Below, piece after piece: positions 1-64,000 of a DNA stretch of 64,000 nucleotides. Numbering within the stretch: position 1 is the stretch's first letter; each line of letters begins with the position of its first letter. The DNA comes from Bryoerythrophyllum caledonicum (lineage: Eukaryota > Streptophyta > Bryopsida > Pottiales > Pottiaceae): the NCBI GenBank assembly GCA_963971425.1, contig OZ020525.1, positions 124,001 through 188,000 of the forward strand, given 5' to 3'. The translations under genes were made by a program, and so were the position numbers. Under the pieces are notes generated by a model. It was not told the origin of the DNA and did not search any database. It saw only the letters and a list, made by a program, of their open reading frames with translations.

Positions 1-400
1 AATCTTTCACTGCTCCTTCTGTCGCCACCTGCCAATCGAAATCGAACCATAAGAGGATTTGTAAAACAAAATTGAGGAGAGCCCTCTAGTCGTGGATTAA
101 ACTGTGATTGCAGATTCGCAGTCCGGATGTTGCATGACGGATGACATCATTTCGGATATACTTCACTAAAATTCATACAAGCGTTCCACTGACCTGGATT
201 AAGGAACCGAGAACCTCCTTGCGTGCTTCTGGCTTTGAACACAAATCGGCAAAATCCGAGTATGTGACACCAGAGTACTTTGCCCAACGTTCCAGTGCAG
301 AAAATTTTGCTGCTACTAGTGCAACACAATGGTCACGGATCGTGTCCCAGCGAAGGATGACAAAGTCCACATATGGGCTATTTACTAGCACTGCCTCTAC
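1..400 (-). pseudogene. LACS-like C-terminal exons, distal tandem copy
   Basis: Fragment of a long-chain acyl-CoA synthetase, an enzyme that activates fatty acids to acyl-CoA through an AMP-binding fold. The main exon is 194-400 (207 bases, 69 codons, phase 0 at both ends), with an AG acceptor upstream and a GTCAGT donor. Visible landmarks are VEAVLV, YVDFVILR, VALVAA, ALERWAKYSGVTYSDFADLC and EARKEVLGSL, which match the C-terminal part of plant LACS9-type proteins. A weak next exon starts at base 28 and runs off the window edge. No AMP-binding core is present, so this is a partial gene or a duplicated exon set. It is a near repeat of 640-1126. The window edge prevents deciding whether a complete gene lies to the left. 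Confidence 0.6.
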
Positions 401-1126
401 CTGTAGTGCATTCACAATCAAACTATCAGTCGGGACGCGGCATATTATCAAATAATATAAAATACAGCGATCCTTACATGGAAATGTGTTTTAGCGACAG
501 TTTGGTTGAATCTGGACTATGAGAGAGATCTAGAGCATTACCCGGTCAAACTTCACGTCACGAATTTCCTCATGTGTGGCAAGCGTATACAACTGTATGA
601 AGTTGGTCCTCTCTGTGACCGTCAGAAAAGCATTGAGCACATCACGGCGATAAAGTCTAACCTCCGCCGGGATCTTAGAACTTTCCAATCCGCCTTCTCT
701 CCCGACCTGCCAATCAAAACAAAACCAGTTGAAGATATGGAAACCAAAACTCAGAAGTGCCTTAAAGATGTGTTAGCTGTGATATCAGAAGTACCTAATA
801 GTAGTGATGTTAGCTGTAATATCAGAAGTGCCTTATAGTAGTGGTATAAACAATAAATTTTCATTACAATAACAGCATTCCATAATACTTTACAGAATTG
901 ATACGAGCTAAGTACTGACCTGGATTAAGGAACCGAGAACCTCCTTGCGTGCTTCTGGCAGTGAACACAACTCGGCAAAATCCGAGTAACGAACACCAGA
1001 GTACTTGGCCCAACGTTCCATTGCGGCCTGGTTTGCTGCTATTAGTGCAACATTATGGCCACAGACCGAGTCCAGGCGAAGTATGACAAAGTCCACGTAT
1101 TTGCTCATTAAGAGCACTGCCTCCAC
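194..1126 (-). repeat. 726-bp tandem duplication of LACS exons
   Basis: The two 207-base LACS-type exons are offset by exactly 726 bases (194 to 920). Their flanking intron bases also match, including the ends ggattaag and gattggcag. This indicates a local tandem duplication of exon plus intron rather than retrotransposition. Confidence 0.65.
640..1126 (-). pseudogene. LACS-like C-terminal exons, proximal tandem copy
   Basis: Second copy of the acyl-CoA synthetase C-terminal exons. Exon 920-1126 is again 207 bases and phase 0-0 (VEAVLLMSKYVDFVILR, ALIAANQAAMERWAKY, SDFAELC, EARKEVLGSLIQ), with an AG acceptor and a GTCAGT donor. The next exon starts at 706 after an AG and reads VGREGGLESSKIPAEVRL. 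This continues the LACS9-type order, but the typical PEPW segment is lost, so the 3' part is degenerate; the end at 640 is approximate. It starts 66 bases beyond the stop codon of the VPV-1 gene on the same strand. Frames and phases do not join the two, so I treat them as separate units. Confidence 0.6.
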
Positions 1127-1191
1127 CTGCATTACATTCACAATCAACTATCAGTGGGGACAAATTCTTATACATAAACGAGACACACGTT

Positions 1192-3149
1192 TCAATGTGA
1201 ACTTGGCGTTATGGCAAAACTTTCCTTCGAACAGTTCAGCACATTGCTGATGCCAGTCGGATCCCTATCCTTTACAGTCGGATTCTCAATCCATCTGAAG
1301 CACATCGTTGAAGGGTGTTAGTATTCTTACAGCAGTGTACCTACATGTAGTGATGCTCCGCACAACTATGATCAAACCCATGATACACATTGTTAATAGC
1401 GAAAATCTATTTAATGCAGAAAAATACAGTAACCTAAATAAAAAGCGCACAAAGAGATTTTCGAAAGTACTTACTCTCCAGTGGGAACCTGTACTCTGAC
1501 TTTTTCTTGCACTGTTCTTATCACGGGTACTTCAATCTCCACATCTTCTTCCACCGTATAATATCGAGGAATCTTCACCATCGTAACCCGCCTTTCGTAC
1601 TCAATTTCAGGCACCTCGCATTTTATGTTACGACGTTCTTCATGTATCCTGGATACGTCAGTACAGACTTCAGTTGAGAACTAAACTCGGCAACCAACAG
1701 GCAAGCAGGGCAAGCTGATACAGAAACACGAAGGTCGCAGTGCTGTAGGAAGGATATAAATTTGGCGCTTACTTCTGGACAACAATTTTTTTAGTCTTTT
1801 TCACCTCCTCGATGATGGGCACCATTTCAATTTCTTCCACATCAACCATGACGACTCTGTTCTTCGTCAAGACAATGATGCACTCCTCATGACTCAATTC
1901 TGGCACTAGGATTGTCTCCTGAACTTGATTCACTTTGGGAGTACGATAGAACATTTTGTCCTTCACCTGCACCAGAACATTGTTCACAAGCAAACCACCT
2001 CATCAGTACTTCTCCACTAGAGACACTTGAATGAACCACTGCTTCATTTGATTAACAAAGAAACTGGAAAACATTGGTATGTCCACTTACAAAGTACTGT
2101 TTCAAGATTCGAGAGTGATGAGAAGTCTCGGAGTCATTACTGACAACATTGATATTCCTGCTGCACAGGTTGCACTTGCAACCGGACTCGTGAAAGTGCT
2201 CAGAGTGCTCCCCTACCAAAGACGTGCTAACATGCTGGCCTGCACCGTGCTCTTGCACAAAGACGGGCTGTGGTGATACGTTGCTATGCACCCCTTCACC
2301 ATAATAATACATACTGCTGCGATGATGCGGCTGCTGCTGCTGAGGTCTACCCGCCATGTCGCCGACAAATCCGCCGAAAAATCCGCGATGATGCGGCTGC
2401 TGCTGCTGAGGTTTATAACGGTCCGCAATGTCGCCGAAAAATCCACGATCCGCATCGTTGCCGTACAATCCAGAATGGTCCGCAACGTTGCCGTACAGTC
2501 CAGAATGGTCCGCAACGTTGCCGTACAGTCCAGAATGGTCCGCAACGTTGCCGTACAGTCCAGAATGGTCCGCAACGTTGCCGTACAGTCCAGAATGGTC
2601 CGCAACGTTGCCGTACAGTCCAGAATGGTCCGCAACGTTGCCGTACAGTCCGGAATGGTCCGCAACGTTGCCGTACAGTCCAGAATGGTCCGCAACGTTG
2701 CCGTACAGTCCAGAACGGTCCGCAACGTTGCCGTACAGTCCAGAACGGTCCGCAACGTTGCCGTTTAGTACAGAATAGTCCGCCACGTTGCCGTACAATC
2801 CAGAATGATCCGCAACGTTGCCATATAGTCCAGAATGATCCGCAACGATGCGATATAGTCCAGAACGGTCCGCAACGATGCGATATAGTCCAGAATCGCC
2901 CGCAACGCTGCAGTTTATTCCAGAATGATCAACATCGCTGTGCCCATTGGCATTTGACCCATTGACAGCGGAGATGAAAGAGGCATTAGTCGCAGCATGG
3001 GAAGGCTTCGCCATAAAGCTGCCTACATCTTTGGGTCCTTCATCCATCAAGTGGATTCCGGTTTCCTGTGGAAAGGTCGTTGTTGCCGTTGAGGAGAAAA
3101 CTGGTAACGTCTTTACCGCCGATCCCCGTTTCAAATCGCCAGTCTGCAT
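1192..3149 (-). CDS. VPV-1: repeat-rich protein with alveolin/articulin-like C-terminus
   Basis: Four-exon model: 2091-3149, 1773-1966, 1475-1648 and 1192-1294, all minus, 509 codons plus TGA. Splice phases 0, 2, 2 agree at every junction (donors GTAAGT, GTAAGC, GTAAGT). The start is the first ATG of the open frame at 3149. Exon 1 (residues 1-353) holds about 16 ten-residue repeats of the type VADHSGLYGN (about residues 70-229), Gln/His-rich stretches (QQQQPHH) and a CKCNLC cysteine cluster. Exons 2-3 alternate charged and hydrophobic residues around VPx motifs (EIEMVPIIEEVKKTKKIVV, VEIEVPVIRTVQEKVRVQVP), resembling alveolins, articulins and epiplasmins that build membrane skeletons. A cortical or cytoskeletal role is inference. 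The exon plan matches the genes at 10.3 and 52.1 kb. Other possibility: a lineage-specific structural protein of unknown role. Confidence 0.6.
2461..2940 (-). repeat. 30-bp coding minisatellite (about 16 units)
   Basis: Perfect to near-perfect 30-base tandem repeat inside exon 1 of VPV-1. On the coding strand each unit encodes VADHSGLYGN or close variants. Central units are almost identical and outer units diverge, typical of slippage or unequal exchange. The 30-base period keeps all frames open, so the long ORFs on the opposite strand here are artefacts. Confidence 0.9.
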
Positions 3150-4080
3150 CGTTGAGAACAAATAGAGTACTCGACGGCAAAAATCTGAAAGTTCCTGGTC
3201 CCAGTTTCTGAAGTCACTTATCGCACTGTTCTACCTACAACGCCTGCTAAGATAATGAAACAGAAACTGATGAGAACATAAACAAGAAGTTCACTGTTCA
3301 TACTGGGTCTCCAGCCACTTCTCTTGCTCCAAAACAACAAATCCCATCTCCGACAAAATAGAAACTCTAAACGCAAACAAGTGAGCTGATCCGAGAGCGG
3401 CCTACCTCAAACTCGCTGAATCGCAGGGCAGCTCAGTCAACTCAACTGAAGAACCTCGACGCAGCTCCGTCAATTCAACTGAAGTACTTTGACGCTTACG
3501 ATAGGTTCTTATAAGCGGTACCGTGACGAGCAGGAGATTAATGTGATGGACTGTATCTAGAGCACCTCTAGAGCAACTGCAATCCCATCACTTCGGAAGT
3601 AATGTTGCACTCGAATCTTCCCATACAATTCCCGTGTGCTCTAGGTAGACATAGTTAGCTGTGGCACGTGTTAACCACCTTATTGCTTAGCTCGTAGGAC
3701 TGCAACCAAGATTCGACTCGTGGAAGTCAGGCTTTTGAGAAAAATAACACAAGCTTTTGAAACCAGGTCAGAGTTACAACACGAGCTTCTCGTGGACAAT
3801 GATTCCAGCTATCGAGTTTGTTTTTTATATGTGGAATCAGTCGAAACTACTCTGTGTGTATGATATAATACCACATTATCCTATGGTTGGTAGGTTGACT
3901 TACGCTTTGATCGAGGGAATCTTTTGGACCCTGCTTACGAATTCCCAGAAGATCGAAGTGCCACCCACCCGACCCCAATCAAAACGCTGACATGGAGCAT
4001 CAAAGGCCCCATGACTCAAGTTCTTCCTAGTCGTGCTCCTTGAAGCAAATGGCACCAAGTTCCATGATAGCATAGGAAAC

Positions 4081-4225
4081 GAGTCTTGCATGTTGCAAAC
4101 GAAACGAGTTCTGCATGTTGCAAACGAAACGAGTCTTGCATGTTGCAAACGAAACGAGTTTTGCATGTTGCAAACGAAACGAGTCTTGCATGTTGCAAAC
4201 GAAACGAGTCTTGCATGTTGCAAAA
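4081..4225. repeat. 25-bp minisatellite
   Basis: Tandem 25-base units beginning gagtcttgca and ending aaacgaaac, about six copies. Each unit contains TTGCATGTTGCAA, nearly self-complementary, so a single strand could fold repeatedly. The same array is present at 13,906-14,075. Confidence 0.85.
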
Positions 4226-4629
4226 GCATGAAGCAGTCAAGGGCCTCATGACTTCAGTTCTTCCTCATCGCGTTATTGAAGCAAATGGCACCAAGTTCCA
4301 TGATTGCAAAAGAAACGAGTCTTGCATGTTCAAACTTCAAAAGCATGAAGCACACAAGGGCCTCGTGACTTTGAATATTTTAATGAAAAAAATGTTCGGT
4401 ACCTTGGCAAGAGTTTGGGTTTCTATTCCCATTGGAACCAATACTTCCCTCAATTGGCCTAACTCTGGGCGCCACAACCCTCAAAAAGTGTTGTCATGAA
4501 GGTATTTTATGCACCCTCAGCTTCTCAACACTTGGTCCGTGTGTGAAACCTCCTAAGGCTTAGGGTTTGGAAGCTTTAGGCTATGTAAGACTTTGGACTT
4601 CGTTCGTGTTCATGTTTATACCTTTCTTA

Positions 4630-5447
4630 CGGGTTGTTTACATCTAGATGGTTCGGGCTGGAGCCCAAAGAATTCTCGAGTCCTGATTGGAGTAAAGAAT
4701 TGTTACCTCGGAAATGGGTTTACATCAAGCAAAATGCGGGCTCTGGCCCAAAGTTTTTTTCGTGGATAAGAAATCTAGTTGGAATCCTACATGACAGATT
4801 TGAATAGTATTTTACAGAACTTAAGGAGACTAATTTCCTACAACCTCTAGGAGGTTGTATTTCCGGAAGGCCAGGAGAGTTTCTTTCGAAACTTATTTCA
4901 GCCAATGGTTTATAATATTTTATTATTGACATTTACTGTTGATATAAAGTGCTAACATTCACTGCTGATATTCACTGCTGAAGTTTACATATATGATATA
5001 CTGCTGACATTTACTGCTGACATTCACTGCTGAAGTTTACATATATGATATACTGCTGACATTTACTGTTGACATTCACTGCTGAAGTTTACATATATGA
5101 TATACTGCTGACATTTACTGCTGAAGTTACATATTTATTTTGTAATTTAAATTCATTTGGAAATTTCACAAATTTCTTCTGAAGATGTAACCTAACCGTA
5201 CTACAAATCCTTTCACTATGGGGTAGTTCTCAAAAGAGCCCATTTTCATAAAACTCCTTGGAAATTCAGTCCAAATAAACAATGGCCCACCGCCCTTCTA
5301 TTCAGGTTTACACCTAAACTTTGGGCCACAAACCACTTAGAACTCTCTTGTTTGGTGGAAGGTACTCCGCTTACAACGGTTTCATTTCAAGTGGGTACCC
5401 CTTGTGTCTATGGGCTTCAACCCAAACTTTCAAGTGTAAACAACCCC
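4630..5447. mobile_element. Tourist-like MITE (TTA target duplication)
   Basis: 818-bp insertion present in duplication copy 1 and absent from copy 2. Ends are CGGGTTGTTTACA and TGTAAACAACCCC (inverted), flanked by TTA at 4627-4629 and 5448-5450. Copy 2 near 16,100 shows the empty site with a single TTA. The 3-bp TTA duplication and GGGTTGTTT ends fit PIF/Harbinger Tourist-type elements. No transposase is present. Confidence 0.75.
5001..5115. repeat. 52-bp tandem repeat inside the MITE
   Basis: The string ctgctgacat recurs at 5001, 5053 and 5105, giving a 52-base period with units ending in aagtttacatatatgatata. It lies within the Tourist-like element and is non-coding. Confidence 0.75.
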
Positions 5448-5581
5448 TTAGTGTTTGTATTTATGCCTTTGATACTGTTCATGGTTATGACTTTTTATAT
5501 TGCAAATTGAAATCCATTTTTATGTCCATATCCATGTCTACAACACAGTGTCAACAATGTCAAAGTTAAACAAGTTATTAA

Positions 5582-6524
5582 CCCCTAAGGTACCGTGACA
5601 GTTTTACACCAAAAACACTTCAAAATTAATAGATTCTAGTGCAATGAATAAAGAGGGTAACAAAAATTTTAATATTTAGTTCTGATCGTAGGATCTTAAT
5701 AAAGGCTTATTTAGTAATACATGTACAAAATTTCATAAACTTTGACCGCACAGATTAAAAGATTATAGTGTTTGAACTCGAGCAAATGGTTCATATTCTT
5801 CCCAGCGTTTAGTAGAGCAACAGACTTTGACTTCACTTGGTGTCAAAAAATTTCACTACACAAGGTCTAAATCTATTACCTTCTTGTTAAGCATGATGTT
5901 AGCTCCCAACACACGAATTTTTAGAGGTAGAGACGGGGTGTAGCATATTCAAAACAAGTGTGCAAGGAGTGGAGGCTCGAAATTTGTTAATTCACACTTT
6001 AATTTTTTTTGAACTTAATATGCTTCGATTGATAATCCGAATGGTTAATACAAAGGTTTACATTACATATTGTTGTGGAAAAAATAAAAAGTGAAAAATA
6101 TAAAGATCTTTAGGTTTTATGTGGAAAAGAAGAAGTATTTTTGGTACCTTGCCCGAGTATGATTGACAATGTGTGAAAATGTTTGACTTGAATTGGTAAG
6201 CTATTTTTCACTAAAGACAAGAACTTTTCTTTGACAACATGAAGGGAAATAATATTACTTGTGAGTACTGAATATCTCACTTTCAATAGAGTGTCCTATC
6301 AAAAGTTTTTCGAGGTGCCTGAGATGCCGCCCTCCCCATTTAAAATTCAAAACCCTATAACTTTTTCATCAAATGTCCAATTTAGGAAAAAATTGTTTTC
6401 CCACTGAGCTCTTGGTAATGTCTTTCTATAGTAAGAATTTCAAAGAAGAATGTTGGAAATTGACACCATAGGAACCTGACCGAACTTACAAAAAGCCCAT
6501 TTTTGACACTTGGTACCTTAGGGG
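5582..6524. mobile_element. piggyBac-like TTAA MITE, copy A
   Basis: 943 bp bounded by perfect inverted ends CCCCTAAGGTACC and GGTACCTTAGGGG, with TTAA on both sides (5578-5581 and 6525-6528). TTAA targets and CCC-starting termini are the hallmarks of piggyBac-type elements. Duplication copy 2 has the empty site, with a single TTAA followed by cagtcacaatgc near 16,226. The interior is AT-rich with no transposase, so it is non-autonomous. Confidence 0.75.
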
Positions 6525-6944
6525 TTAAACAGTCACAATGCAGAGTAGGTCAAGTAAAAGGTCAAAATCCCATAGAATACCCCTGTAACCCTAAGTCCTC
6601 TACGTGGATTTCTACACTTTTCTTGAAACAAAACCCAATTTACCACTTTCAAGTCCTAAGAAATTACTCTCGTACTTCAAGTTTTGGGATAAAAGTTTAG
6701 AATTTATTTTCATTTTGAGAGAGAATATTGCCCGAAGTAGGGTGATACTTTGACCTTTTGGAAATTAGAAACCGTGTTCCATCAAATTCCCTAAAATAAA
6801 ACCGGTAAATCAACACGAGCAAGAGGTCGAGTGGCACTTCATAATTTTGTTTCAAATGATAAATAGTAAAATTACCAAAAGCTGCACATTAGAGGCCTGA
6901 CTTTGGGATATCCAATGGAGGCCCTCGGTCAGGCAGCCAAGTCA

Positions 6945-7349
6945 CTAAGGTTGGATGACCTATAACCACCAACTTAAGCATGCTGACCTATTTATAGCGT
7001 TTGTATACGTGGTAAGACATTTCTTGGGAATTCAAAATAGAATTTCATGAATATTGCAATTGTCGTGACCATTTATTTCTTCATATTGAAATTGCTACAA
7101 ATTTTCAAAGTGGATAGTAAGCCGTGACCCATTACTCGACATACAAAACTCTCTATTTCCACACTAAGTTGTACTAATAACCACTTCTGCATTGACTAAA
7201 AACCGGCTGCTTTGAACCAATCATGAATTGACACCCAATCATATCTTACTTCCTAAAATTCCGGAAATGGGGTGAGTCTGTGGTTGATTTAATCCACTTT
7301 AGCATCTCCATTATGAGGTTCGTGGTGGTTATAGGTCATCCAACCTTAG
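6945..7349. mobile_element. Small TIR element, 26-bp perfect ends
   Basis: 405-bp unit with a perfect 26-base inverted repeat at 6945-6970 (starting CTAAGGTTGGATGACC) and 7324-7349. No clear target duplication and no coding capacity. It ends about 40 bases before the left arm of the large inverted duplication. Confidence 0.55.
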
Positions 7350-8004
7350 CCACCCTCGAAATCAAGGTCTAGCTCTGACCAATAGCGACCTCGGGATTTG
7401 CTTGTAGGCTATTTATAGTGTTATCTAGGGCAAACATGCCAATGTCAAATTGTATCATATCCGTATATAGCGTTTGTACATTGTATAGTTCCTGCGATGA
7501 ATGTGGATAGCCATGAGAGACAACGGAATTTTGCTCATCTAGAGCCATGCTTTCTATAGCCAGGCATCATGTGAAGTAGAGACGTCGAGTTACTTGATGA
7601 ATGTGAGGGTATTGTTGAAGTGGAGTAGAGTTTTGTCCATGGAAGTGGATAAGATGTTACGGTAGAGGTACCAGTTCAAGCTTAAATAAGCAGGTTATGA
7701 TATCAGAATGCAAGATTGAGTCATAAAAATATATTGTGTGGGATTTTAAATCATTTTAAATACTTGATATATTAAGATGTTACTATCTTAATTTCTCTAT
7801 ATCATTGGAAATTTCTCCCCATGAAAATATAGAGGTTAAAGTTTTAATATCTTCAAATATGAAAATATTTTTGGAAGTGCTTAAGGCTCTCTCATATTTG
7901 AAAGCAACAAATGGAGATCAACCTAAGTGATTTCTTTTTTTTTTAAGCTGATATAGATAAGACTTATGAATCGTCAAAGTAAATTATAATGGAAATGGCA
8001 TTAA

Positions 8005-8934
8005 CCCCTAAAGGACCAAGTGTCAAAAATGGGCTTTTTGAAAGTTCGATCAAGTTCCTATGGTGTCAATTTCCAACATTCCACTATGAAATTTTTACTG
8101 TAGAAGGGCATTACTAAGACCTCAGTGGGAGAACAATTTTCCACTAAACCCGACATATAATGAAAAAGTTACAGGGTTTCAAATTTCAAATGGAGAGTGT
8201 GGGCACTTTGGGCACCTCCAAAAACTTTTGCTAGGACACTCTATTTAATGTGAGATTTTCAATACTAGCAAGTAATATTTTTTCCCTTCATATTGTCCAA
8301 AAAGTTCTTGTCTTTAGTGAAAAACAACACATTAACCCAAGTCAAACATTTTCACACATTGGTAGGCAAGGTACCAAAAAAACTCTTCTTTTCCACATAA
8401 AACTTAGAGATCTTCATATTTTTCACTTTTTTTTCCCCACATCAATATGTAGTGTAAATCTTCCTATTGACCTTTCGGATTATCAATCTAAAACATATTG
8501 ATTTCACAAAAAATAAAAATGCAATTTGGCAATTTTTGAACCTCCACTCCTTGCACAGTTGTTTTGAATATGCTACACCCCTCTCCTACCTCTAAAATTT
8601 GGTGTGCTAGGAACTAACATCATGCTCAACACAATGGTAATGGATTTAGACCTTATGTAGTGCAAAAATCTGACACCGAGAGAAGTCAAAGTTTGCTGAT
8701 CCACTGAACGCAGGGAAGAAAATGAACCATTTGTTTGACTTTAATCACTATAATCTTTCAATCCATGCGGTCAAAGTCTATGAAATTTTGTGAGTATGTT
8801 ACTGAATAAGTCTTATTTGAGATCCTACGGTCAAAACTAGAAATCAAAGTTTTTGTTTCCTTCTTTAGTCATTGCACTAGAATCCAACTATTTTGAAGTG
8901 TTTTTGGTGTGAAACTGTCACGGTACTTTAGGGG
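8005..8934. mobile_element. piggyBac-like TTAA MITE, copy B
   Basis: 930-bp copy of the TTAA-flanked family, opposite in orientation to copy A, with TTAA at 8001-8004 and 8935-8938 and ends CCCCTAAAG and CTTTAGGGG. It lies in the left inverted arm and has an identical partner at 54,925-55,854, so it inserted before the arms duplicated. The 83-codon frame inside shows no recognisable protein. Confidence 0.75.
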
Positions 8935-8938
8935 TTAA

Positions 8939-10336
8939 TGTGGACAGCGGGAACACTCAAAGTGGACATGAGATTCTCATGCAACTAAGCCTAGGATGGA
9001 AGGTTACGGATGCGATAGATTTAGGTGAATCTGTCTCAACATGTTTTGGGTGATTACGGTAGCAGGAACCAGTTCAGACGACCCGCCATGTTGGGTTCCT
9101 TTACCTTGCACAATTCCAATGTTGGTCAATTTTGAGGCACACCGGTCAGTAACACCAGGTTCTGGGACGATAATGTGAACAAACTTGAGATCTTTTTATG
9201 TTGAACTTAACCGTGAGGTTCGGAATGAATCAACGTGGTGAGAAAGTTTGCAAATCGGTCATGAAATGTTGAGGTGGACCGTAGCATAATCAAGGAACTT
9301 CAATTTGACTCCGTTTTCAAGTGACTTCAATTTGGACCTTGAAACTCATCAACATTGAGAAATTGAGCAGTCTGCTTGCAACTTCTTAGCCTTATTACCA
9401 AGAATTCGTAACAGTACACCTCGATTTGTAGTTAATGCTGAGTCAAGAGATGGTGTTCATGGAAGGCTTTTGAAGTGATGCCAAGCACGCTCAGTACTTC
9501 TGCGGGATTTCTAATAAAGGATGGCAGATACGTGTTTCTCTACAGCTGGCACATGATTCGGAAAGAGATTTCTCAAAGCTGCAGCTAGAAATGAACAGCG
9601 TCAACAGATTAATCTGGGGGAAAAGGTCATGAACTTCCAACATACTGTAACTGTTTATTCCATCATGGATCACCAGCAATAGACAGTGCTTGACACTAAG
9701 ATGTAAATGTTAGAAGGTGAAAACTTGAAGTTAAAGTCATCCTAATGGTTGAACTTCTTGTCTGTTGGATTTCAGTTGGTTGAGCTTCAAGTTAGCTACA
9801 GTACATATTGATCGTTGATGTGTCTTATGAAGTATCTTTTTGTATCAATGATCGTCAACGTAGCTAAGATGTAAGCAAGCATGCTTAGTGAAGACGTAGG
9901 AAGTTGATAACTAGATCAGAGAGGACATGATGTACTCTACAGTTGCAACTTTGCTGCATATGAATAAAGCTTCGTTCACAGATCATAGATTATATTAGTA
10001 AAAGCTTCTGATCAAAATCCCTTCACCCTTGAAAACCCACAAGCTGCTCTTGTACACTTGGTACTACTCCAAAGTAAATACATATTCCAGAATATAATAT
10101 AAACATACGATGCAATGATCGAAGCACTTCAACTGATTAATCTGCCCATAAAAGCTTCGTATCTGGAGAGGTACTGATCACCCTATAATCCAAACAAGTC
10201 CAAAGGAAAGCTCAAGCTCCGAGAGTAAGAAACCTACTAGACAAGTTGGAATTGTAACCTAAAACCACTTCAGGAGGTGCTTCAGTTGTAGCTGCCATTA
10301 CAAACAGAAGGTGAAATAGCACTCGACTCCTGTCCG
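8939..10336. other. Non-coding stretch 3' of VPV-2
   Basis: Between the MITE and the last exon of VPV-2. It has one 62-codon open frame (9491-9679, minus), present identically in the right arm, but no homology I recognise. Probably 3' flank or untranslated sequence of the minus-strand gene. Confidence 0.4.
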
Positions 10337-11007
10337 TTATTCTGGTGAGATATGCGAATTGAGATTGTTATGTTGTCCAGGATTTTCATGCTCCATTACC
10401 ACGATATCATCGAATCTGCACAGAAATGAAGCCCACATTGAAGCAGTTAATAATTGTTGTCAGAAAACTTAGACTTCCTGGTAGACGAGGGTTGAAGCTG
10501 AACTAGTGCTTGATTAGTGGAAGTTTCTGATAATCTTACTCTTCAGTACTAATCACTTGCTTTGTCCTCGTCTTGGGCACTTGCTTTACAACAGGAAATT
10601 TGAACAGCGTTTCAACCTCTTCGGCTACAATTCTGGGCTCCTTCCTAGTCACCCACTTTTCTCTGTCAGACGGCACCTGCTCCGTCACCGGAATCTCGAT
10701 CTCTTCCTCTACCACACTACACATTTATCACCAGAGTCAGAATAACCTGAAGAATCTGAGAACTCCAAAATGTTTCAGACAGGAAGGCAATAGTGTACGG
10801 GTGGATGGGGTAGGATGGCCATTACTGGTAGTAAGTCTCCGGTTTCATGATGATTCTATACTTCACCACAACAGGGACAAGCTCAAAACGCTCCACCTCG
10901 TCGTCCACAATCACAGTCTTCAATTCCGGGACAAGCCGTCTTTCCCAAGAAACAATCTGTTTCTGACGCGTCTCCTCCACATCTTTCATCACAACCACCA
11001 GCAGATA
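10337..11007 (-). CDS. VPV-2: exons 2-4 of a VPV-family gene, exon 1 not found
   Basis: Exons 10,826-11,007, 10,540-10,716 and 10,337-10,415 (minus) correspond to exons 2-4 of the gene at 52 kb. Exons 3 and 4 are identical to it, and all phases are kept (0 in, then 2 and 2), ending in TAA. The 5' part of exon 2 differs and uses another acceptor (gtag at 11,008), giving YLLVVVMKDVEE before the shared RQKQIVSWERRLVPELK. The product has charged VPx repeats (ERFELVPVV, EIEIPVTEQVP, FKFPVVKQVPKTRTKQV). I find no N-terminal exon between 11,010 and 11,673. The Cys-rich ORF upstream ends in a stop. So this is either a partial gene, or its first exon is short and unrecognised. Confidence 0.5.
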
Positions 11008-11673
11008 CTACCAAAAGATCCAAAATCTGCCAAACATAGTCCATTTACCATGGCGATCGGATGCAAATTCTCCGGCTCATTAGCAGCGTTAAACAATGTG
11101 TAAAAGCTCCACACATGCTATACTCACACGCCGCATTTCCAATACTCTTAAATACCTTTATACCAGCTTAAGAGTACAATCGCGAAAGCTCTCGGCACAA
11201 CTCAGCTTGCACTATCTTCGTGTATTGTACCCTTTCACACTCTGGCAATCCTGCCTACCAGAAGCCCAGCGACGTCCCTATTCCTATCTTCCTCTGTAAA
11301 CTTCTACAGGCCAACCCCAATATATCTTTTATTAGTACTAATCCTACATGGCACTTTACCTCCCACTCAGAGCTCTACTACTGAGCATGCCCTGCGACAG
11401 CTCTTCTACAGTTGTTATGGCAAAATACTGAAGTCGTAGTCTCCTCCCACACCTACCAGCAAGGTCTGTTGACTGTACGAGCGTTTTCTTGTATACCTAT
11501 ATGTGCTACATAACTAAACCGAACGCCAACTTCAGCTGTTGCTCACCACCATCACCCTACTCGACTTCACCAGTGTGATAATGGCCACAAATTTTCCTCG
11601 TCACACAAATGCATTGCTTCGCACGGTCATTCTGATACTCTCTTCAGCAAATTCAAACATTATAAACAAACTA

Positions 11674-12873
11674 TCACTTCAACAAAGCTGCTTGGCTTTT
11701 GAAGTTATTATCGTTAGGAACGAGTGTGACTGCACTACGGGAGAAGCTCATAGCTCTCAGAACTTGTGCAAGGGGAGCTGAACATTCAATCTTCATAGCA
11801 GCTACTCTCTTGGCCTTAGTAGAAGGGTCGCCAAGCAGCTTCACCACTGAAGAATCCTTCCTCTGGATGTAACAGTATCCAAAGTTGAAAACTTTATGCC
11901 TGTAAGAGTACGCAGCAGTTATCAGGATCTGATAAAATCTGGGAGGTGTGCCGGCTGTGAGATGATCCTGGCACTTATCGATATCTTCTTGAACAACGTC
12001 CCTACCCTCTCGTTGTGCGTCTTTCGCATCGTCATCCGCATTGTTCAGCACGGTAACTTGGTCGCCAGTCAGACTAAAGGCTACTGCTGGATTTTTTCCA
12101 CCCACTCTACCTGACCCTACAGCCATCAGGAAAAACGGCCTGAGTAATGCTGTGATTCGCCCTTTGATATTCTCCATCTCCAGCTTCCTGGACAGGCTCT
12201 CTCCCAATGCAACAACTGCATCTGTCATCTTCATGACATCAAGCCCTCCCAAAAACTTGGCAGTGAAGAGCTGGTCCGCTGTTGCTGGGAAGTCTCTGAC
12301 AGGTAACACGGCCTTCGCCCTTTGCAACAGCTGCTTGGAAGGCACAGCAACCTCTATACTCTCAATATGAATAATCGATCTGTGCGTGTTGTTCACAGTC
12401 ATATGAACCCAGTTACTGGAATTGATTACGGTCTGAGCATGACTGTACAATGGTCTGCAGGAAGTGCAGTTCCCGCATGGTCTACATAGGTTGCATGGTC
12501 TGTTCTGTGGGAAGCCTGGCCTCGGGGAAGGACACCACCTGTGATAGCAATCAAGGTAGGACACCACACTCGTTGGAGCTAACACCACACTCGTCGGGGC
12601 GAGCGACGAACCCGTTCGCTCGGGCAACCCACTCGCTGTCATAGAGTGCTCATTCCGAAGGACAGGAAAACCGTTCATATTGCCGTAATCTGGCTTCTTG
12701 GTCAACCCCATCCCATTCGGTGAACCAACAGCGGAATGCGAGAACGCTTTACTTGTTGAGTTATTCGAGCTCGCAACGTCCGAGTAGAATGGCCCCGTCG
12801 GGCTGCCAGAGTCCGGATAGTGCGGCCCCGTCACGACAGACACAGGCTCTCCTTGGCTATACCCGTAATCCAT
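11674..12873 (-). CDS. Unrecognised 399-residue Cys-rich protein
   Basis: Single open frame of 399 codons plus TGA, starting at the first ATG (12,873) after a short upstream region without an in-frame ATG. Residues 1-100 are low-complexity Ser/Gly/Pro/Tyr-rich. The centre has a cysteine cluster (CNLCRPCGNCTSC preceded by CYHRWC). The C-terminal 230 residues look globular, with helices such as QLLQRAKAVLPVRDFPATA and QILITAAYSYRHKVFNFGY. I do not recognise a family. The CNLC motif also occurs at the end of VPV-1 exon 1, and the ORF sits directly upstream of the VPV-2 exons on the same strand. A relation to that family is possible but unproven. Base composition is richer in G+C than the flanking repeats, as expected for a real exon. 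Confidence 0.55.
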   Translation of the reverse strand: MDYGYSQGEPVSVVTGPHYPDSGSPTGPFYSDVASSNNSTSKAFSHSAVGSPNGMGLTKKPDYGNMNGFPVLRNEHSMTASGLPERTGSSLAPTSVVLAPTSVVSYLDCYHRWCPSPRPGFPQNRPCNLCRPCGNCTSCRPLYSHAQTVINSSNWVHMTVNNTHRSIIHIESIEVAVPSKQLLQRAKAVLPVRDFPATADQLFTAKFLGGLDVMKMTDAVVALGESLSRKLEMENIKGRITALLRPFFLMAVGSGRVGGKNPAVAFSLTGDQVTVLNNADDDAKDAQREGRDVVQEDIDKCQDHLTAGTPPRFYQILITAAYSYRHKVFNFGYCYIQRKDSSVVKLLGDPSTKAKRVAAMKIECSAPLAQVLRAMSFSRSAVTLVPNDNNFKSQAALLK

Positions 12874-13905
12874 CGTCGCGTTCGCAAACTCGGAGATGAC
12901 AAGTAGAGTATCTAAACAGCACAATACAAACAATCATCAGCGAATAGTACTGGAACAGTTACACTTGCATTATCTGATCTAAAAACCAATATTCATCACA
13001 ATCAAGGAGAGCAATCACTCTAACTATCAACAAGCCTCCAGAGTAGGCATGCAAAAGCCAAACTCGGAGGAATCATGCAAGACTGCATTTCCATGAATTT
13101 CCAAGATGTAAACAAGCATCCCATCTAGACAGGAAATCGGGAAAAAATCAGAATAATGATTCAAGACATTCTACCAAAGGACACCCAAGCTGCAACAATA
13201 AAACCAAGCTCAACAAGAACCACAAACAACCAACTGCGGTCTTGACAGCGCGTCATAGAAGGCTACCTCAAACACGCTGGATAACAGGGCAATTCAGTCA
13301 ATTCATCTGAAGGACTTTGACGCTGACGATAGGTTCTTATAAGCGGTACCGTGACGAGCAGGAGATTAACGTGATGGACTGTATCTAGAGCACCTCTAGA
13401 GCAACTGCAATCCCATCACTTCGGAAGTAATGTTGCACTCGAATCTTCCCATACAATTCCCGTGTGCTCTAGGTAGACATAGGTAGCTGTGGCACGTGTT
13501 GACCACCTTATTGCTTAGCTCGTAGGACTGCAACCAAGATTCGACTCGTGGAAGTCAGGCTTTTGAGATAACTAACAAGCTTTTGAAACCAGGTCAGAGT
13601 TACAACACGAGCTTCTCGTGGACAATGATTCCAGCTATCGAGTTTGTTTTTTATATGTGGAATCAGTCGAAACTACTCTGTGTGTATGATATAATACCAC
13701 ATTATCCTATGGTTGGTAGGTTGACTTACGCTTTGATCGAGGGAATCTTTTGGACCCTGCTTACGAATTCCCAGAAGATCGAAGTGCCACCCACCCGACC
13801 CCAATCAAAACGCTGACATGGAGCATCAAAGGCCCCATGACTCAGGTTCTTCCTAGTCGTGCTCCTTGAAGCAAATGGCACCAAGTTCCATGATAGCATA
13901 GGAAA

Positions 13906-14075
13906 CGAGTCTTGCATGTTGCAAACGAAACGAGTTTTGCATGTTGCAAACGAAACGAGTCTTGCATGTTGCAAACGAAACGAGTCTTGCATGTTGCAAA
14001 CGAAACGAGTCTTGCATGTTGCAAACGAAACGAGTCTTGCATGTTGCAAACGAAACGAGTCTTGCATGTTGCAAA
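13906..14075. repeat. 25-bp minisatellite, second array
   Basis: Six to seven units of the same 25-base repeat as at 4,081, with gagtcttgca starting each unit. Copy number differs between the two duplicated loci, showing change after duplication. Confidence 0.85.
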
Positions 14076-14351
14076 GCATGAAGCAGTCAAGGGCCTCATG
14101 ACTTGAGTTCTTCCTCATCGCGTTCTTTGAAGCAAATGGCACCAAGTTCCATGATTGCAAAAGAAACGAGTATTGCATGTTCAAAAGCATGAAGCACTCA
14201 AGGGCCTCATGACTTTGAATATTTGAATGAAAAAAATGTTGGGCACCTTGGCAAGAGTTTGGGTTTCTATTCCGGTTCGGACCAAAACTCCTCAATTGGC
14301 CTAACACTTGGCGCCATAACCCTTAGAAAGTGTTGCCATGTAGACATTATA

Positions 14352-15981
14352 CAGTGTCGACCAGAAATAGTTGTTCAAGAGAACTTTTTTACAAAATCTA
14401 CATTGACCTCTCATAATATAGCAAGAATACAACCACAAGCACATGTAGTTGCAACAAGCATAAAGCACAAAGTTTTCAGTGAAAATATGAATTAAAAAAA
14501 CACACAATAATTCAAAATTTGTGCAACAAGCCTCTATGATTCTTTATGGTCAACTGGTTTTTATTGCATATCGACTGTAGAAAACAAGACTAAAGATTAC
14601 CAAAACACCTTTTCAACTCACTGATTCAACTCATAATCACTCACAAACACTAGCACCGTGTGTAGCCACCATTTGCTTGGAAGACATCAAGAGCTCGTTG
14701 AGGCATTGAGCGTATCAACTCCCTAACAATATTAGGCTCTATATCATATCAAATTTCTTGGATCTTCTCCCATAAGTCACTTTTACTAGTGGATTTCCTC
14801 TTAGCCCTTCTCAGACAACGATCTTCTTTATTCCAGAGATGTTCTATTGGATTGAGGTCGCGTGATTGTGGAGGGTGTCCACTAAGCTGGAATTTTTGAG
14901 CACGCAACCAATCTACAACATTATGTGCAGTATGCTTTGAATCATTGTTGTGTTGGAAAATAACCTCATCCTCTTTTAAACCTTGCATCTGTATAATACC
15001 CATAAATTCCATCTCTAAAATATCACGATATACATATTTATCCATCTTTCCTTCAATCAGATGAAGCTTGTCAACTCCTTCCCAACTCATACAACCCCAA
15101 ACCATTATGTTTCCTCCATGTTTAACTGTAGATTCCACATGCTGATGTAAAAGACATTCTTCACTCTTTCTCCAACAATATTGACGTCCTTCTCAACCAA
15201 AAAGATTGAATTTAGAGTCATCAGAAAAAATGACATGAGCCCAAAGCTCTCAATCTGCATGCTTGCACTTCTTTGCTTACTGCAAACGATGTGCTCGATG
15301 TTTCTTTGTCAAAAGTGGCTTCTTGGTCTTCACACATGCTCTCAACTCTTGCCTCTAGAATCTCCTTTTAATTGTATTATCACTTGATCGCAAGCCCTCA
15401 GGTCGTAACACTCTTCCTATAGCTACCGCTGTACTAGTATTTGGATCATATAATCTCCTGACAATGTCATGGTCACCTTGTTCATCAAAAATTCTAGGTC
15501 TACCCGGTGAAGTTTTGTCTGGTAGGCTCTCTCTTACAAAACCTTCGCACTATGTCAAAAGAAGTTCTTCGAGGAATGCCTAAAACTATTGAAATCTCAC
15601 CATATGAGTTGCCTTGCTCAAACATCTCAAGAATTGCTCTATGTTGATTCTCAGACCTTCTAGGAGCATAGCAAATCACCTAAGGCCTCTCTAAATCTTA
15701 CCAAAAAAATCCAAAACAAAAAGCCTCACAAGTACACTTGTAATGAAAAGATAGTGATGTGTACAACTGATGTGCATATTAAGTTGTACACACCCCTTCA
15801 TGATTTTTGCATATATAATCTCTACAAGTGGCAAATTTTGAGGGAGTCAATGTTGATTAGGTGCCATGTAGTGTACTAATTAAGTCTGGCCCAAAAAATC
15901 TCTTACTTATCCACCAACTAAGCTACACTCAACACCTGTTAGAGGGGTGGTTCACTGTCCGAAGACTTTTGGTCGCCACTG
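14352..15981 (-). mobile_element. Tc1-type DNA transposon
   Basis: 1,630-bp element starting CAGTGTCGACC and ending GGTCGCCACTG, flanked by TA dinucleotides (14,350-14,351 and 15,982-15,983). The other duplication copy near 4,510 lacks the element, confirming the boundaries. It contains one transposase pseudogene on the minus strand. Confidence 0.85.
14650..15670 (-). pseudogene. Tc1 transposase pseudogene (DDE/D)
   Basis: From the N-terminus: a helix-turn-helix segment (HRAILEMFEQGNSYGEI, VLGIPRRT), GRPRIFDEQGDHDIVRRLYD, first catalytic Asp in IFSDDSKFNLFG, GGNIMVWGCMSWEGV, second Asp in FQHNND, and DLNPIEHLW with the third acidic residue. It is broken by a frameshift near 15,530 and by several stops, including TGA in FG-stop-EGR and HAD-stop-EL and TGA at 14,749. 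Tc1 transposases cut and paste at TA sites. This copy cannot make an active enzyme. Confidence 0.85.
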
Positions 15982-16275
15982 TATCCACCTTCAACCTCTC
16001 AAGCCTTGGTCCGTGTGTGAAACCTCCTAAGGCTTAAAATTTGGAAGCCTTAGGCTATGTAAGACTTTGGACTTTGTTCATGTTCATGTTTATGCCTTTC
16101 TTAGTGTTTGTGTTTATGCCTTTGATACTTTTCATGGTTATGTCTTTGTTTATTGCAATTTGAAATCCATTTTTATGTACATATCCATGTCTACAACGCA
16201 GTGTCAACAATGTCAAAGTTAAACGAGTTATTTAACAGTCACAATGCAAACAAGGTTCAATTTTGGTATACTTAA

Positions 16276-16650
16276 CCCCTAAATTTCTTAGACAATTTCA
16301 CACCAAAAACACTTCAAAACTATCTCTCCAAGATGCAACATCGCAAGATTGATTGAAACAACTTTTTATTACTTTCAACCATAGGATTTTCAATTTAACT
16401 ACTATAAGGTGACACTCAAAAAAACTTCATAAACTTTGACCGCATGAATTGTAAGGTACATGCATTTGAAAAGCGAAGTGTGATTTTTTTCTTCCTTTGC
16501 ACGGACAAGGTCAAGGTACTTTGACTTAAGATATAGGCATACTTTTCTACTACACATTGCATAAATTTCATGAATCTATGTTCTACCTTGTATTAGGTCA
16601 TTGCACACAAAAAATCACAAGTAATGGAGGTGTTTAGGATAAGAAAAATT
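16276..16650. mobile_element. piggyBac-like MITE remnant
   Basis: Begins TTAACCCC at 16,272 and continues with sequence similar to the left end of copy A (tttcacaccaaaaacacttc, cataaactttgaccgcat). The right end is lost, so the end given is approximate. Confidence 0.5.
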
Positions 16651-18572
16651 CTTGCAATCTCAAGGGGTATAGAAAGTAGCCATTTACTAAGAAAAGCAAA
16701 TTTATTTTTTAAATAGAAAAATATTTTTTGGATCAAAAATCCAAATGGTGAATAGAACTATCATGCCTTCTTCTACTAATTGGAAAATTTTATTTATAAA
16801 AAAAAAATCCTTCATTTCTATGCGATTTTAAGTAAAAAACAATAGAGGTTGCCAAGAACTTTCCTTCATTGCTACCCGCCACAAAAAAGTGCACTATTCA
16901 GCTCTACACTCGTACTATTTAAGCTCTATAGTAGTACTATAGAGCTCTATAGTACCCTGACTGCCCTGCCCGGACTCCCTGTTTCAAACTTCAAACTGCA
17001 ATGACTATAATTTTGTGAATTTGTTTGAGAATGTTTTTTCCCCACAAAGTTATTCTTAAAAATTTACACGTCTATGATAAAAAAAAAAATTAATTATGAT
17101 CTAAATTGATACTCGTGTAAGCTACCCGAAATCACTAGAAGCCTACCTCGGGACTTTTTGTTAGGGACATAGCTCCTAGAACCTTCTAGCAAGTTTGTAG
17201 AACCTTGTAGGGAAAAGTCTTACACCATCTGGAAGTTTCTGTTGGCAACCTTTGGAAGCTTCTTTAGAAGTTTCCATCGGCAACCCTCTAGAAGCTTATC
17301 TGGAAGTTTCTATTGACAACCACCACAAGCTTCTGTGGAAGTTTCTATTGATAATAGTTCTAGGAGTATATATGGGAGTCAAGGCTAAAGAGTTCTTCTG
17401 TCTCGACAACGCACTTCTTGGAGTTCTAGCTCACCTTTCTTGGTGTTGTTCGTGTGCTCATCTTTTTAATCCAAGTTCTTATTAATTCTTGTCTTGAACT
17501 CTCTTATAGCCTCATATCACTTATTGGTTATTTTTGTGTCCCTGACACTTTTTGCATTAAGGGATTAACAACCATGGTGTACACGTGGTTACTTTTGAAT
17601 TGGTTAGTTTACAGCTGCAGTGCAAATGACATGAGTCTATAAAAGAATACTTACCTACTATGGTGCAAATGGCATGAGTCTATGAAAGAGTACTTACCTA
17701 CTGTAATGTAATTGGGGTTCAATTTAAAATTATTTATTTGGTTACAAAGTTTTGAATAGAATCCCAATTTAAACAAGTATCTTCTTTGTCATAGTATAAA
17801 CATGGTCATCTATTCAAGTTTATGAGCTAATATCTTTAAATGCATACATTTGTGTTGGAATTTTACAACACCTTTGAGATTTGCATCATAAAATATAAAG
17901 GATAGGTTTAAAATAAACAATTGAAATCACATAGGATATCATTGTAACCTTACACCCTACACTACAAACCCTAAATCTTAAACCTTGAATTCCAAACCTT
18001 GAATCTAAAGCCACAATGTGAGCGAGGTTGCATTTGGATTAGTTACATTACAGCCACAATGTAGATGGAGTCGGTCAATAAAATGATTACAAATGTACTA
18101 CAGTGTGAAAACATTCATTTTAAAACTAGTTACTTGTCTACCAAATTATGAACAAATATCTAGATTGAACATCTTACTTTCTTATTGAAGTGTAAACTAG
18201 TTCAATATGTTGATTTTGTGAGTTTAAAATTCTAAATTTAGATAGTTGTATCGGATTCTAACTACACCATTGAGATTGGCATCATTTTAAATGTGGGGTA
18301 AGTCAAGTCAATAGTTGAAAATAAAAAGTCAAAATCCCATAGGATACCTTTGTTACCCTAAATCCTTCTACCCGGATTTTAGTCCCTCTTATTGGAATAA
18401 AATCCAAGCTATCACTTTCAAGTTCTTAGTAACTACTTTCTTACTTTGTTTTGATCATCTTAATGGTTGGTATGTTTTAGTAATATAAACTTTCCAAAAT
18501 GCTAAAAATAATCTAATTTAGACACCATTTGACAAAACTGTGATTTGTCATATTTGACTTTTTAATATTAAC
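16651..18572. other. AT-rich repeat-derived stretch, LTR-like block at 17.15-17.48 kb
   Basis: No gene found. At 17,220-17,350 there are imperfect direct repeats of ctggaagtttct/ttgacaacc followed by gtatatatggg and then a run resembling a transcript start, as in an LTR promoter. Similar sequence occurs at 56,870-56,990 next to a gypsy fragment. A 12-bp inverted repeat around one base lies at 16,921-16,945. Sequence at 18,300-18,470 resumes homology with 6,550. Confidence 0.35.
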
Positions 18573-18576
18573 TTAA

Positions 18577-19505
18577 TTCCTAAAGGACCAAATGTCCGTT
18601 GACGCAATGTTTTCCATTTTGGGTAGATTCTTATGGTCTCAATTTTGATTATGAATTTCTGGAACCTTATACAAAGATGCAACATAGTACAATAGTAGCT
18701 TCATAGCAATATAAATTGTTTATCACACTGAACATTTATAACAAAAGTTGTACTATTCTAAGTGCAAAACAAGAAACTCTAGGGAGCCCCTAATTGATTG
18801 CTAGAAGTATGATTTGACATGATAATTTTTCATACATATAAAGAATATCAATTTCTTTGATAATGTCAAACAAAAAAATCTTGCCTTTAGCAAAAAAATA
18901 GCCTTTTAACACAAGTCAAACATTTTCACACATTTTTTGGCAATGTACCAAAAAACTTTTTTTTTTGCATAAAACTTAGAGATTCTTTTATTTTTAACTT
19001 TTTACTTTTTTCACAACAATATGTTGTGTGAACCTTCATATTGAAAATTTGGATTATCATTTTTAAAATATTATACTCACAAAAAAATAAAACGTAAATT
19101 GGCCATTTTTTAACCTCCACCTTTTGCAAAATTGTTTTGAATATGCTACATTCCTTCTTTACCTCTAAAATTTTGTGTACGAGGAAAAAATATCATGCTT
19201 ATCATGATGGTAAATAATTTAGACCTTGTGTAGTGCAAGCATTCAACACCTGGTGAAGTCAAAGCGTGCTGATCCACTCAACGTAGCAAAGAAGATAAAA
19301 TATTTCTCTACTTTAAACTCTATAGTCTTTCAATTTGTGCGGTCAAAGTTGATGAAATTTTGTGATTATGCTACTTGATAAGTCTTTGTTGAGATGTGAC
19401 GGTTAGAATTGAAATGAAAGGTTTTTATATTCTTTTATCTTGACAATTGAATCATTAGTTTTGAAGACTATGTTTTTGGTGTGAAATTGTCATGGTCCTT
19501 TCGGA
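18577..19505. mobile_element. piggyBac-like MITE, decayed copy
   Basis: Degenerate full-length member in the orientation of copy B: TTAATTCCTAAAGGACC at the left and ggtcctttcggagctaa at the right. The inner order (accttgtgtagtgcaag, ggtcaaagttgatgaaattttgtg) matches copy B. Older than the intact copies. Confidence 0.6.
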
Positions 19506-19849
19506 GCTAAGCTTCACCAGAAACAACAATTTAATGTGGAATTTAGATTTCCTTTTTTTAAATAAAAGAAAAACTCCATAAATGGACACCGTATGCAAAT
19601 ATTACGCTAGGATGAAGTTCGAAATGGCTTTTCATCCAAAATTATTGGTTTATATTTAGAAACAAAAATCATTCATGCAATAGGATTACAACATCGAGGA
19701 AGGTATCACAAGGATATCATGAGTGCATAAGACAATTGTATGAAAATAACGAGGGTGGGAAGGTAATATGGCATGGATATCTGAATTTTAAAAAGGTATC
19801 ACATGGATATCTAAAGTATAGAAAGGTTTTATAAGGATTTCTAAAGTAC

Positions 19850-19985
19850 TGGAAGAAAGTCTACCCTCAAGAGTGGGAAGTAGTTTCATACTTCTAGTTC
19901 CTTGTCTAGTGGACATGGTCTTAGTGGTCAAACAAACAGACACTTAATTCATGTCAGCCTCTTTTGAGGACCGGCCTTCTTTTGT
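19850..19985 (+). mobile_element. LINE 3' tail fragment
   Basis: Matches the 3' end of the complete LINE (49,190-49,317): agtctaccctcaagag, agtagtttcatact, then the terminal cassette ggacatggtcttagtgg...acagacactt with a degenerate stem-loop ending ccggccttctt. A heavily 5'-truncated insertion. Confidence 0.65.
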
Positions 19986-19989
19986 TGTT

Positions 19990-22900
19990 GGAAGGTATCT
20001 TCTTCACATTTGAACGTGACAAGATATTTGGCTCATTTGGCGGTGCTTTTGAACACAAATGGCGAGGCAATAGCATCACATAGCCTAAACGATAAAAACA
20101 CTCAACATGCAATACATTAGGCGATACTAGCTGCACAAGATGACCCCACTACCTTGACCATTACAATCTCACTAGACGGGAATTGGTACGAGAATTTTAA
20201 TATTCATGTAGGCTCCTTCCCGGACTTGCACATTATCCTGTTATTTGGTGCAGACACGGTTTAATATGAAGAATTGACCATAGTACCATCTGAGCTCAAA
20301 ATACTCCAAATTGAAACATCCACACTACAAATAAATTTATGTATACACCACAAAAACCAAAACATAGGATCACTAGAATAACTCACACAACTTACAACAC
20401 TAGCAACCAACCTCAATCTACCTAGACTATACACCAAAATAGCACCTCCTACTCTTATAAATCCCCCAACAAACCGCAACAAAAAATGGTCAAAACTTAC
20501 ATACACTTCAACCCCCTACTCACACACAATCCCTCCCATTCTCCAACTACCAAACCAACCTACCTCAAAAATACAACCCAAATTTCTCTTATTATATAGA
20601 CAAATCATTCAAAGAGCCCATTGAAATTTCTTCAAGTCACTGGCAAAGAGAAAGAGTTGGCTATGGCATTTACAATCCGTGTAAAGAAATCAAAATGGCA
20701 ACTCGACTACATGGTCTTCAAAATATTATTCGAGCATAAATGGTGGTCGTACACAAAACCTTTAAAATAATTACCTCTACAAACCCATATAAACCAGCAC
20801 ATATGTTCACGGATTGTTTAATTGTACTTTACCTCATAAACACACTTTACCTCATGGATTATATTAGTTTTGAACGATTATATTTTATAGTGTTAATTAT
20901 CATTTTAGCTTGAATCTACTTGATCATACTTTGTTGTCGATTATAGAGCTTCATTATCATATAGTGATAACAATTAAATTGTAATACATCAATTGAATTA
21001 CTATATATACAATATCAAATCGATGTGTGATCAACTGGATATGAATCGGATTGCTGGATGGTTTGATTTCAATTGTGACATATCAACTAGATTCACTGAT
21101 GCATACACCCTAATTATAGTATCAAATAGAACTCAAGGTTGTCATAGGGTGGTACGTTGAGTCACAGTTGGAAATGTTAGTTGGAAACCATGGTTTTATT
21201 ATCAATTGGATAAGAGAAAGATCAAGTTGATAAATGGAGTCTAAGAGAGGTCTAAGGCTGCCTGAGAGTTACAGCCGTGATTGTCCAATGGATTAGAGAA
21301 GTTAATTGTAGAGATGACAATTCTACAACAGCTATGACATGAGTTTCTATCAAGTAGATTTAATATGTTGGCAAGTGTGAGATTAACATACAATATTCAA
21401 ATTATAGATAGGAAGTACATAGTCAAAAGGAAATGTGAATGATTGATCGAGTTTTGTTCTACCAGATATGTGTTTGGCCAACCATATCTATTAGATGATT
21501 TACTGAATGGTTTGATATGCAAAATGAGTAATCTAGTTGAAGGTGTTCTTTTTTATATGAGGTGTGTGCAGCCTTGATCAAATAGAAGTTAAGAACACTA
21601 TAACTATGATTGAAATTCCTGAAGTCTTGCATTTAGAAAGATCAGGAATGTAAGTTGACTCATGGGAGTCTATGAATGGTAATCAATGTATTTTACATAC
21701 GCAAAGTGTTCTCACTTGGAAATTGAGATTTGATTACAAGAAGTAATGAAGGAGTAAAGAATAAACTCAAGAATTGCATGACCTAAGTATCAAAACCCTA
21801 ATTTCAGTTATACACATGGCATTATACAATTTGTAATATAGATTAAAGTAAATGAATATGCAATTGTGTGACTATCAATTTGATCATGGATACATCAACT
21901 GGATATTGAAGATACTATCAAGTTGATTGGACTAAAAATGCTCCCCGGGTGTTAATTAATTCCTTAAAGAACATACCTTGATTTAATTCAATAAAAAACA
22001 CAATTTCTACTTTCATGTAACCTTAAGCTACTTATACAATAAACAAAAATATCCATTCCCAATAAGAAGTTCCTAGAGTTGAATTGTGTGGGGTGTTTTG
22101 ATTGATATAATTGACGATAGAATTTTCTATACTACAGTATAAATGATGATAAAATGCACACAACTTTTTGCCATGTATAAAGTAACCGCCCATGTCAATA
22201 TTGAAGGAAACAAACACGTTGACAAATTGCTAAAGTAGGACATGAAAAAGCATACCGTAATGCAACACACATACGAACATGCGCATGCTACTCCATACTA
22301 CTTTCAAAAAGAGGAATGGCTCTCAATAAGTGATACACTAGACAATGGACCCATAAGATTTTTTGACAAGTATCTAAAAAATCAAGATAAAAAAAACGCT
22401 CTTGATATCATCATAGATACATTTTCCAACACTGAATAATGGATAGGAAATAAAGACATTGACAATGAACTATCTACAAACTTATGGAAAAATCCCATGA
22501 TTATCAACCGACAAAAAACATGCCTAGTAGAATTCCGCATTGGCCAATAAATGGGTAGTGCTCATAGACAACTCTTTTTTGGACTTGAGATATTCCCATT
22601 GATAACATGCCAAGTATTGCGATACCAAAGACCTAATCACATAGCTCCATGTTTAACTCAAATGTCTGAACCATCACATTCACTTGCTAATAGTAAAAAC
22701 AAGTAACAAAGCAGTTTGAGAGATTAGAAAGCTAATTGTATCATCAAACAAAGCCCAATGTTTTATTTTTATGAATGTCGGCACCTTCAATAATAACCCT
22801 CAAGAAAATATGATTCCTAAATGGCTACTACCTTGGACTTATGGTACCCAAAGATGTCATTGCAGCGCTAGATTTAAACTGGACATTTTATATGTGAAAG

Positions 22901-23410
22901 GACTCCTCTGTAAAAACCCCCCATCGAACCACATAGACCCAAATCTAACCATCACATTTATTGAGTTGAGATATTGCAACGATAGATTCTCTCCTAAAGC
23001 AATTACAAACAAAATAAACAAATACCAACAACTTATCAACAACATCAATGCACTCGGATGGAAAGTCAATCCACTCATCGTCATCATGGTAGGCGCCCGT
23101 GCCACCACCTTTATTTCATTAATGACAATCATTAAAGAGAAATTCAAAACATCCATCCAATCTATTAAAAACGCGTTCAACAACATAACACAATGGCAAT
23201 CCAACACGCTATGTCCATACTTCTACATAAAAGAAAAATTGAAAACAATCAACCCCTCCGGGAAGCTCAAAATAATTCATAAAATACTCTGACACTGTTT
23301 ACTTAAATGCCAACATCATTTGATTCTCCATGCCGAGTCCCATGTTTTTACGGTTACTTGTTTTTTGTTACATAGTGTCTACCCTTGAGAGGAGGAAGTA
23401 GTTCCATACT
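19990..23410 (+). pseudogene. Degenerate LINE ORF2 3' half, interrupted
   Basis: Follows the complete LINE ORF2 from the methyltransferase-like segment (RDKIFGSFGGAFEHKW, GNWYEN) through RNase H to about 20,865, then after a foreign insertion from about 22,165 (NIEGNKHVDKL, HAHATPYYFQKEEW) to the C-terminal nuclease-like segment (DILYVKG, FIELRYCNDRFSP, KINKYQQLI) and the 3' tail (tctacccttgagaggaggaagtagttcc). Many stops and frameshifts; for example the W of AIHWA is now TAG. The C-terminal domain is the best-preserved part (open 22,771-23,292). Confidence 0.75.
20866..22164. other. Unidentified 1.3-kb insertion in the LINE copy
   Basis: AT-rich sequence separating two parts of a LINE RNase H region. 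No coding potential, terminal repeats or target duplication that I could identify. Boundaries are set only by loss of LINE similarity. Confidence 0.4.
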
Positions 23411-24342
23411 ATAATAGTATGGATATCGATGATATGACATTTTGGACCTAAATGTTGCATTATTGAGGTTTTAATAAAATACACAATAATAGATGCCTAA
23501 AGTTTGCAAAAAATATCTACAAGAAAAAAAGGTTGCCAAAAAGTATTTATGATAAAAAAAAAGGTTATCAAAAAGTATCTACGAGAAAAAGGTTGCCAAA
23601 AAGAATTTACGAGAAAGAAGAACCCTAATTTGTGATGCATGTATCCCATTGTTCACAACTTGTTCCCAATGCATTTATTCCCTCTTTAGTATGTCAAAGT
23701 AGGGGTCTTAAAGTGTCGCATTATTGTGTGTCATAGTTGTATTATGGAGGGATTTATAGACAAAATAAAATTGGTCACACAAAAATGTGTCTTATTATTG
23801 TGTTTGTTTTATCATGAAGTGTTGTATTAAAGAGGCTAGACTATATCTTAGTGAGATTGACTTTATGGATTGTATCTAGAGTACCTCAAGAATAATTTGA
23901 CTATAGTTATAGTACTTTGGAAGTCGAGTTGCACATAAATCTTCACAAATCCCTTTATTTACCTCCGGTCGAGCGTTGCACCAAGCCTCAACCTTGGATG
24001 GGTCCATTTTTCTAGCCTTCTCACTTTCGGGGCTCCAGAGGCATTTCTTGGATTTTTTTGGCCAAATTTGAGGCAAATGGCTAGAAGTTACCTTCGGAGC
24101 TCCCTGGCCTAGATCAAATAGGGCCCCTCTTCAACATAAAAGTAGGAGCCGAGTTCATCTCCATCCTCCAAAGTCCAAGGCTTGGTGCAACAATTGACCA
24201 CAGGTATTTAGAAGGATCCAATCTCCACGTGCAACTCACATGTGCGCCTAGACATAGCTTGTTGGGTGTTAGAATCCGTTCCCACAAGGTTTCAGATATA
24301 GCCTTGAAATCCGTCAAACAAAAGGGAAAATTCAAGAAGCCT

Positions 24343-24402
24343 AAACCCTGAACCCCTATAATCCTAAACCCTAAATTCTAAACCCTAAACCCTAAATCCG
24401 GT
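24343..24402. repeat. Interstitial CCCTAAA-type telomere-like repeats
   Basis: Degenerate run of taaaccctgaacccc, cctaaaccctaaattc, taaaccctaaaccctaaat. The CCCTAAA unit is the plant and green-algal telomere type. Short and imperfect, so a relic or chance expansion, not a chromosome end. Confidence 0.65.
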
Positions 24403-24531
24403 AAACAGAAGGGACGAAATATTGGAGGGAGAATTCTCCCGAAACGCCGACTCAAAGGATGGCTATAGGGCAAACAACCTCAGCGACCTCCATGCCTGGC
24501 TGGAAGTAGGGTTTTAAACCCCATCTTCCAC

Positions 24532-25649
24532 TTGGAGAAACCGAAGAGGGTTGTCTCAAAATGGGCATGCACGTTTCTGGAAGCCATGAGGGGGAAGGTC
24601 TCAGTAGAACCAGCTGCTCTAATGAATGACCTACTCTATTGGATGGTCAAGAGCCTCTGGAAAGAGAAGAAGGCCAGAACACCGCTTCCCTTATACTTGA
24701 CGCATATATATGCCAAGCATGAGGTCCTCACCCCAACGGAGCAAGAAGTATATGAGGAGCTCTTCAGCATTCAGAAGTACGGAGGACCCGAGGTCGAGTC
24801 CGGAGAAGACCCCGACACACCCGACTTTCCACCTCCGCCGCAAGCCACCAACACCCGGAAGAGGAGCACGTCAATGACCAAGGAGCCGAAGCGGGAACCT
24901 GGCAACCCAAGCTAGCCAAAAGAGGAGCGCATTGATCCGGATCAGGGCCGTTCGGAAACAACACCCAACCGGATACCTTCGATTGAGCTTCCGGAACTCA
25001 CCGACATCCTGTTATATAAGATATTATGGAGCTTCTGACTCAGGGGGCGCACCGAGCCGCCCTAATGAATCAGGCAAATGCGGACAACGCCGAGGTCATT
25101 AAGGAGGATGCGCACAACGTAGGAGTCAAAAATATTGCCAACATCTTTCCACGGCTATAGGAGCTCTAAACCAACGAGATCCGGATGAAGGTGTTGGAGG
25201 ACCAACAAGCCCCTCTCATCTAGGACCGAGCAAGACTCCAAGAGCAGCTCGATGAGACAAAGGCAGCCTTGGCAGTAGCGCATGTGGCGTAGAAGGAGGC
25301 AGAGGAGCGGATTGACGCCTCTGCCCCAATATTAACAAAAGTCCGGACGGCACTCAACTTTCTGGTCGACACGGTCAACGGGAGCCTCCTCATTACGGAG
25401 ATTCTAGAGAAGGAAGAAAAAATTAACCATAGACAAATCATCCAGATCCTCCTCGACCACCGTTGGAAGATGGAGAAGACTTGGGTGCGAATGTAGGAGC
25501 TGGTGAAAAACCTGCTTTTGGAAGGACCAGTGACCCGAGAAACCCAGACTACCGAAGATTCAACCACTTCAGTAAGAATCCCCACCATTCCAGAGGTGAC
25601 AGGACCCTTAAAAAATCCACGTAGTTTAGGCAACAAGAGAGGATGTTAG
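24532..25649 (+). pseudogene. Gag-like coiled-coil pseudogene with TAG-biased stops
   Basis: Reading continues from 24,532 (no ATG; conceptually open from slightly upstream) through an acidic, Pro-rich segment. After one frameshift near 25,020 it enters a predicted coiled coil (QANADNAEVIKEDAH, RLQEQLDETKAALAVAH, KEAEERIDAS). In-frame stops are TAG at 24,913, 25,158, 25,221, 25,290, 25,494 and 25,647 and TAA at 25,167; no TGA appears in the coiled-coil frame. In the coiled coil these positions suit Gln. The protein family is not recognised; a retroelement gag is an inference from charge, coiled coil and surroundings. Confidence 0.4.
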
Positions 25650-26039
25650 AAACTCCCGATCTTGCCTCTCCCACGAGTTGGAGCAAGATACCCCTCCCTA
25701 GCACGGGAACGCACAAGACCTAGAAGAGCCTCCTCGCGGAGAGGCTGTCGTAAGAAACTCCTCCGATCTTTCGGCTCTCCTCGACATCACCCCCTAACGT
25801 TCATTAAAGGTCAACTTCATTGGTAATGGTGCGACCCATGGAGGAGACCCCGAGCCCAAGCATTAGTTTCAAGGACCTAATCGGAAGGCGGATCGAAGCA
25901 ACCGGATATCCAACAACAAAAGTTGGGCAGTCACTAGACGAACAACTAGCACAGGCTTTCGGATCTGGATCAAGGGAGCTGAAGCCGACTTGAAAGGAGA
26001 TAGAGGAGTCTCTTAGGTGTAGAAGTCCTAGACTCAAAG

Positions 26040-28318
26040 GTGTTCAGTACACCCTCTAGTTAGAATTAACTTTGGAGTTGGAAATTCTTAGTTACTTGGA
26101 TATTGTACCGGTTAGCAATGGAGTTCAGAATTGCACCCGGCTACTAACCAATAGACTAAGAAAATTTTGTACATACCTTGGAATTTGAAGACGGTGAGTC
26201 CAGATCTCAAATCCAAAAAGTTCAAATCTGATCTAGGAATTATTGGACTTATAGAAATAGAGTTCTAGTACCTTTTAATCATTAGGATTAGATTTTCCGG
26301 ATTTCTCGCGGACAAGGTAGAACTGAAATTAGGAATTTAGCTTGTACTTAGTAGATGAGATTTAGGAAACTCATCATTTTGTTTCTCTCACTGAGAACGT
26401 TTTCAACCTCTCAATATATTGGCTGTCTAGACATTGTGGTATTGAGTGTTTTATTGTGAGGAACGAATCCATTGTGGTTGGTACTGTAGTGATTAAGTTC
26501 TTTCGTGGTGAGCGTTAGTGTGTTTGTACTTGTCTCTAACTCATGTCTGGACTTAGAGGTGGAACGAACATACACTATATTCACGCTGGCCCATACTCTT
26601 GGGACTACAATTCTTCTTCTTCTATTTGTACTTGAGGTAATCGGTTGAGACTTGCATCTCGAGAGCGCCTAGAAGAGCTGGAGAAGAGCTCAGGGAGAGG
26701 CCTAATATTCACTAGGGTCTGGAGGTAGTGTTAACCGGAGATTTGAGCTTATTGTAAGGTCGAGGTAGAATTCTTTTCAAGTTACTGAAGTAGTTATGAA
26801 AAAAAAGTAGAACTATGGATGAATCTGGACAATCAATGAGACTGTCCAGAGTCCGGACTGACAGTGGATGAAACTGTCCAATTGGGACTTTGAATGAAAT
26901 TGTCTGGATTTTGGATGAAATTGTTCAAACATGGATGTCATCCGTCCGGTCATCTCTCATCCATTGTGGAGGATTTGGGTTTGGAGGGGGTAGAGAGCCA
27001 TTCTCTTGGACTTTGGAGCTCTCTCTCTTTTTTGGGGCTCTTTGTGTGTAGAAACTTAGAGTGTGAGGTGTGATTAGAGAGCTAGGAAGTAAAGGTAGTG
27101 TGTGGATCTTGAGTTGTAGTGAGTATGGAAGTGGTTTATGGAAGTTTGAGGAAGTAAAGCAAGACTTGCTACTCTTTATTGTGAATTTGTGTTGTATTGT
27201 GAAGGTGTGAGTAGATCTTGTTGTTCAAAGAGCATTTGTAGGAAAACTTGGTTATGGGTATTCTAGATCCGGCTTGAATACATAAGATCTGAGATAGATC
27301 TAGCCCGATCCATTGAACCCTACACAATTGTAGTAGCTTAGAGTGAGAAAATGACCGGATTTATTGTGGACATAGTCTGATTTGTTGTAATCTAGTGTAA
27401 AAACTCCCGATCAGTGAGATAAACCTAGAAAAACCAGCGGAAACAAAGTCCCAACTAACTCTGTATTCAGATCCAGATTCAGATCTAGATTGAATCTGGA
27501 GTTTTAGACCCTGTCTTACTGCCCTCAAACATCAGTTTGATTGAGCATAGATTTTCTTTCACTTGAACTTGAGGTGAAATCCCCCTTTAACAGGTAGCTA
27601 GGAGGAGAAAAGACGTATTGCAGAGGTGTGCTTTGTAGTCTCTAGGGCATAAAAGCTCTGTGTGAATCTGGATTCTGGTCAAAGCCATAATCTACCCCTG
27701 CGATAGAGAAAAAACCTGATGTGTATGTCTAGAAAGAGCCCTTTTTGCAAGTTGTAAAACTCACTCGGTAGAATTACCCAGTACTCGCCGGAGTGTCATT
27801 GTAGTCTGGACTTTCCTCTGCATGAACGCGTCCGGATAGCCATCCGGATATTATGAGAGTGTTGGTTGAGCAGCAACAATCATCCAACGGATAGTGGAGT
27901 AGGAAGAGTGGGTGTCCAACCACTTTAAGTTACGGGGTAGTGGAGAATCAACCACTTACACAACATGATCAGTGGCATTCCGGTCACTCGTTCAAACCAT
28001 CCAGAAGACTCTTCAAGGAAAGGGATTAGTGATAAATAAAAATTCCTTTCAGTTGTCCGGGAATTAGTTCCGGAAGCTATTGTAAAAAGTCCGGAATCCG
28101 GAAGGATCTGGATTTTCAGCAAAAGAATGAATAGGAAAGCTAATATGTGAAGTAGTGTTTGGTAGTTTTAGTTGTTGTAGTAGATTCTGAAAGGAACAAT
28201 AGGTCTCTGTGAAAACAAAAATCGGAGCGCCTTGGAAGAATTTAATGACAATTGAGTGCCTTCCGGAGGAATAGTGACCCGACGAGTTGCAACAGGAACG
28301 AGTTTAGCCGGTAAGTGT
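26040..28318. other. Non-coding retroelement-derived stretch
   Basis: No gene seen. Contains a LINE-tail-like cassette at 26,545-26,635 and many short tccgga/gtccgga motifs between 26,800 and 28,100, suggesting an untranslated region or LTR of a retroelement leading into the gypsy fragment at 28,319. Confidence 0.35.
26545..26635 (+). repeat. LINE-tail-like cassette
   Basis: gtctggacttagaggtggaacgaacatacactatattcacgctggccc followed by a weak stem-loop and ttcttcttcttct. Shares the order of the 3'-terminal cassette of the complete LINE (49,227-49,317) but has no adjacent LINE coding sequence. Confidence 0.6.
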
Positions 28319-30949
28319 CACTGGTTGCTTTGAGTCCGTATCAATTGTTGTACGGGCGGGAGCCAATTTTATCGAGTTTTGTTTGGGAAAAGTTTGCTCC
28401 GGTTGTGGATTTGAACAATCCGAAGGTGTGGGCCCAATGTCTACAGGATTGAGCAGAGTTCTTCAAGAAGGCTATGCCGATGGCTATGGAGAACTTGTTA
28501 ATTGCTCAACACCGTGACACCTTACGGTACGCTTGTATTCGTAGCGGTGCCAACCGACCTCGGCTACAACGTTTCTTCACAGGGGATTCTTTTTATCTGT
28601 AGCGTAAGGCGCCCACGATGTTGGTCGTCAAGGTTGAGCGCATTATTCTTCGCGTGAAGGATGTGTTGCCCAGATGCATATTGTTGCTGGAAGGCAAGGA
28701 TGACCAGGAGTGTCGGGAGCACTCTAAAAATTGTGCTCCATTTATCCATTGATGACTCCGTTCATCCGGAGTTGGCGGTTGTGCCGGGCGGTCTTCCGTG
28801 TTTCGTGTGTGGTGAAAAGAAAGGCGCCGCTACCATGTTGCCACTGTAAGAAACCCGTGTTTTTTTGACGCGTCGAAAAACATGCTTCAACATCAAAATG
28901 AACATGTTGTGACATCAATGTTGATGTCACCTAAAATCCGTCTACCTTGACAGGGAAAAAACATCCAAAATTTCTTGTAACATGATTGATTTGGGGTTGT
29001 CAACCTCTTGACATCCAAATGAACGTGGTCTAAAAAACTTTGGAAAGGCCTCCACGTGGAGGAGGGCCCACGTCCACAACATCAATGTTTTCCTTTGGGC
29101 AGCGCCACGCGGGACTTTTTTTCATCCAACTTCATTGTAAGCAGGCAGTGACGTGGAATTTAATATTTGCTGACTTGGACCCCCTAATTTCTGACGTGGA
29201 CAGTCCACGTCAACTGACGTCATGGTTTTAGGGTATATTTTGTCGACACAAGGCTGTTACTTTTTATGTTTGTTTTGACATGCTCGTGTTCTTCATGACA
29301 TCAATCCCGACGTTCGCACATTTTGTCAATATGTTGGCATTGACATTTATCATGCGAGAGTTCATGTTCATTTGAACATCCTCTTTGTTTATGCGGACGT
29401 TTTTCTAAACATGCATTTAAGAAACTACTATTCTATGTGATGTTCTCTTTAACGTGGGATGAACATGTGACAATGTCATTGGAGACGTGCAACACTGTCA
29501 GCTCTAATGTGAGAGATGAACATGCCATCAACGTGGCTCTTACATTCCCAGTAACATGGACGGTGGTCAACCGTCGAACACCATTGCTACATTCATTGCC
29601 TGCAGCAACACAAAGCATCATATTCATCCTCGTGATCTACTAGTTGAAGTATAACATACAAAGTATATCTCATCTAACGTGACAAAAAAAGTTAGATACT
29701 TCTTACTCACCTTTGACACAACTTACGGAGGTTTGGATGACCTAGTTGGATTTGGTGTTGGGCCTTTGCTTCCTACTGCCAAGTTAGTTGTTTGCTTTGT
29801 TGCCTTTGTAGCTTGTGAGGTCTTCACAACCAACGTGAGCAGGTTGATGGCTTACTGGATGCTTCAATCACTTCCTGCAAGAGTTCACTAGGATGACATA
29901 TTAGAGTGCACACTTGCATCCATTCTAGAGCTCAACGGATTGATTTTTCCCAATTACATGGGAACACAACATCTAACATCAACATAGGCTAAGAAAAGAA
30001 CTCAATGCTTGTGAAAATGAAAGCATTTATAGACCACTGTCACTTGTAAGGTAAATTAGAGACACTGCCCCCGTCCTTACTAACATTACAAACTGTCATC
30101 TGTGACATCAAAATAGACATCAGGATTGACAAGGATTTGTCATGTCAAAGACTCCAACCCTCTTTTTGTTGTTAGACAGGTTGAGATCTTCTGAGTAAAG
30201 CTGGCCTAATTGATGCACTTCAATTTTAGACAAAATATAAATTAGAATTTATGACGAGCACTTTACTAAAAAAGTGATACTAGGACATTCATTAAGAAGA
30301 TTGAGATCAAGTGACTCAGGTGGCGTAAGTGAGAGAGATTGCTTGAAGCGAGTTAGATAGAGCCACTACTGTCTTCTCAAATCACCAGACAAATCCTACA
30401 AACTGCAAATATCAAGTACAAAGCTTTGGAATTAGGGTTTACCACTTACATTTCACTTGATGTCAAACTCAACAACAGCGTGTCTACCTGCATGTTTCAC
30501 GAGACGCCAATTGACTCAATTCAAACGGATACAATGTTATAAAATAAAAAATCATAAGAACAAACCCTCCCCGTTGAAAAAGGTCTCGCTCTGTGCAGAC
30601 CTGTGTTCACTTTTCTGAGCAAATTCTCCTCCAAACCAACATGCAAACATCATATACTTTCCAACAAAACTATTTTCTAGTGCTCAAAACCGACTTCACC
30701 ACATCCACAAGACATCACCTCCTACTATACAGTGCCAACAATGATGTTGTTGATGGTGATGAAGATGAGCTTCACAAAGATTTTGTTGAACCATGGTGCC
30801 CTCCGAATTGCCATCTTCAAGAGCTCTACACGCACACAACCAACTACAGAATCCATCAAAAAATCCAAACCCTAATTCTAGAACTTCAAACCCTACTACA
30901 ACACGGAGCATGTGGAGTTGTTGGGCGTGACTATGGGGTGTTGGTTTGT

Positions 30950-31020
30950 TTTGTACCTCGGCAATTGGGCTCATAGCAGCGCTTGACGAGGCAGATGTTG
31001 TCCTTGGCGACGGCCATGAC
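30950..31020 (-). other. Possible captured host exon in CACTA-1
   Basis: On the minus strand from 31,018 an ATG opens MAVAKDNICLVKRCYEPNC, followed by a GGTAC donor-like site. Codon third positions are mostly G/C, unlike the AT-rich surroundings. CACTA elements often carry host exon pieces, but this is short and I cannot name the source. Confidence 0.25.
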
Positions 31021-31300
31021 TCTACATACACACCAAACAATCTCCAGATTTTATAACTAAAACGTCAGAAGGTGCCTACACAAATTTCAAGAAAACCCAC
31101 CTCGAATTCAATGAGAATTTCAGCAATGAAGGACGGAAGATCGCAAAACTCTGAAAACCCTGGCGATCGCGCCTTTGTTTGCCAAAACCCAACTCCAATC
31201 TTTGATCGTGCCCTCTCTACTTAAAACCCAACTCCAATTTTGTGACGAGGATGTAGAAGAAGAAGTGTGTACGTTTAGAGAGAAGGTGGAGGAGAGGAAT

Positions 31301-31599
31301 CACTATAAGAAAACAGGGGTTTTTGAGACGCCCCCGCGTATTTTTGGACGTCCCACAGGACGTCAAAAAAGATTGAAGACCCGGCCCAGATTCCTTATTT
31401 TTTTTGGGACATCAAGCTGAACAGGTGAGGACGTAGTCGGATCCGTGTAGACATCCACAAAAACGTCTTAATACTTGAGACGTCAAAAAAGACGTCTCGA
31501 AGAACGCGTCCCTGCCATGTCAACGCAGGGGACTGTTCCCACTAGTCTTGACGGGCAGGGGGGCAATCCTCACTTTTTCAAGAGTGAATAAGGGCGTGA

Positions 31600-31658
<59 letters not shown>

Positions 31659-32995
31659 NNNNNNNNNNNNNNNNNNNNNNNNNNNNNNNNNNNNNNNNNN
31701 NNNNNNNNNNNNNNNNNNNNNNNNNNNNNNNNNNNNNNNNNNNNNNNNNNNNNNNNNNNNNNNNNNNNNNNNNNNNNNNNNNNNNNNNNNNNNNNNNNNN
31801 NNNNNNNNNNNNNNNNNNNNNNNNNNNNNNNNNNNNNNNNNNNNNNNNNNNNNNNNNNATTTCTGTAGTTTCAGGTGTGTGTAGGTGAGACTTAGATGTG
31901 TGTATGTGCGCGTGAGGTTGTGTGTGCGGTGTGTAAGTGTGTGTGTTGAGTGCGTGCGGACGTCTACGGAGTCGTTACTTCCCCCCCTCGGCGATCATAA
32001 AAGCGGCCCCAGCAAAGGTGGTGGGACATTCTAAACCGCGAATTCCAAAGGTCAGTTCAACATGCTCGGGGCTTGCTTTCCCTCCTAATGTGTGGATGCC
32101 TTTGGTTTTGGCTTAGAAGGGGGTTGAATTGGTTGCAAATGTATGCCCAAGTTTGATTCTGACCTTCGTATTCGTGCGCATAAGGGTGATGGAAGTCAGA
32201 AGAAGTGAAGGAGACGCCTGCTTTGACGTTCGTGAAGACGTCATCTAGGACATTCACATGTGCACTGAAGATGTCGAAATAGACGTGTCATGTAATCCAT
32301 ACGCTTGTGCATGTAATCCACACGCTTGTCCATATAGACGTCAGGGAAGTCGTTCATATATATGTTACAGTACTCATCCGTTCTCTCGTTTCCGGTGACG
32401 TCTAAAGCAAACCGGTTGCCACAAACTTGTAGACGTCACCGTTGCATTCCTTGAACACAAACAATATTTAGTAGGACGTCGTTTTTATCAGGTGGATGTC
32501 TATAATTACAACCCCACAAACAAAATTGTGCACAAAGATTGTCCCGGGAAACACCCCATGAAATAATGACAAAAACGTAGACGTCGAGGTAAACGTCTAT
32601 TTGTACGTCTACGTAGACATTCTGTAGTTCTGTATGATGTCCAGGAGGACATCATCAGCAACGAACAACATCCGAGAATGGGCGCCACATCAGCCGGTGC
32701 CACATCGGCGGACATGTCATGGATGAAAAACATTGTGACGTGTTCCTGCCCATTTTCAAAAATCCCACGTGGCGCTAAGTTGGATGCCAAATAGCACGCT
32801 CCAGGCCCTTGAAAAGACCTCGTCGTTTTGGATGTCCCAAAAACTTTTACACGTTTCTTGGGACATCACGCCGATTTTCTTGGATGTCCAGGGCACGTAA
32901 ACACCTCGGGTTTTAGTTAATGCCCCTTTTGACGTCCATATCGATAAAATGCCCGTTCATTTTGACGTCCCAGAAACCCTTGTTTTCATATAGTG
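31301..32995. mobile_element. CACTA-2, nested in CACTA-1
   Basis: 1,695 bp (including the N gap) with ends CACTATAAGAAAACAGGGG and CCCTTGTTTTCATATAGTG, and AAT target duplications at 31,298-31,300 and 32,996-32,998. The interior is rich in gacgtc on both strands. Non-coding and younger than CACTA-1, which it interrupts. Confidence 0.85.
31602..31858. other. (CT)n microsatellite followed by 200-base assembly gap
   Basis: CT dinucleotides run from 31,602 to 31,658 and then exactly 200 N (31,659-31,858). The round gap size suggests a placeholder, so the true length of CACTA-2 is unknown. Any frame reading through the gap is meaningless. Confidence 0.95.
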
Positions 32996-33560
32996 AATTA
33001 GAGCACATTGTGATGGTGATGGCGAAGGTCTGTGGATGTGTTTTTGCACCGATGCTTACGAAGTTTCTGCCTACCTATGTAGACGAGGTGCCCATTTTCT
33101 AAATTTTTCTTCCGGATAGCGGTCGGCAGTCATGCTACAATGAAAATAAAAGTAGTGGCTGACGTGGACATCCCACGTTTTCTATGACGTTGCACTTTGA
33201 CGTGACCACGTTTTTTTGGACGTCACCAAAAAAGTCCCTCTCTATGGTGACATTACCGCGTTTCGTCTTTAACGAGAACACGTTTAATGCAACGTCAAAC
33301 TAAATTCAAGGTACTGTAAAGATTTTCCGCTTGACGTGTGACATTACAGAAAACACAACACGAAGCAGCCTTGATGACATCAAAAACATGGTTTTCATAT
33401 AGTGTGCTTTGAGACCAGTGCCAGCGTGGTTGGCATATGGCTTGCTTGATGCCATCTCTTTCTACTCTACCGCCGGCGGATTGGAGTTACCGTCGTTGTC
33501 GAAGGTCTTTGAGCCACATTTCACGCGATGAAACGACTTGAATTCCTCATGGACTTATCA

Positions 33561-35915
33561 CTGTGTGGTGCATTGTCATCCACTTGAAGTTCCTAGTTTT
33601 TATTTAGGAATAGGCAACGTAGAGATTGACCAAGGGATTGGCAACAAAGATGCCTAAGGCAATTAAAAATGGGGCTCACATTGCACCCGACCTACCCTCT
33701 CATTGTTACTTCTCTATATGCCTATTGATTTGGCGACGGGCGACATCTCTGATTCGATGCGTACAGTTGTTGTAACAACATCACCGTGGCGTTTAGTCTT
33801 GTTAGTGTTGGTTTGTCCTAGCTCGATAGTGGGTCCATTTATTCGCTAGGGAGGGCACTTGAAGTTGTACTACATATACTAGTTTTAGTATATGTTTTTT
33901 GTTTATTTGATGTTGATTAGGACTCTTGATATGTTGTGGTTATCAATCTTTCTATACATGACAAGTGTTACGAGACATGGCGTTGGGGGCCTCTCCGCAT
34001 CGTAATGTTTTAATATAGATTAGTTTGTTGTTAATCTACGAGTTTAGGGACGTACGGCGGCACCACATTCATCCATGGATGTTTTCCATTCACTTATGAA
34101 TGTGTGAGTGTGCGAGTAACGCCGCACATGTCCTTGACTTGACGTCTATGTCCAATCAAGCTTTGTGAGTGAGTTAGAGAGTATTTAGTGGTTTCCTTTG
34201 CTTGTAAGTGATTGTTTATCATTAGTGAAGGCTCCGCATTCTCTTATACTGCTTGCACTCGTTGATTTTCTTTTTGTGGAGTGCGAGACGCTTGACTATT
34301 GTAGTGATTCACTAGTTATTACTTGAGGATATACTACGTATATTTGTTTTAGTGTTTGTTTTTTGTTTATTTGATGTTGGTTGGGACTCTCGATCTGTTG
34401 TGGTTATCGATCTTTCATTATACGACATCCTTGTAAACAAGAGCTCTCTAATTCAAGCTCAGATGGTGGCATGTTTTTTTCCAAGCCACGGCTAGTCTAT
34501 AGATTTAATGGGGGAAAGGGGTGTCTCATATGGGGCCTAATTGGCCTTTTTCAGCCCGTCAGTCAAAGACAAAGGCACCAAAAGGCACCTCACTTTTGGA
34601 CAAACATTTTAGGCTAAGTAAAAAAATCATCAATATACCTAGGTGTTGAAGCTCTAATCTATAAATGACATGCATTTCAGTACATACCTTGTTTTTTGGC
34701 TGCTATTGAAAATTCTTTAGCCCATTTTCCATGCACAACAATCAATATCAATATTTCTTCATCTTTCTAGTATAAGTTGTCATCATTTTCATCCTTCTCA
34801 CCTTCTTCTAAACATTCCTTCTCTTCAAATTTCTTGCTCGTCTTTGCTCCCTTCTCCTCTCCTTTAGCCTTTGTTGGACCTCTACCAAAGAAGCTTCTTA
34901 GAAACAACCTTCTGTTCTCCTTCTTTCTTCACTTCTAGCAATAAATTCTTCCCAACAACTCTGAAAACCTTAGGCTGTGAGAAAAATTACGCCTTCAAAA
35001 AAGTGGAAGAATATAACAATTGTTGATTGTAAGAATATTTTTTGAGGTAGAGGTTGATATTCAACTCCTACTCCTCACTATCACTACACGGCAATCTAAA
35101 TTACGAAGATTGAGAGAAACTATTGCCCTCACTTTGAAATGCACTTGGTTTCAAGAATTGACCATGGGTTTGAGGGATAGAAGGGGAGCCCATCATCTAA
35201 ATTGAATTACTAGCTAAAAATCTAAGGCTCACTTGACTCAACTTCTTGAGAATTCCCTCCTTCCATTGCACGACAAATTCAAAAAAATTGTTGTTAATAC
35301 AACAATCACAATACACAAGCAATTCAAAGAGATGCCAAAATGAGCAAACGTTTTTTCTATCATCAATTACAAACTCCGGAAAGAAATTAAAATTTGAGGC
35401 TCCAAAAAAATGAGACGTTGCACTTTTCAATAATGAGCAGTAAACGGTAACTTCCACCTATGGGTGATAGTGTGAATAGAAAAAAAATTCCTCAAAAAAA
35501 AATTCAAACCAAAAACAGCCCAAAAAGGCAATAAACAAATATAAATGATTGGTTGAAAAAGTCTCCTTGAATTTCCTCCTAGACTTTAGGATTGGGTACC
35601 TCCGAGACCTTCTCAACAAATACTATACTTAGGTTCAAGAAGTCATAATCGACTCCAGCCATGTGGGATTCCAACAAGGATTTTTATCCACTGAAAAAAA
35701 AAAATTGGGCTACAACCCAAGTTTGATTTGGTGTAAACTGAAAAGGGAGGTACCATAGCTACCTTCCAATTAAAGCCCTCCACCTTTTCAGGCTCAAATC
35801 CAAACTTCTTTGGTGTAAAGAGGCCTTTATTATGTTCAAATATGACATAATACATGTAGAATATTGTCGCTACCAGTGTCACCCGGGCACATAGCTACGC
35901 GTACTCCTCAAATGC
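33561..35915. other. AT-rich repeat-derived stretch
   Basis: No gene identified. A direct repeat of about 80 bases (33,884-33,962 and 34,350-34,430; core gtttgttttttgtttatttgatgtt or near variants) may be gypsy LTR or tandem duplication. The region 34,500-35,880 contains strings like gggctacaacccaagttt that resemble Tourist-like element ends at 4.7-5.4 kb. Confidence 0.35.
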
Positions 35916-36676
35916 CAAAACCATCATATACACTCCTAATCGTCAACAAGCACATCAAAGCGGTATGGAAAATCCGTAAACTAATAATATCCTTCAATAA
36001 ATAAGGGTGTTTATACATATGAACGCCGGAACATTTGACAACAAACTATAAGATAATACATTTCCTTCATGACTACTTCCATGCACATGTGGAACTCATA
36101 GATGTCACTGTAATGCCACATTTAAACCAGACATATTATGCGTCAAAGGAGTACCATACATAGACCCCCCACAAGACCACATAAATACAAACCTTTCTAT
36201 CCAATTTATTGAATTCAGATAGTGCAATGACAAATTTTCTCTAGAAACAATCGAAAACACAGTTAATAAATACCAACCACTTATTAATAACATTGCAGCC
36301 CTTGGATAGAAAGTTGACCCCCTTACTATCATTTCCGCTGAAACTAGAGCTACTACCTTTATTATCCCCTCTCTAAAAAGTCTCGAAAAAACATTCAATA
36401 TCTCCATTAATCCAATTAAAAAGACATTCATAAAAATCAACACCATTGCTATCCAACATGCAATGTCCATACTTCTACACAAACTAAAACTCGAAAATAA
36501 CCAACCTCTTCTAGTAATACATGATAAAACCCTGTAAAACCTCTTAAGAAACATCCATCTAATATTTGCAGATCACCTCTTGAAATCGAGCCCTGTGGCT
36601 CTTTTTGGTTTTTGGTTCTCGGTTAGTCGTTTCATAGTGTCTACCCTCAAGAAGAGAGAGTAGTTCCATACTAAGG
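35916..36676 (+). pseudogene. 5'-truncated, decayed LINE copy
   Basis: Aligns with the last 600 bases of ORF2 (from the sequence after the CCHC knuckle at about 48,420) and the 3' tail (catagtgtctaccctcaag, agtagttccatact). Many C-to-T and G-to-A changes create stops (TGG to TAG in GWKVDP, TGG to TGA in PWLLP). The complete LINE is inserted at or just beyond its 3' tail. Confidence 0.75.
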
Positions 36677-36687
36677 TAGAGGCATCC

Positions 36688-39095
36688 GCCACCCACAGGC
36701 ACGGGGGAGATGAACACTGAGTAGAGCTCCGCATTTCCTGGTGAGGGGAGAGGAGGGACTTAGATGCAAAACCCTAGATCACGCACAACAGGAGGTGGCT
36801 GGCCCTGTTGTTGAGCCTGCGTGAGTCTAAGTGGTTGGCATGTGGTTAGAAGTGGAACGCAGAGTATGTGTGTTGAGAAGGCTCATAATTCTTTAGATCT
36901 GGGGTTTGTGGATTGAGGGTGGAGAGGTGGTGGCAAGATCTTGCTGTGAGGAATCTGAAGCTAGGGACACTTGTGTTGGAGCAGAGATCTGGCCGTTTCA
37001 ATCTTACCCACAAGGTCACTCAATCTCAGATCGGAGAATAGGTTAACTGAATCCGCTTCCTACCACATACTCCCTCCTCCTCCCCGACCCAGGTGCACAA
37101 GCAAACAAGATTGACGACAAGACCGCCCCACCGTCGCCGCAAGGCATCAACACCGCACCACATCAGGCTACCTCTCACCTCCCTTACACTTTTTTGTCCT
37201 TTCCTTGCTTCACCACTGTTATCCACACATTGTCACCATGTTTTGTTAAGCACATATACACTTTACACGACAACTCTGACATCAATTGTTTGAGAGAGCT
37301 GTATACCAGATCTGAAGTTCAGCAGTACATAACAACCTCTGAAGTGGAGTTCAACATAACAAGTCTCAAAGATCTACCTCGAGACTGCACGCCGAAGCGC
37401 TGGATTTTTTTCTCAGATCTAGATCTAACTACGGAGAATCAGCAACCCTACAACACCAAACCGGAGCTTCTCCACGCGCACCCACAAACAATCTGCACCA
37501 CAAGCATAGCCGTACCAAGCATCAGCAGCAAAGTCAAGCAATTTGAAGGAGATTTGCGACCGAAGATCAGCAGGCAAGCAATCGCAGTTCATTGGCAAGG
37601 ACAACACGAACGTGAACAAACAAGGACAAGGTCAAATCAGGTGAGTACTATCGCTAAACCCTCGTCTTTCCGTAATCTCTTCCATAGTCCCTTCCCCCCC
37701 CGCAACAGGTGCCCCCTCTCTCCCACAGCTTGCAGCGTCCTCCCTTCCCTCCCTCTCCTCCAACCTATATGCAACCTAGCTCCCCCCGCAACAGGTTCCC
37801 CCTCCCCACACCCCAGCCAGCTCCCTACACTCTCTGTAAACCCCAGCCCTCGCAGACAAGAAGGAAGACAAGACACACAAGGAGGCAGACAGACCACGTA
37901 CACGGACTTCCAACGTCATAGACCACGCACACGGACCCCTGCGACACAGACGACAAAGGAGCAACAGGGACGAACACAAACAGGGAACAACAGAGACAAA
38001 CACGAACAAGCACAGAGAGCGAGGCAGACAAGACCCAGGAGCAAGAAACGAGTCAAGAACAGAGACAAACTCAATAAAGACGAGCAAGAAAAAGGACAAG
38101 GAACAAGGCAAGCACGCGCAAGGAGAACAGAAGAAGAGCACCATCAAGACCAGGCGTCGAGACGAGATACACACAAGGAGAAACGACACACACAGCGACT
38201 TGCGACACCTTCGAATTACCGACCTCCCCCCTACCAACCGACCTACTACCCACGACCCCCCGACCCTCCTGTCCCGACCCCTTTACTACCCCGACTCCCC
38301 CACTGTCCCGACTCCCCCACTGTCCCGACTCCCATACTGACCCGACCCCCCGACTCCCCCACTGACCGGACTCCCCTACTGTCCCGACCCCCCGACTCCC
38401 CCACTGTCCCGACTCCTATACGGACCCGACCCCCCGACTCCCCCACTGACCGGACTCCCTTACTGTCCCGACCCCCCGACTCCCCCACTGTCCCGACTCC
38501 CCAGCTAGCCCGACCCCCTAGCTGGCCCGACTCCCCCGACACCCCTACTAACCCGACTCTAGTACTGTCCCGACCCTACCCCTATCCCGACTCCCCCACT
38601 GTCCCGACTCCCCTGCTGCCCCCCTATCTCGACCCCCTGACCCGACCCCCCCTACTAAAACCTACGACCCCCAGACCCCAACGGTCCCCAACAGGCTGGC
38701 ATCATCCCACTTTTTCCAATCCCCCTTCCCTTGCGACCTCCCTACCTAAACCTCTACGACCTCCTCCTCCCCCTGCGACCTTCCATAAACACCCTAATCT
38801 CCTCTTACAACCTCCTTCTCCCTCAAGTTGGGACCTCCCCCTTCCTCTATTATTCCCCCTACTTCCTCCCATCACCCTCTCCCCAACCTCGCTCCCCTTA
38901 CACTCAACCCTCTACCTCACCACCACTAGTAGAGCCCGTCAAAATTGCATAAACCTTGGAAAACGGTGCCAATCCACTCCTCGCATAGCCATCGAAAAGA
39001 AGAATAGAGGAGTAGAAGTACATTGGAGGATCAATAGTGAAGAACCACTAGAAAACCTTAGTTCAGAAACTCCAAATCAACATCCTTCACCAACT
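36688..39095 (+). promoter_or_regulatory. LINE 5' region with Pro-coding minisatellite
   Basis: About 2.4 kb before the first in-frame ATG of ORF1. The ORF1 frame is open from 37,194 onward but without ATG. From about 38,230 to 38,650 short repeats of cgactcccccactgtc make the strand very C-rich and keep several frames open. It presumably includes the internal promoter expected for a LINE. No specific promoter element is identifiable. Confidence 0.45.
38230..38650 (+). repeat. C-rich minisatellite (gactcccccactgtccc)
   Basis: Irregular tandem array of 16-18-base units (ccgactcccccactgtc, ccgactcccctactg, ccgaccccc) in the LINE 5' region. If read in the ORF1 frame it gives Pro/Thr/Ser-rich sequence (PDSPTVPTP), but no ATG precedes it in frame. 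Confidence 0.75.
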
Positions 39096-40736
39096 ATGGA
39101 CGCCATGGACACCGAAAACCCCCACACAGGAGTTTTAAAGATCACAACAGCTGAAGATTTAGTATCAAAGGCAAGCGGAGGCCCAACCCCATCCAAGAAA
39201 GCTAGAGGTAGCTATTCCACCATTCAAGTCTCCATCCCTGACCTTTCATCATTTCGATTTTGGTTAGGCTTCCCCACTATGGAAAAACTTGCCATAGATG
39301 CAGGACAGGAGCCCCTATTTAGTGGAGAGAATGTTAGAGACATGATCACTCGTGGAGTACCCAAAGAAGAAGCAGAGGAGGCCATCAGCGCTAATGTGGC
39401 CTATCCTAGGATACCACAACTCTTATACTCTTCAATACGCAGCGACAACATCGAGGGCCAACACTACAACCTGACACAGGTACCCTTTGACATCCCTACA
39501 AGCCCTATCACTGGACTTTCCTACGACTTTCATGTGGCAATTCACTTCGAATTGCCACCACATCCCATGCACCATGACGATGTGAAGGGACTAGCCCTAG
39601 CAAGGCTTGAATACATGAAAATCCCCTTAGGCACCAACCTCATGGACCCTATCGCCGTTTTATGTAAGGGTGTCAAAAAAGAGGGACAAAGGGGTATATG
39701 GTCCGGTATCATCAAGTTACACCTCCTCAGGCCAGAGGTAGATGCTATTGCCCTTCTTCGAGGTACTAGATATTTTATCCTCCATCTGGACCCTTTAGGA
39801 CAAGCCTCCCTAGGGAAAGTGTGTAAAACTTTCCACGCAGTGGCCCGGAAGAACTTATCAGTGCGAATCAAGAGCGAGACCCTTAAAGGTATGGCTGCCC
39901 ACACCCTCTTCCAGGACGTGGTGACAAATAGTTTCTCGAGAAACTTGGAATTTGAGATTACAGACGTGCAGAAGGTACAAGAAGAGACACACGCCTTTAT
40001 AGTCGCCCCAACCCCACAACAGGCCAAGAAGTTTGAGCTTCACCAGATCACCACACACCACGAGATGATACCAGCACGTGCTAGTAGCTCTGGTGGCCTC
40101 TCCCCCGCAGATAGAGCCAAGAAGGACGCATTGACAGTTACCCTCTCCCAACTCCCCATTTTAATGAACGTGGCAGAAACCACGAATGCTATCCATAAAA
40201 CCTTTGAGGCCAAGAATGTCATCTCCCTATGGTTCCACAGGCAGCAGAGAGGAATGCACAATGGTAGTGCCAACGTGCAATTTCCTAACCCTATCATCTA
40301 CCGCCAGTTTCTACACAAGACATTCACTATAGGACGACATCAAGTGGAGATTTCTCCCCACCGCCGCAGCCTTGAAGGTGATGACCCACCCACCACCGCA
40401 CTACTGGAGAAGTGGGGCTTTAATGACATCAACAAAGCCCTCGTAAATACAGTAGAGTCCCTCCAAGTTACCCCTGCTCCTGCTAGTATTACCAGGTCAG
40501 AAATGACCTCCATTATAGATGCAGGCAACAAGAGACTGCGTCAGGAGCTCTCCACCCTCAGAGAGGACATCATCAAAGATACAAAGGCCTACACCGATAA
40601 CCGCACCAGTGAGTTACAGGCGAAGCTCTCAAATGTCGAACAACTGATGGCCTCTGCACTGATGGCCATGCAACAAATCACAGGATCGCGGCCTCCAACT
40701 ATTCCAGCCTTAGAAGACCACTCAAACGTGGATTGA
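39096..40736 (+). CDS. LINE ORF1 protein, RRM-like and coiled coil
   Basis: 546 codons from the first in-frame ATG (39,096) to TGA (40,734-40,736). The N-terminal part is soluble-looking, with FRFWLGFPTMEKLAIDAG. About residues 345-430 fit an RNA-recognition-motif fold: first strand LTVTLSQLP, helix ETTNAIHKTFEAKNV, strand ISLWFHR, RNP1-like GSANVQFPNPIIYRQFL, last strand QVEISPHR. The last 90 residues are predicted coiled coil (RLRQELSTLREDII, ELQAKLSNVEQLMASALMAM). ORF1 proteins of LINEs trimerise and chaperone RNA, and this combination is compatible. A stretch before the RRM (LLRGTRYFILHLDPLG) could be a second RRM. The stop overlaps the start of the ORF2 frame. Confidence 0.7.
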   Translation: MDAMDTENPHTGVLKITTAEDLVSKASGGPTPSKKARGSYSTIQVSIPDLSSFRFWLGFPTMEKLAIDAGQEPLFSGENVRDMITRGVPKEEAEEAISANVAYPRIPQLLYSSIRSDNIEGQHYNLTQVPFDIPTSPITGLSYDFHVAIHFELPPHPMHHDDVKGLALARLEYMKIPLGTNLMDPIAVLCKGVKKEGQRGIWSGIIKLHLLRPEVDAIALLRGTRYFILHLDPLGQASLGKVCKTFHAVARKNLSVRIKSETLKGMAAHTLFQDVVTNSFSRNLEFEITDVQKVQEETHAFIVAPTPQQAKKFELHQITTHHEMIPARASSSGGLSPADRAKKDALTVTLSQLPILMNVAETTNAIHKTFEAKNVISLWFHRQQRGMHNGSANVQFPNPIIYRQFLHKTFTIGRHQVEISPHRRSLEGDDPPTTALLEKWGFNDINKALVNTVESLQVTPAPASITRSEMTSIIDAGNKRLRQELSTLREDIIKDTKAYTDNRTSELQAKLSNVEQLMASALMAMQQITGSRPPTIPALEDHSNVD

Positions 40737-40891
40737 CCAAGGACTACAGTCGAAAAAATCACCAATGTGGCAACACATGGGTGAACAAGGTTGTCACCTC
40801 CCTCCCCTACATCTCCCAACTCTCTTCGTGCACTCACCTACTCATTGAAATCACTATCTCCCCTAGTATACTCTCCCCTTTACACTACAAT

Positions 40892-43800
40892 ATGATAGTT
40901 AATACCCCAATAGTTATGACACTTACACCCTCCACACCTCTCAAAATAGATATAGACTCCCAGAATCCCTACTCTTTCATTTATTTGCCATCAATAACGA
41001 TATATCATTCTACTCTTATAGTCACAGTACACTCTAGCCTCACCATAGTCTATACACCTTCTTCACTACCCACCTCCTATGCTAGACATACTATATACTT
41101 CTACTATCACTCATCCACAACTAAACACATGACTTGGAGACCACATGGTGATCACATGTATTGGCCTTGGGGAATTTTTCCACATATCTATAAACTTTGG
41201 AAATGCATATACCATTACGGTATGAATATCTCTTTGAAAAATACATATGGAATACACACACTCAACACTCATACACCCCTACTACATCCCTACATTACAA
41301 ACACTACTCACACAACGACTCATAACACATCAATCCTACTCCCACACACACCTCCAACCAATGTAAACACTCATCATACTACATACCCCTCTATGTACAC
41401 ACCTTCCACAACCACAAACAAAAAAACCGCCATCATTACATACTCTCCCCAAAAAACAAAAATAAATACATCCACACCCACACACATCCATGCACAAAAA
41501 TACATCAAAACAAACACACAATCATTTGCACACTTAAACACAATTACAAACACATACGAAAAATCCACAAATACATATGAACACACATCCACTCAAACAC
41601 ACCCATGCATCCAAACACACACACATAAACTCAAATATACACATACTACATACACACGCAAGCATATACACACAACTACCCATCCACACCCGCAGACAAA
41701 AACCCACTTATACACCACCGCAAAGACACACACAAAAAAATATCCAAACAAATATACACAAGCCCACACAAACACCATCAAAAATACACACCCGTATACA
41801 AAGCTCGAAATCACAAGAAAATACAAAACCACAACAAATTTCACAAACAAAAACATACACAAATACATAAACAAAAATACTACAACCATGAAAACAAAAA
41901 CTAAAAAATACCTAAAACACATACACAAAACAATAAAACTAAAACAACACATTAAACCCTCATATTACAAAACCCTATTACTACAAAGTGGAGATATAGA
42001 AACCAACCCAGGACCCATGCCTAACATACTAAAAACACATCCTACAACACATAAGAAGAACGCAAAAATTTATTTCATACCAAACTCCATAAAACTTCAA
42101 CCGGAATACAAACACATTTCTCAAACATTTGCCCCCCTTTTAAAACCCACACATACACTACATCAACTATATAACACAACACACCCAAATATTGCCCAAT
42201 ATATACTACAAAAAAATATGCATCCACCAACACATATTCTATATGCCCTAATAATCACCACTCACCCAAACATAGACGAATGTAACCATCTTTTAAATGT
42301 ACAAAACCATAATACAATTACATGGACTAACACACTATTACGAACCTTATCAAACTTACAAAATCCACCTGAAAGACATATTCATACACCACACCCTTAT
42401 ACAAAATTTCTCGAAGAGAACCAAAGTATCATAAAACATGGAAACTCAATACATGAAGAACTGTACGACTTTATACATAATCAAACCATACCGCCATCTA
42501 ACATAATAATAAAACAAAAATTCCCCTACCTCCCTAACAAACTTATTGATGAATCACTAAAATGTTTCGACCCCATACCTGAATATACCCATCCGCCCCC
42601 TCCACCTTCCTACCTTCCTCCACAACACCATAATAACAGTTCAAACGCCGAAAACACAAACATAATTACATGGAATGCTTCATCCCTTAATACTGCTCTT
42701 CCTAGCTTGCAAACCTTAGTCACATACACAGACACACCACCGGCCATAATAGTTATACAAGAAACAAAAACATCCACCACAAAATCCACAAAATATATAC
42801 AAAATATATTTCAAAATTATAAACTCATCTTCAACAATACACATGCACTTACTAGATGCATTCAACAACGGAGACCATACACACCGGGCCGCGGTGGCCT
42901 CCTTACATTAATACACAAAAAATATACATTCCCAGGCAACATCAATAAAATCCCTACCCCAATGCACATATCACCGTACATTCAAATAATTAAAATCACT
43001 AATCACCCACTACAACCGTGGTTAATCTTTCACATGTATATGCCATCCCATCCCGAAGATACTAGATTTCTCTTAGATATACAAAACACTATTACATCCC
43101 ATATTAATAATCATCCTAATCATACATACTTATTATGTGGAGACTTCAATAGAGACATAGCGCTAATTGGCCGCCAAAATGGAAACCATCACACCCCCCC
43201 TCAAAACATTGATTACCAATGGCGCCGCTTCACAGAAAACTTAAACTTCACTTACATCAATACCAATACACAATTCTCTAGACAAGGTGGCTACAATTAT
43301 AGTGATTGGAGTCTAATAGATGGATTCTATATAAATACAAACAACAATACACAATACACCTCCACAACAAACAAAGATATTATTCTCAACTCGGACCACT
43401 CACCCATACAGTTGCACATCCCAAATAACACACTAATTAGTAGAACTCCTACAATCCCAAACAAAGACACTATACGCATACTCAACCCCATCCCAAAAAC
43501 CAAGATAGAAAAATTCAACACAAAATTTTTCGAAGAAAATTCTGTACAAATAGACTCTCTCATCAACACTCTTGAAAATAATAGTCAATTAACACAAGCA
43601 CAATGGCAAGAAGCATGCCACTCTCTAGACAAACTCATCAATAAAATATCTGATACACTAGAACAAACTTGTAGAGCACACCCCATACCCCAAATGACAA
43701 ATAGATCCTCCCAACAAGGCGGGTATCTACCCCGCAAACTTTCTAAAACGTGGAAACAACACTTAACCACATACCATACCATACGTAAAACCATTAGAAT

Positions 43801-46800
43801 TGTAAAAAACAACCCCCAATGGCGTAACCACCCCATACACAACGAACTACTAACTATACAACACATCCAAATCCCTATCCCGCCGCCTCCGGACTTTCCC
43901 CACGATACATGGATAAAAGATATCGCGATAATTGCAAAAAATGCCAACATACAAGCCAGGAAAATAATCACAAAATACACAAAAGAAAACATTAAAAAAG
44001 CCATATCAAAATACAGACAACTATACGAAATCAGCCCCAAAAAAATTAACAAAAAAGTCTTCAAAAACCTTGAATCCCCACCAATGGATTGTATCAAAAA
44101 TCAATATAATAATATTCTAACCAGCCCCGAAGACATTGCGAATGAAATATTCAACCAACAAACAAAAACCAATAGACCAACAGTACCAACATGTAATTAT
44201 CAGCCACAACATACAATAGAATGCACATGTGCAATACGCCAATACCCTTGGCACGACCTGGACGGATATACCCTTGACAAACGAGGCGAACCAGAAATTC
44301 CACTACATAAATACCTCAACAGAGCCACATACGACACATGCCTTCAAAATCTTGGAAACAATAAAGCCCCAGGCCCAGACCGCATACCAAACTCAATACT
44401 CAAAAACATGCCTCCAAGATTTCACAAGCTATTATTTCTATTCTTCTCCCACTGCTATAAACAAAAACAGATACCAAACTCATGGAAATTAAGTACAACA
44501 ATTCTACTATACAAAAAAGGCGACCCGTCCATACTACCCAACCATAGACCAATAGCACTAGCTAACACAATATACAAACTCTTTACCAGTACACTCACCT
44601 CCATACTATCCTCATACGGCGAAAAATTCAAAATCCTACATGATAGTCAAGAAGGATTTAGAGCAGAGAGAAGTACCGCACGACAAATACAAACTATAAT
44701 AGCCGCACTAGAAGACGCAAAGTTTACTAACCAAGATATATACATACTATACATGGACTTCAAAAATGCCTTTGGTTCAATTGACCATGCCCGACTTTTA
44801 GCAATAATGATGGACCTTGGTTACCCAAAAGATGCAACTACACTTGTTGGAAACATCTATTCTAAATCATTTACATGTTATACCGGTGAACACTTTGGGA
44901 AAACAAAACCTATACCCATCCAAAGAGGAACTATACAAGGGGATACCCTTAGCCCATACCTATTCATTATATTTCTAGAACCACTACTCAGATGGCTCGA
45001 AAGAGGAAATTACGGATACACTTTTGGCACATCACAGGTCATAATAAACTCTGCCGCATATGCGGATGACCTAGCCACCATAACTAACAAAATCAAATCA
45101 ATCCAAATACAACTAAATAAAATTGATAGATATTGTAAATGGGCCGGTATGGACGTAGGTGTCCCAAAATGTGCCGCTACCGGATGCCCAAACAAATCCA
45201 AATTGAATCCTACCACTTTCAAAGCCCTAATGCAAGCCTCGAACATCAATTACCGCAATCAACCGATCCCCATACTACACCAAAATGAACCATACATATA
45301 CTTAGGCACAAACCTTGTTCCCTCACTAAAATGGAAAATCCAAATCCACACCACAACGACGAAACTCATCAAACAATGCAAAGAACTAACAACATGCCCG
45401 GCCACCATGAAACAAAAAATAAAAATGGTTGATACCGTATTACGCCCAGGTGTGGCATACAGTTTCTACGGTGTACCATACTCTATGCCAGCTATCAAAA
45501 AACTTGACAAAAAAATAATAGCCATACAAAAAACCATATGTGGATTACCAAAATGTATGTCAAATGCAATAACCCAACTACCACATAACCTATTTGGACT
45601 TGAAGCCTTCTCCCTCAAAAATGCTTACCTCCGATGTATAGGCGAACAACTGCAAAATGCTTTAAACGATAAAGGGAGACTTGGGAAAATATATAATGGA
45701 TTAACTCACTATGTTCTTGCCCAATATGGTGGCGCTGAAAACATACCGAGAATTAAAAAAAGTGACTGCATAAGATCACCAATAACACGAACATTCTTCT
45801 TATTAAAATATGTAGCTAAAGCCCACCTTAAAAGTACGCTCCCGAACTTCCTCACTAATCCTACAACACTAGAAATACTATGGCGCCAAGAAACATTAAA
45901 TCATAACACACTCAATGCCCAACTCTCCCAAAAGCTTCTACAAAAACTCCTCTCAAAAAATATTTTTGAGCTAAACCAAATTACCTTACCCAACGGTACA
46001 CACATCATGAACGATGAGGACTTCAAAACCTACCACTTCACCCCATCTAAACTAATAAAGAGTGCCCTAAGTGTTGCTAAACAACTATTTTGCCACCTAA
46101 CATGCCCCACTATATGTCATACCCCTTGCAACATACACCCATACTCTCATACACTTAAAGATCCATTCATCACCCTCAACGATAACATCATCCCAAGAAA
46201 TATTCCCACACCAACCAATCCCCCTAACCCTCCACATATATACCACCCCCGCCCCCCAACATACATCCCCAAAAACCCTACCACATACCCCATTAATAAT
46301 ATCATAAACCATAAACATATTCAACACACAGACACAAATAACATACAAAATACCTACACAAAATATCTATGCCAATGGCAACATAATGATAATACATACA
46401 ATAAATGGCTCCCCCAAAGAGACCTTTTTCCACGGCATGACACCAATACCTCCACACATAACATTGAAAAATTAAAACAATACTACCAAAAGATCCAAAA
46501 TAAAATATACTCAGATATCATCCTTGCCCACCACCCCCAAGAACAATTCTCAGACTCAAGGTCCGTAACACCACCCATAATTATCCCACTCTTAAACATC
46601 TACACAACAGAATGCAACCCCGAAAATGATATCCTTACATCCTCAAACACAATTCAAATAGATAACAATCATGCACATCTATTCGAAGAAAACGGCCGAC
46701 ATTTACACACCATCCCCGTTACCCGACTCCAATGGCTATGGAATCAATATAATACCAAATTACAAACTCCTACAAACATCGAACCAACGACCCAACCCTT

Positions 46801-49042
46801 TGAAACCGAACTAATATGGCTCTACCAAAGGTATAAATACCGAATACCAAAAACTGACCCCCTCAAAAATGCCCAATACACAATACCCACTCTCATTTTA
46901 GACTCACTGATCTCATCCTTTAATATCGAGCAATCATACTTCTCTTCCCCAGTCACATGTTCTACCAAACTAAAAAAATTCTACTCACCGCATGAAAGAG
47001 ACAAAATATTCGGATCCCTAGGAAAGGCCTTTGACTACAAATGGACCGGTAATGGCATAGCCCACCCCCACAACGAGAAGGACATGGATCAAGCCATACA
47101 TTGGGCTAGACTTGCCGCCAAACACGATCCAAATAACACAAAAACAATCATCATCGCACCGAACAGTAATTGGTACCAAAACAACAACCAACATCCAAAT
47201 CCATTCCCAGATTCCCATATCATTGCACTATTCGAAGCCGACACAATACCATACGAAGAACCTACTATTCCACCCGAGCTAAAAAAACCCCGAATAGAGC
47301 CATCTACATTACAAATACTATGCGTCCACCATCAAAATCAAACCCTTGGCTCCCTAGAACAACTTGCGGAACTTACCTCCGTAACAAACAATCTAGGCAT
47401 ACACCGACTATACACAAAACTGGCCCCACCAACACCTATACAAACCCCTGTAAACAAAAGTAAAAACTGGTCAAAACTAAACTATGTCAACAACACATTA
47501 AACTACTCCGTCATACCTCCCCCTCTTCCAGACTACCAAATCCATACTACACCAAAATTTAACCCCGCACACAGTTATTACACCGACGGCTCCTTCAAAC
47601 CACCAGAACAAATTAGCCCGGGCTCTTGGCGCAGAGAAAAAGCTGGCTACGGCATATATAATTTTATCAAAGAAATTAAACTAGCCAAAAGACTTCATGG
47701 ACTACAAAATATTCTCAGAGCAGAACTCATGGCCATCCACAAAACACTACAAATCATCACAACAAAATACAATGATGAACCCGCACATATATTCACCGAT
47801 TGTATAAATGCACTCTACCTACTTAACACTCAAATAACACACCCTACCCTTCACAATAGCCACCCCGACCAAACCATATTAACATCAATGGTCCAAATGT
47901 TACAAAACCGTACACAAATCACAACCCTCCACAAAGTAAGAGCCCATGCTAACATTGATGGCAATGAACAAGCAGACAAACTAGCAAAAGAAGGCCGAGA
48001 AAAAACACACAAAAACGCCACAGACCCACACGAACATGCCCATGCCACCCCATACTACTTTCAAAAAGAAGATTGGCCTTCCAAAGAAGATACCCCCGAC
48101 AAAGGCCCAATTAGATTTTTGGGCAAATATCTCAAAAAACAAGACCTCTACAACAACCTTGACACAATTTCAGAAAATATTCCTAACATAGAAAAATGGA
48201 CTAACAATAACGACATAGACAATGAACTCTCTACAAATTTTTGGAAAAACCCCATCATCCCAGACTCGCAAATAACATGCCTCATCAAATTCCGTACGGG
48301 TCAATATATGGGAAACGCTCGCAAACAACTCTTCTTTGGAATAGAAAGATTCCCATCCATAACATGCCCCATATGCCCCTCAACGGACCCCGACACATGG
48401 CTCCATGTCCTACTCAAATGCCAAAACCACCACATACACTCTCTAATTGTTAAAAGACATAATAAAGCGGTATGGGAAGTCCGAAAACTAATCACCTCCT
48501 ACAATAAATCGAGATGTTTTATATTAATGAACGCCGGTACTTTTAATAACAATCCACAAGAAAATACGGTCCCCCCTTGGCTACTCCCATGCTCATGCAT
48601 GACCCAAAGATGTCATTGCAACGCTAGGCTCAAACCGGATATCCTCTGCGTTAAAGGTTTACCATATAATGACCCACCACCCGATAACATCAACCAAGAA
48701 TACACCATTCAATTCATTGAATTCACGTATTGCAACGATAGATTTTCCCCGGAAACAATCCAAAATAAAATAGATAAATACCAACCCCTTATTGACGACA
48801 TCATCGCCCTCGGATGGAAGGTCGACCCCCTTATTGTAATCACATCCGGCGCTCGTGCCACCACGTTTATCCCATCTATGAAATCTCTTGAAGATACCTT
48901 CAAAATACCCATTGAAACAATTAAAACCTCCTTTAAAAACATTAACACCATTGCTATTCAATATGCCATGTCCATTCTCCTACATAAACGCAAAATCGAA
49001 AACAATCAAGCCCTCCCCGATACACAAGACCTCCCCCCTTAA
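40892..49042 (+). CDS. LINE ORF2: 2A, APE, RT, RNase H, CCHC, nuclease-like
   Basis: The frame is open 40,733-49,042; the first in-frame ATG is 40,892 and a later candidate is 41,888. Numbering from 40,733, the order is: His/Thr-rich low-complexity region to 385; 2A motif ending at G427/P428; APE endonuclease (N648 in WNAS, E677 in QETK, D804 in GDFN, H889 in SDHSP); RT (D1342 in DFKNAF, D1445/D1446 in YADD, with RGTIQGDTLSP); a segment at about 2068-2150 resembling PCIF1-type methyltransferases; RNase H (D2285, E2331, D2356, D2415, complete); CCHC knuckle C2545-C2548-H2558-C2563; then KPD2636 and E2663-F-T with a KY motif, like R2-type endonucleases. It nicks the target, primes and copies the element RNA. 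ORF2 is in the -1 frame relative to ORF1, overlapping by four bases; reinitiation or frameshifting is possible. No disabling mutation is visible. Confidence 0.85.
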   Translation: MIVNTPIVMTLTPSTPLKIDIDSQNPYSFIYLPSITIYHSTLIVTVHSSLTIVYTPSSLPTSYARHTIYFYYHSSTTKHMTWRPHGDHMYWPWGIFPHIYKLWKCIYHYGMNISLKNTYGIHTLNTHTPLLHPYITNTTHTTTHNTSILLPHTPPTNVNTHHTTYPSMYTPSTTTNKKTAIITYSPQKTKINTSTPTHIHAQKYIKTNTQSFAHLNTITNTYEKSTNTYEHTSTQTHPCIQTHTHKLKYTHTTYTRKHIHTTTHPHPQTKTHLYTTAKTHTKKYPNKYTQAHTNTIKNTHPYTKLEITRKYKTTTNFTNKNIHKYINKNTTTMKTKTKKYLKHIHKTIKLKQHIKPSYYKTLLLQSGDIETNPGPMPNILKTHPTTHKKNAKIYFIPNSIKLQPEYKHISQTFAPLLKPTHTLHQLYNTTHPNIAQYILQKNMHPPTHILYALIITTHPNIDECNHLLNVQNHNTITWTNTLLRTLSNLQNPPERHIHTPHPYTKFLEENQSIIKHGNSIHEELYDFIHNQTIPPSNIIIKQKFPYLPNKLIDESLKCFDPIPEYTHPPPPPSYLPPQHHNNSSNAENTNIITWNASSLNTALPSLQTLVTYTDTPPAIIVIQETKTSTTKSTKYIQNIFQNYKLIFNNTHALTRCIQQRRPYTPGRGGLLTLIHKKYTFPGNINKIPTPMHISPYIQIIKITNHPLQPWLIFHMYMPSHPEDTRFLLDIQNTITSHINNHPNHTYLLCGDFNRDIALIGRQNGNHHTPPQNIDYQWRRFTENLNFTYINTNTQFSRQGGYNYSDWSLIDGFYINTNNNTQYTSTTNKDIILNSDHSPIQLHIPNNTLISRTPTIPNKDTIRILNPIPKTKIEKFNTKFFEENSVQIDSLINTLENNSQLTQAQWQEACHSLDKLINKISDTLEQTCRAHPIPQMTNRSSQQGGYLPRKLSKTWKQHLTTYHTIRKTIRIVKNNPQWRNHPIHNELLTIQHIQIPIPPPPDFPHDTWIKDIAIIAKNANIQARKIITKYTKENIKKAISKYRQLYEISPKKINKKVFKNLESPPMDCIKNQYNNILTSPEDIANEIFNQQTKTNRPTVPTCNYQPQHTIECTCAIRQYPWHDLDGYTLDKRGEPEIPLHKYLNRATYDTCLQNLGNNKAPGPDRIPNSILKNMPPRFHKLLFLFFSHCYKQKQIPNSWKLSTTILLYKKGDPSILPNHRPIALANTIYKLFTSTLTSILSSYGEKFKILHDSQEGFRAERSTARQIQTIIAALEDAKFTNQDIYILYMDFKNAFGSIDHARLLAIMMDLGYPKDATTLVGNIYSKSFTCYTGEHFGKTKPIPIQRGTIQGDTLSPYLFIIFLEPLLRWLERGNYGYTFGTSQVIINSAAYADDLATITNKIKSIQIQLNKIDRYCKWAGMDVGVPKCAATGCPNKSKLNPTTFKALMQASNINYRNQPIPILHQNEPYIYLGTNLVPSLKWKIQIHTTTTKLIKQCKELTTCPATMKQKIKMVDTVLRPGVAYSFYGVPYSMPAIKKLDKKIIAIQKTICGLPKCMSNAITQLPHNLFGLEAFSLKNAYLRCIGEQLQNALNDKGRLGKIYNGLTHYVLAQYGGAENIPRIKKSDCIRSPITRTFFLLKYVAKAHLKSTLPNFLTNPTTLEILWRQETLNHNTLNAQLSQKLLQKLLSKNIFELNQITLPNGTHIMNDEDFKTYHFTPSKLIKSALSVAKQLFCHLTCPTICHTPCNIHPYSHTLKDPFITLNDNIIPRNIPTPTNPPNPPHIYHPRPPTYIPKNPTTYPINNIINHKHIQHTDTNNIQNTYTKYLCQWQHNDNTYNKWLPQRDLFPRHDTNTSTHNIEKLKQYYQKIQNKIYSDIILAHHPQEQFSDSRSVTPPIIIPLLNIYTTECNPENDILTSSNTIQIDNNHAHLFEENGRHLHTIPVTRLQWLWNQYNTKLQTPTNIEPTTQPFETELIWLYQRYKYRIPKTDPLKNAQYTIPTLILDSLISSFNIEQSYFSSPVTCSTKLKKFYSPHERDKIFGSLGKAFDYKWTGNGIAHPHNEKDMDQAIHWARLAAKHDPNNTKTIIIAPNSNWYQNNNQHPNPFPDSHIIALFEADTIPYEEPTIPPELKKPRIEPSTLQILCVHHQNQTLGSLEQLAELTSVTNNLGIHRLYTKLAPPTPIQTPVNKSKNWSKLNYVNNTLNYSVIPPPLPDYQIHTTPKFNPAHSYYTDGSFKPPEQISPGSWRREKAGYGIYNFIKEIKLAKRLHGLQNILRAELMAIHKTLQIITTKYNDEPAHIFTDCINALYLLNTQITHPTLHNSHPDQTILTSMVQMLQNRTQITTLHKVRAHANIDGNEQADKLAKEGREKTHKNATDPHEHAHATPYYFQKEDWPSKEDTPDKGPIRFLGKYLKKQDLYNNLDTISENIPNIEKWTNNNDIDNELSTNFWKNPIIPDSQITCLIKFRTGQYMGNARKQLFFGIERFPSITCPICPSTDPDTWLHVLLKCQNHHIHSLIVKRHNKAVWEVRKLITSYNKSRCFILMNAGTFNNNPQENTVPPWLLPCSCMTQRCHCNARLKPDILCVKGLPYNDPPPDNINQEYTIQFIEFTYCNDRFSPETIQNKIDKYQPLIDDIIALGWKVDPLIVITSGARATTFIPSMKSLEDTFKIPIETIKTSFKNINTIAIQYAMSILLHKRKIENNQALPDTQDLPP
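41984..42016 (+). other. 2A translational recoding motif
   Basis: Encodes QSGDIETNPGP, matching the D-x-E-x-N-P-G-P consensus of 2A peptides, at which the ribosome releases the chain after Gly (codon 42,011) and continues at Pro (42,014). The preceding YYKTLLLQ fits the hydrophobic helix usual upstream. If translation starts at 41,888 the leader would be 42 residues; from 40,892 it would be 374 residues. 2A motifs are known from L1Tc of trypanosomes and several animal APE-type LINEs. Confidence 0.85.
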
Positions 49043-49226
49043 ATTTTTCCCCCGCCTTGATTTTTCATGACTAGTTGGTTTTGAGGTTTCTTGACGAATT
49101 GCTTGATTGGTGGTTCGTTTGTTGCCTTGTCGGTTAGTTAGTGGCTCGTCAGTTGGTTTGCGGTTCCTTGGCTACTTGTTACATAGTGTCTACCCTCGAG
49201 AGAGGGAAGTAGTTCCAGTTTACTAA

Positions 49227-49317
49227 TTCCTTGTCCAGTGGGCATGGTCTTAGTAGTGGAACGAACAGACACTTTATTCACGCCGGTTCCCTTCGGGAAC
49301 CGGCGTTCTTCTCTCTC
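49227..49317 (+). other. LINE 3'-terminal stem-loop cassette
   Basis: Contains gtggaacgaacagacactttattca and then the perfect hairpin CGCCGGTTCCC-TTC-GGGAACCGGCG (49,281-49,305, 11-bp stem), ending in a short pyrimidine tail at the target duplication. LINE reverse transcriptases commonly recognise a 3' hairpin, so this is the likely template recognition element. Related cassettes are at 19,893, 26,545 and 50,318. Confidence 0.7.
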
Positions 49318-50317
49318 TAGAGGCATCCAATTCCGATCGGTCACCCAATCCAATCAATAGAATATGCATGGCATGGTGCATGAAAATGGCAAATGCTTGG
49401 AATGGTGCATGAAGTGACCCAAAACCAATAACTCAAAATCTGAAAACACCAGTCATTATCAGCATTGGGTCATGATGTGTGCAATTTTGGATTGCTCCAT
49501 TTCAATTGAACTCTGATTGGTGGCATTGCCTCGAGAGTCGAACAAGGCCAATCGGCATTGGATACCCTCCATGAGTTGGTTATCCATGGCATGTCTTCTC
49601 TCTTTTACTCACTCTCACTTGTTGGCATTGGACAAAGGAGGGCATTAAATCTCACCTATTCTACAGTTTGATTATGGACTCCTATGGTTTGTGGGCTTTT
49701 AAATTCTATATCAATTCCAAATCTTTGTGATTAAATTTGAAAAAATATTTGTTGAGTTTCATTCCTAATTCCCCATCTCTCTGCACAAATATTTTTGACA
49801 TACAATAGAGTTTTCCTGAAAGTCTGAATTTTACAGGGTGGCTACCTTGTGTCAGTCAAAAAGACCCGGTGCAACATCCTTTAAGGACCTTGTGTGTTTC
49901 TCTATCCATCAAAGCAGGGTGAGATTTAAATACGGCAATATTTGCAAGGTGAAAGTTGTCACCCTCCATATTTTATGGGCCACGCGCATGGAACAAGCTA
50001 ATGAAACCAAATTAGTAATTTGGAGTCACCAATGCCACCTTGCATCATTGTTTGGACGGTGACTGTGCCTAGATGATTAACCTTGTAGCATGTTGGTTGG
50101 CTGACAAAGGACCATAATTCATAAAATAAACCCCAAAGTTAACCAAAGCACCATGTTTCTCAAAAGCAAATGGACTTTCAGGTGTACAACCCCTATTAGC
50201 GTTTTGGAGTGACAGTCAGGGTTTAAACCCTGAGTACTTTCAGGAAAACTCTAGTATCACTTGAGTCCCCAACTGGCTTCGGTGATCGAAACTGGGTGCC
50301 TCTACCTTATTAAACCT
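49318..50317. other. Flank of the LINE, no gene seen
   Basis: Repeat-like sequence with recurrent gcattgg and tgcatgaa strings and a perfect 16-base palindrome (cagggtttaaaccctg, about 50,217). One 74-codon frame (49,838-50,062) has no recognisable feature. Confidence 0.35.
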
Positions 50318-50405
50318 CTGTGCGATGGACATGGATTTAGTTGTGGAACGAACATACACTATATTCACTCCGCCCCCCCTTGGAGACCGGAGTCCTACTT
50401 CTTCC
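50318..50405 (+). repeat. LINE-tail-like cassette
   Basis: ggacatggatttagttgtggaacgaacatacactatattc, then a partly paired ctccg...cggag stem and ttcttccgg. It shares the terminal cassette of the LINE but follows unrelated sequence, so it may be the end of a different LINE or of a SINE using the same tail. Confidence 0.6.
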
Positions 50406-50587
50406 GGCAGCCAGAGGCACCCCTCGCGACCAGCCAGCCTCGAAATCAAGGATTGGCTGGGAGAAGATCTGGCCGTCGATTTGGCTGGGAGAAGATCCTG
50501 TCCCTTGGCCAGAAGGCCAAATAGCCACCTGCGCCCGCAGGGCGCTTAGGGTTGATGAATCAATTGATTAATGGTCTCCTACCTTAA

Positions 50588-51539
50588 CCCTTAAGGAATC
50601 GTGACAATTTTACACCAAAAACTCTTCGAAATTGATGGATTCTAGTGCAATGAATAAAGAGGGTAACAAAAACTTTAATTTTTAGTTCTGACCGTAGGGT
50701 CTCAATAAAGGCTTATTGAGTAATACATGTACAAAATTTCATAAACTTTGACCGCACAGATTAAAAGATTATAGACTTATAGTGTTTGAACTCAAACAAA
50801 TGGTTCATTTTCTTCCCTGCGTTTAGTGGATCAGCAGACTTTGACTTCACTTGGTGTCAAAAAATTTCACTACACAAGGTCTAAATCTATTACCTTCTTG
50901 TTAAGCATGATGTTAGCTCCCAACACACGAATTTTTAGAGGTAGAGACGGGGTGTAGCATATTCAAAACAAGTGTGCAAGGAGTGGAGGCTCGAAATTTG
51001 TTAATTCACACTTTAATTTTTTTTATACTTAATATGCTTCGATTGATAATCCGAATAGTTAATACGAAGGTTTACATTACATATTGTTGTGGAAAAAATA
51101 AAAAGTGAAAAATATAAAGATCTCTAGGTTTTATGTGGAAAAGAAGAAGTATTTTTGGTACCTTGCCCGACAATGAGTGACAATGTGTGAAAATGTTTGA
51201 CTTGGGTTGGTATGCTATTTTTCACTAAAGACAAGAACTTTTTTTTGACAACATGAAGGGAAAAAATAATACTTACGAGTACTGAAAATCTCATTTTCAA
51301 TAGAGTGTCCTATCAAAAGTTTTTGGAGGTGCCCAAGGTGCCCGCCTTCCCCATTTAAAATTCAAAACCCTATAACTTTTTCATCAAATGTCCAATTTAG
51401 GAAAAAAATGTTTTCTCACTAAGCTCTTGGTAATGTCTTTCTAGAGTAAAAATTTCAAAGAAGAATGTTGGAAATTGACACCATAGGAACCTGACCGAAC
51501 TTACAAAAAGCCCATTTTTGACACTTGGTACCTTAGGGG
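50588..51539. mobile_element. piggyBac-like TTAA MITE, copy C
   Basis: 952 bp, same orientation as and very similar to copy A, with TTAA at 50,584-50,587 and 51,540-51,543; the left end is CCCTTAAGG and the right end CCTTAGGGG. It lies about 530 bases upstream of the VPV-3 gene. Confidence 0.75.
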
Positions 51540-51721
51540 TTAATATGGGTTCACTCATTTCCTTTGGGTATATCGCCTATACCTTGGTGTTTGAATTCCA
51601 GGGCGAGGATCATCTCCAATGAGATCGATGGCGACGATTGGCCACAGCCAGTCCTCGATTTCGAGGCTGGTTAGTGACGAGGAGTGGCACCTTCTAACGT
51701 TGTACGGTTGAAATTGCCTCC

Positions 51722-51900
51722 AAGCTACGACTCGTTGAAATCAGGCTTTTAAGATAAATGACACGAGCATTTAAAATAAGGTCAAAATAACAACACGAGC
51801 TCCGCGTGGACAATAATTCCAGCTACCAAGTTCGTTTATAAAATGTTGACACAGTCGAAGCTACTAAATATTGATAAAACAATTGCCCATTTTCCTAGGC
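51722..51900 (+). repeat. Diverged fragment of the 3.7-kb/13.5-kb repeat
   Basis: Shares order and many words with 3,714-3,900 (cgactcgt, caggctttt, acaacacgagct, gtggacaat, attccagcta, cagtcgaa). It lies directly upstream of VPV-3 and in gene orientation. At VPV-1 the homologous sequence is in the opposite orientation relative to the gene, so it is unlikely to be a conserved promoter. Confidence 0.5.
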
Positions 51901-52072
51901 AAACCGGATATGCCTTAACTCTCATCCACCACCGTTATCTTTTCTTATAAACGCCACCTTTGAGCTCTTAACTGCCTGTCCAGTTTGGTGTGCACCGAAC
52001 GACCTCCTGCTCTTCACATTTCGATCTCTTCCAGTTTTGTATGTTCTTCTACGGCGCCAGTTGTGTACAGTC

Positions 52073-53522
52073 ATGGCGGCAGTTACGTCTTCGCATGAAG
52101 TCGAGTCCAATTTCGATGGTGGTTCTCGTTTCGTAACTTCCAACCCTTACGATCCAAGACATTCGAGTGTGTTTTCCGGCAATGGCGGCTCTGGTTTCGT
52201 GCCTTCCAACACCATCGATCGAAAACACTCGAGTGTGTTTTCTGGTGATGGCGGTTCTGGTTTCGTTACTTCCAACCCCCTGGACCGAAGACATTCGAGT
52301 GTGTTTACCGGTAATGGCGGGGTGAGTTGGACTTCCAATCCTTTGCACGTAGGGTCTCGCCAGAACCAGCAATCGCCTTTAGGCCATCAGCAGTCTACGT
52401 CGTGGAGCCAGCAGTCTTGGGATCAGATGGCGGACACGATTCCGCGCCAGAACCAGCGAACGCCTATGAGCCATCAGAATTTCACATCGTGGAGCCAGCA
52501 GCCGTGGGATCAGGTGGCGGACAGGATTCCGAGCCAGAACCAGCAAACGCATTTAGGCCATCAGCAGTCTTCGTCGTGGACCCAGCAGTCGTGGAATCAG
52601 ATGCCGGACATGAAGACGTCGTCCGATCAACTCATGGAGTTGAAAAAGCACAAGTTGGAAAATACTCACCCCACGTCGATGTGCCACCTACCCCATATTG
52701 GAGACGATCTGGTAAGTTATCAATGCGCCAGAGGATCAACTTCATCCTTTGATTTGAGATGAATGCATTGCAAAACTGTTGCATGGGTTTGACCTTCTCT
52801 GAGCATGTGGACTATGTTTGGCAGATTAGGCAGTTTGAGACCGAATTTAAGGTTGTTGAGAAGGTGGCTGAGATGAAAGAGGTGGAGGAGACGCGTCAGA
52901 AACAGATTGTTTCTTGGGAAAGACGGCTTGTCCCGGAATTGAAGACTGTGATTGTGGACGACGAGGTGGAGCGTTTTGAGCTTGTGCCTGTGGTGAAGTA
53001 TAGAATCATCATGAAACCGGAGACTTACTACCAGTAATGGCCATCCTACCCCATCCACCCGTACACTATTGCCTTCCTGTCTGAAACATTTTGGAGTTCT
53101 CAGATTCTTCAGGTTATTCTGACTCTGGTGATAAATGTGTAGTGTGGTAGAGGAAGAGATCGAGATTCCGGTGACGGAGCAGGTGCCGTCTGACAGAGAA
53201 AAGTGGGTGACTAGGAAGGAGCCCAGAATTGTAGCCGAAGAGGTTGAAACGCTGTTCAAATTTCCTGTTGTAAAGCAAGTGCCCAAGACGAGGACAAAGC
53301 AAGTGATTAGTACTGAAGAGTAAGATTATCAGAAACTTCCACTAATCAAGCACTAGTTCAGCTTCAACCCTCGTCTACCAGGAAGTCTAAGTTTTCTGAC
53401 AACAATTATTAACTGCTTCAATGTGGGCTTCATTTCTGTGCAGATTCGATGATATCGTGGTAATGGAGCATGAAAATCCTGGACAACATAACAATCTCAA
53501 TTCGCATATCTCACCAGAATAA
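52073..53522 (+). CDS. VPV-3: complete four-exon VPV-family gene
   Basis: Exons 52,073-52,711, 52,825-53,033, 53,143-53,319 and 53,444-53,522 give 367 residues and TAA; phases 0, 2, 2 agree with VPV-1. Donors are GTAAGT, GTAATG and GTAAGA. Exon 1 has repeats of the type SGFVTSNPLDRRHSSVF (about residues 15-85), then Gln/Ser/Trp-rich repeats (GHQQSTSWSQQSWDQM, about 100-185). Exons 2-3 carry the charged VPx region: RRLVPELKTVIVDDEVE, RFELVPVVKY, EIEIPVTEQVP, FKFPVVKQVPKTRTKQV. This alternation resembles alveolin/articulin membrane-skeleton proteins; no catalytic motif or signal peptide is visible. Exons 3-4 are identical to VPV-2 in the inverted arm. Function is inferred from composition only; the gene model is well supported. 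Confidence 0.65.
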
Positions 53523-54924
53523 CGGACAGGAGTCGAGTGCTATTTCACCTTCTGTTTGTAATGGCAGCTACAACTGAAGCACCTCCTGAAGTGGTTTTAG
53601 GTTACAATTCCAACTTGTCTAGTAGGTTTCTTACTCTCGGAGCTTGAGCTTTCCTTTGGACTTGTTTGGATTATAGGGTGATCAGTACCTCTCCAGATAC
53701 GAAGCTTTTATGGGCAGATTAATCAGTTGAAGTGCTTCGATCATTGCATCGTATGTTTATATTATATTCTGGAATATGTATTTACTTTGGAGTAGTACCA
53801 AGTGTACAAGAGCAGCTTGTGGGTTTTCAAGGGTGAAGGGATTTTGATCAGAAGCTTTTACTAATATAATCTATGATCTGTGAACGAAGCTTTATTCATA
53901 TGCAGCAAAGTTGCAACTGTAGAGTACATCATGTCCTCTCTGATCTAGTTATCAACTTCCTACGTCTTCACTAAGCATGCTTGCTTACATCTTAGCTACG
54001 TTGACGATCATTGATACAAAAAGATACTTCATAAGACACATCAACGATCAATATGTACTGTAGCTAACTTGAAGCTCAACCAACTGAAATCCAACAGACA
54101 AGAAGTTCAACCATTAGGATGACTTTAACTTCAAGTTTTCACCTTCTAACATTTACATCTTAGTGTCAAGCACTGTCTATTGCTGGTGATCCATGATGGA
54201 ATAAACAGTTACAGTATGTTGGAAGTTCATGACCTTTTCCCCCAGATTAATCTGTTGACGCTGTTCATTTCTAGCTGCAGCTTTGAGAAATCTCTTTCCG
54301 AATCATGTGCCAGCTGTAGAGAAACACGTATCTGCCATCCTTTATTAGAAATCCCGCAGAAGTACTGAGCGTGCTTGGCATCACTTCAAAAGCCTTCCAT
54401 GAACACCATCTCTTGACTCAGCATTAACTACAAATCGAGGTGTACTGTTACGAATTCTTGGTAATAAGGCTAAGAAGTTGCAAGCAGACTGCTCAATTTC
54501 TCAATGTTGATGAGTTTCAAGGTCCAAATTGAAGTCACTTGAAAACGGAGTCAAATTGAAGTTCCTTGATTATGCTACGGTCCACCTCAACATTTCATGA
54601 CCGATTTGCAAACTTTCTCACCACGTTGATTCATTCCGAACCTCACGGTTAAGTTCAACATAAAAAGATCTCAAGTTTGTTCACATTATCGTCCCAGAAC
54701 CTGGTGTTACTGACCGGTGTGCCTCAAAATTGACCAACATTGGAATTGTGCAAGGTAAAGGAACCCAACATGGCGGGTCGTCTGAACTGGTTCCTGCTAC
54801 CGTAATCACCCAAAACATGTTGAGACAGATTCACCTAAATCTATCGCATCCGTAACCTTCCATCCTAGGCTTAGTTGCATGAGAATCTCATGTCCACTTT
54901 GAGTGTTCCCGCTGTCCACATTAA

Positions 54925-55854
54925 CCCCTAAAGTACCGTGACAGTTTCACACCAAAAACACTTCAAAATAGTTGGATTCTAGTGCAATGACTAAAGAAGG
55001 AAACAAAAACTTTGATTTCTAGTTTTGACCGTAGGATCTCAAATAAGACTTATTCAGTAACATACTCACAAAATTTCATAGACTTTGACCGCATGGATTG
55101 AAAGATTATAGTGATTAAAGTCAAACAAATGGTTCATTTTCTTCCCTGCGTTCAGTGGATCAGCAAACTTTGACTTCTCTCGGTGTCAGATTTTTGCACT
55201 ACATAAGGTCTAAATCCATTACCATTGTGTTGAGCATGATGTTAGTTCCTAGCACACCAAATTTTAGAGGTAGGAGAGGGGTGTAGCATATTCAAAACAA
55301 CTGTGCAAGGAGTGGAGGTTCAAAAATTGCCAAATTGCATTTTTATTTTTTGTGAAATCAATATGTTTTAGATTGATAATCCGAAAGGTCAATAGGAAGA
55401 TTTACACTACATATTGATGTGGGGAAAAAAAAGTGAAAAATATGAAGATCTCTAAGTTTTATGTGGAAAAGAAGAGTTTTTTTGGTACCTTGCCTACCAA
55501 TGTGTGAAAATGTTTGACTTGGGTTAATGTGTTGTTTTTCACTAAAGACAAGAACTTTTTGGACAATATGAAGGGAAAAAATATTACTTGCTAGTATTGA
55601 AAATCTCACATTAAATAGAGTGTCCTAGCAAAAGTTTTTGGAGGTGCCCAAAGTGCCCACACTCTCCATTTGAAATTTGAAACCCTGTAACTTTTTCATT
55701 ATATGTCGGGTTTAGTGGAAAATTGTTCTCCCACTGAGGTCTTAGTAATGCCCTTCTACAGTAAAAATTTCATAGTGGAATGTTGGAAATTGACACCATA
55801 GGAACTTGATCGAACTTTCAAAAAGCCCATTTTTGACACTTGGTCCTTTAGGGG
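54925..55854. mobile_element. piggyBac-like TTAA MITE, copy D
   Basis: Mirror copy of 8,005-8,934 in the right arm, flanked by TTAA at 54,921-54,924 and 55,855-55,858. Carried along by the duplication, not an independent insertion. Confidence 0.75.
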
Positions 55855-56441
55855 TTAATGCCATTTCCATTATAATTTACTTTGACGATTCATAAGTCTT
55901 ATCTATATCAGCTTAAAAAAAAAAGAAATCACTTAGGTTGATCTCCATTTGTTGCTTTCAAATATGAGAGAGCCTTAAGCACTTCCAAAAATATTTTCAT
56001 ATTTGAAGATATTAAAACTTTAACCTCTATATTTTCATGGGGAGAAATTTCCAATGATATAGAGAAATTAAGATAGTAACATCTTAATATATCAAGTATT
56101 TAAAATGATTTAAAATCCCACACAATATATTTTTATGACTCAATCTTGCATTCTGATATCATAACCTGCTTATTTAAGCTTGAACTGGTACCTCTACCGT
56201 AACATCTTATCCACTTCCATGGACAAAACTCTACTCCACTTCAACAATACCCTCACATTCATCAAGTAACTCGACGTCTCTACTTCACATGATGCCTGGC
56301 TATAGAAAGCATGGCTCTAGATGAGCAAAATTCCGTTGTCTCTCATGGCTATCCACATTCATCGCAGGAACTATACAATGTACAAACGCTATATACGGAT
56401 ATGATACAATTTGACATTGGCATGTTTGCCCTAGATAACAC

Positions 56442-56449
56442 TATAAATA
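56442..56449 (+). promoter_or_regulatory. TATA-box-like site
   Basis: TATAAATA in context ctataaatagcctac, shortly before the outer breakpoint of the right arm, mirrored at 7,410-7,417. It would fit a plant core promoter, but no gene follows within the homologous segment, so it may be a cut-off promoter. Confidence 0.25.
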
Positions 56450-56470
56450 GCCTACAAGCAAATCCCGAGG

Positions 56471-57000
56471 TTTCTTTGGAACATTGGGTTGTTGCCCGAC
56501 TAAGACCCTCCCTTGGATATTCCGCCCGCAGTCATCTAATTATGTCGGCTCCTATTCGTTCCCGTCCGCTCCGATTTGATCATGTCCGCTCTGTTCTGCC
56601 GCTGTTGGGACTCCGCCCATTGACTCTTTCTCGTCCAATTGTTCCTGTGCAATCTTGTCCGCTTTCTTTTGCCACCCTCTACCCTTCTGCTCTTTTTATC
56701 GCTTGCTCCCATTTGTTTAAATCTGCCCATGTTTGCTACCATTACATATATGCACGTTGCTTAATTTGGCAATCATAGGTTGGTTTACCTTATGTGAATG
56801 AATTCATTTCACGAGATTGTCATTGCAATTATCGTGGGTTGTTTTAGCTTACAAGTTAATAGAATGATGTAGAAGTTTTTAAAAGTTTTTTGTTATCCTT
56901 GGAAGTTCCTAGATGCTTTTTTAGAAGCATTAGGTGGCCTTGGAAATTTCCAGGAGAAGCTTCTAGATTCTTACATAGAAGTCAACTTCAATCTCCTTTA
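56471..57000. other. Unique flank plus LTR-like block
   Basis: No supported gene. The open frame 56,311-56,778 crosses the duplication breakpoint and is probably spurious. At 56,870-56,990 sequence with repeated ggaagttcct/gaagcttct resembles the LTR-like block at 17.2 kb and lies at the 3' end of the minus-strand gypsy fragment. Confidence 0.35.
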
Positions 57001-57004
57001 AGAA

Positions 57005-58165
57005 TAGTTGTCAAAAGAGGATGAAGACAGCATGCCATATGCAATCTTCTTTGGCATTTGTCACATAGCAACATTGTCATTGTGCCCTTGGTTTCCACAC
57101 AAACAAGACATTTATATTCAAGTGGCACCATTACTTTCTCTAGATGTATTGATTGTTTGAAAGGCAAAAGACAAGGTGTACAATTCTTTGTACACCTTGT
57201 ACACCTTTGTGTTGTCCTTGCATTCTTGTCCATCTTTTCCTTCTAAAAGAAAGATCCCACTTGGTAAGATCTTTTTGAATTGCAAGATGGTATTACATAC
57301 CTCAACATCCAAGGTCTTTGGTGCTTCACGATGTAAATATACGAAATTACCCACTTGAAAACATTGACGTTGAGGTTTGTAAGCCCTACTTCTAATACGT
57401 GCATAATGCAACCTATCTTTATGTTGCGGTATTGCAAAGTTCTCCATAGGCATGATCTTTTGGAAATACTTGGTTTGATCTTGTAGCACTTGTACCCAAA
57501 TCATTGGATTGTCCAAATCTTCAATTGGATTCTTTTTTTCTTCAACTACTAAAGGCAACATGGGCTCCCTACCATAGACTAACTGAGAAGGGTTGTATCA
57601 AGCAAGAGAAGTTTATTGACTAAAGCAATAACCCATGGCTATCCAAGAGAGTTTGAGATCCAATCTCTATGGTTGCTTGCCAACAATCTATACTTGCTTA
57701 ATCCACTCTTGACTACATGAATCACTTTTTTTGCCAATCCATCAGTCCCTAGCTAGTCCCTAGATGTTGTTTGGTGATCAATTAATGCTTTAGTACAAAG
57801 CTATTCAAAGGATCCAAGAAACTTTCTTCCTTTATCTATCAACACCTCTAAACGAGCTCCAAACCTAGCAAAAACTTGTAATTCTAGAAAAGCTAACGTT
57901 ACTAGCTTAGAAGAATTTTGCGATAAAGCCACTAGCTCAATCCACTTACTATTATACTCTACAATAACAAGTACATATTTAGCACCTACTTTTACTGTCA
58001 TCATTTGGGCAGCAAAATCAAAACTCTGTCTAAAGTCCAATCCCATAATTGGAAATGGTTGTAATTGAGTGGGCAAGGTATTGAAGCTTGGATAAACCCA
58101 ATCGCAAACTTCATACTTTTGCACATAGGTTGCTACCTCTTGTTGCATACCCATTTACCAATATT
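57005..58165 (-). pseudogene. Ty3/gypsy integrase plus PHD finger
   Basis: In order: remnants of the integrase N-terminal zinc domain (VATYVQKYEVCDWV), LPTQLQPFPIMGLDF with the first catalytic Asp, LVIVEYNSKWIELVAL, IDKGRKFLGSF with the second, LAKKVIHVVKSGLSKY around the position of the catalytic Glu (now Lys), QLVYGREPMLPLVV, RSRAYKPQRQCFQVG, then LLEGKDGQECKD. After a frameshift a PHD finger follows: CLVCVETKGTMTMLLCDKC, HMACCLHPL, ILKGD, after which the conserved Trp codon is TGA. Several stops and frameshifts make it non-functional. Same family as the fragment at 28.3/33.4 kb. Confidence 0.75.
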
Positions 58166-58999
58166 GACTACACAACATTGAAAGTGTGCATTTTATCATC
58201 ATGCATTTGGCATATCAATTGAAGACGTTGTTTTGGCATTTTTTATATGCAACTGCAACTCCCACAGTAGGATTTTCTATTATTTAAAGTTGCACTTTCA
58301 CTTTAGGATGCGCTCTTTCATCAAATATGATGTTTTATGAAGATGGAAGGATCCATTAGGAGTCAATCTTCACTATATTATTTAGTCTGTGACATCCCAT
58401 ACAAATCTATGAAGTATAAGAATACTTGGCAATGGACATTCTTCTGAGCCAAATGTGATGAACATTTATTTTCCATGCGCATCCTCGACCATTGAAGTCA
58501 AGAATGTCTATTCTCAAATCCTCTTTTTTAGTCTCAGTCTACATGTAATTATGTATTTTGAAGGTGGAGGAGATGATTCTATTTCAAACTACCTCCTACT
58601 TTATAGTCTCAAGATAGTGAATCGGACCCGGTCACTACAATCAATCCGGGTTCGCGGTATCACGGCCCGGTTTTAGCCCTGACACCGCAAAGACCAGCCC
58701 TTCTCCCCAAGCGCCTTTTCGCCTCCTTCCCACGATAATTGCCACTCTCGCCCTCAATTATTTCGCGCTGCCCGTCTCTCTTTTCGGCACTTCTCGCCGA
58801 AAAGCCCCTTCGCCCCCGCCTTCTCCGGATCACCGAAGTCACCTTCTCGCCCCGCTACGTGTACTCTAGAATGACCCGCCCTTCTCGGCGGATGCCGGCG
58901 CGAAGTGTCATCCACATCGTTTCGTACTACGCCGTCTTTCGCACGATCTATTGTGCCGTGTAGCACCTTGCCGGAAGGGGAGTGCTTGTCTCCGCGTGA

Positions 59000-61900
59000 A
59001 TGGAGTTCCTCGATCTCAATCTCCCCATCCAAGACAGGCCGAATGGGAATTCTGGCGAGACGGCGGCACCAACCGTTGCCGATAACGAGGCAGCAGGGAG
59101 GAAATGGAGGCGTCAAGGGAGAAAAAAACCGGCTGGCGTGCGTGAGAAGGGGGTGGAGGACCTTGATGCCGCGTTCCGGGAAGGCCAGCATGCAAACTAT
59201 CTGAAGAGACACGGTCACAAGGTTCTTCGGATGCGCGATTCATTACAGAACCCTCCTCCAGGGATTTTGACGTGGAAATGTCTTAGGTGGAACATGGAGG
59301 CCGAGAATGATACGAGGTTCGTAGACGATCCGCAATCATCGAAGAGGAAGCAGTCCAAGCTTATCGCCTACATTCCCTGGGATAGGGTCTCGGATTTCGT
59401 GGAGGGTGAGCAGTCTGGCCGAAAGGATGTAGAGACTACCTTCGTCCACGACAAGAACGACCCCACAAACGTCGGCGAGAAGATGCACTATCGGTGGAAC
59501 TACCACATCAAGTACCAGCGATAAGTGAATCACGACCTCTGATATCACATTCAATATACACGGTAGATGTGCTTATCGGCTGTGCCATTACATCTCTTCA
59601 GTACCGCACGTATCTCTGATGGTCAACGCCGATAAGCAGATGGCGTTGTCAATACGGTCCCGAAGACAACAGGGACAAGATCCAAGCTATCACGCCCAAA
59701 ATGACACCAACGCCATTGAAATACAATCACAAAAGGAAACAACTTACGTCCGGCGCTGGCCAGAAAGGCCCTCGTGCCACTAATGCGAAGGAGGGGGGCT
59801 CTATGAAAGTGGGCTGCCAATGTCGATTCTACGTAAAGAGGTACTATTTTCTACCATATATCGCCGAGATAGGGTACTTTTGCTCGGAACATGTCGACAC
59901 TCAGGGCCTCATCGTCCACGATAAGGACAATGTGCAGAGGGGAAAGCTCCGCTTTTGGAAGTACATATCGGAGGAAGTAAGGCTTTGGGTTCTGAGGCAA
60001 TTTGAAGAGCAAGTTCCGATGGCAGCTATAATACAGAAGCACCAGAAGCTGGTACTAAAGGCACGGGATGAGGGCACTCTTACGCCTTCTCGGGATTGTT
60101 TCCTTAGCATGGAGGACATCGGCAACATATGCGGAGTCCGTGCGCAAGAACTATACAAGAAACACGACAACGATGCTGAGAGTGTGAGAATGTGGGTCCG
60201 AGAAAACCGAGGTATGGTTTTTAACTACCAAGACCCGGGCAGCAAGGTCGACGGAGTGCTGAATGCCGATAACGTACCCTTTGTAATTGGGATTCAAACC
60301 CCATTTCAGACGCACATGATGCTGAAATATAGTCACAATAACATTATTGCTATAGACGGGACATTCGCAACGAACAACAAAAATGTACACATACCTTTAC
60401 CGTGCTCCATGTAGGGTCCGTATAAAAATTAGGAGCACTCACTCCCATACCGCTTAATTCCTTGCTTGCGTGTCCAGTATCCGCTCTTCACGATGATGGT
60501 ATTTGACGAGTGGAGAAATGGTGTTCCAGTGGCTTTCGTGATCACTGCGAAATCCAAACAAGCAGATCTCGTCCCTTGGATGCGCGCTCTGATGCAGAAG
60601 TTGGTGCAGATAAGGCCGGACTGGAGACCCACTGCCTTTGTACTTGACGACGCCGATAATGAGATCAACTCTCTTCGGTAAGCGATTTAGCATTCTTACG
60701 TTATCGGGTGACGGGCTTTAGCGAGTTGTATTATCGGCTTGTCGGGTTATCGCACGGAGGTTTGGCCGTACTCGCATCTATTTCTATGTCTTTGGCATGT
60801 TCGTCGAGCGTGGCAGAAGAATGCATGTGCTAAGTTGAAAGACATGGAGACGAGGGCCGGAGCTTTGCGAATTGTGGGCTCACTTATGTACGTATCAGAG
60901 ACACCTAGTGACTTCCAAGACCCTTCGGCGAGAGCTCCCGGCGATAAGGTGTGGAATTTGGTAGAGTGGGTGCGGCACGTTTACGGCGAAGCTAAGGCTC
61001 TCTTGCGAGACGCTGATGCATACTGGAAGTACTTCGACAAGGAATGGCTCCCGAAAATCAAAATGTGGGTTGTGGGAGACCGGAAAATCCCCCATGCTGG
61101 CCAGGACACCAGTGCAGCGATCGAATCATACCATTCTAATATGAAAGCAGTGCTCTGGCAATCCAAAAGGAAGCTTATCGGCCGAAGGATGGACTGGCTT
61201 ATTTATGAGCTCACTGGAAATGTCATCGAGAAGTATGATTACAGTCACTGGTGTAAGCTAAACGGTTATATAAAGAACAAGAGGCAGCGGCAGATCATGG
61301 TCAATGCAATCAACCAAGCAAATACAATTTTCGATAATGTGGTCACCTTGCCCGAGTGGTCGGGAGGTCCTGCATACGTTAAATCCTCGAATAGGAGACA
61401 CATTACGTATGCGGTATACAATCCATGCACCGAATGGGCCGTCTGCCAATGTGTTCATTCCTAGAAAGGTGACATTTGTAAGCACCAGGTTAAGGTCCTG
61501 AAAATGACAAGACCTGACCTGGCGGAGGGAAAAATTGCTAGATATCTGGGCTCCCTTTGCGGCACAATCCAAGGAGGAATGACGAATCTTCTCCGCCAAG
61601 ACAATGGTCGACACCCGAATACCGAGGGCTTCCCCGATAATGATGTTCCCTCCGATACCGAAGCCGGAGATGTAACCCCAGTGACTTCCAACCTTCGAGA
61701 ATTAGGCAAGACATGGGTATGCGACTTTGATCGTATGTATCAGCTTGTCCTGAAGCTACTCGAGAAGGCTTATCGCCAAACGTTGCTAGCAAGACACTTG
61801 GATGCAGCTTTGCGCAACACCGACGCCACCCTCTCAAGGTTGGAGGCTGAAATCGAAGCCGGAATGCTTCATCCACTCCAGGAGATACCTGCACCGCTCC

Positions 61901-62019
61901 CCACAAATGAAGACGGTCTTGGAATGAGGCTCCGAAGGTTGCATGACTTCCTGGATTCCAGAGGTTTTCGGATGAGGTTCGTTCCAGCTAGCGAAAGACT
62001 AACTCAAGAAACGACTTAG
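59000..62019 (+). pseudogene. MULE transposase with SWIM domain, one TAG inside SWIM
   Basis: Segment 1 (59,000-59,524) starts MEFLDLNLP and ends in a stop or unspliced donor. Segment 2 (59,701-60,384) has a zinc-binding N-domain (CQCRFYVKRYY, YFCSEHVD) and the first catalytic Asp in IAIDGTF. A 93-base GT-AG intron (60,385-60,477) restores YPLFTMMVFDEWRNGVPVAF. The second Asp is in FVLDDADNE (60,646). A short intron, or an insertion, precedes PYSHLFLCLWHVRRAW. The Glu is in AAIESYHSNMK (61,123). The SWIM zinc motif CQCVHS-stop-KGDICKH is split by TAG at 61,462-61,464, after which the frame continues to 62,019. MULE transposases catalyse cut-and-paste transposition; this copy needs TAG readthrough or is dead. 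Confidence 0.75.
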
Positions 62020-62396
62020 GTTATCGGCACCGATGTGGATGAGTATAAAAGGCAGAGGATTTCAGCTGCAAACCTGCACCGATAACCATTAGTAATCTTA
62101 TCGGTAGAATACTGCCGATAAGATGCTCTTAGATTAAGTTCCATGCATCGGCTGAAATTTCCACTGAAGTGATATTTCTTTAGTTTGAAAGTTAAAACCC
62201 AACATTCAATATAATCGGCAAAGACTGGATTTTAAGTTCCGCTTACAAGCCTCTGCAAGGGGGTCCCAAAATCCGTTTATGTACGCTATCGAAAAAATTG
62301 TCATTTACAATGAATGAAATGTATAACATCGGCATCCTATTAATTTGTACAAATTCCTGGAGTCTATCGGCTGTGTACAACACCCCTCCTTATCGC
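62020..62396. other. MULE intergenic region
   Basis: About 377 bases between convergent genes, holding five CGATAA-type motifs within about 375 bases (62,021, 62,080, 62,098, 62,115, 62,390). No gene. Confidence 0.5.
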
Positions 62397-63985
62397 CTAC
62401 TTCTTCGTCTTGGTGGTGCCCTTCGGTTTTCTCGGTTTTTTCAGGCTTTTCGGCGCGGTTGACTTCTTCCGCCTTCCTCGAGTCACTGGTGGGTTTGTGA
62501 GCACGTTGAAGCCCTGAAGATCACGATCCCCCACTGTCTCCGAAATACCAAAAACTGGGACTTCCTTCTTCTTCGCCGTCTCTATACCGGCTTCCACGAA
62601 AACTACGTCCAGACTTCTGCTTCTGAACTCCACCGTATCCTGATCACATAGATTAAGGGCATCGTGGAACGGAAGCGGTGCGACAATCTCCGTATACAGC
62701 GCTTGCATGAACCATCGGTACGCCTTCTTCCTGTCCCTGTCCAGATATTTGGTCTCCGTCACGGTCTTCTCCTCCGCCTCTTTGCGCCCACCACGTGCGA
62801 TAAGGTACTGCATAAAGCCCAAGCCTGCCATGAAACCACACTCCTAGCTTTTTTTCTGACTAGGCAGAGGCAACCTTATCGGCGATCGACTCTGCCATTC
62901 AGTCCAACTCCGAGATCCGATCCTCACGCCCTTCGCGGTTGCCCATCCCATGTGCACAAGGAAGATGAAGTTGTTCACTTCCCGACCCTTGTGCATGCCT
63001 TTCGCTGGGTCCAGGTGATACGTTCGCCTTTGCTCCACGACGAATACGCTCCAGTGACCCTTATCGTGGTAAGGGACGATAATGGTATTCGGCATCTTGG
63101 TGGTGCTACGGAACGAGCGGCTGAGAAAGCTCACGATGTCATCCCAACCCTTCCCTTCATCCGCCAGATAGCACTGCAAAGTCGCCGATAACCAGTTTTG
63201 CGTGTAATGATACTGGATTCGAACATGCTCCTTCGCACGGTAGACGACATTCCTAAGGATGAAATTCAGAAATGTGCCTTCCATTTCCCGCTTGTCCTTT
63301 AGCACGCAATGCCAGTCCTGTAGTGCGAGTGAGACATCCACGGCTTGCCGAAGGTCTGGACCGAAAAACCTCATACCTCCAATCAGGTCCTTCGGATGAA
63401 TAAAACGAGGCCTGCAATTCAGAAGAAAGCGGACGTTAGACAACAGGTGACGATAAACAGTAGGTGTCAGAGAACACGATAACATAGACGACGACACTCA
63501 CCGCTGCATTAAGACCTCTACAATAATGTTGAGGTTCTTCTCTATCATGGATGCGTCATGCTCCTCGGCTTCGTAGCAGAGCGAGGGCTCTTTCTCCCAG
63601 GACACACAGTCTGACGTACATACTCCGCGGTTCTCCTTCAACATGCATGTATACGCCGCCTTCTGTCCTTCCCTTCTATTCATAACACGCTCTTCGAGTC
63701 CAGGATAAACCCAAATACTAGACATTCCAGATTCCTGTGCTTCCTTGATAAAGCGCAATGCCAGTCTGATCTCCTCGGGGTCCATCTCCTTTGGAGAAGG
63801 GTTATCAGGCTCTTGCGGAGGAGGAGCCTGAACGGGTCCTGGCGGAGGAGCAGGCATATCGAGCTCTGGCGAAGGAGCAGGCTTATTGGGCTCAGATACC
63901 AGAACAGGGCTATCAGGATTTGGCACTGAAGCAGGCTCAACGGGTTCTGGCGGACTGGCATGGTTCTGGGGCTCTGGCGGGCTAG
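62397..63985 (-). pseudogene. Ulp1-like cysteine protease (C48), TAG beside active-site Cys
   Basis: Minus strand, exon >63,985-63,502, GT-AG intron 63,412-63,501, exon 63,411-62,397. The N-terminal part is Pro-rich (SPELDMPAPPPGPVQAPPP). The protease core shows catalytic His in KGHWSVFVV, Asp in YHLDPAKG, the oxyanion Gln in LPSQKKS and Cys in ECGFMAG. Spacing between Gln and Cys matches Ulp1 enzymes, but the codon just before ECG is TAG (62,844-62,846). The C-terminal tail is basic (RGRRKKSTAPKSLKKPRK). Ulp1-type proteases remove SUMO. In MULEs the role is unknown, possibly interference with host silencing. The gene continues past the window. Confidence 0.7.
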
Positions 63986-64000
63986 TAGGGTTCTCGGGCT

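Follow-up and report, generated by a model that had tools for sequence, protein, structure and literature searches.

A probable StopGo/2A signal within ORF2 of a young, apparently Dualen/RandI-type LINE of a streptophyte

The 64,000-nt stretch of DNA analysed here (the window) contains, at positions 41984-42016 of the + strand, the sequence QSGDIETNPGP in frame with the 2769-aa ORF2 (40733-49042) of a LINE. We regard this as most likely a working StopGo/2A signal (probability about 0.85), which would free the ORF2 protein of a young element, seemingly of the Dualen/RandI type, from its leader. Ribosomes would first translate a leader that is long, changes fast and shares the ORF2 frame, release it at NPG/P and then continue into ORF2; the endonuclease/RT protein would start with Pro-Met-Pro-Asn whatever the leader. 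From sequence, we infer ribosome skipping at the window motif, and a constant ORF2 N-terminus would be its benefit.

The LINE and the motif in its ORF2

The element is an insertion of about 12.6 kb (36688-49317, + strand, as are all features below unless stated), delimited by blastn matches of other copies to the window at 99.7-100% and bounded by an 11-bp target-site duplication (TAGAGGCATCC; left copy 36677-36687, right copy 49318-49328). The 11-bp sequence occurs twice in the 64 kb, once at each end of the element (mean of 0.02 in shuffled sequences, none of which contained two). Two contigs, C8 and C1, carry copies whose match to the window runs from 36707 to 49314-49316, with 99.7-100% identity as compared at both ends; the first 19 nt of the insertion are not common to these copies. 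Of the copies scored in a search with ORF2 residues 436-760, 18 are at 100% identity, the window's own included, and 15 of the 18 have the same 2809-aa open frame. The LINE is complete and young.

ORF1 (39096-40736; 546 aa from the ATG at 39096) has an end that looks coiled-coil-like by eye and no Pfam match; it gave 79 scored matches among 3750 candidates in its own genome and recurs ahead of ORF2. Over 124 nt (40613-40736) it is overlapped by the ORF2 frame, which lies -1 to ORF1. A translated low-complexity leader in frame with ORF2 follows (40737-41992; first in-frame ATG at 40892). Downstream of the 2A comes a conserved ORF2 region (42017-42652; MPNILK...YFIPN...), recognized from the relatives P0029 and P0027 and from dN/dS, and then an APE-like endonuclease region (42653-43522), defined by 15 BLAST matches among fetched relatives (residues 641-930), several of them listed with PF03372; no Pfam APE model matched in the window ORF2. 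Pfam places a reverse transcriptase (RVT_1, E 5e-26) at 44522-45307, a PCIF1-like domain (PCIF1_WW, E 7e-10, residues 2011-2145) at 46763-47167 and an RNase H (E 1.6e-11) at 47573-47998; among solved structures, R2 proteins match the RT best. The C-terminal region (48023-49039; RLKPD...EFTYCND) gave 22 BLAST matches among fetched relatives (residues 2431-2769), and a PD...E motif, which we take to be that of a restriction-like endonuclease (RLE), is aligned in most of the printed rows. At the place in the PCIF1-like domain presumably corresponding to NPPF, as assigned from human PCIF1, the window copy reads AHPHN and relatives read NPEY, HPPF and others; from AHPHN, the methyltransferase of the window copy may be inactive. 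A search of solved structures with this region gave nothing under E 0.1.

Several other features accompany the element. Upstream of ORF1, the 5' part of the LINE holds tandem repeats of 17 nt (38247-38672). The 3'-end sequence (49180-49316) recurs beside truncated copies at 36595-36674, 23347-23406 and 19859-19981, and also at 50326-50404, perhaps through SINE-like use. The segments 20012-23273 and 35936-36525 are 5'-truncated, decayed relics of related LINE copies.

With its three preceding Leu codons, the putative signal reads LLLQSGDIETNPGP (41975-42016; ORF2 residues 415-428). The core D codon begins at 41993, and the break is predicted at 42013/42014, where the Gly codon 42011-42013 meets the Pro codon 42014-42016. 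DIETNPGP agrees with both core patterns, D(V/I)ExNPGP and (D/G/C/N)(V/I)ExNPGP, and the upstream LLLQSG, with Gly at p11 and Asp at p12, fits the LLLLSG-like context class of viral StopGo, as far as the available text of PMC12846837 describes it. Core octapeptide, both residues and L-rich context are thus shared with signals that, there, lie in viral genomes. Other copies have LLLQSG, LLLLGG, LIILCG and similar contexts, near the same class. The frame is open on both sides of the 2A, for 419 codons before it and for 2349 from the D codon on. An earlier note on this DNA had held that QSGDIETNPGP satisfies the conserved positions of 2A, which the reading frame and the fit of core and context bear out, and that it lies between a His/Thr-rich leader and the APE endonuclease: a His/Thr-rich stretch indeed precedes it, and the APE-like region starts about 220 residues after it. 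Motif position and retention in copies also favor its proposal that the 2A would split ORF2 in a green-lineage LINE. A protein search with 65 residues around the 2A gave five candidates, none under E 10, and a scan of viral contigs found no relative.

Retention of the motif among copies

The pattern D-x-E-x-N-P-G-P, which the earlier note had proposed to look for in other copies, occurs 884+846 times in the 437,360,962-base host genome, against 3+1 in the reversed control; exact DIETNPGP occurs 756+723 times (1479 sites), against 0+0. A chance origin of the motif was rejected on these counts. The first 20 of 100 listed motif places were fetched at 10 kb, and all 20 proved to be this LINE, with MPN after the motif. 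Having been selected by the motif, these copies are uninformative on its loss. Most are decayed; three (L012, L023, L025) have a downstream frame with 2118 aa or more open. Ahead of the 2A, the length of the open stretch varies between 21 codons and at least 500.

Retention was assessed in copies found through the sequence after the 2A. For family 1, the search with residues 436-760 gave 123 scored matches out of 4586 first-look candidates; of the 105 with less than 100% identity, one, which began at query residue 2, was set aside, and a sample of 60 from the other 104 (every second, plus a further 20) was fetched at the calculated 2A position. The strict form D(V/I)ExNPGP is kept in 51 of these 60, namely in 21/21 with an open frame of at least 2000 aa (one of which has an internal TGA) against 30/39 with shorter ones (Fisher p 0.021). 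The nine losses read NPRP (three), NLGP (two), DRET, NPGS, a stop at E and a stop at G. For family 2 (123 scored matches of 4403; 40 fetched, contig C1 left out), the long set comprised the first 18 by rank that had 2400 aa or more of open frame, were free of internal stops and differed in score from the copy before, and the short set the first 22 with an open frame under 1000 aa. Here the strict 2A is kept in 34/40 copies, with 18/18 in the long set against 16/22 in the short set (p 0.024). Among the six losses is one GIETNPGP, which the accessible part of PMC12846837 calls functional.

The earlier note had looked to loss of the motif, or of its G-P pair, in most full-length members as evidence against a 2A; all 39 long-open copies sampled in the two families keep the strict motif, against 46/61 broken copies (p 0.0003, an indicative value because the copies share descent). 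Coordinates were cross-checked by eye against the listed places on C1. A motif site lies at the expected spot for five of the six family 1 matches in range, the sixth (15990219) having an open frame of 687 aa; for family 2, query aside, this holds for two of the four matches in range, and the two without a site (24093873 and 10288068) have open frames of 488 and 734 aa.

Conservation appears to act on the peptide, not on the DNA. NPGP is written mostly AAC CCG GGA CCC in family 1 and AAC CCC GGC CCA in the 34 family 2 copies keeping the 2A; several core codons vary synonymously, while GAA for E is nearly fixed in both samples. Nine subfamily representatives, compared in pairs, have a mean identity of 0.12-0.19 between -40 and -12, 0.36 at -11 to -7, 0.52 at -6 to -1, 0.95 in the 2A core, 0.81 over the next four residues, and 0.53 and 0.75 further on. 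Most of the nine were found by the motif, which makes the core value partly high by construction; the rise before the core is not.

Relatives of the element and its host

The domain set and the green-algal company in an RT tree suggest that the LINE is of the Dualen/RandI type. For the tree, 85 of 127 RT stretches found were used (P0027 and P0029 were too short). The window element forms a group with P0023-P0026 (100/100), and the 64-row clade around this group (100/98) includes elements of Parachlorella, Haematococcus, Pleodorina and Nannochloris; these groupings are to be read with the odd composition of P0025 and P0026 and the long branches among outer rows in mind. R2-type rows fall outside the clade, and no curated Dualen sequence is in the tree. 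With the Dualen/RandI group, as presented in the available parts of PMC4640811 and PMC8226300, the element shares an RNase H and seems to share an RT grouping with green-algal elements and APE-like plus RLE-like regions; it differs in having a 2A and a long leader and in showing no OTU match in the Pfam scan of the window copy.

The 2A core was sought in 141 proteins (the 120 best of 182, an earlier set and the window) and occurs in six: P0001, P0011, P0015, P0017, P0029 and P0083. P0029 reads LALLQCGDIEPNPGPMPD and P0027 reads GDIQPNPGP; P0002, P0003, P0004 and P0005 have no NPGP. P0083, a LINE protein of Nannochloris sp. 'desiccata', carries LLLLQQGIEPNPGP near its N-terminus, a second green-lineage 2A. 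It is the only one with the core among 23 related proteins listed with PF03372, whose N-termini may be partial. The RT of the window element is far from those of the 2A LINEs P0011, P0015 and P0017, which bear no clade names, P0011 being long-branched. 2A sequences reportedly occur in APE-type non-LTR retrotransposons, namely L1Tc/Ingi of trypanosomes and CR1, L2, Rex1 and Crack of animals. Like them, the window element has the 2A in frame inside the LINE protein; unlike them, it combines a streptophyte host, an RT that groups with green-algal elements, a separate ORF1 and, ahead of the 2A, a leader that is long and changes fast.

A literature search, judged from titles and abstract openings, found no report of a 2A in a green-lineage LINE. 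In the available part of PMC12846837, StopGo is described as largely confined to viruses, and no natural use of it by plant viruses was found; the available part of PMC11512398 places 2A-like sequences in viruses, non-LTR retrotransposons and NLR proteins and notes that 2A is active in plant and algal cells.

The host was called probably green-lineage in the earlier note, and rbcL and a nuclear PsaD exon now support a streptophyte, moss-like by the latter. For rbcL on contig C821, the best score belongs to 9chz, followed by pea, rice and other land plants, with Chlamydomonas lower (1072, 1054, 1041, 1022 bits). For the PsaD exon, on C7, the top row is 9vfj (a 698-aa chain with three matched stretches) and the next are 7ksq, 8htu and 6l35 (183-185 bits), with seed-plant entries at about 150-155 and Chlamydomonas at about 113. 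We take 7ksq, 8htu and 6l35 to be Physcomitrium entries, and the source organisms of the other rbcL and PsaD matches in the PDB are likewise as we presume them. As separate observations, the genome contains two different rbcL sequences (C821 and C590) and a third match, on C894, with the score of that on C590, perhaps from a second plastid source; the window has a 3483-nt inverted repeat, 100% complementary, with its arms (7388-10870 and 52989-56471) 42 kb apart, and, at 2329-3018, a 30-nt tandem repeat coding on the - strand for HSGLYGNVAD-like units. Scans for tRNAs and Rfam families gave nothing informative.

The leader and alternative readings

From the ORF1 stop to the 2A (40739-41983), the ORF2 frame has no stop in 415 codons, against 21 and 13 in the other + frames and a mean of 18 or 11 in Markov controls, where 0/3000 sequences were open. 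The copy L029, picked for its longest listed open frame (3757 aa), has no stop in 1407 leader codons, against 131 and 132 in the other + frames and a Markov mean of 113 or 87. On these stop counts, a chance open frame was rejected. For L012, L025 and L023 the count covered just the open stretches (500, 500 and 315 codons), where zero stops hold by definition; the other + frames have 17-50.

The leader changes faster than the body between the window and its close copies L090-L092 (dN/dS 0.48-0.56, against 0.12-0.15 over the 340 codons that begin at the 2A). Comparisons within L090-L092, which involve few changes, show no clear difference between leader and body (0.21 and 0.22; 0.30 and 0.22). 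Toward L093-L095, leader identity drops to 0.32-0.41 with the body at 0.83; dN/dS of such diverged leaders was not relied on (dS often above 0.8). Leader length varies as well. Measured from ORF1 to the D codon in 12 hand-picked ORF1-ORF2 pairs, the spacing is 1115-1265 nt for eight pairs, 1932 for one and 3975-3980 for three, and 15 of 17 family 2 copies with equal body score have open frames of 2557-2906 aa, a spread that we attribute to leaders of different length. L029 and L095 contain a duplicated upstream 2A module that reads DMETNPRP, with the ORF2-proximal module intact; L029 (leader 172-4392) has, further upstream, ELEINPGP, with NPGP kept, and L094 has three shorter stretches resembling module remnants.

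As to how ribosomes would enter the leader, reinitiation after ORF1 seems likelier than a -1 shift. In both the window and L029, ORF2 is read in the -1 frame relative to ORF1, as it is, by distances, in 10 of the 12 pairs; no XXXYYYZ slip site was found in the ORF1/ORF2 overlaps of the window (124 nt) and L029 (175 nt). The first in-frame ATG lies 155 nt (window) and 89 nt (L029) after the ORF1 stop, and the ATG at 40892 is kept in L090-L092. In-frame fusion of ORF1 through the 2A, sought in L029, was rejected: the ORF1-like sequence runs out in a different frame, at a stop codon (344-346). A tblastn search of L029 with the window ORF1 gave no significant match.

The persistence of the motif in three quarters of the broken copies (46/61) is a counterpoint to a working 2A. 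Three alternatives were weighed. Internal initiation at the ATG at 42017, directly after NPGP, would make the 2A-like peptide a relic. This ATG is found in 60/60 family 1 copies and in 33/34 family 2 copies keeping the 2A; the reading is nonetheless quite improbable, as it leaves unexplained both the frames open over 415 (window) and 1407 (L029) leader codons and the retention of NPGP in long-open copies, and the -3 base is C wherever NPGP is kept, because a Pro codon precedes the ATG. DIETNPGP might instead be a structural element of the ORF2 protein, with no skipping: it is kept along with the ORF2 body, and it could be kept as part of a folded protein. Its agreement with the viral signal, L-rich context included, and the distant chlorophyte element P0083, where the sequence after LLLLQQGIEPNPGP looks unrelated by eye, render this still less probable. 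The least probable of the three is N-terminal dual targeting, raised in the earlier note, in which translation would start at 41888 (context ACAACC ATG) and the resulting leader, some 35 residues ahead of the core, would send an uncut fraction elsewhere, as 2A signals of sea urchin NLR proteins do, also in plant cells, in the accessible part of PMC4981915: the motif does come soon after that ATG in the window copy, but L090-L092 (about 94-95% body identity) have Lys at this codon, and no Met lies within 60 codons of the 2A in L093-L095, so that the idea is refuted as a family trait. The frame is moreover open far upstream, and the leader sequence is poorly conserved between subfamilies. The sea urchin proteins, too, have a 2A after an N-terminal stretch, which is a short signal sequence according to the same part of PMC4981915; the leader of the window LINE is long, with neither a start nor a sequence common to subfamilies.

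Beyond the working 2A itself, we would give even odds to a broader proposal, that a group of green-lineage LINEs uses StopGo as an N-terminal reset. The last 2A would free every ORF2 protein, so that a very long leader (about 370 to 1400 codons) could be carried and rapidly rebuilt, growing through repeats and through 2A modules that were duplicated and later decayed. With the core also present in the chlorophyte Nannochloris element, natural StopGo use in plants would be old.

LINEs of trypanosomes and animals are among the other users of StopGo. If the present reading is true, the plant lineage and a dual-endonuclease type of LINE would join them, with a natural use of StopGo in plants for which our search of titles and abstract openings found no description. 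With roughly 1500 exact sites, retained in long-open copies, such a genome would offer a large stock of natural variants suited to plant ribosomes. The signal would also account for a retrotransposon bearing a translated leader that is large and changing while its enzyme takes no harm.
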